Assembly: GCA_016792825.1 (NCBI GenBank)
Contig: JAEUMI010000134.1
Location: forward strand, 24,342-88,341
DNA from: Hyphomicrobiales bacterium
GTDB lineage: Bacteria > Pseudomonadota > Alphaproteobacteria > Rhizobiales > Aestuariivirgaceae
Reading direction: 5' to 3'
DNA length: 64,000 bases
Below, piece after piece: positions 1 through 64,000 of this stretch (position 1 is its first letter; each line of letters begins with the position of its first letter). The notes below the pieces were generated by a model, which did no database searches, had not been told where the DNA came from, and was given only the letters and a program-made list of their open reading frames with translations. Made by a program: the position numbers and the translations under genes.

Positions 1-1235
1 GCGTTGAAAAAGATGTCGTTCTCAATCCGATCAAGCACGACACAGCCAACGAGATCGCCCAGCCATTCGAACCGAAAGACTGGAAGAAAGGCGAATGCGA
101 CCCGATCCCGGGGAAAACCATGCCGATGGTGATCAGCGTCGAACGGGACTATCCGCACATCTATGAGCGCTTTACCGCGCTCGGGCCGCTGATGGATTCC
201 GTCGGCAATGGCATCAAGGGCATGGCCTGGAAAACCGGCCATGAGGTCGAGCACCTCAAGGCATTGAACGGGGTGCATCTTGATGGCGCCAACAAGGGAC
301 TGGCCCGCATTGTCACTGACATCGACGCTGCAGAAACCATCCTGATGCTGGCGCCGGAAACCAATGGTGAGGTTGCGGTGAAAGCCTGGGAGGCGTTGTC
401 GAAGGCAACAGGCCGCGAACACGCCCATCTTGCCCTTCCAAAGGAGGATGAAAAGATCCGCTTTCGCGATGTTGTCGCCCAGCCGCGCAAGATCATCTCG
501 GCGCCCACCTGGTCGGGCCTTGAAAGCGAGAAGGTCTGCTATAATGCCGGCTATACCAACGTCCATGAACTGATCCCATGGCGCACACTAACCGGCCGCC
601 AGCAGCTTTATCAGGACCATTTGTGGATGAGGGCATTCGGCGCGTCGCTTTGCGTCTACCGGCCGCCCCTGGACCTCAAGGCGATCGCCCCGGTTCGCGG
701 GCTAAAGCCAAATGGCGAAAAGGAGATTGTCCTCAATTTCATCACGCCGCACCAGAAATGGGGAATCCATTCCACTTACACGGACAACCTGCTGATGTTG
801 ACCCTGTCTCGCGGCGGGCCGATCGTCTGGCTGAGTGAAACGGATGCCGCCAAGGCGGGCATTGTCGACAATGACTGGGTCGAAGCGTTTAACGCCAATG
901 GCGCGCTCGTTGCCCGCGCCGTCGTTTCACAACGCATGAAGGAGGGAACTCTCTTCATGTATCACGCCCAGGAAAAGATCGTGAATGTGCCGGGTTCCGA
1001 GATGACCGGAAACCGCGGCGGCATCCACAATTCCGTAACGCGCATCGTGATCAATCCGACCCACATGATCGGCGGCTATGTCCAGTTGGCCTATGACTTC
1101 AACTATTACGGAACGATCGGCACCAACCGCGACGAGTTTGTGGTGATCCGCAAACTGAAAACCGTCGATTGGCTGGAACGGCCCCATCCCGACGCCGCCA
1201 AGAATGTTTCCCTCATCCCGCAAGCTGCCGAGTAA
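1..1235 (+). CDS. narG: Respiratory nitrate reductase alpha subunit, 3' part
   Basis: The frame is open from base 3 and ends with TAA at 1233-1235, giving about 410 residues of a subunit that is usually near 1240 residues. The N-terminal Fe-S region and most of the Mo-bisMGD domain therefore lie outside the window. The visible part has the C-terminal molybdopterin-dinucleotide-binding fold typical of NarG, with stretches such as TGNRGGIHNS and VQLAYDFNYYG. The protein would reduce nitrate to nitrite on the cytoplasmic face of the membrane. Identity is secured by narH, narJ and narI following directly, with narH 14 bases downstream. The promoter is outside the window. Confidence 0.95.
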   Translation, partial: VEKDVVLNPIKHDTANEIAQPFEPKDWKKGECDPIPGKTMPMVISVERDYPHIYERFTALGPLMDSVGNGIKGMAWKTGHEVEHLKALNGVHLDGANKGLARIVTDIDAAETILMLAPETNGEVAVKAWEALSKATGREHAHLALPKEDEKIRFRDVVAQPRKIISAPTWSGLESEKVCYNAGYTNVHELIPWRTLTGRQQLYQDHLWMRAFGASLCVYRPPLDLKAIAPVRGLKPNGEKEIVLNFITPHQKWGIHSTYTDNLLMLTLSRGGPIVWLSETDAAKAGIVDNDWVEAFNANGALVARAVVSQRMKEGTLFMYHAQEKIVNVPGSEMTGNRGGIHNSVTRIVINPTHMIGGYVQLAYDFNYYGTIGTNRDEFVVIRKLKTVDWLERPHPDAAKNVSLIPQAAE

Positions 1236-1249
1236 GAAGGACCTCATCG

Positions 1250-2779
1250 ATGAAAATTCGCGCGCAAATCGCCATGGTTCTCAATCTCGACAAATGCATC
1301 GGGTGCCATACCTGTTCGGTAACCTGCAAGAATGTGTGGACCAGCCGGGAAGGCATGGAATATGCCTGGTTCAACAATGTCGAAACAAAGCCCGGCATTG
1401 GCTATCCGAAGGATTGGGAAAATCAGGACCGCTGGAATGGCGGCTGGCGCAGAAAGCGCAACGGCAAGATTGAACCGAAGATTGGCGGCAAATGGCGCAT
1501 TCTGGCAAACATCTTCGCCAATCCGAACATGCCGGAGATTGATGATTACTACGAGCCGTTCACTTTTGACTACGATCACCTGAAATCAGCACCAGAGATG
1601 GAAGCGTTCCCGACCGCGCGCCCACGTTCGCTCATCACGGGCGAGCGCATGGAAAAGATTGAATGGGGCCCGAACTGGGAGGAAATACTTGGCGGCGAAT
1701 TTGCCAAACGCTCCATGGATGCCAATTTCGAGGGCGTCCAGAAGGATATTTACGGCCAGTTTGAAAACACCTTCATGATGTATTTGCCGCGGCTGTGCGA
1801 GCACTGCCTCAACCCAACCTGTGCCGCCGCCTGCCCATCTGGCGCGATTTACAAGCGCGAGGAAGATGGCATTGTTTTGATTGACCAGGACAAGTGCAGG
1901 GGCTGGCGCATGTGTGTTTCAGGCTGCCCCTACAAGAAGATCTATTTCAACTGGTCAAGCGGCAAGTCCGAAAAGTGCATCTTCTGCTATCCCCGCATCG
2001 AGGCCGGGCAACCCACCGTATGCTCGGAGACGTGCGTCGGCCGCATCCGCTATCTCGGTGTCATGTTGTATGATGCTGACCGCATTGAAGAAGCCGCAAG
2101 CGTTGCTGACGAGAAGGACCTCTATGGCGCGCAGATGGGTATTTTTCTCAATCCTGAAGACCCGTCCGTGATCGCCCAGGCGCGTGCCGACGGTGTGCCG
2201 GACGCGTGGCTGGAGGCAGCGCGGCATTCGCCGGTTTACAAGATGGCTATGGAGTGGAAGGTGGCTTTTCCGCTGCATCCTGAGTACCGCACGTTACCCA
2301 TGGTCTGGTATGTCCCCCCGCTTTCGCCGATCACAGCAGCGGCGGAAGCTGGAAAAATGGGAACGGATGGCGCCATGCCGGACGTTCGCTCGCTCCGCAT
2401 TCCATTGAGATATCTTGCGAACCTGCTGACTGCGGGCGACGAGGAGCCAGTAGCGAAGGGCCTTGAGCGCATGCTCGCCATGCGCAGCTATATGCGGGCG
2501 AAAACCATCGATGGGGTGATCGACGGGGCCATCGCCAAAAAGGTAGGACTTACGTCCAAGCAGATTGAGGAAATGTACCACATCATGGCAATTGCCAATT
2601 ATGAGGACCGTTTCGTCATCCCGACAACGCACCGTGAAGCGACCGAAGACGCTTATGAGCTACGCGGCCAATGCGGCTTCACGTTTGGCGACGGCTGCAT
2701 GCCTAGCGACAGCAAGGTGAATCTGTTTGGCGGCGTCAAACTCAAGAATGACAAGGCCAATACAGGAGCGTTGGGATGA
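1250..2779 (+). CDS. narH: Respiratory nitrate reductase beta (Fe-S) subunit
   Basis: This 509-residue subunit passes electrons from NarI to NarG. All four cysteine groups are visible: CIGCHTCSVTC near residue 20, CEHCLNPTCAAAC, CRGWRMCVSGC and CIFCYPRI...CSETC. The tryptophan in CRGW replaces one cysteine, the known mark of the [3Fe-4S] cluster of NarH. Length matches the family at about 510 residues. I start it at ATG 1250, just after the narG stop, because upstream in-frame starts would run into narG and the family N terminus is MKIRAQIAMVLNLDKC. Its stop overlaps the narJ start (ATGA). Confidence 0.97.
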   Translation: MKIRAQIAMVLNLDKCIGCHTCSVTCKNVWTSREGMEYAWFNNVETKPGIGYPKDWENQDRWNGGWRRKRNGKIEPKIGGKWRILANIFANPNMPEIDDYYEPFTFDYDHLKSAPEMEAFPTARPRSLITGERMEKIEWGPNWEEILGGEFAKRSMDANFEGVQKDIYGQFENTFMMYLPRLCEHCLNPTCAAACPSGAIYKREEDGIVLIDQDKCRGWRMCVSGCPYKKIYFNWSSGKSEKCIFCYPRIEAGQPTVCSETCVGRIRYLGVMLYDADRIEEAASVADEKDLYGAQMGIFLNPEDPSVIAQARADGVPDAWLEAARHSPVYKMAMEWKVAFPLHPEYRTLPMVWYVPPLSPITAAAEAGKMGTDGAMPDVRSLRIPLRYLANLLTAGDEEPVAKGLERMLAMRSYMRAKTIDGVIDGAIAKKVGLTSKQIEEMYHIMAIANYEDRFVIPTTHREATEDAYELRGQCGFTFGDGCMPSDSKVNLFGGVKLKNDKANTGALG

Positions 2780-3537
2780 AAACCCTCAAGGTTCTTTCCG
2801 CCCTCCTCTCCTATCCGACAGCCGATCTGATGGCTGCCCATGATGAGCTGTGCATGGTCCTTGAGCAGGAGGCGGTTCTGCCAAAGCCGCAGCGCAAGGC
2901 TTTGCAGAATCTGCTGGATGACCTTGCCAGCGGCGATCTGATGGATGCCCAGGAACGCTATATCCTGCTCTTTGACCGCACACGTTCTTTGTCGCTTCAC
3001 CTGTTCGAACATGTGCACGGCGAGAGCCGAGACCGCGGCCAGGCAATGGTCGATCTGATCAAGGTCTATGAGGACGGCGGCTATAGCCCAACAACGGCTG
3101 AGCTTCCCGACTTCCTGCCGCTGTTTCTGGAGTATGCCTCAACCCTGTCACCAACCCAGGCCATCGAGCTCATTGGCCAGCCGTCACATGTTTTCGGCGC
3201 GTTGCGCGAGCGGCTTAAGAAACGCGGTTCCGTCTACGAGGCGGTTTTCGCTGCATTGATCCAGTTGAGCCAGGCCGAGCTCGACGAAGACATGATCGCG
3301 CGGCTTCTGGCGGAACCTGATCCCGAACCAGACGATCTTGAGGCGCTCGATGCCGCCTGGGCCGAGGAGGAAGTTCTTTTCGGGCCCGGTGCGGCGGCGG
3401 ACTCCTGCGGCAAGGATGGCCTTTCCGCCAAGCTGCGCCAGGCTAGAAGGCCCGCTCCCGGACTTGAAATTGAGCCCGGAAGTGGACCGCGTACGACATT
3501 CGCCTATTCCAGCAACGCCAACCGGCCGGGAGACTGA
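2776..3537 (+). CDS. narJ: Nitrate reductase molybdenum cofactor assembly chaperone NarJ
   Basis: This 253-residue protein belongs to the NarJ/TorD-type chaperones, which hold apo-NarGH until the Mo cofactor and the proximal Fe-S cluster are inserted. It is not part of the final enzyme. The family pattern is seen in the all-helical N-terminal half (LSYPTADLM, then LFEHVHGESRDRGQAM near residues 75-92) and the acidic region around residues 170-195. The last 50 residues look low in complexity and poorly conserved. It overlaps narH by four bases (ATGA), so translation is probably coupled, and narI starts three bases after its stop. Confidence 0.93.
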   Translation: MKTLKVLSALLSYPTADLMAAHDELCMVLEQEAVLPKPQRKALQNLLDDLASGDLMDAQERYILLFDRTRSLSLHLFEHVHGESRDRGQAMVDLIKVYEDGGYSPTTAELPDFLPLFLEYASTLSPTQAIELIGQPSHVFGALRERLKKRGSVYEAVFAALIQLSQAELDEDMIARLLAEPDPEPDDLEALDAAWAEEEVLFGPGAAADSCGKDGLSAKLRQARRPAPGLEIEPGSGPRTTFAYSSNANRPGD

Positions 3538-3540
3538 ACC

Positions 3541-4272
3541 ATGCGTGACAGTATTTTTACCATTCTCTTCGTCTGGTATCCCTATGTCTGTCTCACCGTT
3601 TTCCTGGTGGGCAGCCTTATCCGCTACGACCGCGAACAATATTCATGGAAAGCGAGTTCAAGCCAGATCTTGCGCCGGAAGCAGTTGACATGGGGATCAA
3701 ATCTTTTTCATTTTGGCATACTTTTTCTGCTCTTCGGGCATACGGTGGGGCTTCTCACGCCCACATCGATTTACACCCTGTTCATGACCGTTGAACTGAA
3801 ACAACTGGTTGCCGTCATTGCAGGTGGCGTGGCTGGCGTGGTTTGCTTCATTGGCCTCTCGCTCCTCCTTCATCGCCGCTTGTTTGACGCTCGCATTCGA
3901 GCCACCAGCACGCGCATGGATATTGTTGTGCTGATCATCCTGTGGGTACAACTCACACTCGGTCTGGTTACCCTGCCCTATTCACTCGCCCATTCGGACG
4001 GCTCGGCCATGCTGATATTAGCACATTGGGCTCAGGGCATCCTGACGCTGCATCCAGTTGAAGCAAGTACATTGCAGGGGCTGGACTGGCCCTATCTGAC
4101 GCACCTCGTGCTTGGCATGACGCTGTTCCTGGTGTTCCCATTCTCGCGTCTTGTTCATATCTGGTCAGCACCGGTTTGGTATCTTGGCCGCCGCGGCTAT
4201 CAGGTGGTGCGCACCCGCCGGGCTTTGACGGGCCGAAGCGGTCCAAAATCAACACATCAGCCAGCGGAGTGA
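3541..4272 (+). CDS. narI: Respiratory nitrate reductase gamma subunit (cytochrome b)
   Basis: This 243-residue integral membrane cytochrome b takes electrons from quinol and hands them to NarH. Five hydrophobic helices are visible. The four expected heme ligands are at His57 and His67 and at His188 and His206, one residue off the E. coli NarI positions 56, 66, 187 and 205, so both hemes b should be bound. Length is normal. The stop overlaps the start of the next gene as TGATG at 4270-4274, which ties the isomerase to the nar operon. Confidence 0.96.
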   Translation: MRDSIFTILFVWYPYVCLTVFLVGSLIRYDREQYSWKASSSQILRRKQLTWGSNLFHFGILFLLFGHTVGLLTPTSIYTLFMTVELKQLVAVIAGGVAGVVCFIGLSLLLHRRLFDARIRATSTRMDIVVLIILWVQLTLGLVTLPYSLAHSDGSAMLILAHWAQGILTLHPVEASTLQGLDWPYLTHLVLGMTLFLVFPFSRLVHIWSAPVWYLGRRGYQVVRTRRALTGRSGPKSTHQPAE

Positions 4273-5120
4273 TGGTCATGAATATGTCAGCGGGTTGCAC
4301 GGTGAAGTCGACTATCGCTCCCAAACCGAAAGCAGTAACCGTCAATGGCATTGAGATTCCGCGGGCGGAGATCGCGCGGGAAACTCAAAATCATCCCGCC
4401 AAATCACCAATCGAAGCCTGGAAGGCTGCAGCTCAGGCACTTGCCATCCGCGAATTGCTGCTCCAGGAGGCAAAGCGGCTCAATATCGTGGCCCAACCAA
4501 TGGGGGACGATGAAGGGCGCCGCGAGACGGAAGACGAGTCTTTGGTTCGACTGATGATAGAAAGCGAAATCACTACACCAAAAGCCAGTATTGAAGACTG
4601 CCAGCGCTACTACGCCCAGAACCTCCGGCGATTCCGCTCGCCAGCAATTTTCGAAGCCTCTCACATCCTGCTCATCGCTGCGCCGGGTGATGCGAAGGCG
4701 CGTGCGACCGCGCGTGGCCAGGCTACGCTGGTCATCGCAGAGCTGCAAGCCCACCCTGCTGCCTTCGCAGATTTGGCGAGACAGCATTCTGCTTGCCCAT
4801 CCCGCGAAGTCGGCGGCAATCTTGGACAAATTGGCCCTGGCCAGACTGTGCCGGAATTCGAACAGGCACTGGGAACTCTTGCGGTCGGGGTTATTCACGG
4901 GGATCCGATCGAAAGCCGGTATGGATTTCACATCGTTCGGCTGGACCGCCGTGTGGATGGCAAGCAACTGCCTTTTGAAATGGTGCGTCCGCGCATTGCG
5001 GCCTATCTTGAAGAACATGTGAGGCGAACGGCAATCCGCCAATACATCAGCTTGCTTGCCGGCCGTGCAACCGTGAACGGCATTGATCTTGCCGCTTCCA
5101 ATTCCGCCCTCCTGCAGTGA
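4272..5120 (+). CDS. NifM/PpiC-like parvulin prolyl isomerase of the nar operon
   Basis: A 282-residue parvulin-type peptidyl-prolyl cis-trans isomerase. The parvulin domain spans about residues 140-240 with FEASHILL, GGNLGQIGPGQTVPEFEQAL and SRYGFHIVRLDRR. The N-terminal 130 residues are helical and resemble NifM/SurA-like chaperone arms. I see no signal peptide, so it probably acts in the cytoplasm on nitrate reductase folding. Genes of this type follow narGHJI in several proteobacteria. ATG 4272 was chosen because it overlaps the narI stop; further ATGs at 4278 and 4284 are possible. The exact client protein is inferred from position only. Confidence 0.85.
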   Translation: MVMNMSAGCTVKSTIAPKPKAVTVNGIEIPRAEIARETQNHPAKSPIEAWKAAAQALAIRELLLQEAKRLNIVAQPMGDDEGRRETEDESLVRLMIESEITTPKASIEDCQRYYAQNLRRFRSPAIFEASHILLIAAPGDAKARATARGQATLVIAELQAHPAAFADLARQHSACPSREVGGNLGQIGPGQTVPEFEQALGTLAVGVIHGDPIESRYGFHIVRLDRRVDGKQLPFEMVRPRIAAYLEEHVRRTAIRQYISLLAGRATVNGIDLAASNSALLQ

Positions 5121-5129
5121 GTTGAAGCC

Positions 5130-5486
5130 ATGCTGCTCGGTGCACTGATGACAGAACTGAAGGACGAAGCCGCAGCGAAAGCAACTCTCCTGTCACTTGG
5201 CGACATCATGCTTGTTAACGAAGTTGAGGCCGCGCGGCTCGCCCATGACGAGAGCCTTGGCGAATATGCGGCAGGTGCGGCCCAGCGCTTTGCGCACCTG
5301 GCATCAGATGAAGACTGGCTTAAACTGATGACAGCATTGGAAAATTCGAAATCCCCCGCCGCAACGTGTCTGGCCACGATGGTCAGGTGGTCCCTGCTAC
5401 GTGATGCACGGGAGGCAGCTCCCGCCGATGCAGGAGCTGGCTGTTCCTGCGGAGCCGGCGGAACCGCCAGCCATGACAAGCCGTAG
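5130..5486 (+). CDS. Small protein of unknown function in the nar operon
   Basis: A 118-residue soluble protein that I do not recognise. It starts nine bases after the isomerase stop and ends inside the start of the hemerythrin gene, so it is probably part of the same transcript. The first 90 residues read as mixed helices with an acidic bias. The tail carries a CSCGAG motif near residue 105 that could bind a metal, but only two cysteines are present. No membrane segment or signal peptide is visible. Its position suggests a role in nitrate reductase assembly or use, which is inference. Confidence 0.6.
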   Translation: MLLGALMTELKDEAAAKATLLSLGDIMLVNEVEAARLAHDESLGEYAAGAAQRFAHLASDEDWLKLMTALENSKSPAATCLATMVRWSLLRDAREAAPADAGAGCSCGAGGTASHDKP

Positions 5487-6060
5487 CTCCCTACCGAGCA
5501 ACCAGAAGACCTTGCCGAGCGACAGGGGCAAATGGCTCATGCCTTTCATTGAGCAGATTCCAGACACTTTGTTGGATGAACCTCTTGAGTATATGTTCGC
5601 GGATCATTTTCGCCAAAGAGTTGCACTTACAATGCTGCAGCATTTTGCAGAGGAAGCTTCGGCGAGTCGGGCCGATGCTGATTCGATAGCAGCGTTTCTG
5701 ACCCATGACTTGGTTCTTCATTATGCCGATGAAGAAGAGGATCTCTTTCCGCTTGTACGCCTGCGTGCGTTGCCAGAAGATGAGCTTGGCGCTCTGCTCG
5801 CGCATCTCGGCGAAGATCATCACCGCAGCAAGGCAATGGTTGAGGATATCACCAGTGCATTGATACAGCATCCGGCCGAAAAGACCGTTCATCTTAACAC
5901 CAGCATCTGCAGCCTGATCCAGGGCTATGTTGTCAGTGAGAACCAGCACCTGACGGTTGAAAATGGTGTCCTTCTGGCAATTGCCCGTATTCGGCTGACG
6001 CCCATAGACCGAATGACGATCAGCCACGGGATGAAGATCCGTCGCGGGGTAATCCACTGA
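5473..6060 (+). CDS. Hemerythrin HHE-domain protein
   Basis: A 195-residue protein with a four-helix HHE cation-binding core between about residues 40 and 150. Candidate di-iron ligands are the His and Glu residues in MFADHFRQR, MLQHFAEE, LTHDLVLHYADEEEDLFP and GEDHHRSK. Such proteins bind O2 or NO or help iron handling. I chose ATG 5473 although it overlaps the previous gene by 14 bases; ATG 5401 would add a proline-rich extension from within that gene, and ATG 5539 is also possible. Its place between nar genes and the NO-related operon favours NO or O2 binding, which is inference. Confidence 0.75.
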   Translation: MTSRSSLPSNQKTLPSDRGKWLMPFIEQIPDTLLDEPLEYMFADHFRQRVALTMLQHFAEEASASRADADSIAAFLTHDLVLHYADEEEDLFPLVRLRALPEDELGALLAHLGEDHHRSKAMVEDITSALIQHPAEKTVHLNTSICSLIQGYVVSENQHLTVENGVLLAIARIRLTPIDRMTISHGMKIRRGVIH

Positions 6061-6088
6061 TATCATGAAGTTTCCTGCAGAGTGGCGC

Positions 6089-6102
6089 TTGATCATTGTC
6101 AA
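6089..6102 (+). promoter_or_regulatory. FNR/Dnr-type box before the cytochrome c gene
   Basis: TTGAT-CATT-GTCAA is a 14-base dyad with one mismatch to the FNR/Dnr consensus TTGAT-N4-ATCAA. Its centre is about 59 bases before the cytochrome c start codon, which leaves room for class II activation with a start near 6137. A second box of the same form lies at 6615-6628. It would be read by the DNR-like regulator at 13430-14131 or by an unlinked FNR. Confidence 0.7.
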
Positions 6103-6154
6103 GGCAGCTCACGGCCTGACCTGCTTTATTTCGACTCAGAATATGGAGACCGGA

Positions 6155-6526
6155 ATGAACATCAAAGTTTGCCTCTTTGCCTGCGCAGCGATTGCCGTTT
6201 TTGTTTCGTCCGCCGCTGCTGGCGACGCGGCGCTCGGCCAAAAGGTTTTCAATAAATGCAAGGCTTGCCATGAGGTAGCAGAGCCCAAGAATAGGGTGGG
6301 GCCCTCGCTCAAGGGTCTATTTGGCCGTAGCGCTGGAAGCGTAGAAGGTTTTGCCTATTCCGAAGCCATGAAAAACTCAGGCATCGTCTGGTCCGAAGAC
6401 ACCCTGAAGGCCTATCTGGCAGACCCCAAGACCGTTGTACCAGGCACCAAAATGTCATTCACCGGACTGAAAAAACACGAAGAGATTGAGAATATTCTTG
6501 AATATCTTGAGGAAGCCACAAAGTAG
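6155..6526 (+). CDS. Class I c-type cytochrome (c550/c2-like), periplasmic
   Basis: A 123-residue secreted cytochrome c. A signal peptide occupies about residues 1-22 and ends in SSAAA. The single heme site is Cys35-Lys-Ala-Cys38-His39, and Met100 in PGTKM is the likely sixth ligand. The FGRSAGS and VVPGTKM stretches are typical of mitochondrial/alphaproteobacterial cytochrome c2 proteins. I start at ATG 6155 rather than the in-frame ATG at 6065 because the longer form would bury the FNR box and lacks a signal peptide at its N terminus. It is a good candidate electron donor to the CuA subunit encoded downstream. Confidence 0.9.
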   Translation: MNIKVCLFACAAIAVFVSSAAAGDAALGQKVFNKCKACHEVAEPKNRVGPSLKGLFGRSAGSVEGFAYSEAMKNSGIVWSEDTLKAYLADPKTVVPGTKMSFTGLKKHEEIENILEYLEEATK

Positions 6527-6614
6527 CACCCGGCAATACTTTGCCCAGATCAGGGAGGGCTTCCAGCATAAGCTTATCAATACTCAAATATTCCACACCT
6601 TCCCGGATCCCGGC

Positions 6615-6628
6615 TTGATCTTGGTCAA
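6615..6628 (+). promoter_or_regulatory. FNR/Dnr-type box before the heme-copper operon
   Basis: TTGAT-CTTG-GTCAA lies about 67 bases (centre) before the first gene of the heme-copper operon at 6689. It has the same form, including the GTCAA right half, as the box at 6089-6102. The spacing fits activation at about -41.5 from a start near 6663. This points to induction by low O2 or NO rather than by oxygen. Confidence 0.72.
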
Positions 6629-6688
6629 GGAATTTCCCTGCCGACTCCTCGTAGCCTAGCACCAGGTTTTATCTTGCAGGAGGTTTCA

Positions 6689-6862
6689 ATGGCTGAAAAG
6701 CCCAAGCCAGAAAGCGCTGCCGCTCCTCTTGAGCGAATTCCATTCATGCAGCGGCTGCTCGACAACCCATTCCTGCTGTTGTTCATCGGCGTTGTGGTTC
6801 CCACCGTCATCTACATTCTCTGGGGGGTAATGGAAATTACCCAGATTCCTTTGGCAAAATAG
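6689..6862 (+). CDS. Small single-helix subunit of the heme-copper reductase
   Basis: A 57-residue protein with one membrane helix at about residues 31-50 (LLLFIGVVVPTVIYILWGV). The N terminus is charged and proline-rich. It starts at ATG 6689 behind a strong AGGAGG ribosome site at 6679-6684. The gene lies ten bases before the CuA subunit. Small one-helix subunits (IIa or CbaD-like) are known partners of B-family heme-copper oxidases, and this is the most likely role. Sequence similarity to a named family is not obvious by eye. Confidence 0.75.
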   Translation: MAEKPKPESAAAPLERIPFMQRLLDNPFLLLFIGVVVPTVIYILWGVMEITQIPLAK

Positions 6863-6871
6863 AGGTCCACC

Positions 6872-7426
6872 ATGGCAATTTTTCCTCCGCAGACTCGAAT
6901 CTGGTGGAATGAGCCAGTCGCCAAAGCTGAATTGGTCTGGATTTCTGTCGCATTTCTGTGGGGGCTTATCATGTTTTTCATGATGATCTACTGGCACATT
7001 TATGGCCAGCAGAACCTGTCCACGCAAGTTGGCCGAATTGATCCCGCAGTGTTTGAGCAGCGAACGAACGAGTTTGCCGAAAAATTCAGAATCCGGGACG
7101 AAGGTGACACCGGCGTGCCTGTTGTAAGGCCGCCGCCGGGTGGTGATGCCTACATGCTGGCACGCACTTTCGACTGGTGGCCGGTGCTTGAACTTGAAAA
7201 AGGGAAACCATACAAACTGCATATCTCATCTGTTGATTTGCAGCATGGATTTTCACTGCTGCCCATCAACATGAATATCCAGGTTCATCCTGGCCTTGAG
7301 CACATTATCACTATTACGCCGACCGAGGCAGGCACCTATGGAGTCGTCTGCAACGAATATTGCGGACTGGGGCACCACCAGATGACCGGTCGTATTTATG
7401 TCGTCGAGCCGGGCCAGGGAGGCTGA
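6872..7426 (+). CDS. CuA-containing subunit II of a heme-copper reductase
   Basis: A 184-residue subunit II with one N-terminal membrane helix (about residues 21-42) and a periplasmic cupredoxin domain. The complete CuA site is visible: His125 in DLQHGF, then Cys160, Cys164, His168 and Met171 in CNEYCGLGHHQM. CuA accepts electrons from a soluble cytochrome c, probably the cytochrome at 6155-6526. Length and single helix fit the short B-family (ba3-like) subunit II rather than A-family CoxB. The stop is one base away from the subunit I start. Confidence 0.92.
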   Translation: MAIFPPQTRIWWNEPVAKAELVWISVAFLWGLIMFFMMIYWHIYGQQNLSTQVGRIDPAVFEQRTNEFAEKFRIRDEGDTGVPVVRPPPGGDAYMLARTFDWWPVLELEKGKPYKLHISSVDLQHGFSLLPINMNIQVHPGLEHIITITPTEAGTYGVVCNEYCGLGHHQMTGRIYVVEPGQGG

Positions 7427-7427
7427 T

Positions 7428-9164
7428 ATGTCCACAGTTGCAACCGAATCTGATTACATTGGCAAATTGGCAGCGAAATTCCGCACCTGCCCCGCAACTG
7501 GCCTCAAGGTTGACCTCGCCGCGGAGCGCTTGATCAAGGCCAACGCCGTAGCAGCGGTTGTATTCCTGGCGATCGGAGGAACTTTCGGGCTCCTGGTCGC
7601 TTTGACGCGCTGGCCCGCGGTACACCTGCTGTCTTCCGATATGTTCTACCTCGTGCTGACGGCCCACGGCCTTGATGTATTGCTGCTCTGGATCATCTTT
7701 TTCGAAATGGCAATTCTCTATTTCGCATCCGCCGTCATACTCAGCAGTCGCATTGCTGCGCCGCGATGGGGTTGGGTAGGTTTTGCACTGATGGTCGTCG
7801 GCGGCCTGATGACCAATGTCGCCGTGCTCCAGGGCGATTCAAGCGTAATGTTCACCTCCTATGTGCCGTTGAAGGCCCAGCCGCATTTCTATCTGGGACT
7901 CATACTGTTTGCCGTTGGAGCACTCATCGGCTGTTTCATCTTCCTCGGAACTCTGGTGATTGCGAAAGAGGAGAAAACCTACGAAGGTTCCATCCCGCTT
8001 GTCACTTTCGGTGCTCTCACGGCCTGCATCATCGCTGTCTTCACTATCGCGTCTGGCGCAATCATCCTTGTTCCAACTTTCCTGTGGTCAGTCGGTTACA
8101 TCGCCAACATCGATACCCTGACTTATAAACTCGTGTGGTGGGCGATGGGCCATTCATCGCAGCAGATCAACGTTTCGGCTCATGTGGCCGTCTGGTACCT
8201 GATTGCGGCTGTGACCGTCGGCGCAAAGCCGCTGTCTGAAAAGGTCAGCCGCACCGCCTTCCTCCTCTACATCTTCTTCCTTCAGCTTGCCTCTGCCCAC
8301 CATCTTCTTGTTGAACCAGGCCTCAGTTCTGAGTGGAAAATAGTCAACACCTCCTACATGATGTATCTCGCTGTCCTGGGCAGCATGATCCACGGAATGA
8401 CCGTGCCGGGCTCAATAGAGGCAGCCCAGCGCAAGAGCGGTTATACCCGCGGTGTATTCGAATGGCTGCGCAAGGCGCCTTGGGGCAACCCGGCCTTTGC
8501 CGGCATGTTCCTTTCGCTGGTGATGTTTGGCTTCCTCGGAGGCATCACGGGGGTGATACTCGGTACAGAGCAGCTTAACATCATTATGCACAATACCCTC
8601 TATGTGCCGGGGCATTTCCACGCCACGGTGGTGACCGGAACCACTCTTGCGTTCATGGCGGTTACTTATCTTGTCGTGCCGCTTATCTTCCAGCGCCAAA
8701 TCATCTGGCCGAAACTGGCGAGATTGCAACCCTATCTGTTCGGTTTCGGGGCCGCCGGCATTTCGCTTTTCATGATGGGAGCGGGTACGTTGGGTGTTGC
8801 CCGGCGGCACTGGGATATCTCCTTCGCAGACGCACTGCTTCCCTATGGCTATCCGCCCATGGCGTCCCTGATGATGGGCCTGAACGGCCTGTCCGCCATT
8901 CTCGCGGCAACCGGAGGTGCGCTCTATGTCTTGATTACGGTCGGAAGCATTCTGTTTGGAAAGAAAGTGGACGAAACCAATGCTGTTGCCTCACTGGGAC
9001 CCATGCCCAAGAAGGTAGTGCGGGAAGCCGTCACCAAGTATGGTAATGCAGGCACCTGGCATCTTCCCGGGACCTATGTCCTGGTTGGCATTTTCTTCAC
9101 GACCTTCATTCTCTACTACTTCGTGAATTGGAAATATCTGTCCGAACTCTGGCCGATGCAGTGA
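7428..9164 (+). CDS. Heme-copper superfamily subunit I, predicted nitric oxide reductase (not cNOR/qNOR)
   Basis: A 578-residue catalytic subunit with about 13 membrane helices. The histidines expected of the superfamily are present: His80 and His398 for the low-spin heme, His242, His291 and His292 for CuB, and His396 for the active-site heme (PGHFHAT). In oxidases helix VI reads GHPxVY, and its Tyr is cross-linked to a CuB His and needed for O2 splitting. Here the same place reads GHSSQQ (residues 241-246), so Tyr is replaced by Gln246. The WW before GH fits the B family. Loss of this Tyr, the CuA partner, the FNR boxes and the nar/NO neighbourhood favour NO reduction. I start at ATG 7428 behind GGGAGG. 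That it reduces NO rather than O2 is an inference. Confidence 0.8.
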   Translation: MSTVATESDYIGKLAAKFRTCPATGLKVDLAAERLIKANAVAAVVFLAIGGTFGLLVALTRWPAVHLLSSDMFYLVLTAHGLDVLLLWIIFFEMAILYFASAVILSSRIAAPRWGWVGFALMVVGGLMTNVAVLQGDSSVMFTSYVPLKAQPHFYLGLILFAVGALIGCFIFLGTLVIAKEEKTYEGSIPLVTFGALTACIIAVFTIASGAIILVPTFLWSVGYIANIDTLTYKLVWWAMGHSSQQINVSAHVAVWYLIAAVTVGAKPLSEKVSRTAFLLYIFFLQLASAHHLLVEPGLSSEWKIVNTSYMMYLAVLGSMIHGMTVPGSIEAAQRKSGYTRGVFEWLRKAPWGNPAFAGMFLSLVMFGFLGGITGVILGTEQLNIIMHNTLYVPGHFHATVVTGTTLAFMAVTYLVVPLIFQRQIIWPKLARLQPYLFGFGAAGISLFMMGAGTLGVARRHWDISFADALLPYGYPPMASLMMGLNGLSAILAATGGALYVLITVGSILFGKKVDETNAVASLGPMPKKVVREAVTKYGNAGTWHLPGTYVLVGIFFTTFILYYFVNWKYLSELWPMQ

Positions 9165-9176
9165 GGAGTTGAGGCG

Positions 9177-10061
9177 ATGACCACAGCCGCCGCCGTTCCA
9201 CTCGTCAGGGATGTGCTGTCGATCTTCAAATTGCGGATCGGGGTGGCCATCATGATGAGTGCAGTCGGCGGGGTTGCAGTCACGCCCGGCATCATGCCTG
9301 ACCTATGGCGCGTGACCATTCTTGCGTTAGCGGTATTCCTTGCCTCGGCCAGCGCAGGTGCCTTTAATCAGTGGGCTGAAGCCGATCTTGACCGCCAGAT
9401 GAAGCGCACGGCATCGCGGCCCTTTGCTGCCGGACGTTTCCGGGCTGATGGTACATGGCTAACGGCGATTCTCGGGCTTCTCGCCATAGCAGTGATTATG
9501 GCCGCCTGGGCCGCCAACTGGTGGGCCGCATTCCACACTTTCATGGGTGCTTTCGTTTACGGCATAATTTACACTGTGTGGCTGAAGCGCCGAAGCTGGA
9601 CCAACATCATTGTTGGCGGGCTGGCAGGCAGCTTTGCGGTCCTTGCCGGCGCCGCCGCTGTCCATCCCGGCTGGCAGGCGGAACCGGTCATCCTTTCGAT
9701 CGTGCTGTTCTTGTGGACGCCGCCGCATTTCTGGAGCCTGGCTATTGCCGCGCACGACGACTACGCGGCCGCAAGCGTTCCGATGCTGCCGGTTATCACC
9801 AGCAATGCGCTGACTGCCAAGGTGATATTTGCCCACACTGCCCTTCTTGTCACGCTCTCATTGCTTCCGGCATTCTGGTCGATGGGCCAGCTCTATCTCG
9901 CAGGCGCCGCAGCAGGAGGGGCCCTTTTCCTCTGGACCAGCGCCCGGCTGGTGTTTGAACCGACGCGCAAGCGGGCCATTCAGAATTTTCTGGCTTCGCT
10001 GCTTCAACTTGTCTTGCTGTTGTCCGGGACGATTGCCGACCGCGCCATCGGACCTTTCTGA
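9177..10061 (+). CDS. ctaB: Protoheme IX farnesyltransferase (heme O synthase)
   Basis: A 294-residue UbiA-family membrane enzyme that attaches farnesyl to heme b to give heme O. The prenyl-diphosphate site is Asn64 followed by Asp70 and Asp72 (NQWAEADLDRQMKRT) and the second Asp-rich motif lies at AHDDYAAASVPML near residue 198. About nine hydrophobic helices are visible and the length is normal. It starts at ATG 9177 behind GAGG, 12 bases after subunit I. Its presence in this operon implies that the reductase carries a farnesylated heme (O or, after CtaA, A) instead of heme b. Confidence 0.93.
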   Translation: MTTAAAVPLVRDVLSIFKLRIGVAIMMSAVGGVAVTPGIMPDLWRVTILALAVFLASASAGAFNQWAEADLDRQMKRTASRPFAAGRFRADGTWLTAILGLLAIAVIMAAWAANWWAAFHTFMGAFVYGIIYTVWLKRRSWTNIIVGGLAGSFAVLAGAAAVHPGWQAEPVILSIVLFLWTPPHFWSLAIAAHDDYAAASVPMLPVITSNALTAKVIFAHTALLVTLSLLPAFWSMGQLYLAGAAAGGALFLWTSARLVFEPTRKRAIQNFLASLLQLVLLLSGTIADRAIGPF

Positions 10062-10852
10062 TGCGACGCCTCCATGCCGCAGCATGGCTGTTCGCCATGG
10101 CCCTGTCGTCTCCCGCGCTGGCTGACACGCGGGTCGACACCGCTCTCGACGTTTCACAAGGCGCGATCGGCAGCAGTGTTCCGGATTTCACATTTCAAAG
10201 CGCGGACAGCGGCAAGATCGCGATCCGCGACCTGCGCGGGAAACCTTTGCTGATCACGTTGATCTATACGGGTTGCGCTGACGTTTGCCCCACCATCATT
10301 GAGAGCCTGGCGTCCTCCGCCGAGACAGCCGAGGCCGCGTTGGGCAAGGACAGTTTTAACATCATCGCAATCGGATTTGACACCCGCAACGACACCCCCG
10401 ACCGCATGCGTTCATTTGCCCGCGCCCATAATGCGGGAGGCGACAATTGGCATTTTGCGAGTTCCGACGCTAAAACCATAAATCGCTTAAGCGAGGCGGT
10501 TGGCTTCAATTTCTTTCCATCGGCCGGTGGCTTTGACCACATGGCCCAGGTGACGATCCTCGACAAGAATGGCACAATCTATGAGCAGGTATACGGCAGC
10601 AGCTTTGAGCCGCCTGCCATTGTCGAGCCGCTGAAGCAATTGGTATTCGGCCATCAGCGCCCGGCATTCTCTCTTGCAGGATTGGGCGATCGGATCAGGC
10701 TTTTCTGCACTATCTACGACCGCAAGACTGGCCGCTATTATTTCAGCTATGCGTTGCCTCTTTCAATAATCATTGGCCTTGGATGCCTGCTCGGGATATT
10801 TGTGTTCCTCATGCGTGAGACTCGAAAATCCGCCAAAGCCGAGGGGCGATAG
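10061..10852 (+). CDS. SCO1/SenC-type copper chaperone
   Basis: A 263-residue periplasmic thioredoxin-fold protein that delivers copper to CuA or CuB centres. The copper site is complete: Cys72 and Cys76 in TGCADVCP and His160 in GFDHMAQ. A signal peptide covers about residues 1-21. Unusually, there is also a C-terminal membrane helix at about residues 230-252 (YALPLSIIIGLGCLLGIFVF), while most SCO proteins are anchored at the N terminus. The start overlaps the heme O synthase stop by one base (TGATG). It is expected to load copper into the subunits encoded just upstream. Confidence 0.92.
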   Translation: MRRLHAAAWLFAMALSSPALADTRVDTALDVSQGAIGSSVPDFTFQSADSGKIAIRDLRGKPLLITLIYTGCADVCPTIIESLASSAETAEAALGKDSFNIIAIGFDTRNDTPDRMRSFARAHNAGGDNWHFASSDAKTINRLSEAVGFNFFPSAGGFDHMAQVTILDKNGTIYEQVYGSSFEPPAIVEPLKQLVFGHQRPAFSLAGLGDRIRLFCTIYDRKTGRYYFSYALPLSIIIGLGCLLGIFVFLMRETRKSAKAEGR

Positions 10853-10856
10853 GCCC

Positions 10857-12434
10857 ATGCATTTTGTTCGAAGGCCACTCCGCGCCGGATTTGATGCGGG
10901 TGAACGTCTTTTCGCGCTGGCGTTCCCTGCTAACGCAAACCCCCTGCTTAATCTTGGCGCGCTCGGTTTCTTTTTCTACTGGATCGTAACTGTCAGCGGC
11001 ATCTACGTTTACATTTTTTTTGACACAGGAGTCACTCAGGCTTTCGCCTCAATCGAGTACATGACGAATGAGCAGTGGTATGCGGCAGGCCTCATGCGCA
11101 GCCTGCATCGCTATGCCTCAGATGCCCTGGTCGCCGTCGTGCTGCTCCACATCCTGCGCGAATTTTCGCGCGACCGTTATCGAGGTGTCCGATGGTTCAA
11201 CTGGGTAACTGGAGTTCCCGTGTTGCTGTTCATCTACATAGCCGGCATCAGCGGCTACTGGCTGGTTTGGGACAATCTTGCCCAATATGTCGCGATCGTT
11301 TCGACCGAATGGCTGGATCATCTGCCGTTCTTCGGACAGCCAATTGCCCGCAATTTCCTGTCGCCCGAAACACTCGAAAGCCGCTTCTTCACACTGATGA
11401 TTTTCATGCACATCGCAGTGCCACTGATCGCACTTATCGGTTTGTGGGTCCACCTTCAACGGGTAAGCAAGCCGCGGATCAATCCGCCTCGGGAATTGGC
11501 CATCGGAACCGCACTGGCGCTGCTGGCGCTTTCTGCCGTGTATCCAGCGACAAGCCAGGGCGCTGCAGACCTGGCCAAGGTTCCGGGCAGCATTGGCCTC
11601 GATTGGTTCTACCTTGGCGCCTATCCCCTGCTTGAAACTCTTCCGGGGCCGGTGACGTGGAGCACGGCCGTCACCCTGCTCATAATCATGGTGGCAATTC
11701 CCTGGCTTCCCCCGATGAAGCGGCAGCGCGCCGCCGTCGTAGATCTCGCCAACTGCAACGGCTGCACCCGTTGTATGAATGATTGCCCCTACAGCGCAAT
11801 CACTATGCAAATCCGAAGTGACGGCAGGCCTTTTGAGGGCGAAGCAGTCGTTGATCCCAATCTCTGTGTTGCTTGCGGAATATGCGCGGGCGCTTGCCCC
11901 ACATCGACTCCCTTCCGCCGCCTTTCTGACCTGATTCCCGGCATCGACCTGCCAGACCGTTCCATGGCGGCGATTCGCGCCGAAGTCGAAGACGAGGGGG
12001 CGCGAATCACTGGCCCAGCCCGCATCATGATTTTCGGCTGCATCAATGCTGGCGTGGCAATGTCGTGCCGTTCGGACAATGTGGGCGTCGTTTCATTGAA
12101 CTGTACGGGGCAATTGCCACCATCCTTCATTGATTATGTCATCAGCCAGAAGTTCGCAGATGGTGTAATCATCGCAGGCTGCAGTGAAAACAGCTGCCAC
12201 AACAGGTTCGGCACCAGATGGACTGCAGACCGGCTATCTGGCGCACGCGACCCGAATCTCCGGGCACGTGTGCCGCGCGAGCGGCTTGTGGTTGTCTGGG
12301 CTGGAAGGCTTGGAGTTTCCATGCTTCGCCGGGAGATTTCCACCCTTGCGGCACGACTTGCGATCCTTGGCCCGTTCAAACCCAAAATGTACAGCAGAGG
12401 CGCCATAGCTGAGGAAGAGAAGTCCGATGCCTAA
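10857..12434 (+). CDS. Cytochrome b / two-[4Fe-4S] ferredoxin / MvhD-like fusion protein
   Basis: A 525-residue three-part membrane protein. The N-terminal part (about 30-280) resembles the core of cytochrome b: the two heme pairs are His84/His98 and His185/His199, each 14 apart as in bc1/b6f proteins. Residues 290-350 hold two bacterial ferredoxin motifs, Cys300-303-306-310 and Cys337-340-343-347. The C-terminal part (about 395-500) resembles the MvhD / FrhD-like Fe-S subunit of methanogen and hydrogenase complexes, with FGCINAG, SLNCTGQLPP and IIAGCSENSCHNRFG. Start is ATG 10857, five bases after the SCO gene. It probably links the quinone pool to a soluble carrier and perhaps to the reductase. 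The function is unproven. Confidence 0.8.
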   Translation: MHFVRRPLRAGFDAGERLFALAFPANANPLLNLGALGFFFYWIVTVSGIYVYIFFDTGVTQAFASIEYMTNEQWYAAGLMRSLHRYASDALVAVVLLHILREFSRDRYRGVRWFNWVTGVPVLLFIYIAGISGYWLVWDNLAQYVAIVSTEWLDHLPFFGQPIARNFLSPETLESRFFTLMIFMHIAVPLIALIGLWVHLQRVSKPRINPPRELAIGTALALLALSAVYPATSQGAADLAKVPGSIGLDWFYLGAYPLLETLPGPVTWSTAVTLLIIMVAIPWLPPMKRQRAAVVDLANCNGCTRCMNDCPYSAITMQIRSDGRPFEGEAVVDPNLCVACGICAGACPTSTPFRRLSDLIPGIDLPDRSMAAIRAEVEDEGARITGPARIMIFGCINAGVAMSCRSDNVGVVSLNCTGQLPPSFIDYVISQKFADGVIIAGCSENSCHNRFGTRWTADRLSGARDPNLRARVPRERLVVVWAGRLGVSMLRREISTLAARLAILGPFKPKMYSRGAIAEEEKSDA

Positions 12435-12930
12435 TTTGACGCAATACATTGGTCAGGCCCTCCTCTATGCGACATTTGCCGCAGCTATTGGGACCCTTGC
12501 ATCATGGCCGAGCCACACTCAATTGCCCGCGAACTCGGCCCAGATCAAACTGGCTTTCAATCACGGCGGTGCGCGCGTTGAAGATTGCCGGAAGCTTACA
12601 GCACAGGAGCTTTCAAAGCTGCCGAGCAACAAGCGGAAACCCAACGACTGCTCACGTGAGCGTGTGCCTGTCACGATCCAGCTGATGGTCGACGGCAATT
12701 TGCTCTATGATGCCGTGTTGCTGCCAAGCGGCCTTTCCAGCGATGGGCAGGCCCGAACCTACCAGAAATTCACTGTACCCGCAGGCAAACATGTTATCCT
12801 GGCGCGGCTTCGAGACAGCAAACGGGCCGAAGGCTTCGACTATGAAAGCAAATTTGAAGGCGAGTTGTCTTCCCGGCAAAATCTCGCCATCGATTTCAAG
12901 GCCGAACAGGGAGGCTTCCTCTTCAGGTAG
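12427..12930 (+). CDS. Unknown anchored periplasmic protein of the heme-copper operon
   Basis: A 167-residue protein I do not recognise. Residues 6-26 form a hydrophobic stretch that could be a signal peptide or anchor, and the rest is predicted to lie in the periplasm. The body looks beta-rich (VTIQLMVDGNLLYDAVL, FTVPAGKHVILARLRD), as in immunoglobulin-like or cupredoxin-like folds. It has two cysteines, in EDCRKL and NDCSRER. It overlaps the fusion gene by eight bases and is followed ten bases later by a bacteriohemerythrin, so it belongs to the operon and may help assemble or protect the reductase. Confidence 0.7.
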   Translation: MPNLTQYIGQALLYATFAAAIGTLASWPSHTQLPANSAQIKLAFNHGGARVEDCRKLTAQELSKLPSNKRKPNDCSRERVPVTIQLMVDGNLLYDAVLLPSGLSSDGQARTYQKFTVPAGKHVILARLRDSKRAEGFDYESKFEGELSSRQNLAIDFKAEQGGFLFR

Positions 12931-12940
12931 CGGATCAAAA

Positions 12941-13339
12941 ATGTCACTCATTGAATGGCGGAAGGAATTTGAAACCGGCATACCCGATGTAGATCACGAG
13001 CATCAGGAACTTGTCGATATCATCAACCGGTTGCATGCGCACATAGTGGGCGGTGCCGACCGATCTCACATAACCAAGTTTCTCGGCGAAGTATTCGCCA
13101 AGATCGCGGCGCACTTCGCGCTTGAGGAATCGATCATGCGCAAGCATGCGTACGATGAATATGAGGCGCACAAAGCTGAACATGAACGGCTGCTTGACGA
13201 GATCCGGGATATCATGGACGCTCAGCAGGACAACCCAACTTCCGCCTATGGCGACAGCCTATCGTCGACGGTACGGGACTGGTTTGTCAATCACTTCAAA
13301 TCGAAGGATGCCCGGCTGCACAAGAAACTGGGTGTGTAG
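12941..13339 (+). CDS. Bacteriohemerythrin
   Basis: A 132-residue single-domain hemerythrin. The di-iron ligand set is visible: His21 in the D-x-x-HEHQEL region, His58 and Glu62 in AHFALEES, His77 and His81 in AHKAEH, and His118 with Asp123 near the C terminus (NHFKSKD). Length fits the bacterial family. Such proteins carry O2 or NO to membrane oxidases or scavenge them. ATG 12941 begins with the canonical MSLIEWRKEFETGIPDVDHEH pattern; longer starts run into the upstream gene. It closes the heme-copper operon and could supply NO to, or keep O2 away from, the reductase. Confidence 0.9.
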   Translation: MSLIEWRKEFETGIPDVDHEHQELVDIINRLHAHIVGGADRSHITKFLGEVFAKIAAHFALEESIMRKHAYDEYEAHKAEHERLLDEIRDIMDAQQDNPTSAYGDSLSSTVRDWFVNHFKSKDARLHKKLGV

Positions 13340-13429
13340 CCCGGTTCCCAGTGCGGGCATCAACAGACACAGGACCTGCTGCAATCACGCCGTCAGCTGC
13401 CGCCGGCACGCCATTCTGTCGAACGCCTA

Positions 13430-14131
13430 TCAATCCTTTTCCGGGCCCCCTTCAAAGTAGCGCCGCAACTTGCCAATATCGTCAATGATGGCAATGTTCT
13501 GTTCAATACTGACGCCGATCTGCTTGAGCTTTGCAAAGGCCCGGGAAAGACTCTCGGGCTGCAAGCCCAGACGTCCGGCAATCAAGGTCTTGTCGTAAGG
13601 CAAGTTCAACCGGCAAGTACCTGTCTGTTCCATGCACTGCGACGAGAGGAATTCTGCCACTCGCTGCGCCCCTGTATGGGCCTTGAGCTGTTCGATCTGC
13701 TGGACCAGCATATGGAGATGCATCGACGTCGATGCCAGCATGGCCAGACCGATTTCGGCGTTTTCGCGGATCAATCGGAGAAGATTGCCGCTATGGACGC
13801 ACAACAAGCGGCCCTCGGTCACGGCCTCGCCGCTCGCTGGGAAGCGCCCGCCCACGAAGGCCGCTGCCTCGGCAAAGCTTTGCCCACGGGTAAAGACCGC
13901 AACGACAGTTTCCCCGCCCGATGGCGCTATCCTGTATATTTTGACCCAGCCTTCAAGCACCACAAAGAAGTAGCTGACTGGATCGCCTTGCACAAAGAGG
14001 AGTTCGCCCCGCGATACCACTCTCACCGTTGCGCCAGTGAGCAACATTTCGAACGTTGGCTGGGGCAGACCCGAAAAAATCGGTGCCGCCCGCACAATAG
14101 CCTTGTCAGAATTTTCGATCAGAAATGACAC
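13430..14131 (-). CDS. Crp/Fnr-family regulator, DNR/NNR type
   Basis: A 233-residue regulator with an N-terminal cyclic-nucleotide-type sensor domain (about 15-130), a dimer helix and a C-terminal winged helix. It lacks the N-terminal cysteine cluster of FNR, so it does not sense O2 by a [4Fe-4S] cluster. The QIEQLKAHTGAQRVAEFL linker and the recognition helix around PESLSRAFAKLKQIG match the DNR/NNR group, which senses NO and activates denitrification genes at FNR-like boxes. It faces the heme-copper operon tail to tail and lies head to head with ftrA. It probably acts at the boxes at 6089 and 6615. Confidence 0.85.
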   Translation of the reverse strand: MSFLIENSDKAIVRAAPIFSGLPQPTFEMLLTGATVRVVSRGELLFVQGDPVSYFFVVLEGWVKIYRIAPSGGETVVAVFTRGQSFAEAAAFVGGRFPASGEAVTEGRLLCVHSGNLLRLIRENAEIGLAMLASTSMHLHMLVQQIEQLKAHTGAQRVAEFLSSQCMEQTGTCRLNLPYDKTLIAGRLGLQPESLSRAFAKLKQIGVSIEQNIAIIDDIGKLRRYFEGGPEKD

Positions 14132-14448
14132 ATCGCCCTCGTCACTCCCCTTATTGCCCTGAACTCCCTTGAGATCAATGTATTAGTATCGAACGGCGAT
14201 GTCGGAGTGGCACTTGCCTTAACCGTCGGGGCTCAAACGCGCTATCGCCTTACTCCCGATGATTTCGCGTGAGCGCGATCAGGAGCTTATAACTCTTCTA
14301 ATGTATTGATTTAGTGCGATCTTTTTACACATCGCGCGCCTTCCAAACCGAGCATATAGAGTTATCCGACTAATTAAGTCGGATTATTTGATTGCATTCG
14401 GAACGGACCGTCCGACCGTCTCAAGTGATCAGTAGGAGGAACTCATTC
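14132..14448. other. Divergent intergenic region between the DNR-like regulator and ftrA
   Basis: This 317-base stretch has no credible gene. It is AT-richer than its surroundings in the right half. It holds the 21-base dyad at 14364-14384 and an 11-base palindrome, CGGACCGTCCG, at 14404-14414 about 35 bases before ftrA. I found no complete FNR-type box in it. Confidence 0.7.
14364..14384. promoter_or_regulatory. Perfect dyad before ftrABCD, resembling an IscR type 1 site
   Basis: ATCCGACT and AGTCGGAT form perfect 8-base arms around a 5-base AT spacer. The GACT-N5-AGTC core and the YY/RR flanks match the core of the known IscR type 1 motif, with deviations at outer positions. It lies about 65 bases before the ftrA start codon, so it probably lets an Rrf2-type iron or Fe-S sensor control the iron-uptake operon. 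Confidence 0.55.
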
Positions 14449-14985
14449 ATGCGTAGATTCACTCTCGTTCTTGCTGTCCTGGCTCTTGATGCGGGCTGGG
14501 CGATCGCCAAGGAAATCCCGATCGATAAGCCGCGGGCCGCCTCGGGGATGGAGATCGCCGCCGTCTATCTTCAGCCAATCGAAATGGATCCGCCTGGCAT
14601 GATGCGCGATGCCAAGGACTCCGATATCCATCTGGAAGCTGACATCAAGGCGGCGAAGGACAACAGCAACGGTTTCGCGGAGGGTGACTGGATACCCTAT
14701 CTCAGCATCGCTTACGAACTGGTGCATCTCGAAGGCGGGGAGACGCAAAAGGGTAGCTTCATGCCGATGGTCGCCAATGATGGACCGCACTACGGCGACA
14801 ATTTGAAACTCGCAGGGCTTGGAAAATACCAGCTTAAATTGACGGTGGCGCCGCCATCCGCCAGTTCCCATGCGCATTTCGGACGGCACACCGACAAGGA
14901 AACGGGCGTTGGTGAATGGTTCGAACCGTTCACGGTGGAGTATCACTTCGTCTATGCCGGAGTTGGCAAGAAGGGGAGTTACTGA
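14449..14985 (+). CDS. ftrA: Periplasmic iron-binding protein, P19/FtrA family
   Basis: A 178-residue secreted protein of the P19/Tp34 family, which binds copper and ferrous iron for FTR1-type uptake. A signal peptide covers about residues 1-20 (VLAVLALDAGWAIA). The family pattern is seen in the Met- and His-rich sites: EMDPPGMM, DIHLEADI, LVHLEGG, PHYGDN and SHAHFGRHTD. It starts at ATG 14449 behind AGGAGGA at 14435-14441. The order with ftrB, ftrC and ftrD is the same as in the Brucella and Bordetella ferrous-iron systems. Confidence 0.92.
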   Translation: MRRFTLVLAVLALDAGWAIAKEIPIDKPRAASGMEIAAVYLQPIEMDPPGMMRDAKDSDIHLEADIKAAKDNSNGFAEGDWIPYLSIAYELVHLEGGETQKGSFMPMVANDGPHYGDNLKLAGLGKYQLKLTVAPPSASSHAHFGRHTDKETGVGEWFEPFTVEYHFVYAGVGKKGSY

Positions 14986-14990
14986 GCGGA

Positions 14991-15341
14991 ATGATGTCGC
15001 CCCGAAATCAAACACTCCCGCTTCTGCTCGGAATCCTCGCACTGGCCGCCACGGCCTTTCCGGCATTGGCTGGCGACGAGCCGACCTTCCGGATCGAGTT
15101 CCGGAATGGGCATATTTCCCCGGGCCGTATTGAGGTTCCAGCGAAGACGCGATTCCGCCTGGAGCTGGTGAACACAGGCGAAATGCCGGCGGAATTCGAG
15201 AGCCTTGAACTGCGCAAAGAGAAGGTGATTGCGCCGGGATCCGAAACAGTAATGGTGATCCGCACTCTCGATCCTGGTGAATATTCGTTTTTCGATGATT
15301 TCCAGCCCGGGTCTCCGCCGGCAATCCTGACTGCGAAATAG
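14991..15341 (+). CDS. ftrB: Cupredoxin-like periplasmic protein FtrB
   Basis: A 116-residue secreted protein with a signal peptide at about residues 1-26 and a cupredoxin-type beta sandwich (FRIEFRNGHISPGRIEVPA, then LDPGEYSFFDDFQPG). In the FtrABCD system this partner is thought to oxidise or hand over iron at the permease. The classical type 1 copper ligand set is not complete here: no Cys is seen in the mature domain. Start is ATG 14991 or 14994. It lies five bases after ftrA and eight before ftrC. Confidence 0.85.
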   Translation: MMSPRNQTLPLLLGILALAATAFPALAGDEPTFRIEFRNGHISPGRIEVPAKTRFRLELVNTGEMPAEFESLELRKEKVIAPGSETVMVIRTLDPGEYSFFDDFQPGSPPAILTAK

Positions 15342-15349
15342 CGCCGCGC

Positions 15350-16192
15350 ATGACACCAAACCCTGGCATCATATCTGTCATCTGGCGGGAGAGCACCGAA
15401 GCGCTGCTGATCATCGGGATTCTCAACGCCTGGCTCACTCATCGCCCATCGCTGGAGCGCGTGGCCGCGCAGCGATGGCTTTGGTGTGGAGCAGGTGCCG
15501 GCTTGCTCGGAGCAGTTGGCCTTGCGGCTGTTTTGATACAGGTGGGCGATGCGTTAAGCGATGAGGCACAGGAGTATTTCCAGATGGGTGTCGTATTCGT
15601 GGCGGCGGCGCTTATCGTTCAGATGATATTCTGGATGCGGCGAAATGGCCGCACCATACAAGCCGACCTTCATGGCGCGCTTGAAGGAGCCGCCAGGAAA
15701 TCAAAGTGGTTCGCCGTCTTCTGCCTGGCTGCGCTTGCTGTACTTCGTGAAGGCAGCGAAACGGCGATTTTCCTTTACGGAACCATGGCGGGCATTCCTG
15801 GCGGCAGCTTTGCTCCAATGCTGTCTGTGGCACTCGGTTTGCTGGCGGGACTCGGCACCTATTGGCTTCTCCAGGTCAGTGGCCGAATCTTCTCCTGGCG
15901 GTTTTTCTTCCGCGTCACGGAAGTCATGCTGCTGTTCCTTGCGGCTTCGCTTGTCATGGCCGGGCTGGACCATCTTGTTTCGCTTGGCATGCTGCCCTCG
16001 CCGTCAGTTGGCCTGTGGGACACATCGCAATTCCTGCCCGACAGCGGGATGTTCGGCAGCATGATTGCCGGCCTTACGGGTTACCGCTCGAAGCCTCTCT
16101 TGGTTGAAGTTTGTGTATACGCCGCCTACTGGGTGCTCATCCTATGGTTTCTCAACCGTCCACGCGCAGGCGTCAGATCCCGATACGCATGA
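15350..16192 (+). CDS. ftrC: FTR1-family iron permease
   Basis: A 280-residue inner-membrane permease with about seven helices. The two REXXE iron motifs that define the FTR1/OFeT family are present, Arg13-Glu14-Ser-Thr-Glu17 in the first helix and Arg133-Glu134-Gly-Ser-Glu137 in the fourth. Length fits the family. It moves iron into the cytoplasm after handling by FtrA and FtrB. The stop overlaps the ftrD start (ATGA at 16189-16192). Confidence 0.95.
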   Translation: MTPNPGIISVIWRESTEALLIIGILNAWLTHRPSLERVAAQRWLWCGAGAGLLGAVGLAAVLIQVGDALSDEAQEYFQMGVVFVAAALIVQMIFWMRRNGRTIQADLHGALEGAARKSKWFAVFCLAALAVLREGSETAIFLYGTMAGIPGGSFAPMLSVALGLLAGLGTYWLLQVSGRIFSWRFFFRVTEVMLLFLAASLVMAGLDHLVSLGMLPSPSVGLWDTSQFLPDSGMFGSMIAGLTGYRSKPLLVEVCVYAAYWVLILWFLNRPRAGVRSRYA

Positions 16193-17580
16193 GCCGCTCC
16201 GCCAGTCCCAACTTGCCCGTCGCGCGTATCGGCGAATGGCTGCGCGAACATCAGCAAGCGATAAGACGCTTGCAGTGGGCTGTGGTCGTTTTCTATGTGC
16301 TCCTGCTGGTAGTTCCCGCCCTGGTGCCGATGCCAGACCGGCAATCGCACATCTGGTCCAATGTGGTGCTCTTTGCCCAGTTCATATTCTGGGGAATTTG
16401 GTGGCCGTTCGTCCTGTTGAGCATGGTGCTGGTTGGGCGCTCTTGGTGCGGGCTGTTCTGCCCGGAAGGGGCGCTCGCGGAAGCGGCAAGCCGGTTCGGC
16501 CTCGGCCGGGCAACACCGGGATGGATCAAGTGGAAGGGATGGCCGTTCACAGCATTCGCCTGCACCACGATCTATGGCCAGATGGTGAGTGTCTATCAAT
16601 ATCCAGCGCCAGCCCTCGTCGTTCTCGGGGGCTCCACCCTGGCGGCCATCGCGGTGGGCTTGAGAATGGGGCGCGGGAAGCGCGTTTGGTGCCGGTATCT
16701 TTGTCCTGTCAGCGGCGTGTTTGGCCTCCTGTCAAAACTCGCACCGTTGCACTATCGCGTGGATCAGGCAGCGTGGCGCGGCTGGGGAAGCGAAGCCGGT
16801 CGGCGGGCACCGGCAGTCAATTGCGCCCCTCTTGTGCCCATTCGCACCATGCGCGGCGCTTCCGCCTGCCACATGTGCGGCCGCTGCGCAGGATTCAAGG
16901 GCGCAGTCGCATTGGAAGTGCGCTCACCATCACGCGAAATCGTTGAGGTCGCGGGGGCTGATCCCAGGCCTTGGGAAACCGTTCTCATCGTCTTCGGACT
17001 CATGGGGCTTGCCGCGGGCGCCTTTCAGTGGACGGCAAACCCTCTGTATGTCATGGCGAAACTGGCGATTGCGGAGTGGCTTATCGATCATGGCGCAACC
17101 ATGCTGATGGAGCCGCGGTGGCCTTGGTGGATACTCACAAACTATCCCGATCAGAGCGACATGATGAGCCCATTGGATGGCGGGCTCATGATTGCATACA
17201 TCCTGGCTACGGCACTGGTTACCGGATTGGCTGTGAGTGCGGCACTTGCTGTGGCGGCCCGTTCCCTTGGCCGCTTTGAAACGAGAAAATTTCACCACCT
17301 GGCCCAATGCCTCATCCCGATTGCCGGAGGTGGGGTCTTCCTCGGCCTGTCGGCCTTGACGGTGACGATGCTGCGCGCCGAAGGCCTGGCGCTTGATTTC
17401 GTGGGCGTCATGCGCGCCTGCCTGCTTGCGGGCGCCGCGGCGTGGTCCCTATGGCTTTCGTGGCTGGTATGCCGTCATTATGGGGCGTCACTGCCGCGCC
17501 GGATTGCTTCGGTGGCGGCAGTGGCCTGTGCCGTCATGGTGGGCACGGTGAATTGGATCGCGCTATTCTGGATTTGGTGA
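16189..17580 (+). CDS. ftrD: Polyferredoxin-type membrane protein FtrD (NapH-like)
   Basis: A 463-residue membrane protein with about ten hydrophobic segments and several cysteine groups: CGLFCPEG, CRYLCPVSG and a ferredoxin-like CHMCGRCAGFK. This is the 4Fe-4S NapH/CcoG-type fold found as the fourth gene of ftrABCD operons, where it is thought to take electrons from the periplasmic iron oxidation step. ATG 16189 overlaps the ftrC stop. It ends 21 bases before the convergent gene. Confidence 0.9.
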   Translation: MSRSASPNLPVARIGEWLREHQQAIRRLQWAVVVFYVLLLVVPALVPMPDRQSHIWSNVVLFAQFIFWGIWWPFVLLSMVLVGRSWCGLFCPEGALAEAASRFGLGRATPGWIKWKGWPFTAFACTTIYGQMVSVYQYPAPALVVLGGSTLAAIAVGLRMGRGKRVWCRYLCPVSGVFGLLSKLAPLHYRVDQAAWRGWGSEAGRRAPAVNCAPLVPIRTMRGASACHMCGRCAGFKGAVALEVRSPSREIVEVAGADPRPWETVLIVFGLMGLAAGAFQWTANPLYVMAKLAIAEWLIDHGATMLMEPRWPWWILTNYPDQSDMMSPLDGGLMIAYILATALVTGLAVSAALAVAARSLGRFETRKFHHLAQCLIPIAGGGVFLGLSALTVTMLRAEGLALDFVGVMRACLLAGAAAWSLWLSWLVCRHYGASLPRRIASVAAVACAVMVGTVNWIALFWIW

Positions 17581-17601
17581 AATCCCTCCGTTCGCTCCAA
17601 C

Positions 17602-18072
17602 CTAAAACATCATGCCGTGCGCCCCGAGAGCCGCACCTCCAACCGTTACGGTCGCAAGGGCCAACAGGATCCGGTGCGCCCGCAGCATCAGGGAAAATGT
17701 GGCGTCAGGATCGCGGTCCGCCATTCGTGCAACCTTCGCATGGAGGAAGAGTGGCTCTGCGGCGAACAGCATGAAGGTGAAGATCGCCCAGACCAGCACC
17801 ATAGCATGCATCCACCAGTAACCGGGATCCAGAAAGCGCTCCCACGCAACCAGGCCATGGACCATATAGAGACCGGTCAATCCAGCCACCGTCACCGAAA
17901 CCTTCGCTTGTCCCGCGAAGCGTTCCTCTATGGCAAGAAAAGTTTCAAGTTTCCGCTCCTGCGGCATCCGCATGATACCCGGAAGGATGACGAGCGTAAC
18001 CATCGCCAAACCGCCGATCCAGTGTACGATGGCGATAAGGTGAAGGGCACGTGTGATGGTGATCCAATCCAT
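17602..18072 (-). CDS. Four-helix integral membrane protein of unknown function
   Basis: A 156-residue membrane protein with four hydrophobic helices at about residues 5-30, 55-75, 85-105 and 130-152. Histidines sit in membrane positions (RALHLIAIVHW, HAMVLVWAI, LRAHRILLA), as in CopD-like or cytochrome b561-like proteins, so heme or copper binding is possible. It lies 12 bases downstream of the nsrR-like gene on the same strand and is probably co-transcribed, which suggests a role in the NO response. I do not assign a function. Confidence 0.75.
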   Translation of the reverse strand: MDWITITRALHLIAIVHWIGGLAMVTLVILPGIMRMPQERKLETFLAIEERFAGQAKVSVTVAGLTGLYMVHGLVAWERFLDPGYWWMHAMVLVWAIFTFMLFAAEPLFLHAKVARMADRDPDATFSLMLRAHRILLALATVTVGGAALGAHGMMF

Positions 18073-18084
18073 ATCGCTCCTACC

Positions 18085-18534
18085 TCAACTGCTGGCTAGG
18101 ACCGGTGACTTGATATTTTGGCCTTCCCTCCTCGCAGGATAAGCGCAATCGGCGAGCGTTGAGCGGTCGAGTTCGCCATAAAAAGCCTGGCGTGCCGCTG
18201 CCAGCTTTCCCTTCAGCCGGCAGTCTGGTGTCAGCCGGCATTGGCCTCCATCCGCCTGGAAGCACTCGACCAGTGCATGGCGCTGCTCAAGAAGCCGGAC
18301 AAGCCCGCCGAGAGGTATCTCTTCCGGGGACTTGCTCAGCCTGAAGCCGCCGCCGACCCCGCGCAGGGTTACGACAATTCCGGCTTTGGCAAGATTATGT
18401 ATGATTTTCATCAGATGGTTCCGTGAAATTGCAAATTCATTGGCAATTTCATCGGTCGTAAAAACGCGCTCGGGCTCGGCTGCCAGCCGCATCAGGGCGC
18501 GGAGGCCAAAGTCGGTAAATTCAGTCAGGCGCAC
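18085..18534 (-). CDS. nsrR: Rrf2-family regulator, NsrR-like
   Basis: A 149-residue Rrf2 protein with an N-terminal winged helix (RLTEFTDFGLRALMRLA, DEIANEFAISRNHLMKIIHNLAKAG) and three Fe-S cysteines in the CFQADGGQCRLTPDC segment. NsrR uses a NO-sensitive Fe-S cluster to repress NO-defence genes. I start at GTG 18534 because the family begins MRLTxFTD; ATG 18582 would add 16 atypical residues. It is divergent from the RIC-type repair gene, a classic NsrR target, which supports NsrR over IscR or RirA. Confidence 0.85.
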   Translation of the reverse strand: MRLTEFTDFGLRALMRLAAEPERVFTTDEIANEFAISRNHLMKIIHNLAKAGIVVTLRGVGGGFRLSKSPEEIPLGGLVRLLEQRHALVECFQADGGQCRLTPDCRLKGKLAAARQAFYGELDRSTLADCAYPARREGQNIKSPVLASS

Positions 18535-18687
18535 GAGTTTTCTCCGGTATCCAGGCAAAATTGCATTTGCAATATACATCACAAATTCGTAAAGTGGTAT
18601 TCGTAATATGTATTAAGAATTGACCATTGGCAGGCCGTCCCGTGAGGTCAACAAAGCCTTGCGGAACTGCCGGGAAGGATAGATGTC
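18535..18687. promoter_or_regulatory. Divergent control region of nsrR and the RIC gene
   Basis: An AT-rich 153-base region with a perfect 12-base palindrome, TTGCATTTGCAA, at 18561-18572. There are also ATACAT (18574-18579) and ATGTAT (18608-18613) half-sites and a direct repeat of ATTCGTAA at 18585-18592 and 18599-18606. The TGCATTT and TACATC pieces resemble halves of the known NsrR site, but the spacing is not standard. It probably holds the operator for both genes. Confidence 0.5.
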
Positions 18688-19218
18688 ATGACCATTGAAA
18701 CGAAGCAGGCCAATTGGGTTCCACAGCTTGCGGCTCTGAACGTGGCAGCACTCATTGACCATATCGTGTCGCACTATCACGAGATTCACCGGCAAGAATT
18801 GCCTGAGCTCCTAGCTCTTGCCCGCAAAGTCGAGCGCGTTCATCATGATTTGCCCGAGGCGCCGCTCGGTCTGGCTGATGTTCTTGAGCGTCTGTCCGAC
18901 GAATTGAACACACACATGCGCAAGGAAGAATTTGTCCTGTTTCCGGCGATGCGGCAGGGCGTCAACGAAGGCCTTGCGCAGCCGATCACCATGATGCGCC
19001 ACGAACATGAGGATCACGCAGGCACTATCTGCCGACTGGAGGAACTGGCCAGGGGATTCGCAGTGCCTGAAGGCGCTTGCGGCTCATGGCAGAGGCTTTA
19101 TGCCGGCCTGAAAAAGCTTTGTGAGGATATTCGCGCTCACATTCGGGTCGAAAACGATGTCCTGTTCCCGCGTTTCGAACTGACAGCCAAGTCTGGCTGC
19201 ATATGCGCCCATGGCTGA
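18688..19218 (+). CDS. RIC/YtfE-type di-iron Fe-S repair protein, short form
   Basis: A 176-residue hemerythrin-like protein that repairs Fe-S clusters damaged by NO. The di-iron ligands lie in VSHYHEIHRQELP, NTHMRKEEFVLFP, RHEHEDHAG and RAHIRVENDVLFPRFE. Usual RIC proteins have about 220 residues and begin with a ScdA_N domain containing a cysteine pair; that domain is missing here and the protein starts directly at the di-iron bundle. The C terminus ends in a CICAHG motif. Its start is ATG 18688 behind GGAAGGA. It overlaps ubiT by eight bases. Confidence 0.87.
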   Translation: MTIETKQANWVPQLAALNVAALIDHIVSHYHEIHRQELPELLALARKVERVHHDLPEAPLGLADVLERLSDELNTHMRKEEFVLFPAMRQGVNEGLAQPITMMRHEHEDHAGTICRLEELARGFAVPEGACGSWQRLYAGLKKLCEDIRAHIRVENDVLFPRFELTAKSGCICAHG

Positions 19219-19729
19219 GGAGAATCTCAAGGATCTGAAGCTTCCAGTGGTGATCGGCAAGCTCTTGGCGCCATTACCCCTGTTCCCCCTGCAATTCATT
19301 CTGTCGCGGATGGTCAAGGGCATCACCCAACGCCGCCCGGAGTTCTTCGCGCGTCTTGGACCTCATATCGGTTCATCCTATGCCCTCGACGTAACTGAGT
19401 TGCCCTTTGTGTTGCTGCTGAAACCAAATCCGCAGAAACCGGAAATGACGGCTCATCGCAGATCTGAGAAAATCGCAAGTGATGCTTCAATCTCCGGACC
19501 CTTCATGGATTTATTCAAGGTCCTTGACGGACGCGGCGATTCCGATGCCATGTTCTTTTCTGGAAACATCAAGGTGAGTGGCAATACCGAAGCCGCGGTA
19601 TGCCTAAGGTACGCGCTCGATGATCTCGAAGGCAGCGTGATTGAGGATCTGCTTCACATGGGAGGCCCTGTCCTGATGCCGGCCCATCTCCTGCTCCAGC
19701 GATTGCGCCGGCTGGAGATACAGACATGA
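19211..19729 (+). CDS. ubiT: UbiT-like SCP2-domain protein for O2-independent ubiquinone synthesis
   Basis: A 172-residue protein with an SCP2 (sterol-carrier-type) lipid-binding domain from about residue 40 on (DVTELPFVLLLKP, ARR-like HRRSEKIASDASISGPF, then DAMFFSGNIKVSGNTEAA). UbiT binds the prenylated ubiquinone intermediates during the anaerobic pathway. It overlaps the upstream repair gene by eight bases and the ubiU start by four (ATGA), so the three ubi genes are one translational unit. The neighbours ubiU and ubiV make the assignment secure. Confidence 0.9.
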   Translation: MAEENLKDLKLPVVIGKLLAPLPLFPLQFILSRMVKGITQRRPEFFARLGPHIGSSYALDVTELPFVLLLKPNPQKPEMTAHRRSEKIASDASISGPFMDLFKVLDGRGDSDAMFFSGNIKVSGNTEAAVCLRYALDDLEGSVIEDLLHMGGPVLMPAHLLLQRLRRLEIQT

Positions 19730-20748
19730 GCAACCAGACTGATCTGCTGAAAGCAAAGCCGGAACTTGTCTGCCCGGCCGGGACGCCCGCCGCCTTGCGC
19801 GCTGCCGTCGATTCAGGCGCTGACGCGGTCTATTGCGGACTGGCTAACGAAACCAATGCCCGCAACTTCGCCGGCTTGAACTTCACGCCTGATCTGCTCG
19901 AACAGGGCATTGCTTATGCACGCGGGCACGGCACCAAGGTGCTGCTGGCGGTGAATTCCTTTGCCACGGCACCCCGGACGCAGCTTTGGTTTGACGCCAT
20001 CGATACGGCCGCACGGCTGGGCGTGGATGCCGTCATTGTTGCGGACATCGGCGTGGCTTCCTACGCCGCGGAGCGTCATCCGCAATTGCGGCTGCATCTT
20101 TCAGTCCAGGCTGGCGCCTCTTCGCCAGAGGCAATCCGCTACTATTGCTCCGAATTCAATGTGAAGCGGGTTGTTCTCCCTCGCATTCTCACCGTCACCG
20201 AGATCGCCGCCATTCACCGCGAGATCCCTTGCGAGATCGAAGCCTTCGTATTTGGAAATATCGGCATGATGTCGGAAGGGCGGTGCAGCCTGACCAACTA
20301 TGTGACTGGCACCTCAACCAATATGGATGGCGTGTGCTCACCGGCAAATGCGGTCCATTACATGGATCTTCCCGATGGCAGCAAGACCGCCGAGCTTGGT
20401 GATTTTGAGATCGACTGCTTTGCCCCCGGCGAACACGCAGGCTATCCGACGATCTGCAAAGGCCGCTATCTTTCCCCGGTGCGGAAGGAGCCCTATTATG
20501 CATTTGAAGAGCCAGTCAGTCTCAATCTCTCGTCTCTGCTGCCAGATCTCATTGCGGCTGGAGTCACGGCATTGAAAATTGAAGGCCGCCAGCGCTCACG
20601 TTCCTATGTACAAGCCGTCGTTTCAGCCTACCGCCGTGCCGTTGACGATATCGTGGCAGGCCGCTGGCACGATCTCTCGGGACTTGTGGCGCTCACTGAA
20701 GGCGGCAAGGAAACCCAAGGCGCATTCCAGACCAAGAAGTGGAGATAG
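19726..20748 (+). CDS. ubiU: UbiU, U32-family Fe-S protein for O2-independent hydroxylation
   Basis: A 340-residue U32 peptidase-family protein; UbiU and UbiV form a [4Fe-4S]-bearing heterodimer needed to hydroxylate ubiquinone precursors without O2. In E. coli UbiU the ligands are cysteines 169, 176, 193 and 232. Here Cys187, Cys204 and Cys244 have the matching spacing, but the place of the first ligand is Gly180 (codon GGC at 20263-20265, in FGNIGMMSEGRC). A non-aligned Cys169 lies 11 residues before it. The TIM-barrel N-terminal half (LVCPAGTPAALRAAVDSGADAVY) is normal. Confidence 0.9.
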   Translation: MSNQTDLLKAKPELVCPAGTPAALRAAVDSGADAVYCGLANETNARNFAGLNFTPDLLEQGIAYARGHGTKVLLAVNSFATAPRTQLWFDAIDTAARLGVDAVIVADIGVASYAAERHPQLRLHLSVQAGASSPEAIRYYCSEFNVKRVVLPRILTVTEIAAIHREIPCEIEAFVFGNIGMMSEGRCSLTNYVTGTSTNMDGVCSPANAVHYMDLPDGSKTAELGDFEIDCFAPGEHAGYPTICKGRYLSPVRKEPYYAFEEPVSLNLSSLLPDLIAAGVTALKIEGRQRSRSYVQAVVSAYRRAVDDIVAGRWHDLSGLVALTEGGKETQGAFQTKKWR

Positions 20749-20753
20749 CAGCA

Positions 20754-21671
20754 GTGACCTCCGAACTCACCATGGGCCCGCTGCTGTTTCATTGGCCAGC
20801 AGAAACCAGACGCGATTTCTGGTTCCGCGTTGCTGACGAAGCGCCGGTTGATACAGTCTATCTCGGTGAAACCGTGTGCTCGAAACGCGAGCCGTTCTTT
20901 AATCCTCATATTGAAGAAGTGTCTGAACGCCTGACGCGGGCTGGCAAGCGCGTTGTCTGGTCATCGTTGGCGCAAGTCGTCACCGCTATTGACCGCAGGG
21001 CCTCAACCGGTATCGCCGAATTCGAGGCTGCGGACATCGAAGCCAATGATGCATCCCTCCTCCCGTTGCTTCGTCGCAAGCCGCATCGCATCGGCCAGTA
21101 TCTGAACGTCTACAACGAGGCCACGATCACCCATCTCGCCTCCAATGGCGCCTATCATTTCAGCCTGCAGCCGGAACTTCCGGCAGAAACGATCTCCCGC
21201 TTGACTGAAGCAGCGGAAGCGGCTGGCGCCACGACCGAAGTACAGGTATTTGGCCGTGTCACTTTGGCCCTGTCGGCGCGCTGCTATCACGCCCGCGCCC
21301 ATGGCCGCACCAAGGACAATTGCCTTTTCGTTTGCGAGAGCGACGCGGATGGCATGGAACTGCAAACCCGTTCGCATCACAAATTCCTGGCAATCAACGG
21401 CATCCAAACTTTGTCGCACCGCTATCTTGAGCTTTCGGCCGAAATTCCCTTACTTGTCGCCATGGGCGTCTCCGCCTTTCGCCTCTCGCCCCATAGCCTC
21501 GACATGATAGAAGTCGCACGTGCTTACAGACAGTTACTCGATGGCCGGATTTCCACAGATGAGACCTTTGCAAAGCTGGCCGGATTGGGAATGCCGCAAC
21601 CGGTAATGAATGGTTTCTTCCACCGCAAACCTGGCTACCTTCATGTGGGCGCGCAACCCGAATTGAGCTGA
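20754..21671 (+). CDS. ubiV: UbiV, U32-family Fe-S partner of UbiU
   Basis: A 305-residue U32-family protein. Its four expected [4Fe-4S] cysteines are all present at Cys42, Cys177, Cys190 and Cys194, and the last three have the same 13 and 4 spacing as E. coli UbiV. I start at GTG 20754, ten bases behind the GGAG at 20741-20744. GTG 20739 would overlap ubiU, and ATG 20772 would remove the first six residues. It lies five bases after the ubiU stop and ten before nnrS. Confidence 0.9.
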   Translation: MTSELTMGPLLFHWPAETRRDFWFRVADEAPVDTVYLGETVCSKREPFFNPHIEEVSERLTRAGKRVVWSSLAQVVTAIDRRASTGIAEFEAADIEANDASLLPLLRRKPHRIGQYLNVYNEATITHLASNGAYHFSLQPELPAETISRLTEAAEAAGATTEVQVFGRVTLALSARCYHARAHGRTKDNCLFVCESDADGMELQTRSHHKFLAINGIQTLSHRYLELSAEIPLLVAMGVSAFRLSPHSLDMIEVARAYRQLLDGRISTDETFAKLAGLGMPQPVMNGFFHRKPGYLHVGAQPELS

Positions 21672-21681
21672 GGAGGCGAAA

Positions 21682-22872
21682 GTGGCCACATCAGCGCAGC
21701 AGATTCGGGCCTGGCAGGGGCTTGCGGTTCTTGGTTACGGCTTCCGCCCGTTTTTTCTGGGAGCAGCCGCTTTCGCTGCTATGGCTATGGCCGTTTGGAT
21801 CGGAGCGCTTTCGGGCACCTGGAGCATTCCATCCGCTTATGGCCCGGTGGAATGGCATGCCCATGAGTTCATGTGGGGATATCTTCCCGCGGTTATTGCC
21901 GGCTTTCTCTTCACCGCAATTCCAAATTGGACCGGCCGCCTGCCGATTGTTGGCGTGCCTCTGGCAGTCCTCTGGTGTTTCTGGTTCTCCGGACGCCTCG
22001 CCATGTTCGTCTCCGGCTCTATGCCAATTGTGCTTGCGGCGGCGATCGATCTGTCATTCCTGACGGTGCTGCTGGCTGTCGTGGCCAGGGAAATCGTAGC
22101 GGGCCGCAACTGGAAAAATCTTAAAGTGCTGGCCGTTGTCGCGATTCTGGCAGCAGGCAATCTCGTGTTCCACATCGAGGCCATCACCGGCGGCAGCGCG
22201 GCAAGTGGCGTCGGCGTCCGCATCGGCGTGGCCGCAGCCATCATGTTGATTGCAATTATTGGCGGCAGGATTGTGCCCAGTTTCACGCGGAATTGGCTTG
22301 CCAGGCGTGGTCCAGGCGCGCTGCCAGCCCAGTTTGATTGGACAGACCAGGCAGTCCTTGCCGTGACCGCCCTGGCTCTTCTCCTATGGACCGCGTTTCC
22401 GGCGTCCGGCGGTTCCGGCGCCATTGCACTGCTGGCCGGTGCATTGAATCTGTTCAGGCTGGCGCGCTGGACCGGGTGGCGCTGCCTTGCGGAACCGCTT
22501 GTCGCCATTCTTCATGCGGGGTTCCTTTTCATACCTGCGGGATTCCTGCTGACCGGGGCAGCCGCACTTTGGCCCGAAATCGTTCCGCCCGCCGCCGCCC
22601 AACACGCCTGGATGGCGGGCGCAATAGCGGTCATGACGCTCGCGGTGATGACCCGGGCAAGCCTGGGTCACTCGGGCAAGGCGCTTGCCGCAGGAAAAGG
22701 TACAACGGCAATCTATGGCCTTGCAATCACTGCCGTCATTGCGCGCGTCGTATCCGGAATTGTTCCGGCCATCCCCTTGCTCCTTGAAATTGCTGGCGCC
22801 GCCTGGATCATGGCCTTTCTCGGCTTCGTCATCGTTTACGCGCCGCTGCTGCTCCTGCGCCGCGCCGCATAA
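21682..22872 (+). CDS. nnrS: NnrS-family multi-helix membrane protein
   Basis: A 396-residue protein with about twelve hydrophobic helices. NnrS is a heme- and copper-containing membrane protein that protects cells from NO stress. Conserved features are the GYGFRPFFL start, His59 and His61 in WHAHEFMWGY, the GGRIVPSFTRNW loop and MTRASLGHSG near residue 330. It starts at GTG 21682 behind a strong AGGAGG at 21671-21676. It is the last gene of the RIC-ubiTUV-nnrS run, which supports a role in anaerobic nitrosative stress. Confidence 0.93.
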   Translation: MATSAQQIRAWQGLAVLGYGFRPFFLGAAAFAAMAMAVWIGALSGTWSIPSAYGPVEWHAHEFMWGYLPAVIAGFLFTAIPNWTGRLPIVGVPLAVLWCFWFSGRLAMFVSGSMPIVLAAAIDLSFLTVLLAVVAREIVAGRNWKNLKVLAVVAILAAGNLVFHIEAITGGSAASGVGVRIGVAAAIMLIAIIGGRIVPSFTRNWLARRGPGALPAQFDWTDQAVLAVTALALLLWTAFPASGGSGAIALLAGALNLFRLARWTGWRCLAEPLVAILHAGFLFIPAGFLLTGAAALWPEIVPPAAAQHAWMAGAIAVMTLAVMTRASLGHSGKALAAGKGTTAIYGLAITAVIARVVSGIVPAIPLLLEIAGAAWIMAFLGFVIVYAPLLLLRRAA

Positions 22873-23080
22873 AAAATTACCATTGTTGAGGCAAAGTGAG
22901 GACTGGTTCACGACCGCTTGGCACCTAATCATGTAATGGCTAGTAGCAAGTGCGGTGCATCGGTAATTTACCTGCATTTACAATCCCTTGACGTGCGACT
23001 CTTTCGTGCTTGATGAACCATAAAACACTATGGAATTATGTTGACTGAACTTCCATTCAATATCAAATCTGGAGTTGGCC

Positions 23081-24592
23081 ATGCGGAGATCAGCGGCGAG
23101 ATTGCGAATGGCAGCGCAGACTTCGGAGCCAGAGGACCGGGGCCTGCACCATGGCCCAACTGCCCCATACAGTCTGCTGACTGAACAGCAGCTTGAAGAG
23201 GTATTCGCCGCCGCCCTCACCTTGCTGGCAGAAACTGGCGTTGTCTTTGAGCCTGGCACCGAGGCCGATGCGATGTTCCGCAATGCTGGCTGCAGCATCA
23301 GCCAAGACGGCATTGTCCGCATTCCCGCTGAAATCACAAGACGGGCACTGGATGCCACGGCCCGCAGCGCCAAACTGTGGAACCGTGACGGCACCAAGGC
23401 AATTGAGATTGACTGCAACCACACATGGTTTTTCCCGGGAATGACATGCATCAAAATTTTCGATTTCGAAACCGGGGAAGCGCGGGCAAGCACGCGCAAC
23501 GATCTGGCGATGATCACGCGGCTGGCGGACGGGCTTGCGAATATCGATGGGGTGTGCGTGGCCTGCAAGAACGTCTCCCGCACTGACGAATTTGGAGAAA
23601 TCGACGAATTCACGTGTATGATCGAAAATACGACAAAGCCGCTCGAGTATCTCTGCGAGAATGCGCGGTCGCTTGCAGCGGTAATCGAAATGGCGGCCAC
23701 GATTCGTGGTGGACACGAGAAACTGCGGCAAAAGCCCTACTTCCTACAAATCGTCACACCCCTGCCGCTCAACTACGCAGCGACCCACATTGAGCAGATC
23801 ATCATGGCGGCCCGCGCGGGAGTGCCGGTGAGCACCGGAACACTACCCATCGGCGGCGCGTCTTCACCGGTAACGATCGCTGGCTGCATGGCGCATAGCC
23901 TTGCCACTGACTTCGCCGGCATGATGCTGGCGCAACTCGCCAGCCCGGGTGCATTCTGCATTGGAAGTTCCGACGTTTGCTTCATGGAGCCAGCTACAGG
24001 CGCCATCGGCAGCTTCGCACTGGCCTCGCTTGCGGACATGGCGATGTGTCAGATACGCCGCAAACTGGGCCTTCCATCGCTGACCGGCATTGGCGGCCAT
24101 TCAGTGGCCAGGCGTTTTAATCAAGATGCGGTCTGGGAGATTTCCTCCAACATGACCCAAGCGTTCTATAGCCGGCCAGCAACCTGTGATTATCTTGGTT
24201 CACTCGATCAAGGCATGACCTACTCACCCCACGCCTTGCTTCTGTGCAATGAACTTGCCGGGCTCCTTCGAAATCTCTGGCGTGGAATTCCTGTTAACGA
24301 AGAGCAACTGGCGCTTGGCCTCGCAAAAGAAGTGGGACCTCGCGGCAATTATCTGGCTCATCGCCATACTGCGGTGAATTGCCGGGCACAGGTCTGGAAC
24401 TCGCGCTATTTCGGAGCGAATATTCCATTGAGCAATAGCGCAAAGCTAGACCAGGATTTGTTCGACCGCATTGATGCCGATCTTCGTGAACACCTGGAAA
24501 ATCATGTTCCCGCTGGATTGGCACCTCATATCCAGGTTAAATTAAAGATGATTCAGCAGCGCTATGAACGCGCCGGCTGTGGCCAAGGCTGA
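23081..24592 (+). CDS. MttB-superfamily methyltransferase, non-pyrrolysine type
   Basis: A 503-residue member of the trimethylamine methyltransferase (MttB/COG5598) superfamily. Methanogen MttB reads an in-frame amber codon as pyrrolysine; no such codon occurs here, so it belongs to the large non-pyrrolysine group, some members of which demethylate glycine betaine or other quaternary amines. TIM-barrel features such as AARAGVPVSTGTLPIGGASSPVTIAG and GIGGHSVARRFNQDA are seen. Start is ATG 23081, two codons inside a possible TTG start at 23075. No corrinoid protein or methyltransferase partner lies next to it, so the substrate and pathway are open. Confidence 0.8.
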   Translation: MRRSAARLRMAAQTSEPEDRGLHHGPTAPYSLLTEQQLEEVFAAALTLLAETGVVFEPGTEADAMFRNAGCSISQDGIVRIPAEITRRALDATARSAKLWNRDGTKAIEIDCNHTWFFPGMTCIKIFDFETGEARASTRNDLAMITRLADGLANIDGVCVACKNVSRTDEFGEIDEFTCMIENTTKPLEYLCENARSLAAVIEMAATIRGGHEKLRQKPYFLQIVTPLPLNYAATHIEQIIMAARAGVPVSTGTLPIGGASSPVTIAGCMAHSLATDFAGMMLAQLASPGAFCIGSSDVCFMEPATGAIGSFALASLADMAMCQIRRKLGLPSLTGIGGHSVARRFNQDAVWEISSNMTQAFYSRPATCDYLGSLDQGMTYSPHALLLCNELAGLLRNLWRGIPVNEEQLALGLAKEVGPRGNYLAHRHTAVNCRAQVWNSRYFGANIPLSNSAKLDQDLFDRIDADLREHLENHVPAGLAPHIQVKLKMIQQRYERAGCGQG

Positions 24593-24727
24593 AGCCATGC
24601 GCCGAATTTTTCCAGATTTGGTGGGTAGAGGATCGTAGTCCCGATGAAGTTTGGCCGAGTCAAGGGATTGAGCAGGTCCGCTACTGGGTTGGCACGGGCA
24701 CACCTTTGACCAAGCCGGTTGCCTGCT

Positions 24728-25537
24728 TCATTCGCTCCAGCGGCCGGCCATCCAGCCCGGGTTGATCAACCGGCCTTCGGGCCGGCCAATCCTGGAAATT
24801 GCCGCCATGTCACCGGGCGAAAGTTCAAATTCGAGGGATGCCAGGTTTGACAGCGCATTCTCACGTTTCGTGGTCATGGGCATGGCAACCACGTCCTGCT
24901 GGGTGATCCAGCGCAATACGACTTCAGAGGGTGGCCTTCCGATGCGCCTGGCAATATCCTGAATTGAATCCGGTTTCAGCGCTGCCCCCCGCCCCAGAGG
25001 ACTGTAGGCCGACAGCACAACGCCAAGTTTCCGCGCCTCGGCCAGCAGCGCGCTCTGGTCAAGCAAGGGGTGGAACTCCACCTGATTGTTGATGATTTTC
25101 CCGCCTGCCCGTTCATAAGCGCGGCGCATCATGTTTGGCGTGAAGTTGCTTACACCAATGTGGCGGGTCATTCCCTTTTGCATTTCCAGAACCAGACGCT
25201 CAACGGCGCCGTCAAATTCCTCTGCCGCCGGGGGCCAGTGAATGAGCAGCAAATCCGGCGGCCCGCCAAGATCATCCATTGAACGGGTCACGGAAGCGGC
25301 GAACCGGTCCGCAGGCAGGTTGTCCGGGTCAACCTTGGTGACAACGTAGAGATCTTCCCTGGGTACTCCGCAATCACGGAGAGCCCGGCCGACATCGGCT
25401 TCATTGCCATACATCTGCGCCGTGTCGATATGACGAATGCCAAGATCGATTGCGGTGCGGACGGTGCGGTAGGCTTCCTCGCCCTTCAGCGGAAAGGTTC
25501 CGCAACCGAGAATGGGTATTCCGTTCAGCGTTTTCAT
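24728..25537 (-). CDS. Aldo-keto reductase, 2,5-diketogluconate reductase-like
   Basis: A 269-residue NADPH-dependent aldo-keto reductase with a complete catalytic set: Asp and Tyr in DTAQMYGNE, Lys in VVTKV and His in LLIHWPP. The C-terminal cofactor loop reads MTTKRENALSNL. The short length and sequence style fit the bacterial AKR5/DkgA-like group, which reduces keto sugars and small carbonyls. I chose ATG 25537 because GGAAG lies just before it; ATG 25558 is further upstream. It is divergent from the next aldo-keto reductase and near sugar importer genes, so a role in sugar or polyol interconversion is likely. Confidence 0.85.
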   Translation of the reverse strand: MKTLNGIPILGCGTFPLKGEEAYRTVRTAIDLGIRHIDTAQMYGNEADVGRALRDCGVPREDLYVVTKVDPDNLPADRFAASVTRSMDDLGGPPDLLLIHWPPAAEEFDGAVERLVLEMQKGMTRHIGVSNFTPNMMRRAYERAGGKIINNQVEFHPLLDQSALLAEARKLGVVLSAYSPLGRGAALKPDSIQDIARRIGRPPSEVVLRWITQQDVVAMPMTTKRENALSNLASLEFELSPGDMAAISRIGRPEGRLINPGWMAGRWSE

Positions 25538-25638
25538 CTTCCGCACTCCCCTGACCATTCCAGCCCGTTGACGGTATCACATATTGCACCATCTGGTTAC
25601 TTATAGTAACCTTCCGCCTGATGCAACGGGAGAAGCGA

Positions 25639-26658
25639 ATGAACAAGATCACGCGGCGGAAATTTGGGCGGACCGGGCTCATGGTCACGGACATGGGCTT
25701 TGGCGCGGCCCCCATCGGCAATTTTCTCAAGCCCATTCCGGAAGAGGTCGCCGCTGCGATGGTGGAACACGCGTGGATTTCCGGGATGCGCTACTTTGAT
25801 ACCGCTCCGCTTTATGGTCACGGGCTTTCGGAACTGCGTCTTGGGCAGAACCTGCGCTGGAAGCCGCGAGACGAATTTGTCCTCTCCTCGAAGGTGGGCC
25901 GGCTCCTGACGCCAGCACCGCGGGCAAGCATCAGTTTCGCCCCGTGGGTCAACGCGGCACCATTCACGTTCCGCTTTGACTATTCTTACGACGGTGCGAT
26001 GCGCTCAGTTGAGGACACCTTGCAGCGCACGGCGCTTGAACGGATTGACATCGCCTTCATTCACGATTGCGATGTGTTCACCCACGGCGCAGCGCAACAG
26101 GCGATCTATTTCAAGCAGGCGATGGATGGAGCCTACAAGGCGCTTCTCAAGATGCGCGAGGAAGGCGTGGTCAAGGCCATCGGGTTTGGCGTCAATGAAT
26201 GGCAGGTTTGCCATGAGGCCCTGAAGCAAGGGGATTTCGATGGTTTCCTGCTTGCGGGGCGCTATACGCTGCTTGAACAGGACTCGCTCGATGAGTTCCT
26301 GCCACTGTGCGAAAAGCGCAATGCCGCGGTCGTAATAGGCGGCGGCCTCAACAGCGGAATCCTGGCGACAGGCGCGGTCCCCGGCGCCAAGTACAACTAT
26401 TCTCCCGCACCGCCCCACATCCTGGAGAAGGTGAAGAAGATTGAAGCAGTCTGCACCGAACACAAAGTGCCGCTGCCTGCGGCAGCGCTTCAATTCCTGC
26501 TGGCACACCCGGCCATCGCCTCGCATGTGCCGGGAACGCGGACCGTTGAACAAATGGAACAGAACATCGCCTGGATCAGCCATCCGATCCCGAAGGATTT
26601 CTGGCAGGACCTGAAGCACAAGGGCCTCCTCAGAAAGGATGCCCCCGTCCCTACTTGA
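25639..26658 (+). CDS. Aldo-keto reductase, D-threo-aldose 1-dehydrogenase-like
   Basis: A 339-residue aldo-keto reductase. The catalytic residues are Asp and Tyr in FDTAPLYGHG, Lys in LSSKVGR and His in FIHDCD. The GLSELRLGQNL stretch and the C-terminal HVPGTRTVEQMEQN cofactor loop are typical of bacterial L-fucose/D-threo-aldose dehydrogenases, which oxidise sugars at C1. Start is ATG 25639 behind GGGAGAAG. The stop overlaps by eight bases the end of the convergent permease gene. Confidence 0.85.
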   Translation: MNKITRRKFGRTGLMVTDMGFGAAPIGNFLKPIPEEVAAAMVEHAWISGMRYFDTAPLYGHGLSELRLGQNLRWKPRDEFVLSSKVGRLLTPAPRASISFAPWVNAAPFTFRFDYSYDGAMRSVEDTLQRTALERIDIAFIHDCDVFTHGAAQQAIYFKQAMDGAYKALLKMREEGVVKAIGFGVNEWQVCHEALKQGDFDGFLLAGRYTLLEQDSLDEFLPLCEKRNAAVVIGGGLNSGILATGAVPGAKYNYSPAPPHILEKVKKIEAVCTEHKVPLPAAALQFLLAHPAIASHVPGTRTVEQMEQNIAWISHPIPKDFWQDLKHKGLLRKDAPVPT

Positions 26659-27601
26659 TGACGAGCACCTTGGCGCGGTCCATGGTCACTGCCACGGCAG
26701 CCACGAGAATGAAGCCGAAGACGATTTGCTGGGCAAAGACCGATACGCCCATGAACGTCATGCCGATCCGCACGACCTGAACAATGAGGGCGCCCACGAA
26801 GGTGCGCCAGATAGAACCCACGCCGCCGGTAATGGCTGTGCCCCCCACCACGATGCAGGCAATTGCCGGCAGAAGAAACTCATTGGCCAGTGTGGGAGAG
26901 CCTGATCCCAGGCGGGCCGCCATGACGACGCCCGCGACACCCGCCATGGTGCCTGACAGGGTAAAGGCGGCGATCTTGGTGCGGTCCACATTGATACCGG
27001 AGGCAATCACCGCGCGCTCCTGGGCGCCGATTCCGCGGACAAGGCGGCCAAATGGCGTAAGCCCCAACACGGCACTCATTATGACAAGGAAGGCTGCCCC
27101 CACCCAGATTTCATTCGGTACGCCCAAGGCTTCGCCAATGGCCCAGTCGAGATAAGTGGCGCTCAGGTCGCCGGGGATATTCACGGACCTGGTCTGGGAA
27201 AACCAATTGCCGGCGCTGATCACCACCCCACTGACAGCGAGGGTTGCGATGAAGGACGGGATGCGGAACTTGGTCGACGCCAGGCCGCCAATGAATCCTG
27301 CGAGGGCGCCACCCAAAACAGCAAGCGGAATTGCCAGAAAGCCCAATTGCTGGAGATAGGCCGCGAGGATGCAACTGGCCATCGAGGCAACGGCCTGCAC
27401 CGACAGGTCAATGCCGCCCATCATGATGACGAGCGTTACCCCCGAGGCCATGAGGAACAGGGTCATCGTATCGGCCGTCACTGACAGGAAATTTCTGGCG
27501 GAGAAGAATCGGGGGTCATAAATGCCGACAATGAGAATGAGAACCGCAAGAACGATCAGCGGAAGCCAGGTTTGCAGGCGGGTTCGTTGCTCCTGTGTCA
27601 T
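26651..27601 (-). CDS. Sugar ABC transporter permease, RbsC type (second permease)
   Basis: A 316-residue permease with about nine membrane helices and the RbsC/BPD_transp_2 signatures IMMGGIDLSVQAV and VGGTAITGGVGS. It would form the membrane channel with the paralogous permease at 29114-30091 and the ATPase at 27603-29117. I start at ATG 27601, one base after the ATPase stop (TGA-T-ATG overlap zone). An upstream start would add residues from the ATPase region. It is the last gene of the reverse-strand importer operon. Confidence 0.9.
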   Translation of the reverse strand: MTQEQRTRLQTWLPLIVLAVLILIVGIYDPRFFSARNFLSVTADTMTLFLMASGVTLVIMMGGIDLSVQAVASMASCILAAYLQQLGFLAIPLAVLGGALAGFIGGLASTKFRIPSFIATLAVSGVVISAGNWFSQTRSVNIPGDLSATYLDWAIGEALGVPNEIWVGAAFLVIMSAVLGLTPFGRLVRGIGAQERAVIASGINVDRTKIAAFTLSGTMAGVAGVVMAARLGSGSPTLANEFLLPAIACIVVGGTAITGGVGSIWRTFVGALIVQVVRIGMTFMGVSVFAQQIVFGFILVAAVAVTMDRAKVLVIK

Positions 27602-27602
27602 A

Positions 27603-29117
27603 TCACACCATATGCCGCACGAGTTCCACCTGGGTCGGTTTTCCGCCAGGGGGCGCTTCAAAGCGCGCAGTAATTTCGCCGTCACGCATGACGAGGATCC
27701 GGTTGGACAGGCCAATCACTTCATCCAGCGTGTCGCCCAGTAGAATTACCGCAAGTCCTTCGGCGGTCATGTCGCGCACCAGTTCATAGACGTCTTCCTT
27801 TGAGCCCACGTCAATGCCGCGCGTGGGATGATCCAGGATCAGGACACGGACGCCGGCGATGCGCCACTTGGCGAGGACGACCTTTTGCTGGTTGCCGCCC
27901 GATAGGCTTCCAGCCGAAGTCGCTGTGGACGGCGTCTTGATCTTGAGTCTTGAAACCCAGTCGGCCGCCACCGCTTTTTCTGAAGAAAAACTGATAATGC
28001 CGCCTGATACGAATTTTGGAAGGGCGGCAAGCGTCATGTTCTCCGCCACACTGAAGGGGGCGACAAGGCCCTCCACCTTCCGTTCACTCGGTACAAGGCC
28101 AACGCCCTTGGCCGTTGCGTCATAGGCCGCTCCGAAGTGCACGGCGGTTCCATTGACCAGCAAGTTGCCGCCGTCAGGAGAGGTATGCCCGGCGAGACAG
28201 CGTGCCAGGTCTTCACGGCCAGAACCAATCACGCCGGCAATGCCCAGAACTTCGCCCTCATGAAGTTCAAAGCTGATGTTGGAAAAAGCTCCATCCCGGT
28301 TCAAATCCACGCATTCAAGCACGGTTTTTGCTGAGGGCGTGGCCTGGCGCGCCTCACGGTAGTATTCGTGATGCAGCTGGCGTCCCACCATGTGCTGGTG
28401 CAGTTCCTTGACGGTGGCATCCTTTGCGGCCAGCTCCTGGACAATCTGGCCGTCCCGCATGACATAGACACGGTCCGAGATTTCAAGCACCTCCTCGAGA
28501 CGGTGCGAAATGAATACGATGGAAGCCCGCTGCTTCAGATCGCCGATGATCCTGAAGAGCAGTTCGATTTCCTTTTGCTCAAGGACTGACGTGGGTTCGT
28601 CAAGGAGGATCGTAACATCTGTCTTGATGCGGCTGTCGAGAGAAAGCGCCTTGGCGATCTCGATCATCTGCCTGTCGGCAAAGGAGAGATCGGCGCAGCG
28701 CATGGCGGGATGGGTGCTGAGATGGACCTTCTTCAATTCCTCTGCCGCTGCCGCATTCATACGCGATTTGGAGATGAGGCCAAAGCGCAGGAACTCCTCT
28801 TCGCGGCCGAGGAAGATGTTTTCCGCAACGGTCAGGGTGGGCAGGATCGACTGCTCCTGGAAGACCATAGCAATGCCGGAATCAAAGGCATGGCGCGGCG
28901 AAGTGATGATAATTTCCCGGCCGTCTACCAGGACTTTCCCTTCGTCAGGCTGATAAATGCCATTCAGAACCTTGAGCAAGGAGGATTTTCCAGCACCGTT
29001 TTCCCCAATGAGGCCCACGACTTCGCCCTTGTTGATATGGAAGCTGACATTATCCAGCGCCTTCACGCCGGGGAAGGATTTCGAGACATTGCGGACTTCA
29101 AGGACTGGCTGCATCAT
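27603..29117 (-). CDS. Sugar ABC transporter ATPase, RbsA type, two nucleotide-binding domains
   Basis: A 504-residue double ATPase. The first half has a good Walker A (GENGAGKSS) and Walker B (ILLDEPTS), with a variant signature, LSFADRQ. The second half has a degenerate Walker A (GVIGSGRED), a canonical LSGGNQQ signature, and a Walker B reading ILDHPTRG, in which His stands in place of the catalytic Glu. Unequal halves are common in this family. It overlaps the upstream permease by four bases (ATGA). Confidence 0.93.
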   Translation of the reverse strand: MMQPVLEVRNVSKSFPGVKALDNVSFHINKGEVVGLIGENGAGKSSLLKVLNGIYQPDEGKVLVDGREIIITSPRHAFDSGIAMVFQEQSILPTLTVAENIFLGREEEFLRFGLISKSRMNAAAAEELKKVHLSTHPAMRCADLSFADRQMIEIAKALSLDSRIKTDVTILLDEPTSVLEQKEIELLFRIIGDLKQRASIVFISHRLEEVLEISDRVYVMRDGQIVQELAAKDATVKELHQHMVGRQLHHEYYREARQATPSAKTVLECVDLNRDGAFSNISFELHEGEVLGIAGVIGSGREDLARCLAGHTSPDGGNLLVNGTAVHFGAAYDATAKGVGLVPSERKVEGLVAPFSVAENMTLAALPKFVSGGIISFSSEKAVAADWVSRLKIKTPSTATSAGSLSGGNQQKVVLAKWRIAGVRVLILDHPTRGIDVGSKEDVYELVRDMTAEGLAVILLGDTLDEVIGLSNRILVMRDGEITARFEAPPGGKPTQVELVRHMV

Positions 29118-30091
29118 TTCACCACATCAAGGCGCGAACGATCGAGGGCCAGCGCCACGGCGGCAATGATCAGCAGGCCCTGCACGCCTTGCTGCACATA
29201 AGGCTCGACCCCCATCAGAACCAGGCCATTGGCCAGCACAACGACGATGAAAACGCCAATGACCGAATTGATTACGGAGCCAACGCCGCCGGAGAGCGCC
29301 GTTCCGCCGACAACAACGGCGGTAATCGTGGTGAAGAGCCGGCCCTGACTGATCAGGGCATGGCCCTGGCCAAATTGCGCCGCGGCAAGCACCCCGCCCA
29401 GGCCATAAAACAGGCCGGCAATGCCGAAAATGAGGATCCGTGTGCGTTCGATGGGAATGCCGGCGTGGCGCGCCGTCATTTCATCCGTGCCGATGGCATA
29501 AAGCCAGCGCCCCAGGCGCGTGCGTTCCTGAATGACATAGGCAACCGCCACTGCAACGGCGGCAATCCATACGGCCATCGGGATTTCCAATACGCGGCCA
29601 AGGGAGAGAAAGCGAAAGGTCGGGTCTGATATACGGACTGTGGTGCCGCCCAGAATCGTCGTGGCGACACCAACTCCAGCGAAGCCCACACCAAGCGTTG
29701 TCATGAAGGATGGAGTTTTCAGTTTTATGTGGAGAACGCCGTTGAGCAGCCCCATCATACCGCCCACAGCCACGGCAATGGGCACGGCCCAGAGGCTGAG
29801 CGCATAGGGCGATATATCGTTCAGAACCAGGAGGCTCACAATCACGGCAGTCAGCGCCACCACACCTTCAATGGACAGATCAATGCTACCCATGAGAATG
29901 ATGAACGTAGCCCCCATGCAAAGCACGATGGGAATCGCGGCCGAGTTCAGCAGCCGGATGAAGTTGCCGAAGGTGAGGAAATTACCGTTGAACAGGCTGA
30001 TGAGAATGCACAGCGCAAGCAGCACCACGACCGGCGCCCATCTGCGCCAATGCCCAAGGAGATTTCCGTTTGACACTGAAACCGGCTTCAC
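29114..30091 (-). CDS. Sugar ABC transporter permease, RbsC type (first permease)
   Basis: A 325-residue membrane protein of the RbsC family with about nine helices. The signatures ILMGSIDLSIEGV and VGGTALSGGVGS near residue 265 match those of the second permease. Two different RbsC-like subunits probably form a heterodimeric channel. It is the first gene after the binding protein, separated from it by a 74-base gap that holds a hairpin. Confidence 0.92.
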   Translation of the reverse strand: MKPVSVSNGNLLGHWRRWAPVVVLLALCILISLFNGNFLTFGNFIRLLNSAAIPIVLCMGATFIILMGSIDLSIEGVVALTAVIVSLLVLNDISPYALSLWAVPIAVAVGGMMGLLNGVLHIKLKTPSFMTTLGVGFAGVGVATTILGGTTVRISDPTFRFLSLGRVLEIPMAVWIAAVAVAVAYVIQERTRLGRWLYAIGTDEMTARHAGIPIERTRILIFGIAGLFYGLGGVLAAAQFGQGHALISQGRLFTTITAVVVGGTALSGGVGSVINSVIGVFIVVVLANGLVLMGVEPYVQQGVQGLLIIAAVALALDRSRLDVVK

Positions 30092-30125
30092 AGCGTTCTC
30101 CCGCCCTTAAGGGACCAATAGATTA

Positions 30126-30146
30126 GCCGGGTGCCAGGCACCCGGC
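30126..30146 (-). repeat. Stem-loop between binding protein and permease genes
   Basis: GCCGGGTGC and GCACCCGGC form a perfect 9-base stem around a 3-base loop. On the reverse strand, only a short TAATCTATT tract follows, so it is a weak terminator or a 3'-end stabiliser rather than a full stop. Such hairpins let the binding protein be made in excess of the permeases. Confidence 0.7.
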
Positions 30147-30165
30147 CATAGGTCATTGCGGAAGT

Positions 30166-31257
30166 TCAGCTGCGATACTGGATCTGGCCGGTCGCCTTGC
30201 CCCAGAGATCGTTGTAGTCCACCTTGGGAGGATTGTTCTTGTAGTCCGCCACCGTATCCTTGGACACGATTATGCCGGTGCCATAGAATTCGCGGTGTTC
30301 GCGGGGTTCCTTGGTGATGTCGATCTTGCCTGTGGCGTGGGCATAGGGAATGGCAAGGCCCATGCCGCCAGTCCAAATGGGATCCCAGGCAACCGTGCCC
30401 GCGAATTCACCTGCTTCGATGGCCGTGACGGCAGCGTCAATGCCGTCAATTCCAACGACCGGCACTTTACCTGCCAGGCCGTTCTGGCGAAGGGCTTCGA
30501 GAGCGCCCATGCCCATGCCGTCATTGGCGGCGAACACGCCCTTGACCTGATCGCCAAAGCGCGTGAGCCAGGCCTGGGTAATGTCGAAGGCCTTTTGCTC
30601 GTTCCAGTCGGCAGGCTGGAAGTCAAGGAGAGTCACCTTGCCGTTGGTCTTGGCAATGGCGTTGTCGAGGCCGAGCTTGCGCTCGATCGCGGGGACGTTG
30701 GACAGAATTCCGCCCAGCGCCACGATGCCGCCCTCGCCGCCGAATGCCTTGAACAGCTCGTTGGCGATGGCCTCAGCCGTCGGCACGCCGTCAAAGGACA
30801 TGTGGGCCACATAATTCGGGTCGAAGTCCCAGGGATGCAAATCGTCGGGCTTATTCCACTGGGTGACGACGAAGCCACCTGCCTTTTTCACTTCTTCCAC
30901 GATTACCCGGGCGTCAGGCGAGTCATTGGGATCGACGTTGAGGATCAGTTTTCCGCCGGTGCGCTGGAGAAGCGCCCTGATATCCGAGACGCCCTTTTCA
31001 GAGTTTCCTTCGGTGGCCAGCGTTTCATAGGTGGCGCCAATGGACTTGGCGAAATCCGCGCCGCCCTTGGCGAAGCTGGCGTGATAGGGATTTGCCACAG
31101 AGCGCATGGAATTGGCGAGTGTCCAGGTGGTTTCCTGGGCAATCGCCGGCATGGGGAACGAACTTCCGAACACGCCAAGCGCGGCAGCGCCTTTCAGAAT
31201 CGTGCGGCGGTTCAGGCGGGCATTCACGTTAACGGTTTCAGTCTTCTTGCTAGCCAT
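30166..31257 (-). CDS. Periplasmic sugar-binding protein, RbsB/LacI-like fold
   Basis: A 363-residue binding protein of the periplasmic-binding-protein 4 (RbsB-like) class. The N terminus has a Tat-type signal, RRTILKGAAALGVFGSS, ending near AIAQ at residue 40. The two-lobe core shows SFAKGGADFAKSIGA, LILNVDPNDSPDA, GVFAANDGMGMGALEAL and VVGIDGIDAAVTAI. It is the first gene of the reverse operon with the two permeases and the ATPase. The ligand cannot be told from sequence, but the nearby isomerases suggest a four- or five-carbon sugar or polyol. Confidence 0.9.
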   Translation of the reverse strand: MASKKTETVNVNARLNRRTILKGAAALGVFGSSFPMPAIAQETTWTLANSMRSVANPYHASFAKGGADFAKSIGATYETLATEGNSEKGVSDIRALLQRTGGKLILNVDPNDSPDARVIVEEVKKAGGFVVTQWNKPDDLHPWDFDPNYVAHMSFDGVPTAEAIANELFKAFGGEGGIVALGGILSNVPAIERKLGLDNAIAKTNGKVTLLDFQPADWNEQKAFDITQAWLTRFGDQVKGVFAANDGMGMGALEALRQNGLAGKVPVVGIDGIDAAVTAIEAGEFAGTVAWDPIWTGGMGLAIPYAHATGKIDITKEPREHREFYGTGIIVSKDTVADYKNNPPKVDYNDLWGKATGQIQYRS

Positions 31258-31292
31258 TTTTAATCCTCCCGATTTTTTGGCCTTTACTGCAC

Positions 31293-31302
31293 TAACTAGT
31301 TA
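31293..31302. promoter_or_regulatory. Candidate TetR operator
   Basis: TAACTAGTTA is a perfect 10-base palindrome in the divergent gap between the sugar-binding protein (start 31257) and the TetR-type gene (start 31391). It is short for a TetR site, but the position fits control of both sides. Support is by position and symmetry only. Confidence 0.35.
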
Positions 31303-31390
31303 CTTCATTATACGGAATAGTCAAGTACCCCGGGAGGGGGCCGGGCAAAGGAAGGCTTGCGATTGCCGGGCAATTCGGGAAGTTAAAAGA

Positions 31391-32065
31391 ATGACCGTTG
31401 CACCATCAGCCGAGTCGGCAGCGCCTGCGAAGCCAAATGGCGGCATTCGCCGTGATGCCGAGATGACGCGAAAGCGGATTCTTGCCGCCGCAACGGTCGA
31501 GTTTGCGCGCAAGGGATTGGGGGGGGCGCGCGTCGACGAAATCGCGGTACGCTCAAAGTCGAACAAGCGCATGATCTATCATTATTTCGGCAGCAAGGAG
31601 AAGTTGTTCACCGCGGTGCTTGAAGCGGCCTATCTGGGAATCCGCACCGCAGAGCAAACGCTTCACCTCACCGAACTCGAGCCAGAAGATGCAATTGTAA
31701 CGCTGGTCCGCTTCACCTGGAAATACTATCTCGATCATCCGGAGTTCCTCACCCTGGTCAACAGCGAGAACCTGCACCGTGCAAGGCACCTCAAAACATC
31801 GGAAGTGATCCGCAGCTCGAGCGGGAAATTCGTGCAGATGGTGAAGGCCATTCTTGATCGCGGCGTTGCCAAGGGCGTGTTCCGGAAAGGAGTTGATCCG
31901 GTGCAGCTGAATATTACCATCGCTGCCATCGGCTACTACTATCTGAACAACCGATTCACCGGATCCATCGTTTTTGAACGTGATTACATGTCGCCGGAAA
32001 ACCTCGATGCACGCCTGGCCTTCAATGTGGATACGATCCTCAGGCTGGTGAGAAAAGCACCATGA
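31391..32065 (+). CDS. TetR-family regulator
   Basis: A 224-residue TetR protein. The N-terminal helix-turn-helix spans about residues 25-75 ([24 protein letters not shown], then [19 protein letters not shown]). The C-terminal ligand domain resembles the TetR_C group linked to fatty-acid or CoA metabolism, though this is weak. ATG 31391 was chosen because longer starts extend through the divergent promoter. Its stop overlaps the acyl-CoA dehydrogenase start (ATGA), so it probably controls this operon and perhaps the divergent sugar importer. Confidence 0.88.
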
Positions 32066-33231
32066 GCAACGCGTCAAATTTTCATCTTCCCGTGCCCAGG
32101 CTGCCGGCGGATATTTACAGCCACATCCATGATACGGCCCGGCGCTTTGCCAGCGACCGGGTACGCCCCCGCGCCGCCGAGCTTGATGAAACGGAGGCCT
32201 TTCCCGCCGAGCTCTACGAGGAAATGGCGCAACTCGGCCTTTTCGGGATCACGGTTCCGGAGGACTTCGGCGGCGCAGGGCTTGATGCCCTCTCCTATTC
32301 CCTTGTCATGGAAGAGCTTTCGCGCGGCTATGCCTCGGTGGCCGACCAATGCGGCCTCGTGGAGCTGATCGGCACGCTTCTCTCGGTGCATGGAACCAAG
32401 ACCCAGCGCGAGATGTATCTTTCCGACGTCCTCGCCGTGCGCAAGCGGGTGAGCTATTGCATCACCGAGGCTGAGGCCGGCACGGATGTTTCGGGCGTAA
32501 AAACCACCGCCCGGCGGGACGGCCCGGACTGGCGTCTTTCCGGCTCCAAAATATGGATCCACAACGCTCCCATCGCCGATTATGGCTATGTCCTTGCCCG
32601 CACCGATCCCGATGCAGGCAACCGTGGAATGTCGATCTTCATCGTCGATCTCTCCGCCGAAGGGGTATCGCGCGGCAAGAAAGAAAAGAAAATGGGCCAG
32701 CGCGCATCGCCGGTTGGCGCGCTGCATTTCGAAGATGTGCGATTGAGCGCCGATGCACTACTGGGCCCAATCAACCGCGGCTTTCATATTATGATGAGCG
32801 TTCTCGACAAGGGCCGCATCGGCATCGGGGCACTGGCTGTCGGCATTGCCCAGGCGGGGCTTGACGCGGCCCTCGACTATTCCAAGGCCCGCAAGCAATT
32901 CGGCAAGCCCATCGCCGAAAACCAGGGCCTGCAGTGGATGATGGCCGACATGAAGAAGGACATCACGGCGGCACGCGCGCTGGTGCACCGCGCGGCGATG
33001 ACGATGGATGCGGGCTTGCCTGCGACCATGGACTGCTCGATCGCCAAATGCTTTGCCAGCGACACGGCGGTACAGCACACGGCAAACGCGGTTCAGATCT
33101 TTGGCGGTTCGGGATATATCCGCGGGTTTGAGGTCGAAAGGCTCTATCGCGATGCCAAAATCACCCAGATCTACGAGGGCGCCAACCAGATTCAACGCAG
33201 CATCATCGCCCGCGAACTGCTCAAGGCCTAA
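32062..33231 (+). CDS. Acyl-CoA dehydrogenase family protein
   Basis: A 389-residue flavoprotein of the acyl-CoA dehydrogenase family, which introduces a double bond next to the CoA thioester. The FAD-contact motifs [14 protein letters not shown] and the catalytic base Glu372 in [11 protein letters not shown] are present. Length and domain order are normal. It overlaps the TetR gene by four bases and lies six bases before the MaoC-type gene. Together they could perform oxidation and hydration of one acyl-CoA. The substrate is unknown. Confidence 0.92.
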
Positions 33232-33236
33232 CGCAA

Positions 33237-33674
33237 ATGGCTGAATTCCAGACTGACATCATCGGATTGACAGCGACCTTCCGGAAAACCGTTTCCGAAA
33301 GCGACGTCTATCTCTTTGCCGGCATCACCGGCGATTTCTCGCCCAACCATGTGGATGAAGAATTCATGCGCGGGACCCAGTATGGGGGGCGCATTGCCCA
33401 TGGCGCGCTGCTGGTAGGCTACATGTCGCGGGCCTCGACGATGATTGTGGAGAAATGCGTCAGTGTAACTTCTTCGACCTATCCCGTATCAATCGGCTAT
33501 GACAGGACCAGGTTCCTGAAGCCGGTTTACATCGGCGACACGATCACCGTGACCTATGTCATGGCAGCCTATGATGAAGCGCGGAGCCGCTCATCGGCCA
33601 CTATTGAAATCACCAAGGGTAGTAGCGAAGTCGTGGCTTCGGCGATCCATCTGATGAAATGGCTCAACAGGTAG
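33237..33674 (+). CDS. MaoC-like hot-dog dehydratase/hydratase
   Basis: A 145-residue hot-dog-fold protein of the R-specific enoyl-CoA hydratase (MaoC) group. The hydratase motif is FAGITGDFSPNHVDEEF, with Asp33 and His38 as catalytic pair, followed by GGRIAHGALLVGYMS. It follows the acyl-CoA dehydrogenase with five bases between, so it would hydrate the enoyl-CoA made there. It ends three bases before the convergent HAD gene. Confidence 0.88.
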   Translation: MAEFQTDIIGLTATFRKTVSESDVYLFAGITGDFSPNHVDEEFMRGTQYGGRIAHGALLVGYMSRASTMIVEKCVSVTSSTYPVSIGYDRTRFLKPVYIGDTITVTYVMAAYDEARSRSSATIEITKGSSEVVASAIHLMKWLNR

Positions 33675-33677
33675 CCT

Positions 33678-34529
33678 TTATTCAATCCACACGAAAGACC
33701 CAAGCAGATAACGCGGGGCAATTTGCCCTTCCTGCATTTGGGCGAGAAGTGCCGCCTCCGAAACATGAGCCTGCAAACCAGTCAAAGTCAATGCGCTGTC
33801 TATGCCAAAGGTTGCGGCACCAATTACATCGTGTTCAAGGCTGTCGCCGATCGCAACGATCCGCGCCTTGTCGGGATGGCCGCACAAGGCGTGGGCATGG
33901 CGGTAGATGTCCACATAGGGCTTACCGATGCGGGTGACCTTGCCGCCCATCTCTTCATATAGCGCAGCAATGGTTCCGGCGGCAGGAAGAAGCGTTTCGC
34001 CTACAAGCTTGTGAACATCAGGGTTGGTACAGATGCATGGCACGCCCCTTTTTGCCGCGGGGAGCAGGAGAGCGCGATAGGACGCAAGCGGGATACGCTC
34101 GGTTTCGCTGCCGGAGATGATGACCAGATCGGCTTCTTCGGCAGTATCCACGCTGGAGAAACCCAGATTGTCGGCGAGAGAACGGTCCTCGCCACTTGCT
34201 ATCGTCAGGCAGCGAGTGCTTTTGCTTCTCTCAATGGGGAGCAGACCAGATTCCAGCAAGGCGGGTGCAACGTCGCCAGAGGTGACGAAGCGATCGAATG
34301 AGCTGCTGTCGAAGCCGAGTTTCGCCAGGCGGGAGATGTTGTAAGGGCCGCTGCGGCCGGAATTGGACAGAATGACGATGGTCTTGCCCTGGGCTTTCAG
34401 GTGGACCAAAGCCTGGCTTGCTCCTGCATAAGCGACTTCCCCGCCGCGCAGCACGCCGAACTGATCGATGAAGAACACATCATAGAGTGCACTGAGTTCG
34501 TTCAGCGTAACAGTGGGTGGCATTTTCAT
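33678..34529 (-). CDS. HAD-IIA phosphatase-like protein
   Basis: A 283-residue HAD-superfamily class IIA protein. Motif I reads FFIDQFGVLRGG: nucleophile Asp22 is present, but the usual second Asp (as in DxDGV of NagD) is Phe24, a variation known in one HAD-IIA subgroup. Motif II is VILSNSG, Lys is in GKPYVDIY and motif III/IV is GDSLEHDVIGA. It overlaps the FGGY kinase start by four bases (ATGA), so it acts in the same pathway, perhaps removing phosphate from a sugar phosphate. Confidence 0.82.
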   Translation of the reverse strand: MKMPPTVTLNELSALYDVFFIDQFGVLRGGEVAYAGASQALVHLKAQGKTIVILSNSGRSGPYNISRLAKLGFDSSSFDRFVTSGDVAPALLESGLLPIERSKSTRCLTIASGEDRSLADNLGFSSVDTAEEADLVIISGSETERIPLASYRALLLPAAKRGVPCICTNPDVHKLVGETLLPAAGTIAALYEEMGGKVTRIGKPYVDIYRHAHALCGHPDKARIVAIGDSLEHDVIGAATFGIDSALTLTGLQAHVSEAALLAQMQEGQIAPRYLLGSFVWIE

Positions 34530-35806
34530 TGTGACAGGCTTCGTTCTCTTATGACCAGGGAGGCCACCCCGGCGGCGGCATCCTCGGAAATTGAATCCAG
34601 AAACGGTACGCCGAGCTTCCGTTGCCGGATTTCACGCCAGGGCAGATTACGGGCGCCGCCACCAACCGTGCGCACACTGCGCAGTTGCGGGGCGCCGAGC
34701 TTTGCCAGTTGACGATAGCCAAGTTCCTCGACTGCCGCGATCCCCTCCAGAACGCCTTGGAAGAACACGACGTCATCCGCCGGACGAGGCGTGAGACGGG
34801 GAGCATGGTTGGGGTCGTTGATTGGAAAGCGTTCTCCCGGCCGCAACAGCGGATAGTAGTCAAGGCCGGTGGGCTGGCTGGCATCTATCCTCCGCGTCAG
34901 ATCATCCAGCTGCGCATCGCCAAAAAGACTGCGGATGACCGCACCGCCGGTATTCGATGCGCCGCCGGCAAGCCAAAGATTGCCCACGCGGTGGCTGTAG
35001 ATGCCAAACAGGGGAGCACTGATGGGGCGGTCCGAGGCGATTTTCACCACCAATGTGGATCCCAGTGAGGTCACAGCATCGCCGATCTGATGCGCGCCTG
35101 TTGCCAGAAATGCGGCGCAGCCATCCGTTGTGCCTGCATGGAGGCGGGTGTTCTCGGCCAGGCCAAGGGCCCTTCCGGCGTTTCCGATTCCGCCGATTGC
35201 GGCACCGGCCCGGGCGACTTTCGGCAGCAGGCGCCGGTCCATGCCAACACTATCCAGCCACTCCGGCCAGCGCTCCGTGCCAAGATCATAGCCGGTTTTC
35301 AATGCGTTATTTTCGTCGGAGATGGCCTCACCATGGCCAAGGCGCATGGCAATCCAATCAGCCTGGTGGACAATGCGATGGACGCCGCTGCCCCGCGAAA
35401 GCTTAATGGCGCGGCCCAGCGCAGTGGTGGCGCCCAGCGCCGGGCTGGTTGCGGGAGCAGCCGCGGCGATGGCAGCCACAATATCGGGATCATCGCAGGT
35501 GTCATTGTAGAGGCTTGCGGCGCCAAGCGGGGCATTGCCGGCATCGAGGGCCACAAGCGTGCCGGAGGTTCCATCGACGGCTATGCCTTCGATGCTGCCA
35601 AGCGCGCATTTTCCCGAAAGGTCATTGAGGCAATTTTCCACAGCGGCCCACCAGGCGGAAGGGATTCGCTTGTCGTCTGCCGCCTGATACGCAAATACAG
35701 ATGCGGCGACCGGGCGACCTTCGCCATCAACGGCAACAGCGCGCACCCCTGAAGTGCCGATATCGATACCAAGGGCGCAGGCATGGCAGAGAGGCTTAAG
35801 ATTCAT
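34526..35806 (-). CDS. FGGY-family carbohydrate kinase
   Basis: A 426-residue sugar kinase, shorter than glycerol or xylulose kinases (about 500) and nearer to D-ribulokinase-like FGGY proteins. The N-terminal ATPase motif is GIDIGTSGVRAVAVD, the second is VTSLGSTLVVK and the C-terminal glycine-rich motif is VGGGARNLPW. It lies 21 bases after the RpiB-like gene and overlaps the HAD gene. The operon with EryH- and EryI-like isomerases suggests a tetritol or tetrulose as the substrate, which is inference. Confidence 0.87.
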   Translation of the reverse strand: MNLKPLCHACALGIDIGTSGVRAVAVDGEGRPVAASVFAYQAADDKRIPSAWWAAVENCLNDLSGKCALGSIEGIAVDGTSGTLVALDAGNAPLGAASLYNDTCDDPDIVAAIAAAAPATSPALGATTALGRAIKLSRGSGVHRIVHQADWIAMRLGHGEAISDENNALKTGYDLGTERWPEWLDSVGMDRRLLPKVARAGAAIGGIGNAGRALGLAENTRLHAGTTDGCAAFLATGAHQIGDAVTSLGSTLVVKIASDRPISAPLFGIYSHRVGNLWLAGGASNTGGAVIRSLFGDAQLDDLTRRIDASQPTGLDYYPLLRPGERFPINDPNHAPRLTPRPADDVVFFQGVLEGIAAVEELGYRQLAKLGAPQLRSVRTVGGGARNLPWREIRQRKLGVPFLDSISEDAAAGVASLVIRERSLSQ

Positions 35807-35827
35807 TTCGGAGTCTTCTCATCGAGA

Positions 35828-36274
35828 TCAAAGTTTGCCGGCGGTTTCATCGAGCTTGTTGATGGCCTCGACATTTGCAGCGGATGCGCCTTTCGGGTCA
35901 AATTCCGAGGCCAGCCAGGTGTCGACGATAGCCTTGGCGAGTTCCGGGCCGATGACGCGGGCTCCCATGGTGATGATCTGGGCATTGTTGGATTTGGCGG
36001 CGCGCTCGGCCGAATAGGTGTCGTGGGTGAGTGCCGCGCGGATGCCCGGCACCTTGTTGGCGGAAATGGAAACACCGATCCCCGTTCCGCAGCACAGGAT
36101 GGCGCGCTCGTATTTGCCGGCCTTTACAGCCTTGGCAATGGTGGCGGAAAGGTCGGCGTAGAAGCCGGGCTGGCTGAGATTGGTCACTTCATGGCCGGCC
36201 TTCGATTTGAGGTGAGCCTCGATTACGTCGATCAGAGGCTTTCCGGCGCTGTCGCCGCCCAATGCGATTCTCAT
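35828..36274 (-). CDS. RpiB/LacAB-family isomerase, EryI-like
   Basis: A 148-residue sugar-phosphate isomerase. The N terminus reads GGDSAG where RpiB has GSDHAG, and the catalytic cysteine lies in [23 protein letters not shown]. The [29 protein letters not shown] stretch, as I recall it, is very close to EryI of Brucella erythritol catabolism, which turns D-erythrulose 4-phosphate into D-erythrose 4-phosphate. ATG 36274 overlaps the TIM-like stop by four bases, a pairing also found in ery loci. Ribose 5-phosphate isomerase activity is the alternative. Confidence 0.85.
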
Positions 36275-37047
36275 GATGGTTCTCCTAAATCTGAAATGAC
36301 GGCCTCGACTATGCCGATGAAGCCAGCAGCATTCCACGCGGCGCGGCCAATGAAAAGCCCATCGATGTGGGGCTGGCGGGCCAGGGCGCAACAATTCTGC
36401 GGGTTGACGCTGCCGCCGTAAAGAATGGGCAGCGCCGCGCCTGTTTCGGCAAGGGTGACCGCCTTGATGCGCCGTTGCTGCTCGTTGGCGAAATCCGGAT
36501 CGGCGGGAACGCCGCCTTCGCCGATGGACCAGACGGGCTCATAGGCGAGAATGACTTTGCTGGCGGAAGATTTGCCCACAAGGCTCAAGGCGGCGCGGGT
36601 CTGGCGTTCCAGAACTTCGGCTGTTCGCCCCGCGTCATATTCGGCTTTCGTGTCGCCGATGCAGACGAGAGCCAGAAGGCCATGCTTCACTGCGGCTTTC
36701 ACCTTGAGCGCCACGGTCTCGTCGGTTTCGTTGAAAAAACTGCGGCGCTCGCTGTGGCCGAGTTCCACCATGGTGGCACCGCAGTCCTTCACCATCGGGG
36801 CAGAGATTTCCCCGGTCCAGGGGCCCTGCTCTTCCCAATGCATGTTCTGTGCGCCGACTTTCACGCGCGTGCCCTTCAGGATATCGGCCACCTCGGCGAT
36901 ATAGGGAAATGGCGGAAGCACAAATGTCTGGGCCAATGGGGTGTTGGCAATGGCTGAGTCCCTCAGCGTCGTGGCAAAACCAAGCGCATCGGCACGGAGC
37001 TTGTTCATTTTCCAGCCCGTGCCGATCCACGGAATTTTCTGAGCCAT
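36271..37047 (-). CDS. Triosephosphate isomerase-like protein, EryH-type
   Basis: A 258-residue TIM barrel. The catalytic Lys13, His98 and Glu170 are intact. The usual Asn before Lys13 (NWK in triosephosphate isomerase) is Gly11, in GTGWKMNK; Brucella EryH-like proteins also differ here (GTSWKMNK, as I recall). The [21 protein letters not shown] and [12 protein letters not shown] stretches fit the EryH/LerI group, which interconverts the L- and D-erythrulose phosphates. Start is ATG 37047. It is the first gene of the operon with the EryI-like isomerase, kinase and phosphatase. Confidence 0.85.
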
Positions 37048-37163
37048 CAATTAGGACCTGTCGTGACGATCTGGAGCATATCCGAAAAAAATTGCTTCTC
37101 AAGCTACACTTGAAGGGCTTTTATCTGCCGTAACTGCAGTGCTAATCCTTGCGAGATCCCACA

Positions 37164-38150
37164 ATGACTGAATTCCCGGCCCTGAAAAAACTTTCGGCCC
37201 GTGTCGGCTCCGATCCCCTGCTGGTGCAGGCGGCGGGGGGCAATACGTCGCTGAAGCAGAAGGGCGTGATGTGGATCAAGGCCTCCGGCACTTGGCTTCG
37301 GGATGCCGGGACCCTCGACATTTTTGTTCCGGTTCAGCACGAGGCCTTATTGGCCGCACTGGCAAGGAATGACCCGGCCTGCGAGTCTTGCACGGATTTT
37401 GTGATGGCTGATCTTAATGCAACGGGCTTGCGGCCATCGATAGAGACCACCGTGCATGCGCTGATGCCGCAGCGGGTCGTCGTGCATGTGCATTGCGTCA
37501 ACACCATCGCGTGGGCCATCCGCGGCGATGCGGAACAGCGTTTGACGGAAAAACTGAAAGGCTTCAATTGGGCTTTCATCCCCTATGCGCGGCCTGGGCT
37601 GCCGCTCGCAAACGCCATTGCCGCCCGGCTCAGACCGGGAATCGACGTTCTCATTCTTGGCAACCACGGCCTGGTGGTGGCTGCCGAAAGTGTCGCCGAG
37701 GCGGAAAAGCTCCTGGGCCGGGTGGTGAATGTGCTCACCAGGCCGGTTCGGGCGGCTGTCCCGCCGGATCTCATGACACTCGGCCAGCTTTGCTTGGGAA
37801 CGGACTATGTTCCATCCAGCGACACCGAAACCCATGCGCTGGCCACGGACGGGCTCGCCCTGGAGCGAGGCAAGAATGCCGTCTTCTATCCCGACCACGT
37901 GGTATTTCTCGGGATCGGGGTTGCCACGGAAATTGAAAGCGCGGCTCCGCTTGTTGCAATTCCGGGCAAGGGCGTGCTGCTGCGGCGTGATGCAAAGCCC
38001 GCGATCGAACCCATGGGGCGGTGCCTGGCGGATGTCATGCGCCGGATCGAGACAGATGACCCGCTGACCGCGCTGGATGGCGAGGCCATCGACCGGCTGG
38101 TCAACTGGGACGCGGAAAAATACCGGCAAAGCCTTGATAAGAGGACGTGA
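37164..38150 (+). CDS. Class II aldolase/adducin-domain protein
   Basis: A 328-residue protein with a class II aldolase fold, as in FucA, AraD and RhaD. The AAGGNTSLK motif and zinc-site histidines in VVHVHCVN are present, with GNHGLVV further on. The usual length is near 220, and a C-terminal extension of about 100 residues is seen here, as in the longer RhaD-like class. It would split or epimerise a sugar phosphate. Start is ATG 37164; TTG 37149 would add five residues. It is divergent from the TIM-like operon. Confidence 0.83.
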   Translation: MTEFPALKKLSARVGSDPLLVQAAGGNTSLKQKGVMWIKASGTWLRDAGTLDIFVPVQHEALLAALARNDPACESCTDFVMADLNATGLRPSIETTVHALMPQRVVVHVHCVNTIAWAIRGDAEQRLTEKLKGFNWAFIPYARPGLPLANAIAARLRPGIDVLILGNHGLVVAAESVAEAEKLLGRVVNVLTRPVRAAVPPDLMTLGQLCLGTDYVPSSDTETHALATDGLALERGKNAVFYPDHVVFLGIGVATEIESAAPLVAIPGKGVLLRRDAKPAIEPMGRCLADVMRRIETDDPLTALDGEAIDRLVNWDAEKYRQSLDKRT

Positions 38151-38153
38151 GAC

Positions 38154-38975
38154 CTATTTTTCCAGCAAATGACCGGCGAGTTCGGCAAAGCCCTGGCCGC
38201 CGGAACGCGTGGTTATCCAGGTGGGCGCCGCCGGCAGGCTGCCCTTGAAATGCATTACATTGGCAACGCCAACCGAGTTTGGAAAATAACCAAACATGGG
38301 AGCATCATTGGGGCTGTCTCCGGCAAAGACAACTGTTTCGCGATTCGTTGCTGCATCAAGCCCAAATTCGTCGGCCAGCAGGCGGAGGCTGGTCGTCAGC
38401 TTGTCATAGCCGCCGAACCAGCCATTCACGTGAATGGACGACACCTTCGCGGTGGCACCCTGCTGTTCAAACAATTCGACGATTTTTTTGACCGCAGCCG
38501 GGGGCAGCGCGGGGACATCCTCGGCGAAGTCAATGGCAAGGTCGGCTTCGCGGTACGCCTGATCGCTGGCAATGGCCGCGCCGGGAACCAATTTGATGAT
38601 ATGGGCCTGCAGGGCGTTGAGCCGCTCGCGGTCAGTGGCGCGCTCAGCGGGGGGCTTCATGTATTTGCGGATCATGCGGCTCTCCGCCTGCTTGTAGCGA
38701 AAATAGAACGCGCCGTTTTCCCCTACCACGCCGTCCACAGGCCATTGGCGCGCAATCATGTCACACCAGCCGGCCGGGCGGCCTGTTACCGGAATGACCA
38801 ACAATCCTGCCTCGTGAAGGCTCTCAAGAGCCTGATAGGCAATGGCTGGAAGACGCCCGTTTTCGGTCAGGGTATCATCGATGTCGGTCAGCACCGCCCG
38901 CACCCTGCGCCTGTCTGCGGCTGGGAAATCTTCAATCGGCTGAAACCCTGGCCGCATGCCGGACGAAGAATTCAT
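38154..38975 (-). CDS. HAD-IIB sugar-phosphate phosphatase-like protein
   Basis: A 273-residue HAD class IIB protein. Asp31 and Asp33 in TDIDDTLTENG form motif I, VTGRPAGW is motif II and FAGDSPNDAPMF is motif IV. The family includes sucrose-phosphate, mannosyl-3-phosphoglycerate and Cof-type phosphatases. ATG 38975 lies eight bases behind a GGAG, and longer starts run out through the divergent promoter. It converges on the class II aldolase gene and is divergent from the next importer operon. The substrate is unknown. Confidence 0.85.
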   Translation of the reverse strand: MNSSSGMRPGFQPIEDFPAADRRRVRAVLTDIDDTLTENGRLPAIAYQALESLHEAGLLVIPVTGRPAGWCDMIARQWPVDGVVGENGAFYFRYKQAESRMIRKYMKPPAERATDRERLNALQAHIIKLVPGAAIASDQAYREADLAIDFAEDVPALPPAAVKKIVELFEQQGATAKVSSIHVNGWFGGYDKLTTSLRLLADEFGLDAATNRETVVFAGDSPNDAPMFGYFPNSVGVANVMHFKGSLPAAPTWITTRSGGQGFAELAGHLLEK

Positions 38976-39166
38976 AGGCGGTACTCCGATTGAGCGTGTG
39001 GAACGACGGGAGCAAAAAACATCGTTGACACGATTATCTATTAGTTCTTTACTCCCTTGAACACTTGTAACAAAAAAAAACAAAAGTTCAAATGGGAGGT
39101 TCAAAGCGTGATTGATGTGCACATAGTTACGCCTTGCCGCCTCTGCTCGGGGCCCCGCACCAATAC
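38976..39166 (+). promoter_or_regulatory. Promoter region of the second importer operon
   Basis: This AT-rich gap holds TTGACA at 39025-39030 and TTTACT 17 bases on, which could be a -35/-10 pair for the permease operon. An inverted repeat, TTGAAC (39057-39062) and GTTCAA (39086-39091), flanks a run of nine A bases, and could be a regulator site. Support is by pattern only. Confidence 0.4.
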
Positions 39167-40069
39167 ATGAGCGCAGCAGCAGCAAAAACAAGATTATTGC
39201 CTCGGTGGATGGTGTCCGAACATCCGTTACCCTGGCTGCTGCCCGCCTCGGCGCTAATGGTGGTTTTCGGCCTTTATCCCCTGCTCTATGCAATCTGGCT
39301 TTCGCTGCAGCGCAAGCATCCGGTCACCCGAAAGCTCTCGTTCGCGCCATCCTACAACTGGTCAAAACTTTTGGGCGACGAGCGTGTCTGGAACGCCCTT
39401 GGAAACACCCTGGTCTACACCAGCGCGGCGCTTCTGCTGCAGCTAGTCCTCGGAATGCTGATTGCGCTGCTGCTTGATTCGGACCGCAAGGGCTACGGGC
39501 TCCTGCGCGCCATGATGACCTTGCCGCTGGTGATCCCGCCCGCCGTCACCGCCATGATGTTCCTGCTCATGCTCAATGGCTCGTTCGGGGTTCTGGCGCG
39601 GGGAATCATCGCCACCGGGCTGCTGCCGACGGGTTTTTCCATTCTGGGCACTGCTAACACCGCCATGGCCGGCGTGCTATTGGCCGAAGTCTGGCAATGG
39701 ACGCCGTTCATGGTGCTGATCATGCTGGCGGGACTGCGCTCACTGCCCAAGGAACCCTTCGAGGCCGCCGCTATCGATGGCGCGACGGCCATACAGGTGT
39801 TCTTCAAACTGACGCTTCCGATGATGTCCAAGGTCATCGCCATCGCGGTGCTGATTCGCGGCATCGACCTGTTCCGCGCCTTTGACTACGTAAAAGTGAT
39901 GACGGATTCTGGCCCGGGTACGGCGACCGAAACGCTGACCTCCTATGCGGGGCGCATCTATTTCGGCAACGCCGACTTCCCCTACGCCTCCACCATCGCG
40001 CTGATGACACTTATCCTCGTCATCTTCGTTTCATTTGTCTTCATGAAAGTCTGCAAGGTGAAGCTCTGA
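39167..40069 (+). CDS. Sugar/polyol ABC transporter permease, MalF type
   Basis: A 300-residue permease with six membrane helices. The EAA loop that docks to the ATPase reads EAAAIDGATAIQVFFKLTLPM. I chose ATG 39167; upstream in-frame TTG 39134 would add an atypical N-terminal extension. It overlaps the next permease as TGATG, so both are translated together. The partner ATPase is the UgpC-type protein at 45450-46502. Confidence 0.9.
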   Translation: MSAAAAKTRLLPRWMVSEHPLPWLLPASALMVVFGLYPLLYAIWLSLQRKHPVTRKLSFAPSYNWSKLLGDERVWNALGNTLVYTSAALLLQLVLGMLIALLLDSDRKGYGLLRAMMTLPLVIPPAVTAMMFLLMLNGSFGVLARGIIATGLLPTGFSILGTANTAMAGVLLAEVWQWTPFMVLIMLAGLRSLPKEPFEAAAIDGATAIQVFFKLTLPMMSKVIAIAVLIRGIDLFRAFDYVKVMTDSGPGTATETLTSYAGRIYFGNADFPYASTIALMTLILVIFVSFVFMKVCKVKL

Positions 40070-40977
40070 TGGAACAGCCCCGGCACCTCCGCATCCTGCG
40101 CGACATCGCCGCGGTGTTCGTGACCTTTGTTTTCATGTTCCCCATCCTGTGGTGGGCGCTGACCTCGATCAAGCCGATCTCCGCGGTGTTCGACAAGGAT
40201 CGCGTGGTGTTCTTCGACTTCGTGCCGACGCTGATCAACTATGCCGTCACCCTGTTCGGCCTGTCGCGCTCCGGCATCGCCATTGACCAGGGCATCGGCA
40301 TGGGCGTGGGGGGGGCGGAAGCCTATGACTCGCGCCGCGCCATTCTTGATTCGGTCGTGGTCTCAATCGGCGCCACGGCGGTAACCATGGCGGTCGCGGT
40401 CTTCGCGGCCTATGCCCTGTCGCGCATGGCGTTCAGGGGCCGTGCCGCCTATCTCAACTGGGTGCTGGGCCAGCGCTTCATGCCGCCCATCGCCATCCTG
40501 ATTCCGCTGGTGACGATTTACAAGGATGCGGGCCTGCGTGACAACGACAGCCTTTACGGCGGCTATCTCGGCCTGATGATGATCTACGCACTGATGAACC
40601 TGCCCATCGCCCTTCTGCTGATGAAGTCGTTCTTTGACGACGTCCCCAAGGATGTGGACGAGGCGGCGATGATCGACGGGGCCACGCGCTGGCAATCGTT
40701 CAGCAAGGTGGTGCTGCCGATGGTGCGCGGCGGTGTTGCGGCCTCAGCCGTGCTGGTATTCATATTCTCGTGGACCGAATTCCTGCTGTCGCTGTTCCTG
40801 ACGACGAGCATCCGGACGGTTCCGGTCAAAATTCAGACATTCGTGACTTCGACGGGCAATGAATGGGGCTTTATCGCAGCGCTGGGAACAGCCGCAGCGA
40901 TTCCAAGCTTCATCTTCATCCTGCTCGTCCAACGCCATCTGGTCCGCGGCCTCACTCTGGGATCCCTGAAAGAGTGA
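40069..40977 (+). CDS. Sugar/polyol ABC transporter permease, MalG type
   Basis: A 302-residue permease with six membrane helices and an EAA loop (DEAAMIDGATRWQSFSKVVLPM) matching MalG-like proteins. It pairs with the permease just upstream. A gap of 45 bases with a good GGGAGGA site leads to the binding-protein gene. The two permeases come before the binding protein here, while the order is reversed in the importer at 50.7 kb. Confidence 0.9.
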   Translation: MEQPRHLRILRDIAAVFVTFVFMFPILWWALTSIKPISAVFDKDRVVFFDFVPTLINYAVTLFGLSRSGIAIDQGIGMGVGGAEAYDSRRAILDSVVVSIGATAVTMAVAVFAAYALSRMAFRGRAAYLNWVLGQRFMPPIAILIPLVTIYKDAGLRDNDSLYGGYLGLMMIYALMNLPIALLLMKSFFDDVPKDVDEAAMIDGATRWQSFSKVVLPMVRGGVAASAVLVFIFSWTEFLLSLFLTTSIRTVPVKIQTFVTSTGNEWGFIAALGTAAAIPSFIFILLVQRHLVRGLTLGSLKE

Positions 40978-41022
40978 GTCTGTGAACGAGATTAGAAACG
41001 ACAACCCAATGGGAGGACTGAA

Positions 41023-42546
41023 ATGAGCTTTAGAGACCACGACAAAAAGACCTTTATTGCCGATACCGCACGTGATTTCGCCGCAAGACGCATCTCCAAG
41101 CGCGATTTCCTCAAGAAGCTGGGCATGGCCGGAGTGGGCCTCTCGGCCTTCTCGGCAGGCATGCTCGGAAACCCCCGCGGCTTCCGTGGCGACACAAGCC
41201 TGATCGGCAGCGAAGCCTTCGCCCAGGATGCCAACGTCACGCAATGGCTCAAGGACGTGAGCGGCCCTTTCAAGGGCACCAAAATCCGCTACACCTCCGA
41301 AGCAACACCTCCGACCGTGGTGCTCGACAAGCTCAAGGGCGAATTCACCGACGCCACCGGCATTGAAGTCGAAATCGAGATCGTGCCGCTCGAGCAGGTT
41401 CTCGCCAAGGCGACGCAGGACGTACAGGGCCAGCTCGGTTCCTATGACGTTTACTATCTTGACCAGTCCTGGGTCGCGACCTTCAGCCAGGACACCATCG
41501 ACCCCGTGCAGTACTACAAGGACAAGCCTGACCTGGCCATGCCGGGCTTCGACTTCGAGGACTTCTCAAAGCCGCTGGTGCAGGGCCTTGCCGAGTATGA
41601 AGGCAAGTGGGTCGGCATTCCTTTCGACATTCCGATCTTCATGCTGATGTACCGTCAGGACATCCTCGACAAGCATGGCATCAAGGTTCCGACCACGCCG
41701 GAAGAATTCACGGCGGCAATCAAGCAGATCACCGAAGCTGAAAAAGCCAACGGCATGTTCGGCACCGGCCTCCAGGCCAAGTCGGGCCACTACTCGCTGA
41801 ACTGCGACTGGACCCAGATGGTGTGGAACGAAGGCGGCTCGATCTTCGGTTCGGACAAGAAGTTCAAGGGCAATGACGAGGCCGCCGTCCGCGGCCTGCA
41901 GATGTACCAGGAATGGGCCAAGAACGCCCCGGCGGAATCGCTGAACTCCACCTGGGACGGCCAGTGGCAGATCATGGCCTCCGGCCAGTGCGCCCTCGTC
42001 CAGTCCTGGGATGAGTTCTTCCCGGGCCTCGACGCTGACGACTCCAAGGTCAAGGGCCTGTGGATGCCGGCCAAGCCGCTTGTCGGCAAGCCGCTCCGCG
42101 CGCAGTCTGACGTGGGCTTCGGTGAAATTCCGGGCTACGCCCACCAAGGCGGCTCGGTGCTTGGCCTGTCCAAGTACTCGAAGAACCTCGATGCAGCCTG
42201 GCTGTTCACGCAGTGGGCCTGCTCGAAGGACGTGATGACGCGCTGCACCCTGCTGGGTGGCTTCGCGCCGATGCGCCTCTCTTCGTTCGCCGACGAGCGG
42301 GTGAAGGCCAAGGCCGTTGTCGGACCCGGAACCACGCGCCATCTCGAAATGGTGAAGTGGATCATCGACAACAACATCGCGTCAGAACCCGACATGCCGC
42401 TGTGGGCTGGCTTCTCGAACAACGAGATCCCGGTCAACCTCGGCAAGCTGCTGACGGGCCAGGACTTCGGCGGCGACGCCAAGAAGTGCATGGACACCAT
42501 CGCCGGGCTCATTGACGCGCAAGTCGCAGATGCGGGCCTGCTTTAA
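41023..42546 (+). CDS. Extracellular solute-binding protein, family 1
   Basis: A 507-residue binding protein, larger than most (about 430). The N terminus has a long cytoplasmic stretch followed by SKRDFLKKLGMAGVGLSAFSAG, which resembles a Tat signal with Lys-Arg in place of twin Arg. Core features such as GKWVGIPFDIPIFMLMYRQDILDKHGI are typical of polyol or sugar binders of the CUT1 class. It starts at ATG 41023 behind GGGAGGA. A strong terminator-like hairpin follows it. Confidence 0.9.
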   Translation: MSFRDHDKKTFIADTARDFAARRISKRDFLKKLGMAGVGLSAFSAGMLGNPRGFRGDTSLIGSEAFAQDANVTQWLKDVSGPFKGTKIRYTSEATPPTVVLDKLKGEFTDATGIEVEIEIVPLEQVLAKATQDVQGQLGSYDVYYLDQSWVATFSQDTIDPVQYYKDKPDLAMPGFDFEDFSKPLVQGLAEYEGKWVGIPFDIPIFMLMYRQDILDKHGIKVPTTPEEFTAAIKQITEAEKANGMFGTGLQAKSGHYSLNCDWTQMVWNEGGSIFGSDKKFKGNDEAAVRGLQMYQEWAKNAPAESLNSTWDGQWQIMASGQCALVQSWDEFFPGLDADDSKVKGLWMPAKPLVGKPLRAQSDVGFGEIPGYAHQGGSVLGLSKYSKNLDAAWLFTQWACSKDVMTRCTLLGGFAPMRLSSFADERVKAKAVVGPGTTRHLEMVKWIIDNNIASEPDMPLWAGFSNNEIPVNLGKLLTGQDFGGDAKKCMDTIAGLIDAQVADAGLL

Positions 42547-42559
42547 TCACCAGAAAGGC

Positions 42560-42590
42560 GGGAGGCAGCCTCGTGCTGCCTCCCTTTTTT
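42560..42590 (+). terminator. Hairpin and T-run after the binding-protein gene
   Basis: GGGAGGCAGC and GCTGCCTCCC form a perfect 10-base stem around a CTCGT loop, followed by six T bases. This is a model intrinsic terminator. It sits only seven bases before the start codon of the kinase gene, so downstream genes rely on read-through or another promoter. The likely effect is more binding protein than enzyme. Confidence 0.88.
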
Positions 42591-42597
42591 GTCACCC

Positions 42598-44118
42598 ATG
42601 AAAACCGATCTCGTCATAGGCCTCGATTCATCGACGACTACAACCAAGGCCATCGCCTGGGACCGGCGCGGACGCGCGGTTGCCGAAGGCCGGGCCGGCG
42701 TGCCCATGAGCAATCCGAAGCCCGGCTGGTTTGAGCAGGATGTGGGCGACTGGACGAACGGCGCGGCAAAGGCACTTAAGCAACTCTCGAAGAAAATTGA
42801 CATGGCGCGGGTGGGCGCAATCGCCATTTCCAACCAGCGTGAATCCTTCGCGCAATTCGATTCTGCCAACAGACCCCTGCGCCCCGGCACCTTGTGGCTG
42901 GATGAGCGGGCCCATGCAGAAGCCAAAGAACTGGCGCAGTTGATCGGAGCCGAAGAACTGCACCGCATTTCCGGCAAGCCCAGCGATGTCACGCCCTGCA
43001 TCTCGCGCTGCCTGTGGCTGGCCAAATCCATGCCCGGCCTCTGGAAGAAGACGGCCATGACGGCTGAAGTGCATGGAATACTGGTGCATTTTCTCACCGG
43101 CCAGTGGCACACATCAACGGCCTCGGCCGATCCGATGGGGCTGATCGACATGGAGCAATATGACTGGTCCGATGAACTTCTCGCCGCGGCCCGGTTGAGC
43201 CGGTCGCAATTGCCCAAGCTGTTCCGTCCCGGAGAGGTCATGGGCGAAGTGACCCCAGCCGCAGCCCGGCTCACGGGCCTGAAAGCGGGAACCTTGGTCG
43301 TGGCCGGCGGCGGAGATGGGCAATGCGCCGGCACGGGAGCCAATACCTTTGTTGCCGGCCGTGCCTATCTCAATCTCGGCACAGCGGTCGTATCAGGCAG
43401 TTTCGGCAAGGCCTATGCCCACAACCCCGTGTTCAGGACCATGTCCGCCGTAGCTGAAGAGGGTTATTCCTACGAAACCGCCATTCGCACCGGAACATTC
43501 CTGGTGAACTGGATGGTCGAGCGACTATTCAATGTGAAGGCCAGCAAGAACCCGGGGATATTCGCGGCCCTTGAGCGGGAGGCAAAGGCATCGCCCCCGG
43601 GCAGCCGCGGCGTGATGCTGGTGCCCTACTGGCTTGGCTGCATGACTCCCTATTGGAGTCCGAAAGCCAGGGGCGTCATTGCCGGACTATCGGGCAATCA
43701 CTCACGCGGCGATATTTACCGCGCCGTCCTCGAGGGCATTGCCCTTGAGCAGGTGATGATGACGGATGGTGTTGCAGCTGCCACGCAGGCCATTGACCAT
43801 ATTGTTGTCATGGGCGGCGGGGCGCAGTCGGACTTATGGTGCCAGATCGTGGCCGATGCGGGGAGCCGTGACGTGAGGCGGCTGGAAACGGTTGAAGCCT
43901 CTTCGCTTGGAGCTGCCATGGCCGCCGCCAAGGGCGCCGGATGGTTCAAGAACATTCCTGCCGCTTCCGAAAGCATGTCCGGCAAGCCTTCCAGGACATT
44001 CCGCCCGCGGGCCAGGGAAAACAAGGCTTACCGCGAACTGATGGCAGTATACCGCGACTTGTGGCCAACGCTTTCGCAATGGAATGCGCGGCTGCAAGCC
44101 ATTTCTGGAGACACCTGA
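42598..44118 (+). CDS. FGGY-family polyol/sugar kinase
   Basis: A 506-residue kinase of the glycerol/xylulose kinase type. The N-terminal phosphate motif is IGLDSSTTTTKAIAWD, the second is YLNLGTAVVSGS and the C-terminal motif is VVMGGGAQSDLW. WLDERA and QRESF are substrate-side motifs shared with xylulokinases. It is followed with TGATG overlap by a glycerol-1-phosphate-dehydrogenase-like gene, so its product is probably a polyol phosphate. It has no clear ribosome site apart from the terminator stem just upstream. Confidence 0.88.
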   Translation: MKTDLVIGLDSSTTTTKAIAWDRRGRAVAEGRAGVPMSNPKPGWFEQDVGDWTNGAAKALKQLSKKIDMARVGAIAISNQRESFAQFDSANRPLRPGTLWLDERAHAEAKELAQLIGAEELHRISGKPSDVTPCISRCLWLAKSMPGLWKKTAMTAEVHGILVHFLTGQWHTSTASADPMGLIDMEQYDWSDELLAAARLSRSQLPKLFRPGEVMGEVTPAAARLTGLKAGTLVVAGGGDGQCAGTGANTFVAGRAYLNLGTAVVSGSFGKAYAHNPVFRTMSAVAEEGYSYETAIRTGTFLVNWMVERLFNVKASKNPGIFAALEREAKASPPGSRGVMLVPYWLGCMTPYWSPKARGVIAGLSGNHSRGDIYRAVLEGIALEQVMMTDGVAAATQAIDHIVVMGGGAQSDLWCQIVADAGSRDVRRLETVEASSLGAAMAAAKGAGWFKNIPAASESMSGKPSRTFRPRARENKAYRELMAVYRDLWPTLSQWNARLQAISGDT

Positions 44119-45437
44119 TGACGGACTGGAACGCACTCATACGCGATGTCGTGAAGGGTGACTGGCCGGATCCGGAAACCGGAAAGCCTGCCAATGTTCC
44201 CTTTGAAACCATCCGCATCGAGGAAACCCTCGAGGGGGGTGCAGCCGATCTCGTGGCGCCATTGCGCATAGGCAAGCGCATTGCCGTGGTCAGCGACGTC
44301 AACACCCATGAAGCCTTGGGCCGGCGTGTCGCCAAGGAGCTGAGGGGCCTCGGCAGCATCGATGAAGTGGTCATGCCCGGTGACACGCACTGCGATGAGC
44401 CGACGGTTGCACGGGTGCAGGAACTTACGCGCCATGCCGATGGCATCGTCGTCGTGGGTTCGGGTTCGCTCTCGGACAGCTGCAAGTTCGCGACCTTCAA
44501 GGACGGCCGCAAATATGCCTGCTTCGGCACGGCCAACACGATGAACGGCTATGCGGCATCCACCGCTTCGGTGACCCTGAACAATGGCTACAAGACTTCC
44601 CTACCCGCCCACGCTCCCCGCGGCATCTTCATTGACCTCAAGGTGTGCGCGGATGCGCCTACCCGGCTTTCCGCCGCAGGCCTTGGTGACAGTCTTTGCC
44701 GGCCAACCGCGCAGATCGACTGGTGGGCCTCGCATCGCCTGTTCGGCACCTTCTATTCCGCCACGCCCTATGCGCTGATGGCGGAAGATGAGCCCAAAAT
44801 GATTGCCACGGCGGGTGACCTTGCAAAGCACGACGTTGCCGCCAATGGCCATCTGCAACGCGTGCTGATGCTGTGCGGCTTCGGGGTTTGCTTCACCGGC
44901 GTTTCGCACCATGGCTCAATGGGCGAACACCAGGTATCCCACTGGATCGACATGTTTGCCGGCAAAGACCATCCGGGCACCAAGCATGGCCAGCAAGTCG
45001 GCGTGGCTTCGCTTGCCATTGCACGCCTGCAAAATGAAATCCTGAGAATGGACAAGCCGCCGAAGATCCGCGCCACCCACATTGTGGAAGCCGAGTTCAT
45101 TGGCCGCTACGGCAAGGCCATCGGATCGATGTGCTATGGCGAGGCGAAAAAGAAGGCCTTCGACGCGCCGGGTGCCGCTGCCTTTAATGACAAGCTTGCA
45201 GGCCTATGGCCGGAACTGCGTCAGGAATTGCAGGGCTTCGTCATGGACCCGGCAAAAATGGCCGCAACCCTCAAGGCGGCGGGCGGTGCAACAACTGCAA
45301 CCGAGCTGGGGCTTCCGGTAAGCCTTTGGCGCCAATCCATGAAATATGCCCGCGACGTGCGCAACCGCTGGTCGTTCCTCGATCTCGCGGATGACGCGGG
45401 CCTGCTGGACGAATTTCTCGCGCGTGATCCGCAATGA
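44118..45437 (+). CDS. sn-Glycerol-1-phosphate dehydrogenase-like protein (AraM/EgsA family)
   Basis: A 439-residue member of the iron/zinc-dependent dehydrogenase group that includes AraM, EgsA and 3-dehydroquinate synthase. The NAD motif is VVVGSGSLSDSCKFATF and the metal-side residues lie in SMGEHQVSHWIDMF and HPGTKHGQQVGV. It would oxidise a polyol phosphate made by the kinase upstream at the stereo-centre opposite to glycerol 3-phosphate. Start is ATG 44118, overlapping the kinase stop. True archaeal-type lipid synthesis is unlikely in this setting. Confidence 0.85.
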   Translation: MTDWNALIRDVVKGDWPDPETGKPANVPFETIRIEETLEGGAADLVAPLRIGKRIAVVSDVNTHEALGRRVAKELRGLGSIDEVVMPGDTHCDEPTVARVQELTRHADGIVVVGSGSLSDSCKFATFKDGRKYACFGTANTMNGYAASTASVTLNNGYKTSLPAHAPRGIFIDLKVCADAPTRLSAAGLGDSLCRPTAQIDWWASHRLFGTFYSATPYALMAEDEPKMIATAGDLAKHDVAANGHLQRVLMLCGFGVCFTGVSHHGSMGEHQVSHWIDMFAGKDHPGTKHGQQVGVASLAIARLQNEILRMDKPPKIRATHIVEAEFIGRYGKAIGSMCYGEAKKKAFDAPGAAAFNDKLAGLWPELRQELQGFVMDPAKMAATLKAAGGATTATELGLPVSLWRQSMKYARDVRNRWSFLDLADDAGLLDEFLARDPQ

Positions 45438-45449
45438 AAAGGGCATGAC

Positions 45450-46502
45450 ATGGCATCGGTAACCCTGAAAAACATCTTCAAGAAATATGGCGACATCGAA
45501 GTTGTCCACGGCGTTGACCTGACCATCGAGGACGGGAGTTTCGTGGTCCTGCTCGGGCCTTCGGGCTGCGGCAAATCCACCTTGCTGCGCATGATCGCAG
45601 GGCTTGAATCGGTTACCTCGGGCGATGTGGAGATTGCCGGCAAACGGGTGAACGACAAGCACCCCAAGGACCGCGACATCGCCATGGTCTTCCAGAATTA
45701 TGCGCTCTATGCCCACATGACGGTGAAAGACAACATGAGCTTTTCTCTGGTCCTGGCCAAGCGCCCGCAACTCGAAATCGACGAGAAAACCCAATGGGCG
45801 GCGAAGATCCTCAATCTGGAGCCTTACCTCAAGCGGTATCCGCGGGAGCTTTCCGGCGGCCAGCGCCAGCGCGTGGCGATGGGTCGCGCCATTGTTCGCG
45901 ATCCGGCGGTCTTCCTGTTTGATGAACCCCTGTCAAATCTCGACGCCAAGCTCCGGGTGCAGATGCGCACCGAAATAAAAGACCTGCATGAGCGGCTGAA
46001 GACGACCACGGTTTATGTCACCCACGACCAGATTGAAGCCATGACCATGGCGGACAAGATTGTCATCCTGCGCGATGGCATCATCGAACAAATGGGAACG
46101 CCGCTGGAGGTCTATGACCATCCCGTCAATCTGTTCGTGGCCCAGTTCATCGGGTCTCCGACGATGAACATGATCAAGGGAATTGCGGAAAAGACCCATG
46201 TGATCACGGCAGATGGCGTGAAGCTGCCGTTGCCAAAATCCCACAAGGCCAAGGCGGGACAGGAAGTCATCTACGGCATTCGCCCCGAGGATCTGGATGT
46301 TGGAACGGGCTTTCCGGCCAAGATCTCGGTGACTGAGCCGACAGGACCTGAAATCCATATCTATGCTGACCTGGGAGACGACGAGATTTGCGCCATTGTG
46401 CGCGAACGCCAGGAATTCAAGCGTGACAGCATCGTAGAATTCGCGCCGCGGCTCGACAAGGTTCACCTGTTCGATGCCAAAACGACAATGGCGATAAGAT
46501 GA
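45450..46502 (+). CDS. ABC transporter ATPase, UgpC/MsmK type
   Basis: A 350-residue ATPase of the sugar-import (CUT1) class. Walker A is GPSGCGKST, the signature is LSGGQRQR, Walker B is VFLFDEPLSNLDAKLR, and the switch histidine is in VTHDQIEA. The C-terminal OB-type regulatory domain starts near residue 240 (IRPEDLDVG). It powers the permeases at 39167 and 40069. Its stop overlaps the GpsA-like start by four bases. Confidence 0.94.
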   Translation: MASVTLKNIFKKYGDIEVVHGVDLTIEDGSFVVLLGPSGCGKSTLLRMIAGLESVTSGDVEIAGKRVNDKHPKDRDIAMVFQNYALYAHMTVKDNMSFSLVLAKRPQLEIDEKTQWAAKILNLEPYLKRYPRELSGGQRQRVAMGRAIVRDPAVFLFDEPLSNLDAKLRVQMRTEIKDLHERLKTTTVYVTHDQIEAMTMADKIVILRDGIIEQMGTPLEVYDHPVNLFVAQFIGSPTMNMIKGIAEKTHVITADGVKLPLPKSHKAKAGQEVIYGIRPEDLDVGTGFPAKISVTEPTGPEIHIYADLGDDEICAIVRERQEFKRDSIVEFAPRLDKVHLFDAKTTMAIR

Positions 46503-47563
46503 AAACTGTCACCATCCTGGGCGCCGGAGTCATGGGATCGGCCATGACGCTGCCCTTTGCCGATCGTGGGTTCGAGGTGCGGCTGGTGGGCACGCATCTG
46601 GATGGTGAGATCATTGAAAGCGTAAGAGCGAGCCTGCTTCATCCCAAGCTCAATGTGACGCTGCCGGTGCAGGTCAAAAGCTTCACCTACGACCAGTTTG
46701 CCCAGGCGGTGGGAACTGACACAGACCTGATTCTGCTTGGCGTATCCTCGGCCGGGGTCATGTGGGCAATTGAACGGCTCTCTGAAACGCTGGGGAAGCC
46801 CATACCCGTATTGATGATTACCAAGGGCATGCACCCGGAGGCTGCGAGCCTTGCAACATTGCCGGATCTGGTCGCCAAATCGCTTAAGCAGAATTTGGGA
46901 TTTGATGTGCCCGTGGCTGCCATCGGCGGCCCCTGCATTGCCGGCGAACTCGCGGTGCGCCGCCTGACGGGCACGGTCATCGTTTCGCATGACGCAGCAT
47001 TGGCAGCGCAGCTCTGTGCCGCCCTTGAAACGAATTATTATCACCCACGGCCCTCGCTGGACATGGTGGGGGTTGAAACCTGTGCGGCCTTCAAGAACTT
47101 CTTTGCCATTGCGGTGGGCTGGGCCCATGGCGCCTTGGCGCGCATGCAGCCTGCGGAAAACAAGGCGCAAAACAACAATGCCGCAGCGGTGATTTTTGAC
47201 CAGTCGGTGCGGGAGATGATGGCGCTTACCAGGGCGCTGGGCGGCAGTGCGGAAAGCGTTTGGGGCATGCCGGGGGTTGGCGACCTCTATGTCACCTGCC
47301 AGGCGGGGCGCAATTCCCGGCTCGGCAACAATCTGGGACGCGGCCTCACCTACAGCGAAGCCCGGAATGGGCCGATGAAAGGCGACACCATCGAAGGCGC
47401 GGAACTTGGCGTGGCAACGGCCAGTTCGCTCCGCGCCATGATGGCCGACGGGGTGCTGGATGATAGCGCCATGCCGCTGGCAAGCGCCCTGTTGAAGACG
47501 CTGGTTTCGGACGCGCCGCTTGAAATTCCGTGGAAGGTTCTACACCGGGCAGGAAACACATGA
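46499..47563 (+). CDS. GpsA-like NAD(P)-dependent polyol-phosphate dehydrogenase
   Basis: A 354-residue protein of the glycerol-3-phosphate dehydrogenase (GpsA) family. The Rossmann motif is ILGAGVMGSA; the catalytic lysine is in CAAFKNFFAIAVG and the substrate loop is GVGDLYVTCQAGRNSRLG. It is longer than the usual 330 residues. Its place in a kinase operon suggests a catabolic role on another polyol phosphate rather than lipid synthesis. It overlaps the SorC gene (ATGA). Confidence 0.86.
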   Translation: MKTVTILGAGVMGSAMTLPFADRGFEVRLVGTHLDGEIIESVRASLLHPKLNVTLPVQVKSFTYDQFAQAVGTDTDLILLGVSSAGVMWAIERLSETLGKPIPVLMITKGMHPEAASLATLPDLVAKSLKQNLGFDVPVAAIGGPCIAGELAVRRLTGTVIVSHDAALAAQLCAALETNYYHPRPSLDMVGVETCAAFKNFFAIAVGWAHGALARMQPAENKAQNNNAAAVIFDQSVREMMALTRALGGSAESVWGMPGVGDLYVTCQAGRNSRLGNNLGRGLTYSEARNGPMKGDTIEGAELGVATASSLRAMMADGVLDDSAMPLASALLKTLVSDAPLEIPWKVLHRAGNT

Positions 47564-48600
47564 GATCAGGAGTCGTGGAAATCGATCTGCCGAGTACGGA
47601 GGACCTTTCAGGATTCGATCCTGAGGAGCAGCTCGCCACGCGGGCAGCCTGGCTCTATTTTGTTGGCAGCAATACGCAGGCGGAAATCGGCAAGAAACTG
47701 GGGCTCACCCGGGTGCGCATCAACCGCCTGCTAGCCCTGGCGCGCGAACAGGGCCTGGTCCAGGTCAATGTCACAGGCCGGCTGGCGGACTGCGTCGCCC
47801 TGGAGGAAATGCTCAAGGAGCGGTTCAAGCTGCAACACGCCGTCGTCGTTCCCACGCCGCTTAACCGAAGCCAGCTTCCCTATGTCATTGGAAATGCGGC
47901 GGGGCACTATCTGGGATCGCAGCTCAAGGACGGCATGTCGGTGGGGGTGGGCTGGGGGCGCACGCTGCGCTATTCGCTGCGTTCGGTTCCACGGCGGCTG
48001 TACAGCAATCTATCCGTCGTTTCGCTGATGGGCGGACTCACGCAGGCCTCGCTGGTCAATCCGCATGAAACAGCCTCGCATCTGGCCGATATCGTTGGCG
48101 CGCAATGCTATTACATTGCCGCTCCGGCGCTCACGGATTCAGAGGCAACGCGGGACATATTCCTGGAACAGTCCATGGTCCGGGATGTGTTCGAACGCGG
48201 CTCAAAGGTCGACCTGGCGCTTCTCTCGGTTGGCGAACTCACTCATCCCAATACGGTGACGCAGGTTGGCCTGATCTCCAATGCGGAAGCGACCAGCCTG
48301 ATGAAAGCAGGTGCAGTCGGCGACATCAGCTTGCACTGGATCGATGCGGCCGGCGAAGTCATTGACCACCCGCTCAACCAGCGCGTCATTGCCCTGTCGC
48401 CCAGCAAGCTGAAGAATATTCCCTGCGTGGTCCTTGCTTCCGGCGGCCGCAGCAAGGTCACGGTCCTGCATGGCGCGCTGTATGCGGGATTTGCGAATGT
48501 CCTGGTGACCGATGAACAGACGGCGCGGGGCGTTCTGGACCGGGCCGATGGCCGGCGCCAGCCGCTTCAGGCGCGCACGCCGCGCAAGCTGATGCCTTGA
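47560..48600 (+). CDS. SorC-family transcriptional regulator
   Basis: A 346-residue SorC/DeoR-type regulator. The helix-turn-helix is near residues 38-60 (TQAEIGKKLGLTRVRINRLL) and the rest is the sugar-phosphate-binding domain with VGVGWGRTLRYSL and VSLMGGLTQAS. Such proteins, including the Brucella erythritol repressor EryD, respond to a phosphorylated sugar made in the pathway they control. It is the last gene of the operon, overlapping the GpsA-like gene. A paralogue lies at 49254-50249. Confidence 0.9.
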   Translation: MRSGVVEIDLPSTEDLSGFDPEEQLATRAAWLYFVGSNTQAEIGKKLGLTRVRINRLLALAREQGLVQVNVTGRLADCVALEEMLKERFKLQHAVVVPTPLNRSQLPYVIGNAAGHYLGSQLKDGMSVGVGWGRTLRYSLRSVPRRLYSNLSVVSLMGGLTQASLVNPHETASHLADIVGAQCYYIAAPALTDSEATRDIFLEQSMVRDVFERGSKVDLALLSVGELTHPNTVTQVGLISNAEATSLMKAGAVGDISLHWIDAAGEVIDHPLNQRVIALSPSKLKNIPCVVLASGGRSKVTVLHGALYAGFANVLVTDEQTARGVLDRADGRRQPLQARTPRKLMP

Positions 48601-48622
48601 GCTTAACCCTGTTGCGGGCTGC

Positions 48623-49252
48623 CTAAGGGACCTGCAACTGGGAAGCCACATCAATCGAGCGCGAAACAACGCGCCGCAGCCAAGGAACGTCGGGCGCCTC
48701 CCAATTGGGATCCTGGCCGCAGACAAGATCGAAAAACGCCACGGCCATGGTCGGGCTTTCCAGGGCGTTTTCGCGGAAGGAATCCCAGAAGCGGGGATCG
48801 TCGGTCTTTTCGGCCAGAACCGGCTCCGCATCGCCCATTTCCTTGAGGATGGCGGCGGCGACGGAAAGGCAAAAACTGGTATAGGCATAGCCTTCCGGCC
48901 AGCGCTTCAGCCGGTGATCGATCCCGATCGGCAGGACGGAAAGCTTCCCCTCTTTTCCTTCGACAGCCTTCAGCGGCGAAGCGGCAATGAGCTCCTTGAG
49001 CATGAGGCCTGCCGCATAGATGACGAAGTCGCGGCGGTCGGCGCTGGCCAGGTATTTGGAATTGTCAAAGGCCAGGCGCCAGCGGGAAAAGGCCTCGGCC
49101 AGCGCCACGTGGTCAACCTGGGCGGTGAGCCCCGTGTCCTTGAATAACAGGTCCATGTTGCGTTCGAAGGACCACAGGATGGTCCGGAAGCGGCGCGCCT
49201 CGTGGCTCAGGTCGTCGACTTTGAGAATTTCGGATTTCAGGGGTGTCAGCAT
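48623..49252 (-). CDS. Unknown protein linked to the second SorC gene
   Basis: A 209-residue soluble protein I do not recognise. It is probably mostly helical, with FERNMDLLF, LIAASPLKAVEG, SFCLSVAAAILKEMGDAEPV and FDLVCGQDPNWEAP as distinct stretches. There is no signal peptide or membrane segment. It starts one base after the SorC gene on the same strand and so is in its operon. It converges on the other SorC gene. A role in polyol sensing or metabolism is possible by position. Confidence 0.65.
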   Translation of the reverse strand: MLTPLKSEILKVDDLSHEARRFRTILWSFERNMDLLFKDTGLTAQVDHVALAEAFSRWRLAFDNSKYLASADRRDFVIYAAGLMLKELIAASPLKAVEGKEGKLSVLPIGIDHRLKRWPEGYAYTSFCLSVAAAILKEMGDAEPVLAEKTDDPRFWDSFRENALESPTMAVAFFDLVCGQDPNWEAPDVPWLRRVVSRSIDVASQLQVP

Positions 49253-49253
49253 T

Positions 49254-50249
49254 TCAGTTCCGCCTTAGCAGCAGTTCGCGCGCCGTTGCCTCGTTGGTGA
49301 TCAGGACATTGCAGTTCACCAGCTTTATGGCGCCAAGGATCGGCTCGACTTTTTCGTGGCCGCCGGAGGCGATGACGCGCAAGGGCACGCCGCGCAACTG
49401 CTCTAGAGGGATGGACATCACGCGCTGGTTAATCGGATGGTCAACAAGCGTTCCGGCACTGTCATAGAAATTGTAAAGCAGGTCGCCTACGGCGCCCAGG
49501 CGGATCAAAGCGGTGCGTTCCTCCTCGGAACTGAAGCCAAAGCGGAAGGCGGTTGAATCCGGCGCCATGGTGCCGACGCTGAGCAGCGCCATATCTATTC
49601 TTTCGGCGCGGCGCAGCACATCGCGCAAGCCGCAGCGCTCGATCAGCGCTTCCTTGGTTTCGGGTGAGTCGACAACGGCGGGGGCCGCAAGAAGATAGCA
49701 GTCGGCGCCAACGATCCGGGCAAACTGCCAGGCGAATTCCGAGGGGTTATAGCGCCTGGCCTGCACGATGCCGCCCAGGAGTGAGACGACCTGAACGTTT
49801 TCCAGCTCGCGGGGCGTCAGGGTTTGAAGCGATTCATAGAGAGTGGCGCCCCAGCCCACGCCAATCGACATGTCGTCGGTGAGGCTGTCAGTGATGTACA
49901 TGCCGGCCGCCACGCCAATGGCCTTGGTCACATTGGCCGGACTGGTGGGCTCGGGCACAACGATGGCTTCGCGCAGGCCAAAGGCCTTCTTCAACTGCAC
50001 CTCAAGCTCAAAGCATTCGGCAATTTCGCCCTCGATCCAGATTTTCACTTCGCGTTGCTTGAGCGCCTCGTTGATATTGCGCACCACGGTCACCCGGCCG
50101 ATGCCAAGCTTGTCGGCAATCTCGTTCTGGGTCAGGCCTTCGACATAATACATCCAGGCAATGCGCAGCCGGTTGCGCGCCACGCGCCCGGCGCCGCGGT
50201 CGCCTTCACCGGCGGATTTGCCTTTCCTGGAAGTGGTCTTTTCTAGCAT
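49254..50249 (-). CDS. SorC-family regulator of the third importer region
   Basis: A 331-residue SorC-type regulator with a helix-turn-helix near residues 40-62 (TQNEIADKLGIGRVTVVRNI) and a sugar-phosphate domain (IGVGWGATLYESL, VSLLGGIVQARRYNPSEFA, then VIASGGHEK). It is a paralogue of the regulator at 47560-48600 and resembles EryD-type proteins. ATG 50249 begins behind a divergent region that also serves the binding-protein gene at 50747, so it probably represses that operon. Confidence 0.9.
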   Translation of the reverse strand: MLEKTTSRKGKSAGEGDRGAGRVARNRLRIAWMYYVEGLTQNEIADKLGIGRVTVVRNINEALKQREVKIWIEGEIAECFELEVQLKKAFGLREAIVVPEPTSPANVTKAIGVAAGMYITDSLTDDMSIGVGWGATLYESLQTLTPRELENVQVVSLLGGIVQARRYNPSEFAWQFARIVGADCYLLAAPAVVDSPETKEALIERCGLRDVLRRAERIDMALLSVGTMAPDSTAFRFGFSSEEERTALIRLGAVGDLLYNFYDSAGTLVDHPINQRVMSIPLEQLRGVPLRVIASGGHEKVEPILGAIKLVNCNVLITNEATARELLLRRN

Positions 50250-50746
50250 CCTGACATCTGGCCTCGCTAAACTGCGGGTTGGTCAATCGACTCTCTATAT
50301 CGGTCGCCGATAGATACAAAAATAGAAAACAGGCAACTTTTGTACATTCACCTCGACGGTAGAAAATAGGCATAAAATCGGAACCAATCAAGAATATTAT
50401 GTTCGTGCGACGAGCCAACTCGCAAACATGTGACTTCAAACAGTTAATTTTGCTATTCTATAACGAAACATTTGCATTTTTAAAATGAATTAAGTACTAT
50501 AATGCCTACTCTGCAATTGAATCCGGTTGGCGAACCAGACCAACGATAACACCGGGCAAGGGAGAAGCAGGAGTTGAGTGAAAAAACGCCAGATTTCCAT
50601 TCTTCGATGCGCGCCTTGCGCCGTGCCAGCTTTTCCGCAACCGATCATCACACCAGCAAAAAAGACACAAAGAACTTGCGTGCATTCAGGCCTGACGGCA
50701 TGCAAAACCCAATTATGAGCAGGCCAACCAATGGAGGAAACGACAG
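50250..50746. other. 497-base divergent control region of the third importer
   Basis: The left two thirds are AT-rich with the palindrome at 50298-50312. A perfect TATAAT occurs at 50498-50503; a TTGCAT at 50472-50477 is 20 bases from it, longer than ideal, so this is only a candidate promoter. A transcript from there would have a leader of about 240 bases. The right third contains an open frame from TTG 50574 to TGA 50751-50753 that overlaps the binding-protein start; it may not be translated. I see no known riboswitch. Confidence 0.55.
50298..50312. promoter_or_regulatory. Candidate SorC operator
   Basis: TATCGG-TCG-CCGATA is a perfect dyad with 6-base arms and a 3-base centre. It lies about 50 bases upstream of the SorC gene start at 50249 and on the promoter side of the divergent binding-protein operon. 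The position suits autoregulation; binding is not proven. Confidence 0.45.
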
Positions 50747-52321
50747 ATGCTGAAGAAAAAATCCGGCCTTATCACGCGCAGGTCGCTGCTGAAATCAAGT
50801 GCCGCGGCAAGCGCCGCCCTGGTTTCGGGCGTGGGCGGCGTATCACTGTTCAACGTCACCGGCGCCCTAGCCGCGATGGCGAACCCGGCCGATGTTTTGG
50901 CTGGCATCAATGTCGGAAAATACGTGAAGAAGGAATACCGCGACCAGTACAAGCTGGGCGACAATGATGAATTGTGGGATCCGAACAAGGACTGGATCCG
51001 CACCGTGGACTGGGAAGCGGTGCGCAAGGAACATGCGGGCAAGACGGTTCGCTTCGCCATTGGCGCCGCAGACCGTGAATCGGCCCAGGATGGCATCAAG
51101 CCGTTCCTTGAACTCTCCGGCATCAATGTTGAACTGGTGGCCATTCCCGATGACTCGATGTACGACAAGGTCGTGGCCGAGTTCCTCTCGGGCAATGCCA
51201 GCTTCGATGCGCTGCAGTTCTTCTCGCCATGGCTTGGCGATTTCGCGGCCCAGGGCTTCCTCAAGCCGCTGGATGAATATGCCGCCAAGTGGAAATTGCC
51301 GGTCGATGATTTCTACGAAACCTATCTGATGAATTACGGCCATTGGGGCGACAAGGGCCTAATGGGCATTCCGTTCGATTGCGATATCCAGATGGTTCAC
51401 ATCCGGCCGTCGATCTTCAAGAAAGTCCTTGGCGGGGATGTGGACCGGGTAAAGTCCATTCCATCTTATGATGAAATGATCCGCCTTGCGCCGGAACTGA
51501 ACAAGGCAGAACCCGGGGTGAATGCCATCGGCATGATGTGCGGCCGCGGCTTCTGGGCAACATATACCTGGCAGCATGTCGCGGCCCAGTATGGCCTCGA
51601 GCTGTTCGACGACAAGTGGGAACCCATTTTCAACGGCGATGCCGGCGTCAAGGGCCTCGAGACCATCGTGGCACTATCGAAGCACGCTATTGAAGGCGTG
51701 GCCGCGGCCGACTGGCCGACCAACCGCGCCGCCTGGCTCGGCGGCCAGGTCGCCTGCAACATCTCGTGGCAGGATTCGGGCACCCAAGCCACGCGTCCCG
51801 ACCAGAGCAAGGTCGGCGATGACGTCCTGACGATCTATGAACCACGCGTTGAAGGCGGCCGCTTTGCCCCGCCCAACATCGCAGGCTCAACGTCTTGCGT
51901 CACCTCCACCTCGCCGGAGCCGGAAGCCGCATTTCTCATGCTGGCCTTCCTGACCTCAGCTTCGATCATGGCTATGAACGAAGCCAACGCCAATGGCGTT
52001 GCGCCGGGCTACAAGTCAGTGCTGACCAATGAAAAGCTGCGTGCGGTTTCACAGCCGGCCAAAATCTGGTCTGAAGAGCTGGAGCACGCCTGGTGCGCGC
52101 CGCGCTTGCCAAACGCCTTCCAGATGGACCAGGAAATCGGCTTCCTGATCAACAAGGTGGTTGTGGGCGAAATGCAGCCGAAAGCCGCCCTTGATGAAGC
52201 GGCGGCCAAGGTCAAGGCGATCATGGAGAAGAGCGGCTTCTACAAGGGCGCCGACCCGGTATCCTATGCTTCGATGGCCCCTGGCACGTGGGTTGGCAAG
52301 GACAAGAAGCTGCCGTTCTAA
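50747..52321 (+). CDS. Extracellular solute-binding protein, family 1, Tat-exported
   Basis: A 524-residue binding protein with a twin-arginine signal, TRRSLLKSSAAASAALVSG, at about residues 10-28 and a likely cleavage near ALAAMA. The core shows KGLMGIPFDCDIQMVHIRPSIF, then WLGGQVACNISWQDSG. It belongs to the large CUT1-linked group and differs clearly from the binding protein at 41023. Start is ATG 50747 behind GGAGGAAA. It is followed by a perfect hairpin and then two permeases. Confidence 0.9.
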   Translation: MLKKKSGLITRRSLLKSSAAASAALVSGVGGVSLFNVTGALAAMANPADVLAGINVGKYVKKEYRDQYKLGDNDELWDPNKDWIRTVDWEAVRKEHAGKTVRFAIGAADRESAQDGIKPFLELSGINVELVAIPDDSMYDKVVAEFLSGNASFDALQFFSPWLGDFAAQGFLKPLDEYAAKWKLPVDDFYETYLMNYGHWGDKGLMGIPFDCDIQMVHIRPSIFKKVLGGDVDRVKSIPSYDEMIRLAPELNKAEPGVNAIGMMCGRGFWATYTWQHVAAQYGLELFDDKWEPIFNGDAGVKGLETIVALSKHAIEGVAAADWPTNRAAWLGGQVACNISWQDSGTQATRPDQSKVGDDVLTIYEPRVEGGRFAPPNIAGSTSCVTSTSPEPEAAFLMLAFLTSASIMAMNEANANGVAPGYKSVLTNEKLRAVSQPAKIWSEELEHAWCAPRLPNAFQMDQEIGFLINKVVVGEMQPKAALDEAAAKVKAIMEKSGFYKGADPVSYASMAPGTWVGKDKKLPF

Positions 52322-52336
52322 ACTCTGCAGCGCGAA

Positions 52337-52364
52337 AATGGCCGGGGCGACCCGGCCATTTTTT
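52337..52364 (+). terminator. Hairpin and T-run after the second family-1 binding protein
   Basis: AATGGCCGGG and CCCGGCCATT form a perfect 10-base stem closed by a GCGA (GNRA) tetraloop, with further T bases after the stem. This is an intrinsic terminator or 3'-end stabiliser located between the binding-protein gene and the permeases. Confidence 0.85.
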
Positions 52365-52400
52365 CATTCCTTAACGATGCGAGGCATGTAAACACTTTCC

Positions 52401-53315
52401 ATGGCTGACGTGGCGCTCCCCCTACATCCAGCGAAGCGGACCCTGGTCCGCCGCAGCCCTTTCATGCGCAAGGCATTTCCTTATCTGCTATTAGGCCCGG
52501 CCGTCGTTTATCTGCTGGGCATCACGCTTTATCCCGGCATTTACGCGGTTTACCGCAGCCTGATGACCGGCAAGTTCAAACTTGAATATGCCGGTTTGCA
52601 GAATTACCGCGAGCTTCTGGTCGACAATGCCTTCTGGACCAGCCTGAGCAATACACTCATTCTTGGCGTGATCACCCTGGCGCTTGAATTCGTCATCGCC
52701 CTGTCGCTGGCGGCGCTGGTTTACCGTGACCGCTGGGTGAAGGCCTGGCGCATCCTGTTCCTGCTGCCCATGCTGTTCATGCCGTCTGCCGTTTCATTTC
52801 TGTGGAAACTCCTGTTCAACGATGGCCGGGTGATCAGCGACCTGCTGACCCGCGTTGGATTCGGCGCTGGCAATATCGACTTCATGGGTTCCACCGCCCT
52901 CGCCCGCCTTGTTCTGGTGGTGACCGACGTATGGCAATGGACGCCCTTCCTGTTCATCATTTTTGTGGCCGCGCTGCAGGGCATGGACAAGGAAGTGGAG
53001 GAAGCCGCCCGTCTTGACGGGGCTTCCTGGCGCAAGATTTTCTTCAATATTTCGCTGCCGATGATGCGGCCGGTGATTGCCATAGCACTGGTGCTGCGCG
53101 GCATCGACATTCTCACCATGTTCGCCTCGGTGCATATCATCACCCAGGGCACGCCGGGCGGAAACACCGAAACCCTGAGCTACTTCATTTACCGAACGGC
53201 CTTCAAGAGTTTTGAACAGGGCTATGCTTCGGCGGCCTCTGTCCTGCTGCTGATCGCCACGATCATTCTGGCGCAGACGCTGGTGCGGCGCTTCTTCAAG
53301 TCAGGGGTTGAGTGA
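52401..53315 (+). CDS. Sugar/polyol ABC transporter permease, MalF type
   Basis: A 304-residue permease with six membrane helices and the EAA loop VEEAARLDGASWRKIFFNISLPM. It follows the binding-protein gene after the hairpin. It overlaps the next permease by one base (TGATG) at 53313-53317. No ATPase gene follows in this operon; the nearest fitting one is at 60814-61869. Confidence 0.9.
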   Translation: MADVALPLHPAKRTLVRRSPFMRKAFPYLLLGPAVVYLLGITLYPGIYAVYRSLMTGKFKLEYAGLQNYRELLVDNAFWTSLSNTLILGVITLALEFVIALSLAALVYRDRWVKAWRILFLLPMLFMPSAVSFLWKLLFNDGRVISDLLTRVGFGAGNIDFMGSTALARLVLVVTDVWQWTPFLFIIFVAALQGMDKEVEEAARLDGASWRKIFFNISLPMMRPVIAIALVLRGIDILTMFASVHIITQGTPGGNTETLSYFIYRTAFKSFEQGYASAASVLLLIATIILAQTLVRRFFKSGVE

Positions 53316-54145
53316 TGGCAGCGAAACCTGAGAAAGGCATCTGGCTCCGCAAGCTGGTCCTCGCGATCTGGGGGATCCTGTGCTTTCTTCCCATCCTGTT
53401 CTTTGCGACAATCGCGTTACGGCCGCGCAACGAGATCATTGCTCCTCAGCCCATCTATTTTCCCACGCTGACAATCGAGACATGGGCAAAGATTTTGGAG
53501 GAATGGCCCCTCCTCACCTATTTCAAGAACTCGGTGATGGCGATCGGCGGCAGCGTATTCATCTGCCTGCTGCTTGGAATCCCCGCAGCCTACGCGCTGG
53601 CGCGCTACAAATTCAGGGGCCGCGAAGACATCGGGTTCTACATCCTCTCGACCAAGATGATGGCGCCAGCCGCGGTTGCCATTCCAATCTTTGTCCTGTT
53701 CGGGCAATTCCGCATTCTCGATACGGTCTGGGCCCTCATGCTGGTTTACGCGGCGATGAACCTGTCCATCGTGGTGTGGATCATCCGCTCCTACATGCTC
53801 GATATCCCGCCGGAAATTGAGGACGCGGCACGCACCGATGGCGCCTCTGACCTCCGCATCCTGTGGTCTATCATCATTCCCATGTGCCTGCCGGGCATTG
53901 TGACCGCTGCCGTCATCGCCGCCATTTTTGCCATGAACGAATACCTCTTCACGCTCATCATTGCCTCCAGGAATGCCTATCCCCTGTCCGTTGCGCTGGC
54001 CAACTTCTCCGGCGGGTCGGACGGCATCATCTACAACGCCATTGCGCTGGTTTCCTTCATGGCTTTCTTCCCGATTCTGCTTCTGGTAATCCTGATTCAG
54101 AATCACCTGTCGCGCGGCTTGACGATGGGCGCGGTTAAGGGTTGA
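53315..54145 (+). CDS. Sugar/polyol ABC transporter permease, MalG type
   Basis: A 276-residue permease with six membrane helices and EAA loop IEDAARTDGASDLRILWSIIIPM. It pairs with the permease just upstream. I start at ATG 53315, which overlaps the preceding stop; GTG 53312 is one codon earlier. It is followed after eight bases by an unknown gene that may share the transcript. Confidence 0.88.
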   Translation: MAAKPEKGIWLRKLVLAIWGILCFLPILFFATIALRPRNEIIAPQPIYFPTLTIETWAKILEEWPLLTYFKNSVMAIGGSVFICLLLGIPAAYALARYKFRGREDIGFYILSTKMMAPAAVAIPIFVLFGQFRILDTVWALMLVYAAMNLSIVVWIIRSYMLDIPPEIEDAARTDGASDLRILWSIIIPMCLPGIVTAAVIAAIFAMNEYLFTLIIASRNAYPLSVALANFSGGSDGIIYNAIALVSFMAFFPILLLVILIQNHLSRGLTMGAVKG

Positions 54146-54153
54146 ATTGGCCG

Positions 54154-54933
54154 ATGAAGATTGAATTCCAGACCGCCAATACCCTGGCCGCCCACGCCGT
54201 ATGCGTTGCCGCCGGCACGCGCGATGGCTTGCGGACAGCCCAGTTCTATGTGCGTGACATGTCGCGCGCCGACAGCGGCAATGGCAGGCGGAATGTTGCC
54301 TTCCTGTCGGCGCTTGTTGCCCGCGGCGCGCGCCTGGCGGACCGCTTCATGACCTGGAGCGCAAATCTGGCAATTGCGCTTTTCCTTCCGAGCTGGCGCA
54401 AGCTGCCGTCGCCATTCGCGCCGGGCATGATGAATGAAGTGGCTGATGCCATCCGGAAGAACAGCCTGGTTCACAATCCGCTGTTCAACGCCTATTTCTT
54501 CCGCGCCGCAATCCACATCATCAAGCGCTATTCTGAGCCGCCCTATCTGCTGCTTGAGCACCGGGTTGACGCGGCGCGGCGGCAACTGGCCACCAGCGAA
54601 GAAAGTGCCCTGCCCGTGACCGAAACGGGTTTTCTGGCGCGCACACTTTTGGCCCTGGTTGAAACCGCGCCAGTGGCGCGCGTCGGAAAGGCCCTGGGGC
54701 CGGTGCGCCTGTTTGAGGACAGCGAATCCAACATCGCGGTGTTCGCAATTGCCTGCGTCACGCTTCTGTTCGCCGAGGAAGGCAAGCCCATTGCCATCCA
54801 GGACGAGGATGAATTCTTCACCATTGTCGGGGCCCTTATACTGCCAAGGCTGAAGGCCATCTCACTGCTCATCGCAAGTCGTGATGTGGCCGGGCTTTCC
54901 AGGGAACTGGCAGAGATCAAGGCGATGTACTGA
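54154..54933 (+). CDS. Unknown protein at the end of the third importer operon
   Basis: A 259-residue protein I do not recognise. It looks mainly helical. Segments near residues 60-75 and 185-195 are hydrophobic but not long enough for sure membrane helices. A His-Asn motif (VHNPLFNAYF) and a Lys-Arg-rich stretch are seen. Start is ATG 54154; TTG 54142 would overlap the permease. It lies eight bases after the permease and ends three bases before the convergent PfkB gene, so it probably serves this importer or its pathway. Confidence 0.6.
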   Translation: MKIEFQTANTLAAHAVCVAAGTRDGLRTAQFYVRDMSRADSGNGRRNVAFLSALVARGARLADRFMTWSANLAIALFLPSWRKLPSPFAPGMMNEVADAIRKNSLVHNPLFNAYFFRAAIHIIKRYSEPPYLLLEHRVDAARRQLATSEESALPVTETGFLARTLLALVETAPVARVGKALGPVRLFEDSESNIAVFAIACVTLLFAEEGKPIAIQDEDEFFTIVGALILPRLKAISLLIASRDVAGLSRELAEIKAMY

Positions 54934-54936
54934 GCC

Positions 54937-55881
54937 CTAGGCTCTAACCTTCGTCGTCTTCATGAAGTTCAGCGTGTGCTCGAAGGATTCGACGCCGGCC
55001 TGCGAGCCGAGACCGGTTGCGTTAAGGGCTGAAGTCGCCTGGGCAAAGCGCACGGTTGTTTCGGGATCAAAACCCTTGTTGAGCCCAACGGCAAAGCCCG
55101 CATTGAAGGCATCGCCGCAGCCGCAGGTGCATTTCACCGCGATATCGAAGGCCGGAATCCTGAAAACGGTGCCATCGGCATGATGATAATAGGCGCCCTC
55201 GCCGCCCAGCGTAAACACGCAGCACTTCACGCCGAGATCAATAAAATGCCTGGCGATGTCCCCCATGTCCGCAAGGCCGGTCAGGGCCTGGGCTTCCTCT
55301 ATGGAGGGAATGAAATAGTCGGTGTAAGGCAGCACCATGGCCACGGCGGGCATGTCGTCCTTCGAACCGGCAAAGATATCCACCGTCGTCACCGCGCCAT
55401 TCTTCTTGGCGCGCTTCATCAGCTCGGCATTGCGGCCCTGGTCCATTTTCCGCATCAGGCCAATGCCGCCGATATGCACCACCTTGGCGCCGGTTACCTG
55501 GCCCATCATGGCGTCATCGACATAGAAGTCCGCGGTTGCTCCTCTCATGTGCAGCGCGGGGCGCGAGCCATCCCGGCGTGTGGTGACGATTGACGAAGAG
55601 GTTTTCCAGCCCTGCTGCTGTTGCATGGTGGAGGTATCGACGCCGAAGTGCTGCAGCCGCTTCAGCACCCAGTCGCCCATCAGGTCATGGCCCACCCCGC
55701 CTACGGCCAGGGTTTTCAGACCCATCTTCGAAGCGGCGATTGCCGCAGTTCCGGCCGCTCCGGACACGGCCAGGGTGAGTTCATCGATGAAATTTGTGCC
55801 GCCGCCCGGTGGAACTTCGGTGAACGGCCAGCCCAGGCAGTCGAAAGTGTAGAAGCCAATCGACGCGTAATCATAGCGCAT
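54937..55881 (-). CDS. PfkB-family carbohydrate kinase
   Basis: A 314-residue PfkB/ribokinase-type kinase. The substrate-side motif is GGGTNFIDELTLAVSGAAGTAA near residues 25-47, and the ATP-side motif is CTCGCGDAFNAGFAVG, where Asp is the catalytic base and the preceding GCG forms the anion hole. It is the last gene of the reverse operon after E1 and E2. It would phosphorylate a sugar or sugar acid; the substrate is unknown. Length is normal. Confidence 0.88.
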   Translation of the reverse strand: MRYDYASIGFYTFDCLGWPFTEVPPGGGTNFIDELTLAVSGAAGTAAIAASKMGLKTLAVGGVGHDLMGDWVLKRLQHFGVDTSTMQQQQGWKTSSSIVTTRRDGSRPALHMRGATADFYVDDAMMGQVTGAKVVHIGGIGLMRKMDQGRNAELMKRAKKNGAVTTVDIFAGSKDDMPAVAMVLPYTDYFIPSIEEAQALTGLADMGDIARHFIDLGVKCCVFTLGGEGAYYHHADGTVFRIPAFDIAVKCTCGCGDAFNAGFAVGLNKGFDPETTVRFAQATSALNATGLGSQAGVESFEHTLNFMKTTKVRA

Positions 55882-55923
55882 GGGTTTTCGTCTCCGTTCA
55901 AAGAAACAATACTATTGCATGGG

Positions 55924-57138
55924 TCAGGCCAGCATCAAGGCCGGTTCTTCGATGAAAGTTTTGAATGCTGCCAGCAATTGCGCGCCAAGCGCCCCGTCCA
56001 CGGCACGGTGATCGCAGGAGAGGGCGCAGGTCATCTGGGTGCGCAATACCGACTGACCTTTCACGGGCACGAAACGCTCCAAGCCGGCGCCAACGGCGAG
56101 GATTGTCGCCTGGGGCGGATTGATGATGGCGGTGAACTGCTCAATGCCAAACATGCCGAGATTGGAAATGGTCGTCGTGCCCCCCTGGTATTCCGAAGGC
56201 AACAATTTGCGGGCGCGGGCACGGGCGGCCAGATCCTTCATCTCCATCGAAATCTGTGGCAGTGACTTGCTCTCGGCAGCCCTTACGACCGGGGTAAACA
56301 AGCCTCCCTCCACGGCAACGGCCACGCCTACATCGCAACTGTGATACTTGTGAATGGCCTCGTCGGCCCATGTAACATTGGCATCGGGCACCTGCCTGAG
56401 GGCCGAGGCCATGGCCTTGATGATGAAATCATTGATCGACAGTTTCCATACCGGGAGTTTCCTCTCGTCGCGAGGTGCGTGGGCGTTGAGCCGTTCACGA
56501 ATTTCCGAAAGCCTTGTCAGGTCGCAGTTTACGGTGAGATAGAAATGCGGAACCGTCTGCTTGGACAGCGTCAGGCGCTGGGCAATGGTGCGGCGCATCC
56601 CGTCCAGTGGAGTCACTTGATAGCTGCCGGGCTCCGCATGCTGCGGGGCTGCCGGCCTGGCAAGAGCGCCGTGAACGTCGGCTGCTGATATGCGCCCGCG
56701 CGGACCGCTTCCGGCGATACTCTCAAGGGCTAATCCGCCCTGTTTCGCCAGCCGCCGGGCAAGCGGGGTTGCAGGAAAACGTCCAGATGCGGAGGCTGCA
56801 GGGAGAACAGCTGTTGGTACCGCATCTGGACGAGGTGCCGGTGTAATGGGCTTCACCGGGGGTAAGGGTTCCGGAGCGGCAGGTGCCGCAGCGGACTCGC
56901 CGTCCTGATAGATAAGAGCCACGGTTTGTCCGACGGGGATTATCGCCCCTTCGGCGGCGGTGATATTGCGGATGATGCCGTCGCCTGGCGCATCGATTTC
57001 CATCGCCGCCTTGTCGGTTTCAATCTCAAAGAGCAATGCGCCTTTCCTGACGGCATCGCCATCCTTCACATGCCATTTGGCAATCTTGCCGGTGGCCATG
57101 TCCATGTCGACCTTGGGCAGTATGACCTCGATGGGCAT
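55924..57138 (-). CDS. Dihydrolipoamide acyltransferase (E2) of a 2-oxo acid or acetoin dehydrogenase complex
   Basis: A 404-residue E2. The lipoyl domain has Lys43 in ETDKAAMEID, a proline-rich linker follows, the subunit-binding domain is near residue 120-155 (PATPLARRLAKQGGLALESI, SGPRGRISAADV), and the catalytic core ends in DHRAVDGALGAQLL with the catalytic His and Asp. One lipoyl domain and one linker fit pyruvate- or acetoin-type E2. It follows E1 beta by three bases. No E3 (lipoamide dehydrogenase) gene lies in the cluster. Confidence 0.9.
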   Translation of the reverse strand: MPIEVILPKVDMDMATGKIAKWHVKDGDAVRKGALLFEIETDKAAMEIDAPGDGIIRNITAAEGAIIPVGQTVALIYQDGESAAAPAAPEPLPPVKPITPAPRPDAVPTAVLPAASASGRFPATPLARRLAKQGGLALESIAGSGPRGRISAADVHGALARPAAPQHAEPGSYQVTPLDGMRRTIAQRLTLSKQTVPHFYLTVNCDLTRLSEIRERLNAHAPRDERKLPVWKLSINDFIIKAMASALRQVPDANVTWADEAIHKYHSCDVGVAVAVEGGLFTPVVRAAESKSLPQISMEMKDLAARARARKLLPSEYQGGTTTISNLGMFGIEQFTAIINPPQATILAVGAGLERFVPVKGQSVLRTQMTCALSCDHRAVDGALGAQLLAAFKTFIEEPALMLA

Positions 57139-57141
57139 GGG

Positions 57142-58140
57142 TCAAATCCTGCCCTTCACGAGATTGCGAACCTGCTCGATGATCCCGGGGGTTTGCGGCA
57201 CGGCGGCTTTTTCCAGAACCGGATTGTAGGGAATGGGCGAGTCAACGCCGCCAAGCCTGAGGATTGGCGCGTCGAGATAATCAAAGGCTTCGCTTTCGGC
57301 AATGAGTGCGCTGATCTCGGCGCCTATTCCCAAGGTCTTCACCCCTTCATAGACGCACGCCAGCCGGGTTGTCTTCTTGACGCTTTCGATGATGGTGGCG
57401 GTATCGAGGGGGCGCAAGGTACGGAGGTCAATGACCTCAACCTCAATGCCCTCGCCCGCCAATACTTCGGCAGCTTCGAGAGCTCGGTGCACCATGATGG
57501 AGGTGGCAACAATCGTGGCATGGCGGCCTTCGCGCCGGACGGCGGCCTTGCCGATGGGAACGCGGTAAGCATCCTCGGGCACTTCGCCCTTCATTTTGTA
57601 GAGCAGCTTGTGCTCAAAAACCATCACCGGATCGGGATCGTCGATGGCCGCGAGGAGCAGGCCCTTGGCGTCATGCGGGGTCGAGGGCTGGACAACTTTC
57701 AGGCCCGGAACATGAGCAAGCCAGGCTTCCAGCGATTGGCTGTGCTGGGCGGCGGCTCCGGTGCCAGAGCCGGACGGCAAACGCATGACGAGCGGCACCG
57801 AAACCTTGCCGCCAAGCATGAAACGCATTTTTGCCGCCTGGTTGACGATCTGCTCCATGGCAAGCGTGGCAAAGTCCGAAAACTGAAATTCCAGGATCGG
57901 CCGGCTGCCGGCAAGGGCAGCACCAACGGCAATTCCCGCCGCGCCAAGTTCGGAAATCGGCGTGTCCATGACACGATCCTCACCGAAGCGGTGGACAAGA
58001 TCACCGGTGACCTGAAAAGCCCCGCCATAAACACCGATGTCTTCGCCCATGATGAAGACACGCTTGTCAGCCTCCATGGCAGTGGCCAGCGCTTCCTGGA
58101 TGGCTTGCGCGTAGGTCAGTTCGCGGAGGGGCGCGTTCAT
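57142..58140 (-). CDS. Thiamine-dependent dehydrogenase E1 beta subunit
   Basis: A 332-residue E1 beta subunit of the pyruvate/acetoin dehydrogenase type. [38 protein letters not shown] and [14 protein letters not shown] are family motifs. It makes the thiamine site together with E1 alpha. It overlaps E1 alpha by four bases. Separate alpha and beta subunits fit acetoin or Gram-positive-type pyruvate dehydrogenase rather than the single-chain AceE. Confidence 0.92.
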
Positions 58141-59171
58141 GAAGGATTTCCTGGCGTATAGACACCGCGCGTCACATCATTTGGCGAAGGGTCGGTGCCA
58201 TTGCGCGCAAAATCAATGCCTGCAGCGATTTCCGCATCAGCAGCAGCGGAAATCGCCGCTATTTCATCGGCGGTCGCAATGCCGTTGGCAACAAGCTCCG
58301 TTTCGAAATGGCCAATGGGATCGCGCAGCTTCCATTCCTCGATCTCTTCCTTGGTGCGGTAGCGGTTGCGGTCGCTGCGGGAATGGCCGCGGGTGCGGTA
58401 GGTCTTGCATTCAACCAGGGTTGGGCCCTGCCCTTCGCGGGCACGGGCAATGGCGGTCGTTACCGCTTCGGCCACGTCTTCAATCCGGTTGCCATCGGCG
58501 ATGACGCCCGGCATGTTATAGGCGCTGGCGCGGTCGGCCACATTCGCAACAGCCATGGACCTTTCGGTCGAGACCGACATGCCATATTTGTTGTTCTCGC
58601 AGACAAATACAACCGGCAGCTTCCAGATCGACGCCATGTTGAGCGCCTCGTGGAAAGCGCCTTCATTTGTGGCGCCGTCGCCAAAGAAGCAGAGGGCTAC
58701 GTCGTCGCGCTTCTGCTGCTTGATTGCAAGTGCCGCACCCACGGCAATGGGAATGCCGCCGGCCACAATGCCGTTGGCGCCGAGGTTGCCGCTTTCGACA
58801 TCGGCGATGTGCATGGAGCCGCCACGGCCGCGGCAATAGCCCTCTTCCTTGCCGAAGAATTCGGCGAACATCAGCTTCGGATCGGCCCCCTTGCCGATGC
58901 AGTGGCCGTGGCCGCGATGGGTTGAGGTGATGTAATCGGTTTTGCGCAGCGCCATGGTGGCGCCCACGGCGCTTGCCTCCTGCCCAATCGAGAGATGCAT
59001 GGTGCCGTGAATGAGGCCGCGCATGTAAGCCTCCTCGGCGCCTTCTTCAAAACGCCGGATGAGGCACATGCGGCGCAGCGCCTCTTTCAATTGTTCAGGG
59101 GTGAACTGCTTATAGAACGGACGCTGATTGCTGGCCGCCTCACTCTTTGCCGCTGCAACAGGCTTGGCCAT
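58137..59171 (-). CDS. Thiamine-dependent dehydrogenase E1 alpha subunit
   Basis: A 344-residue E1 alpha with the thiamine diphosphate motif [15 protein letters not shown] and [19 protein letters not shown] and [11 protein letters not shown] as family marks. The sequence resembles AcoA-type acetoin or pyruvate E1 alpha. The substrate cannot be fixed from motifs. It overlaps both the SAF-domain gene (one base shared) and E1 beta (four bases), so the operon is tightly coupled. Confidence 0.92.
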
Positions 59172-60532
59172 CAGCCGTTCCCCGCAAGCAGGTCGTCCTG
59201 CCTTTTGCGCAGCGCCACGATGCGCGAGTCCTGATCGACAGTTGCATTGCTGTATGTAATCAATTCGCCCTTCCTGATTGATTTGGTCACTTTGCCATTC
59301 TCAAGGAGCCCGCAGGGAATGGCCTGGGCCGCGGCGGCGCCTTCATAGGTCATGATCCAGGCGCGGTAGGCGTATTCACCGATGGAGTCGAGCGTGTCGC
59401 CAGGCCGCAAATCCTTCTTGGCAACAGCGCAGACCTCCGACGAGGGATGTGGCAATGGCTGCATATCGGCAGTGCCGTAAAGCACGGCGCGGGCGCAGGA
59501 CAAAGGCACTTCAAGGCTGGTCAGATGATAAGGCCGGTAGAAGGTGTAATAGGGCCCCTTGCCGAGTTTCAAATCATGCATGCGTTCGCGCACGCGGGGG
59601 TGGGCCATCTCGGCCACCACGAACACCCCGGGGGCCACGCCCTTGCCGATGGAATAATCGACAACGCCTTTGCGCGACAGCACGCCGCCATCGGCCGCGG
59701 GGCACAGGACGGATTCAAGCTGTTCGAGGGTTGCGGCGGGGCCGTGCATTCCCGGGCAATCGGGCACCAGCCCGGTCGCATTGGAAATGGCGGCCATTTC
59801 CACCATGGTCTTGGAGCCGTCGACGAATTCAACCAGCATGCGCGGATTCATGTTCCGCCGTTTGGCCTCAACCATGTATTGATCAGGCGTTGCATCGATG
59901 TTCAGCGGATTGTTCTTGCCCTTGCCCGCAGCCACGATCGGATAGCCCAAGCCGATGACGAAGTTGACAAGCTCCATGCAGGAACTGGGTTCATCGCCCG
60001 CGCCCAGCGTGTAAACAACGCCGAGCCGCTTGGCTTCGTGCTGGAGATAAGCGCCGATGGTGACATCCGCCTCGACATTCATCATGACCAGATGCTTGCC
60101 ATGCTCCATGGCGACGAGGCCGATTTCGGCCCCGACGGCAGGCCTTCCCGTGGCATCGATGATGACGTCGATCTGGTTATTGGTACACACCGCCTGGGCA
60201 TCAGTGGTGATGGCGGTCATGCCGCCTTCAAGTGCCGCATCAAAGGCACGCCTTGAATCAGCAACCACATAACTCTCAGGCGGCCTTCCGGAAATCCTTA
60301 AGGCCTTCTTGGCCGCATCGATGTTGATCTCTGCGATGGCGGCGACCGTAATTCCGGTCATCTGGTCGCATTGGGTGACGATGTCGGTGCCCATTTCGCC
60401 GGAACCCACCAGGCCGATGCGAATGGGCCTCCCTGTCTTCCGCAGGCGGCTGGCAAGATCGGTCGCAAGACCGCTGGCAGGACCAATGGCCCGCGGGCCA
60501 TCGTGCCGCGTTCTCTTAACCGCACCTGCCAT
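59171..60532 (-). CDS. NAD(P)-dependent oxidoreductase with C-terminal SAF domain
   Basis: A 453-residue protein. The N-terminal half is a homoserine-dehydrogenase-like Rossmann fold (GLVGSGEMGTDI, IDATGRPAVGAEIGL). The middle resembles the catalytic domain of such enzymes, and the C-terminal part, from about residue 370 (VAKKDLRPGDTLDSIG), is an SAF domain. Proteins of this make-up occur in sugar and polyol clusters and have often been mislabelled as FlgA-like. Start is ATG 60532 behind GATGAGG. It is the first gene of the reverse operon with E1, E2 and PfkB. The reaction is not known. Confidence 0.8.
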   Translation of the reverse strand: MAGAVKRTRHDGPRAIGPASGLATDLASRLRKTGRPIRIGLVGSGEMGTDIVTQCDQMTGITVAAIAEINIDAAKKALRISGRPPESYVVADSRRAFDAALEGGMTAITTDAQAVCTNNQIDVIIDATGRPAVGAEIGLVAMEHGKHLVMMNVEADVTIGAYLQHEAKRLGVVYTLGAGDEPSSCMELVNFVIGLGYPIVAAGKGKNNPLNIDATPDQYMVEAKRRNMNPRMLVEFVDGSKTMVEMAAISNATGLVPDCPGMHGPAATLEQLESVLCPAADGGVLSRKGVVDYSIGKGVAPGVFVVAEMAHPRVRERMHDLKLGKGPYYTFYRPYHLTSLEVPLSCARAVLYGTADMQPLPHPSSEVCAVAKKDLRPGDTLDSIGEYAYRAWIMTYEGAAAAQAIPCGLLENGKVTKSIRKGELITYSNATVDQDSRIVALRKRQDDLLAGNG

Positions 60533-60623
60533 CGGCAAACCTCATCCTGTCTTCGCAATTTTCAATAAAGATACTTTTATGCTCCAAAATGTCAATATGT
60601 AATATGACGAAACAAATTGAATA

Positions 60624-60646
60624 ACGCCCCTTTTCTGTGCGGGCGT
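60624..60646. repeat. Small inverted repeat between the SAF gene and the ATPase gene
   Basis: ACGCCC and GGGCGT form a 6-base stem with an 11-base loop in the 281-base divergent gap. A CTTTCATTTT tract follows on the forward strand. It could be a weak terminator remnant or an operator. The rest of this gap is AT-rich with a GTTGCATTTATCAAC dyad at 60719-60733 and no gene. Confidence 0.35.
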
Positions 60647-60813
60647 CTTTCATTTTGAGCGGGATAACTCCCAATCTGGACAGAACTGATGCTTCAAATG
60701 TTTGTTGTTTGTTAAAAATGTTGCATTTATCAACGGCACGTATATCACTGCTGATGTTCTACGGACGATTGTCTGTGTGTTATCAAACGCCGAATTGACA
60801 TTCAGGAAGGCAC

Positions 60814-61869
60814 ATGGCCGAGATCAAACTTCGCGGGATCAGCAGATCATGGGGCTCATTCGTGGGCGTCGATGCCATTGACCTTGAAGTCCGAGACAAG
60901 GAATTCATGGTTTTTCTCGGGCCCTCGGGCTGCGGCAAGACCACCACCATGCGGATGATCGCCGGGCTGGAAGAGCCAAGCGCCGGGGAAATTGAAATCG
61001 ACGGCGAGCTGGTGACCGATGTTGACGCGCGCGACCGCGACGTGGCCATGGTTTTCCAGAGCTATGCGCTTTATCCCAACATGACGATCTACGAGAACAT
61101 CCGGTTTCCGCTGCGCATGCGGGGCGTTCCCAAGGCTGACCATGACCGCCTGGTACGCAAGGCCGCTGACATGGTTGAGCTTGGCGAGTATCTCGACCGC
61201 AAACCCCGGGCGCTTTCCGGCGGACAGCGCCAGCGCGCCGCACTTGCCCGCGCCATCGTGCGCCAGCCGCAAGTGTTCCTGATGGACGAGCCGCTGTCCA
61301 ACCTTGATGCCAAGCTCCGCCTCACCATGCGGGCGCAGCTCAAGCACATCCAGCGCGACCTGGAGACCACCACCATTTATGTGACCCATGACCAGATCGA
61401 GGCGATGACGCTGGCGGACCGCATCGCCATCATGAACAAGGGCAAGATCCAGCAGCTCGGCACGCCGGATGAAGTCTACAACGACCCCAATCATATCTTT
61501 GTCGCAAGCTTCATCGGCTCGCCGCCGATGAACCTGATCAAGGGATCTCTGGCGAAGGGAACCTTCACCGGACCCAACACCCAGGTCAAAAACCTGGGCA
61601 AGGCAACGCACAAGAACGTTGTCCTGGGCATCCGCCCGGAAGACATGGAAGTCAGCTCGGCAAAGGGCGGCAATTTTCTATCGAAGATCTATTCGCTTGA
61701 ACCGACGGGAGACCAGACCCTGGTTGCCGCATGGGCGGGCGAACAGCTTGTGGTGGCCAAGGGGCACCGGACGTTCCGCCAGGCCATCGACACGCCGATT
61801 GCCTTCACCTTCCTCAAGGACCGCATCTATTTATTCGATGGCGAAACCGGCGAACGATTGCGTTACTAG
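60814..61869 (+). CDS. ABC transporter ATPase, UgpC/MsmK type, without local permeases
   Basis: A 351-residue import ATPase. Walker A is GPSGCGKTT, the signature is LSGGQRQR, Walker B is VFLMDEPLSNLDAKLR and the switch histidine is in VTHDQIEA; the C-terminal regulatory domain begins near IRPEDMEV. It is a paralogue of the ATPase at 45450-46502. It stands alone, divergent from the SAF operon, and most likely powers the permeases at 52401-54145, which lack their own ATPase. ATG 60814 lies behind AGGAAGG. Confidence 0.92.
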   Translation: MAEIKLRGISRSWGSFVGVDAIDLEVRDKEFMVFLGPSGCGKTTTMRMIAGLEEPSAGEIEIDGELVTDVDARDRDVAMVFQSYALYPNMTIYENIRFPLRMRGVPKADHDRLVRKAADMVELGEYLDRKPRALSGGQRQRAALARAIVRQPQVFLMDEPLSNLDAKLRLTMRAQLKHIQRDLETTTIYVTHDQIEAMTLADRIAIMNKGKIQQLGTPDEVYNDPNHIFVASFIGSPPMNLIKGSLAKGTFTGPNTQVKNLGKATHKNVVLGIRPEDMEVSSAKGGNFLSKIYSLEPTGDQTLVAAWAGEQLVVAKGHRTFRQAIDTPIAFTFLKDRIYLFDGETGERLRY

Positions 61870-61893
61870 TCGCCCCTGCTCAACGAGCACGGT

Positions 61894-64000
61894 CTAGTGA
61901 AAATCCCGCGACTTCGGCACGGTTCGCACGTTGCGGGGATGGCGGCTTTTAGCGGCCTGGGCACGGAAGGATGGCGCTTCCGTCACATCTTCCGACAGGC
62001 GCTCCAGTTCATGTGAGCGGTCGAAGAAACGTTCGGCCACGAGGTGGACTACGCCTTCCAGACTGCGCTGCACCCTGCCCTCGACCAGCAGCAGCCTTCC
62101 GCCCATGATCTCGCGGCGGAAGGCTTCCACCAGTTTCGGCCAGACCACGACATTGGCAATGCCCGCCTCGTCGCTCAGGGTCATGAAGACCACGCCGGAA
62201 TCGCCCGGCATCTGGCGCACCAGCACGATGCCGGCGCAGGAGGCGGGCGTGCCGTCCTTGGCCCCGGAGATTTCGGCGCAATCCCAAACCCCTTCACTGC
62301 GGAACATATCGCGCAGGAAAAACATCAGGTGGGCGCGAAGCGAGAGGCGCAGCAACTGGTAATCGGCCAGGACATGCTCGCTCAGCGGCATTGTCGGCAA
62401 TGGCGCGATTTCCTCCTCCGCCTGCTCTTCAACATATTGCGCGGCGAAAAGCGGCAAGGCATCGTCGTCGGCAATGCGGCGCACGGCCCAAAGGATTTCG
62501 CGGCGGTCCATGCTGATCGACTGGAAGCTGTCAGCCTCTGCCAGAATGATGAAGGCGCGTTTCGGCAGGCGCACCCGGCGGGCAACCTCGCTCACCGCGC
62601 GGTAGCCATTGGCGCGCGAGGCAAGCAGGGTTTTCGCCCAGTCCTCGCGGAAGCCGCTGACCTGGCGGAAACCGAGGCGGAGCGCCAGGCCGCCCTCGCA
62701 TGGTTCCAGCGTATTGTCCCAGTCGCTGAAATTCACGTCGACATGGCGCACCTCGACGCCGTGCTCGCGGGCATCACGGACGATTTCGGCGGGCGCATAA
62801 AAGCCCATGGGCTGCGAATTCAGCAGGGCGCAAGCGAAGGCATCGGGATGGAATTTCTTGATCCAGGCGGAGATGTAGACGAGATGGGCGAAGCTTGCGG
62901 CGTGGCTTTCGGGAAAACCATAAGAGCCGAAACCCTCGATCTGCTTGAAGCAGCGTTCGGCGAATTCCGGCTCGTAGCCGCGGCCCACCATGCGGCCCAC
63001 GAATTTTTCCTTGAAATTGTTGATGGTGCCGACGTGGCGGAAGGTTGCCATGGCGCGACGCAGGCCATTGGCTTCATCGGGGGTGAATTTCGCCGCCACG
63101 ATGGCCAGCTTCATGGCCTGTTCCTGAAACAGCGGAACGCCCATGGTCTTGTCGAGGACGCCGACGAGTTCGTCTTTTGCCGCGGGATCCAGCAACGGAG
63201 AAGGATATTCGAATTTTTTCGTGCCCTTTGATTCCCGGTGCTCCTTCCGCCGCTGGAGATAGGGATGGACCATGCCGCCCTGGATGGGGCCGGGGCGCAC
63301 GATGGCCACTTCAATGACGAGATCATAGAACTCCCTGGGCTGCAGGCGCGGCAGCATGCTCATCTGGGCCCGGCTTTCGACCTGGAACACGCCGATGGCA
63401 TCGGCCTTCTGCAGCATGTCATAAACCCGGGGATCTTCGCGCTTTACGGTGGCCAGATCATAGGACTCGCCCTTGTGGATGCGGATGAGGTCAAAGGCCT
63501 TGCGGATGCAGGTGAGCATGCCGAGCGCCAGGACATCGACCTTCATCATGCGCAAGGCATCGATATCATCCTTGTCCCATTCAATGAAGTGCCGGTCCTC
63601 CATCGTCGCGGGGCCAACGGGCACGATCTCGTCAAGCCGGTCGCGGGTGAGCACGAAACCGCCGACATGCTGGGAAAGATGACGCGGGAAACCGATGAGG
63701 TCATTGGCGGCCTCGACCGCGCGCTTGATGATGCGGTTGAAGGGATCAAGCCTGCCCTGCCGCACCTGGCCTTCCTTCAGTTCGCTGCCCCAGCTTCCCC
63801 AGACGCCGCTGGCGAGGTTTGCGGTCACGTCCTCGGTGAGGCCGAAGACTTTTCCCGTCTCGCGGATGGCGCTGCGCGGGCGGTAGCAGATGACGGTGGC
63901 GGTCAGCGCCGCGTTGTGATGGCCGTAGCGCCTGTAGACATGCTGGATGACTTCCTCGCGCCGCTCGTGCTCGAAATCGACGTCGATGTCGGGTGGCTCC
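61894..64000 (-). CDS. dnaE2: Error-prone DNA polymerase DnaE2, 3' part
   Basis: The frame runs on past the right edge, so only about 700 of some 1,050-1,100 residues are visible. The right-edge sequence gives PPDIDVDFEHERREEV, which carries catalytic aspartates of the C-family polymerase, and HNAALTATVICYRPRSAIRE. Further on are EESRAQMSMLPRLQPREFYDL, then GFGSYGFPESHAASFA and a C-terminal OB-fold region. DnaE2 makes damage-induced mutations with ImuA and ImuB, which usually lie upstream, here beyond the window. It converges on the ATPase gene. Confidence 0.93.
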   Translation of the reverse strand, partial: EPPDIDVDFEHERREEVIQHVYRRYGHHNAALTATVICYRPRSAIRETGKVFGLTEDVTANLASGVWGSWGSELKEGQVRQGRLDPFNRIIKRAVEAANDLIGFPRHLSQHVGGFVLTRDRLDEIVPVGPATMEDRHFIEWDKDDIDALRMMKVDVLALGMLTCIRKAFDLIRIHKGESYDLATVKREDPRVYDMLQKADAIGVFQVESRAQMSMLPRLQPREFYDLVIEVAIVRPGPIQGGMVHPYLQRRKEHRESKGTKKFEYPSPLLDPAAKDELVGVLDKTMGVPLFQEQAMKLAIVAAKFTPDEANGLRRAMATFRHVGTINNFKEKFVGRMVGRGYEPEFAERCFKQIEGFGSYGFPESHAASFAHLVYISAWIKKFHPDAFACALLNSQPMGFYAPAEIVRDAREHGVEVRHVDVNFSDWDNTLEPCEGGLALRLGFRQVSGFREDWAKTLLASRANGYRAVSEVARRVRLPKRAFIILAEADSFQSISMDRREILWAVRRIADDDALPLFAAQYVEEQAEEEIAPLPTMPLSEHVLADYQLLRLSLRAHLMFFLRDMFRSEGVWDCAEISGAKDGTPASCAGIVLVRQMPGDSGVVFMTLSDEAGIANVVVWPKLVEAFRREIMGGRLLLVEGRVQRSLEGVVHLVAERFFDRSHELERLSEDVTEAPSFRAQAAKSRHPRNVRTVPKSRDFH

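Follow-up and report, generated by a model that had tools for sequence, protein, structure and literature searches.

A probable eNOR-type nitric oxide reductase with glutamine at the helix-VI tyrosine position in an alphaproteobacterium

Two adjacent genes in the window (the whole 64-kb stretch of DNA analysed here) very probably encode eNOR, a cytochrome c-linked nitric oxide reductase (NOR) of the heme-copper superfamily that is related to the B-family (ba3) oxidases, in an alphaproteobacterium. The initial annotation had proposed a B-family-derived NO reductase that is neither a cNOR nor a qNOR, and the sequence, its phylogeny, the genome context and the literature support this reading. The family itself is already known, and the enzyme is an alphaproteobacterial copy of the described eNOR, not a new kind of enzyme. 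A ba3-a1 enzyme without the catalytic tyrosine, in an operon that includes SCO, was reported from Magnetospirilli in 2019 (PMC6431628); ba3-a1 has been renamed eNOR and ascribed NOR activity (PMC8879329), and eNOR is stated to be biochemically characterized (PMC11388526). Because the family has been described and reported as characterized, the novelty of the locus lies well below the rating that it was first given. The purified and characterized eNOR reportedly came from Rhodothermus marinus; the tie to that enzyme comes through secondary papers. What appears to be new, going by a limited literature search, is the almost one-to-one company, in Pseudomonadota, of eNOR and a cytochrome b–2[4Fe–4S]–FlpD fusion protein. 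The two core genes are:

6872–7426, + strand: predicted eNOR subunit II, a cupredoxin with a CuA site (translation, profile matches, CuA motif in 80/80 relative loci)
7428–9164, + strand: predicted eNOR subunit I, the heme-copper catalytic subunit (578 aa, Q246 at the cross-linked tyrosine position, H322 in the K-channel column)

Glutamine replaces the helix-VI tyrosine

The translation of subunit I (7428–9164; Pfam COX1, 220 bits) carries histidines at positions 80, 242, 291, 292, 396 and 398, the six heme and CuB ligands of the initial annotation with their numbering exact. H242, H291, H292 and H396 are kept in 115/115 relatives and H80 in 114/114, and H398 is kept in 113/115, the two exceptions being Thermus plasmid copies with lysine. 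The helix-VI motif reads WAMGHSSQQINVSAH, in which the fourth residue after H242 is Q246; the cross-linked tyrosine of Thermus ba3 is Tyr237. Q245 and Q246 are both present in 115/115 distinct relatives (at least 44% identity, at least 400 columns), many of which came from a pattern scan with QQ in one of its two patterns, and all motif-free finds (whole-genome protein searches, and four plasmid loci taken from the 12 plasmid records that reach this identity) also carry Q. The exchange of tyrosine for Gln246, as first annotated, is therefore borne out and is neither chance nor a sequencing slip. In this column of the alignment, Y is found in the A family (8 rows) and the Tyr-bearing B family (9 rows), E in one qNOR and G in the C family (3 rows, with their tyrosine on helix VII), and the eNOR-like rows have Q.

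A tyrosine supplied from another helix had been named at the outset as evidence that would overturn the NOR reading, and we checked for one at the C-family helix-VII position. This column (285) holds Leu in 112 and Ile in 3 of the 115 relatives, with Leu in the present protein, so no tyrosine is supplied from the C-family position, and a helix-VII substitute was rejected on this column.

In subunit II, H125 and CNEYCGLGHHQM, starting at C160, form a complete CuA motif, as the initial annotation had it. The pattern C-x-[DE]-x-C-x3-H-x2-M occurs in subunit II of all 80 relative loci. The protein scores 20.5 bits against Pfam COX2, slightly below the cut-off of 22, and its match to CoxB TIGR02866 (4e-14) is also below cut-off. 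The core thus consists of two subunits, with the cupredoxin gene directly upstream of subunit I.

Placement among heme-copper enzymes

The nearest solved sequences to subunit I are B-family oxidases, at about 24% identity (phmmer). An AlphaFold model (pLDDT 80.7, pTM 0.85) has its best fold match in the Thermus ba3 oxidase, with Foldseek TM-scores of 0.73–0.80 against Thermus thermophilus ba3 (PDB 1ehk, 1xme) and other B-family oxidases. The protein thus resembles these enzymes in fold, heme and CuB ligands and CuA subunit, but differs in having Gln246 for their tyrosine and His322 for Thr312 of Thermus ba3, and O2 reduction is expected to be lost. The maximum-likelihood tree was built from 49 rows. 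It unites 23 Q-type rows at a support of 92/95, which falls short of the starred level and was obtained with a small number of long outgroups; the 9 Tyr-bearing B rows make up a second group (99/99). Subunit I (row P0001) sits deep in the Q group among proteobacterial rows. The neighbours of this group are heme-copper relatives without CuB ligands, the deeper order being unsure on account of long branches. A phylogeny placing the protein inside true ba3 oxidases would have told against the annotated reading; the Q group is instead separate from the Tyr-bearing B clade.

These data bear on the proposal that the enzyme is an O2-reducing B-family oxidase working without the helix-VI tyrosine. Fold, CuA site, CtaB and SCO are all of ba3 type, and annotation pipelines label relatives as oxidases. 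However, no tyrosine stands at the A/B-family or C-family position in the 115 relatives, the clade is separate from the Tyr-bearing B oxidases, oxidases of the A and C families are already encoded in the genome, and the locus lies in a denitrification context behind FNR/Dnr-type boxes. We consider an oxidase of this kind very unlikely.

The identity of the residue also separates eNOR from other NOR families. Table A4 of PMC8756737 gives Q for eNOR, N for sNOR and CuANor, D for gNOR, and E for cNOR and qNOR. The sNOR, gNOR and bNOR (CuANor) enzymes are likewise B-family-related and lack the tyrosine, but have N or D where the present protein has Q. The proximity of SCO to the two subunits resembles the norSY-senC order, a gene order of nitrifiers, and sNOR was at first suggested by it; this candidate was rejected, the residue being Q and not N. 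Membership of another Tyr-less family (sNOR, gNOR, bNOR or nNOR) is highly improbable, given Q in 115/115 relatives against the published N for sNOR/CuANor and D for gNOR (PMC8756737), and the position of the one N-type reference (L145), which groups with the A family and not in the Q group, its branch being long. The cNOR and qNOR enzymes share the predicted reaction, 2 NO to N2O, but have Glu at the site and are related to C-family oxidases (PMC11388526, PMC8756737), and no such gene was found in this genome. The assignment to eNOR draws on Gln at the tyrosine position, the upstream cupredoxin subunit and the grouping with genomes published as eNOR-bearing. cNOR and qNOR are not known to have a CuA subunit.

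Two metagenome-assembled genomes (MAGs), BS150m-G9 and SIO54-bin61, have been named as using ba3-a1/eNOR for NO reduction (PMC8879329). Their genes (L121, tree row L151, and L139) fall inside the same Q group, and their subunits I are 69% and about 70% identical to the present one over nearly full length. Of the three PF00115 genes in BS150m-G9, this eNOR-like gene is the only one outside the A and C families, which contribute one each. Both genomes share with the present one the gene, the Q at the tyrosine position and most of the neighbours; they differ in having cd1 nitrite reductase (PMC8879329) and NosZ, where profile searches found NirK but neither cd1 nor NosZ here.

Operon and genome context

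The core genes belong to a conserved cluster. Gene content was counted in 80 relative loci, many of which end at contig ends; subunit I and subunit II are each present in 80/80.

6089–6102, + strand: FNR/Dnr-type box TTGATCATTGTCAA before the cytochrome c gene (motif match)
6155–6526, + strand: class I cytochrome c, candidate electron donor (Pfam Cytochrom_C 37.6 bits, above cut-off)
6615–6628, + strand: FNR/Dnr-type box TTGATCTTGGTCAA, beginning 74 bp before the first start codon of the operon
6689–6862, + strand: membrane protein, subunit IIa-like, 57 aa (homologue in 78/80 loci, one on the opposite strand)
9177–10061, + strand: CtaB/CyoE heme O synthase (TIGR01473 252 bits, above cut-off; 66/80 loci)
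10061–10852, + strand: SCO1/SenC copper chaperone (Pfam SCO1-SenC 47.8 bits, above cut-off; 78/80 loci)
10857–12434, + strand: cytochrome b (4 His)–2×[4Fe–4S]–FlpD/MvhD fusion (profile matches; 76/80 loci)
12427–12930, + strand: 167-aa operon protein without a Pfam match (69/80 loci)
12944–13339, + strand: hemerythrin (Pfam Hemerythrin 48.9 bits; 65/80 loci)

The cytochrome c has a homologue in 13/80 loci. A Defluviimonas plasmid carries the same operon, with subunit I annotated as an oxidase. The window has only two matches of TTGAYNNNNRTCAA, where 0.38 would be expected and 6/100 shuffles reach 2; both precede the eNOR cluster, at 6089 and 6615. Across relatives, the 400 bp before the first gene contain the same box in 51/77 (3 of the 80 loci being unscored), versus 82/2356 tiles of the same loci, a background that includes the upstream boxes themselves.

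On both sides of the cluster lie genes of nitrate respiration and NO response:

1–4272, + strand: narG (3′ part in the window), narH, narJ and narI nitrate reductase (profile matches; narG is a 1264-aa frame in the contig)
18085–18528, − strand: NsrR-like Rrf2 regulator, NO sensing (best NCBIfam match NsrR, 112.7 bits, below the cut-off of 182)
18688–19218, + strand: YtfE/DnrN-like di-iron NO-stress repair protein (YtfE 175.7 bits, below the cut-off of 254)
19211–21671, + strand: ubiT, ubiU and ubiV, anaerobic ubiquinone synthesis (all three above cut-off)
21682–22872, + strand: nnrS (Pfam NnrS 360 bits)

A broken narG at the window edge, suggested by a listed ORF that starts at an internal ATG, was considered and rejected: the frame is open upstream and is the 1264-aa frame of the contig. 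narG or narH fall inside the fetched flanks of only 2/80 relative loci. The NsrR-like protein also matches the Rrf2 superfamily above cut-off.

Elsewhere in the genome, an assembly of 3.18 Mb in 353 contigs at 96% completeness, we found NirK (488 bits); by inspection, its cluster includes genes for CcoNO, HemN, an FNR-type regulator and a NirV-like protein. Profile searches of the genome found no cd1 nitrite reductase and no NosZ. The NosZ search used TIGR04244, which matched two positive-control genomes, in place of PF18764, which matched no control; a weak TIGR04244 match here falls on the CuA domain of the eNOR subunit II and was rejected as NosZ. Above the PF00115 cut-off the genome holds an A-family gene, a C-family gene and this one only, which leaves it as the sole NOR candidate seen. 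The same profile gave no second NOR-like subunit I in this assembly, in which a cNOR or qNOR gene could be unassembled; PF00115 is able to detect qNOR, one having been found elsewhere (L153). A possible fourth heme-copper gene, L005, was rejected: it scores 23.7 bits, below the cut-off of 34.8, and its frame is closed by a stop at 145 aa, too short for the helix VI–X ligands. Within the same genus the gene occurs in 3/37 genomes searched, and in the order it occurs in one more of 24 others, in two pieces. Together, narGHJI, the NO-related genes, NirK and the absence of another NOR in these searches fit NO reduction.

The same neighbours leave room for a reading compatible with eNOR identity, namely that NO reduction serves mainly detoxification under micro-oxic conditions and not respiration. 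The nearby hemerythrin, NsrR-like, YtfE/DnrN-like and NnrS genes are NO-stress genes, and a detoxification role for eNOR has already been discussed in print. The upstream NarGHJI, the anaerobic ubiquinone genes, the FNR/Dnr-type boxes and the kept K-type proton-path columns suggest respiration instead, and we regard detoxification as the main role as possible but rather unlikely.

Co-occurrence with nitrite reductases

Among the 398 genomes of the phylum that we compared, subunit I has a strong match (E ≤ 4e-183) in 30, the present genome among them; a 31st (G286), with a subunit I fragment only, was counted among the 368 others. A cd1-type protein is present in 26/30 eNOR genomes versus 27/368 others by PF02239, a profile to which heme d1 synthesis proteins related to cd1 match as well. 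NirK is present in 1/30 versus 55/368, and a NirK-specific link to eNOR was rejected on these counts. Either NirK or a cd1-type protein is found in 27/30 eNOR genomes versus 81/368 others, three eNOR genomes having neither; the sample holds related MAGs, and p-values would overstate their independence; the eNOR genomes fall into 12 families, 11 of them with NirK or a cd1-type protein. Leaving the present genome aside, 29 eNOR genomes remain, and at least 10 of them carry a cd1-type gene on the eNOR contig within about 7.2 kb. It is cd1 genes and related MAG families that account for the association with nitrite reductases.

A cytochrome b–FlpD fusion accompanies eNOR

The fusion encoded at 10857–12434 has four His (two b hemes) and eight Cys (two [4Fe–4S]) in 69/69 full-length relatives, and the four Cys of its FlpD part are kept in 67 to 69 of 69. 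In the Pseudomonadota sample it is present in 29/30 eNOR genomes versus 5/368 others; all five eNOR-less carriers belong to families with eNOR elsewhere in the sample, and one of them is the genome with the eNOR fragment. Fusion and eNOR share a contig in 17/29 genomes. Among genomes with cd1 but no eNOR the fusion occurs in 3/27, and it thus tracks eNOR, not cd1. No match to it was found in the 8 kb flanking the eNOR copies of Thermus and Thermomicrobium. A limited search of the NOR and denitrification literature (including PMC8756737, PMC10734462 and PMC6349771) did not tie the fusion to eNOR; a similar architecture is on record in an appendix table of PMC8756737, a denitrification paper, where RME88945.1 is assigned a cytochrome b6, a DMSOR beta-like and an FlpD domain. 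The fusion is a possible electron-transfer partner of eNOR.

Proposed mechanism and proton path

In the mechanism that we propose, electrons would pass from periplasmic cytochrome c to CuA, to the low-spin heme and on to the high-spin heme/CuB pair, where two NO would be joined to N2O with the uptake of two protons. Gln246 could stand in place of the redox-active tyrosine because NO reduction needs no extra protein electron. Protons may be carried from the cytoplasm by a K-type path comprising E20 of subunit II and S319, H322, T325 and Y257, and the reaction may therefore conserve energy. In the cell, NO arising through NarGHJI and NirK would be consumed and N2O released, under control that would be FNR/Dnr-type and NO-responsive.

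The phmmer alignment to ba3 places H322 at T312 and S319 at S309, in the residue numbering of ba3 work. In the H322 column, A-family rows have Lys, Tyr-bearing B rows Thr and C rows Gly. All 115 relatives retain H322 and S319, and all 79 that cover E20 of subunit II retain it. The K-path of B-family oxidases includes a Glu on subunit II (PMC8780969), and E20 is probably this entry Glu. One proton channel is predicted for eNOR (PMC8756737, Table A4), and the kept K-path columns, read from the alignment, appear to agree with it. That Pseudomonadota eNOR is more than a plain cytochrome c:NO reductase and uses the fusion as a dedicated input, carrying cytoplasmic or quinone electrons to NO, in addition to an energy-conserving K-type channel through H322, is a tentative suggestion, and we hold the combination to be doubtful.

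Significance

Reduction of NO to N2O is the most likely activity of this Tyr-less eNOR, and its predicted product is a greenhouse gas. Scored by cNOR and qNOR genes only, the genome would count as NOR-less. The eNOR-like genes in plasmid records are annotated as oxygen-reducing cytochrome c oxidases, and bNOR and sNOR are likewise labelled as oxygen-reducing oxidases under KEGG (PMC11388526). With relatives annotated as oxidases, a capacity for NO and N2O metabolism is readily missed in such bacteria. The strict company that the fusion keeps with eNOR offers a testable clue to the electron source and to energy conservation.

A cytochrome b–iron–sulfur–FlpD fusion accompanies eNOR

Close to the gene for eNOR, the probable NO reductase whose B-family-like subunit I carries Gln246 in place of the helix-VI tyrosine, lies one further gene of interest:

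Window 10857-12434: cytochrome b-2[4Fe-4S]-FlpD fusion

Across the 398 Pseudomonadota genomes drawn, 30 of which have eNOR subunit I, the presence of eNOR was matched almost 1:1 by this fusion. It is a possible electron-input partner of eNOR.

The window also holds an iron uptake set, assigned by reading:

Window 13430-17580: Fe2+ transport protein, cupredoxin-like protein, FTR1-like permease and 4Fe-4S membrane protein

The top match of the adjoining regulator was FtrB, with a score below the FtrB cut-off.

Subunit I relatives with altered metal ligands

Heme-copper-like subunit I relatives that have lost CuB histidines are listed here; such genes lie close to eNOR in 4 of the 80 loci compared:

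L092 9601-10518 (partial)
L095 1899-3290
L110 467-1894
L136 12006-13457
L154, in the BS150m-G7 genome

In all five, xY replaces the helix-VII HH, removing both histidines there, and the tyrosine position is F; H80, H242 and, outside the partial L092, HxH are retained.

Two same-genus genomes encode an extra B-like subunit I with an HNLHY motif, YH in place of HH, and Tyr in place of the heme-proximal histidine:

L017 1315-3009
L018 1423-3117

Plasmid-borne genes

A Thermomicrobium roseum plasmid bears, besides an eNOR-like gene, another tyrosine-less heme-copper gene (L145) with Asn at the site (GHTLVN), the residue tabulated for sNOR. Two Thermus thermophilus plasmids carry eNOR-like genes, one of them near nirS:

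L050 7983-9668
L163 5983-7665 (second plasmid)

In both, the second low-spin heme histidine is Lys (GHFK); judging from this substitution, the low-spin heme would be unusual or missing.
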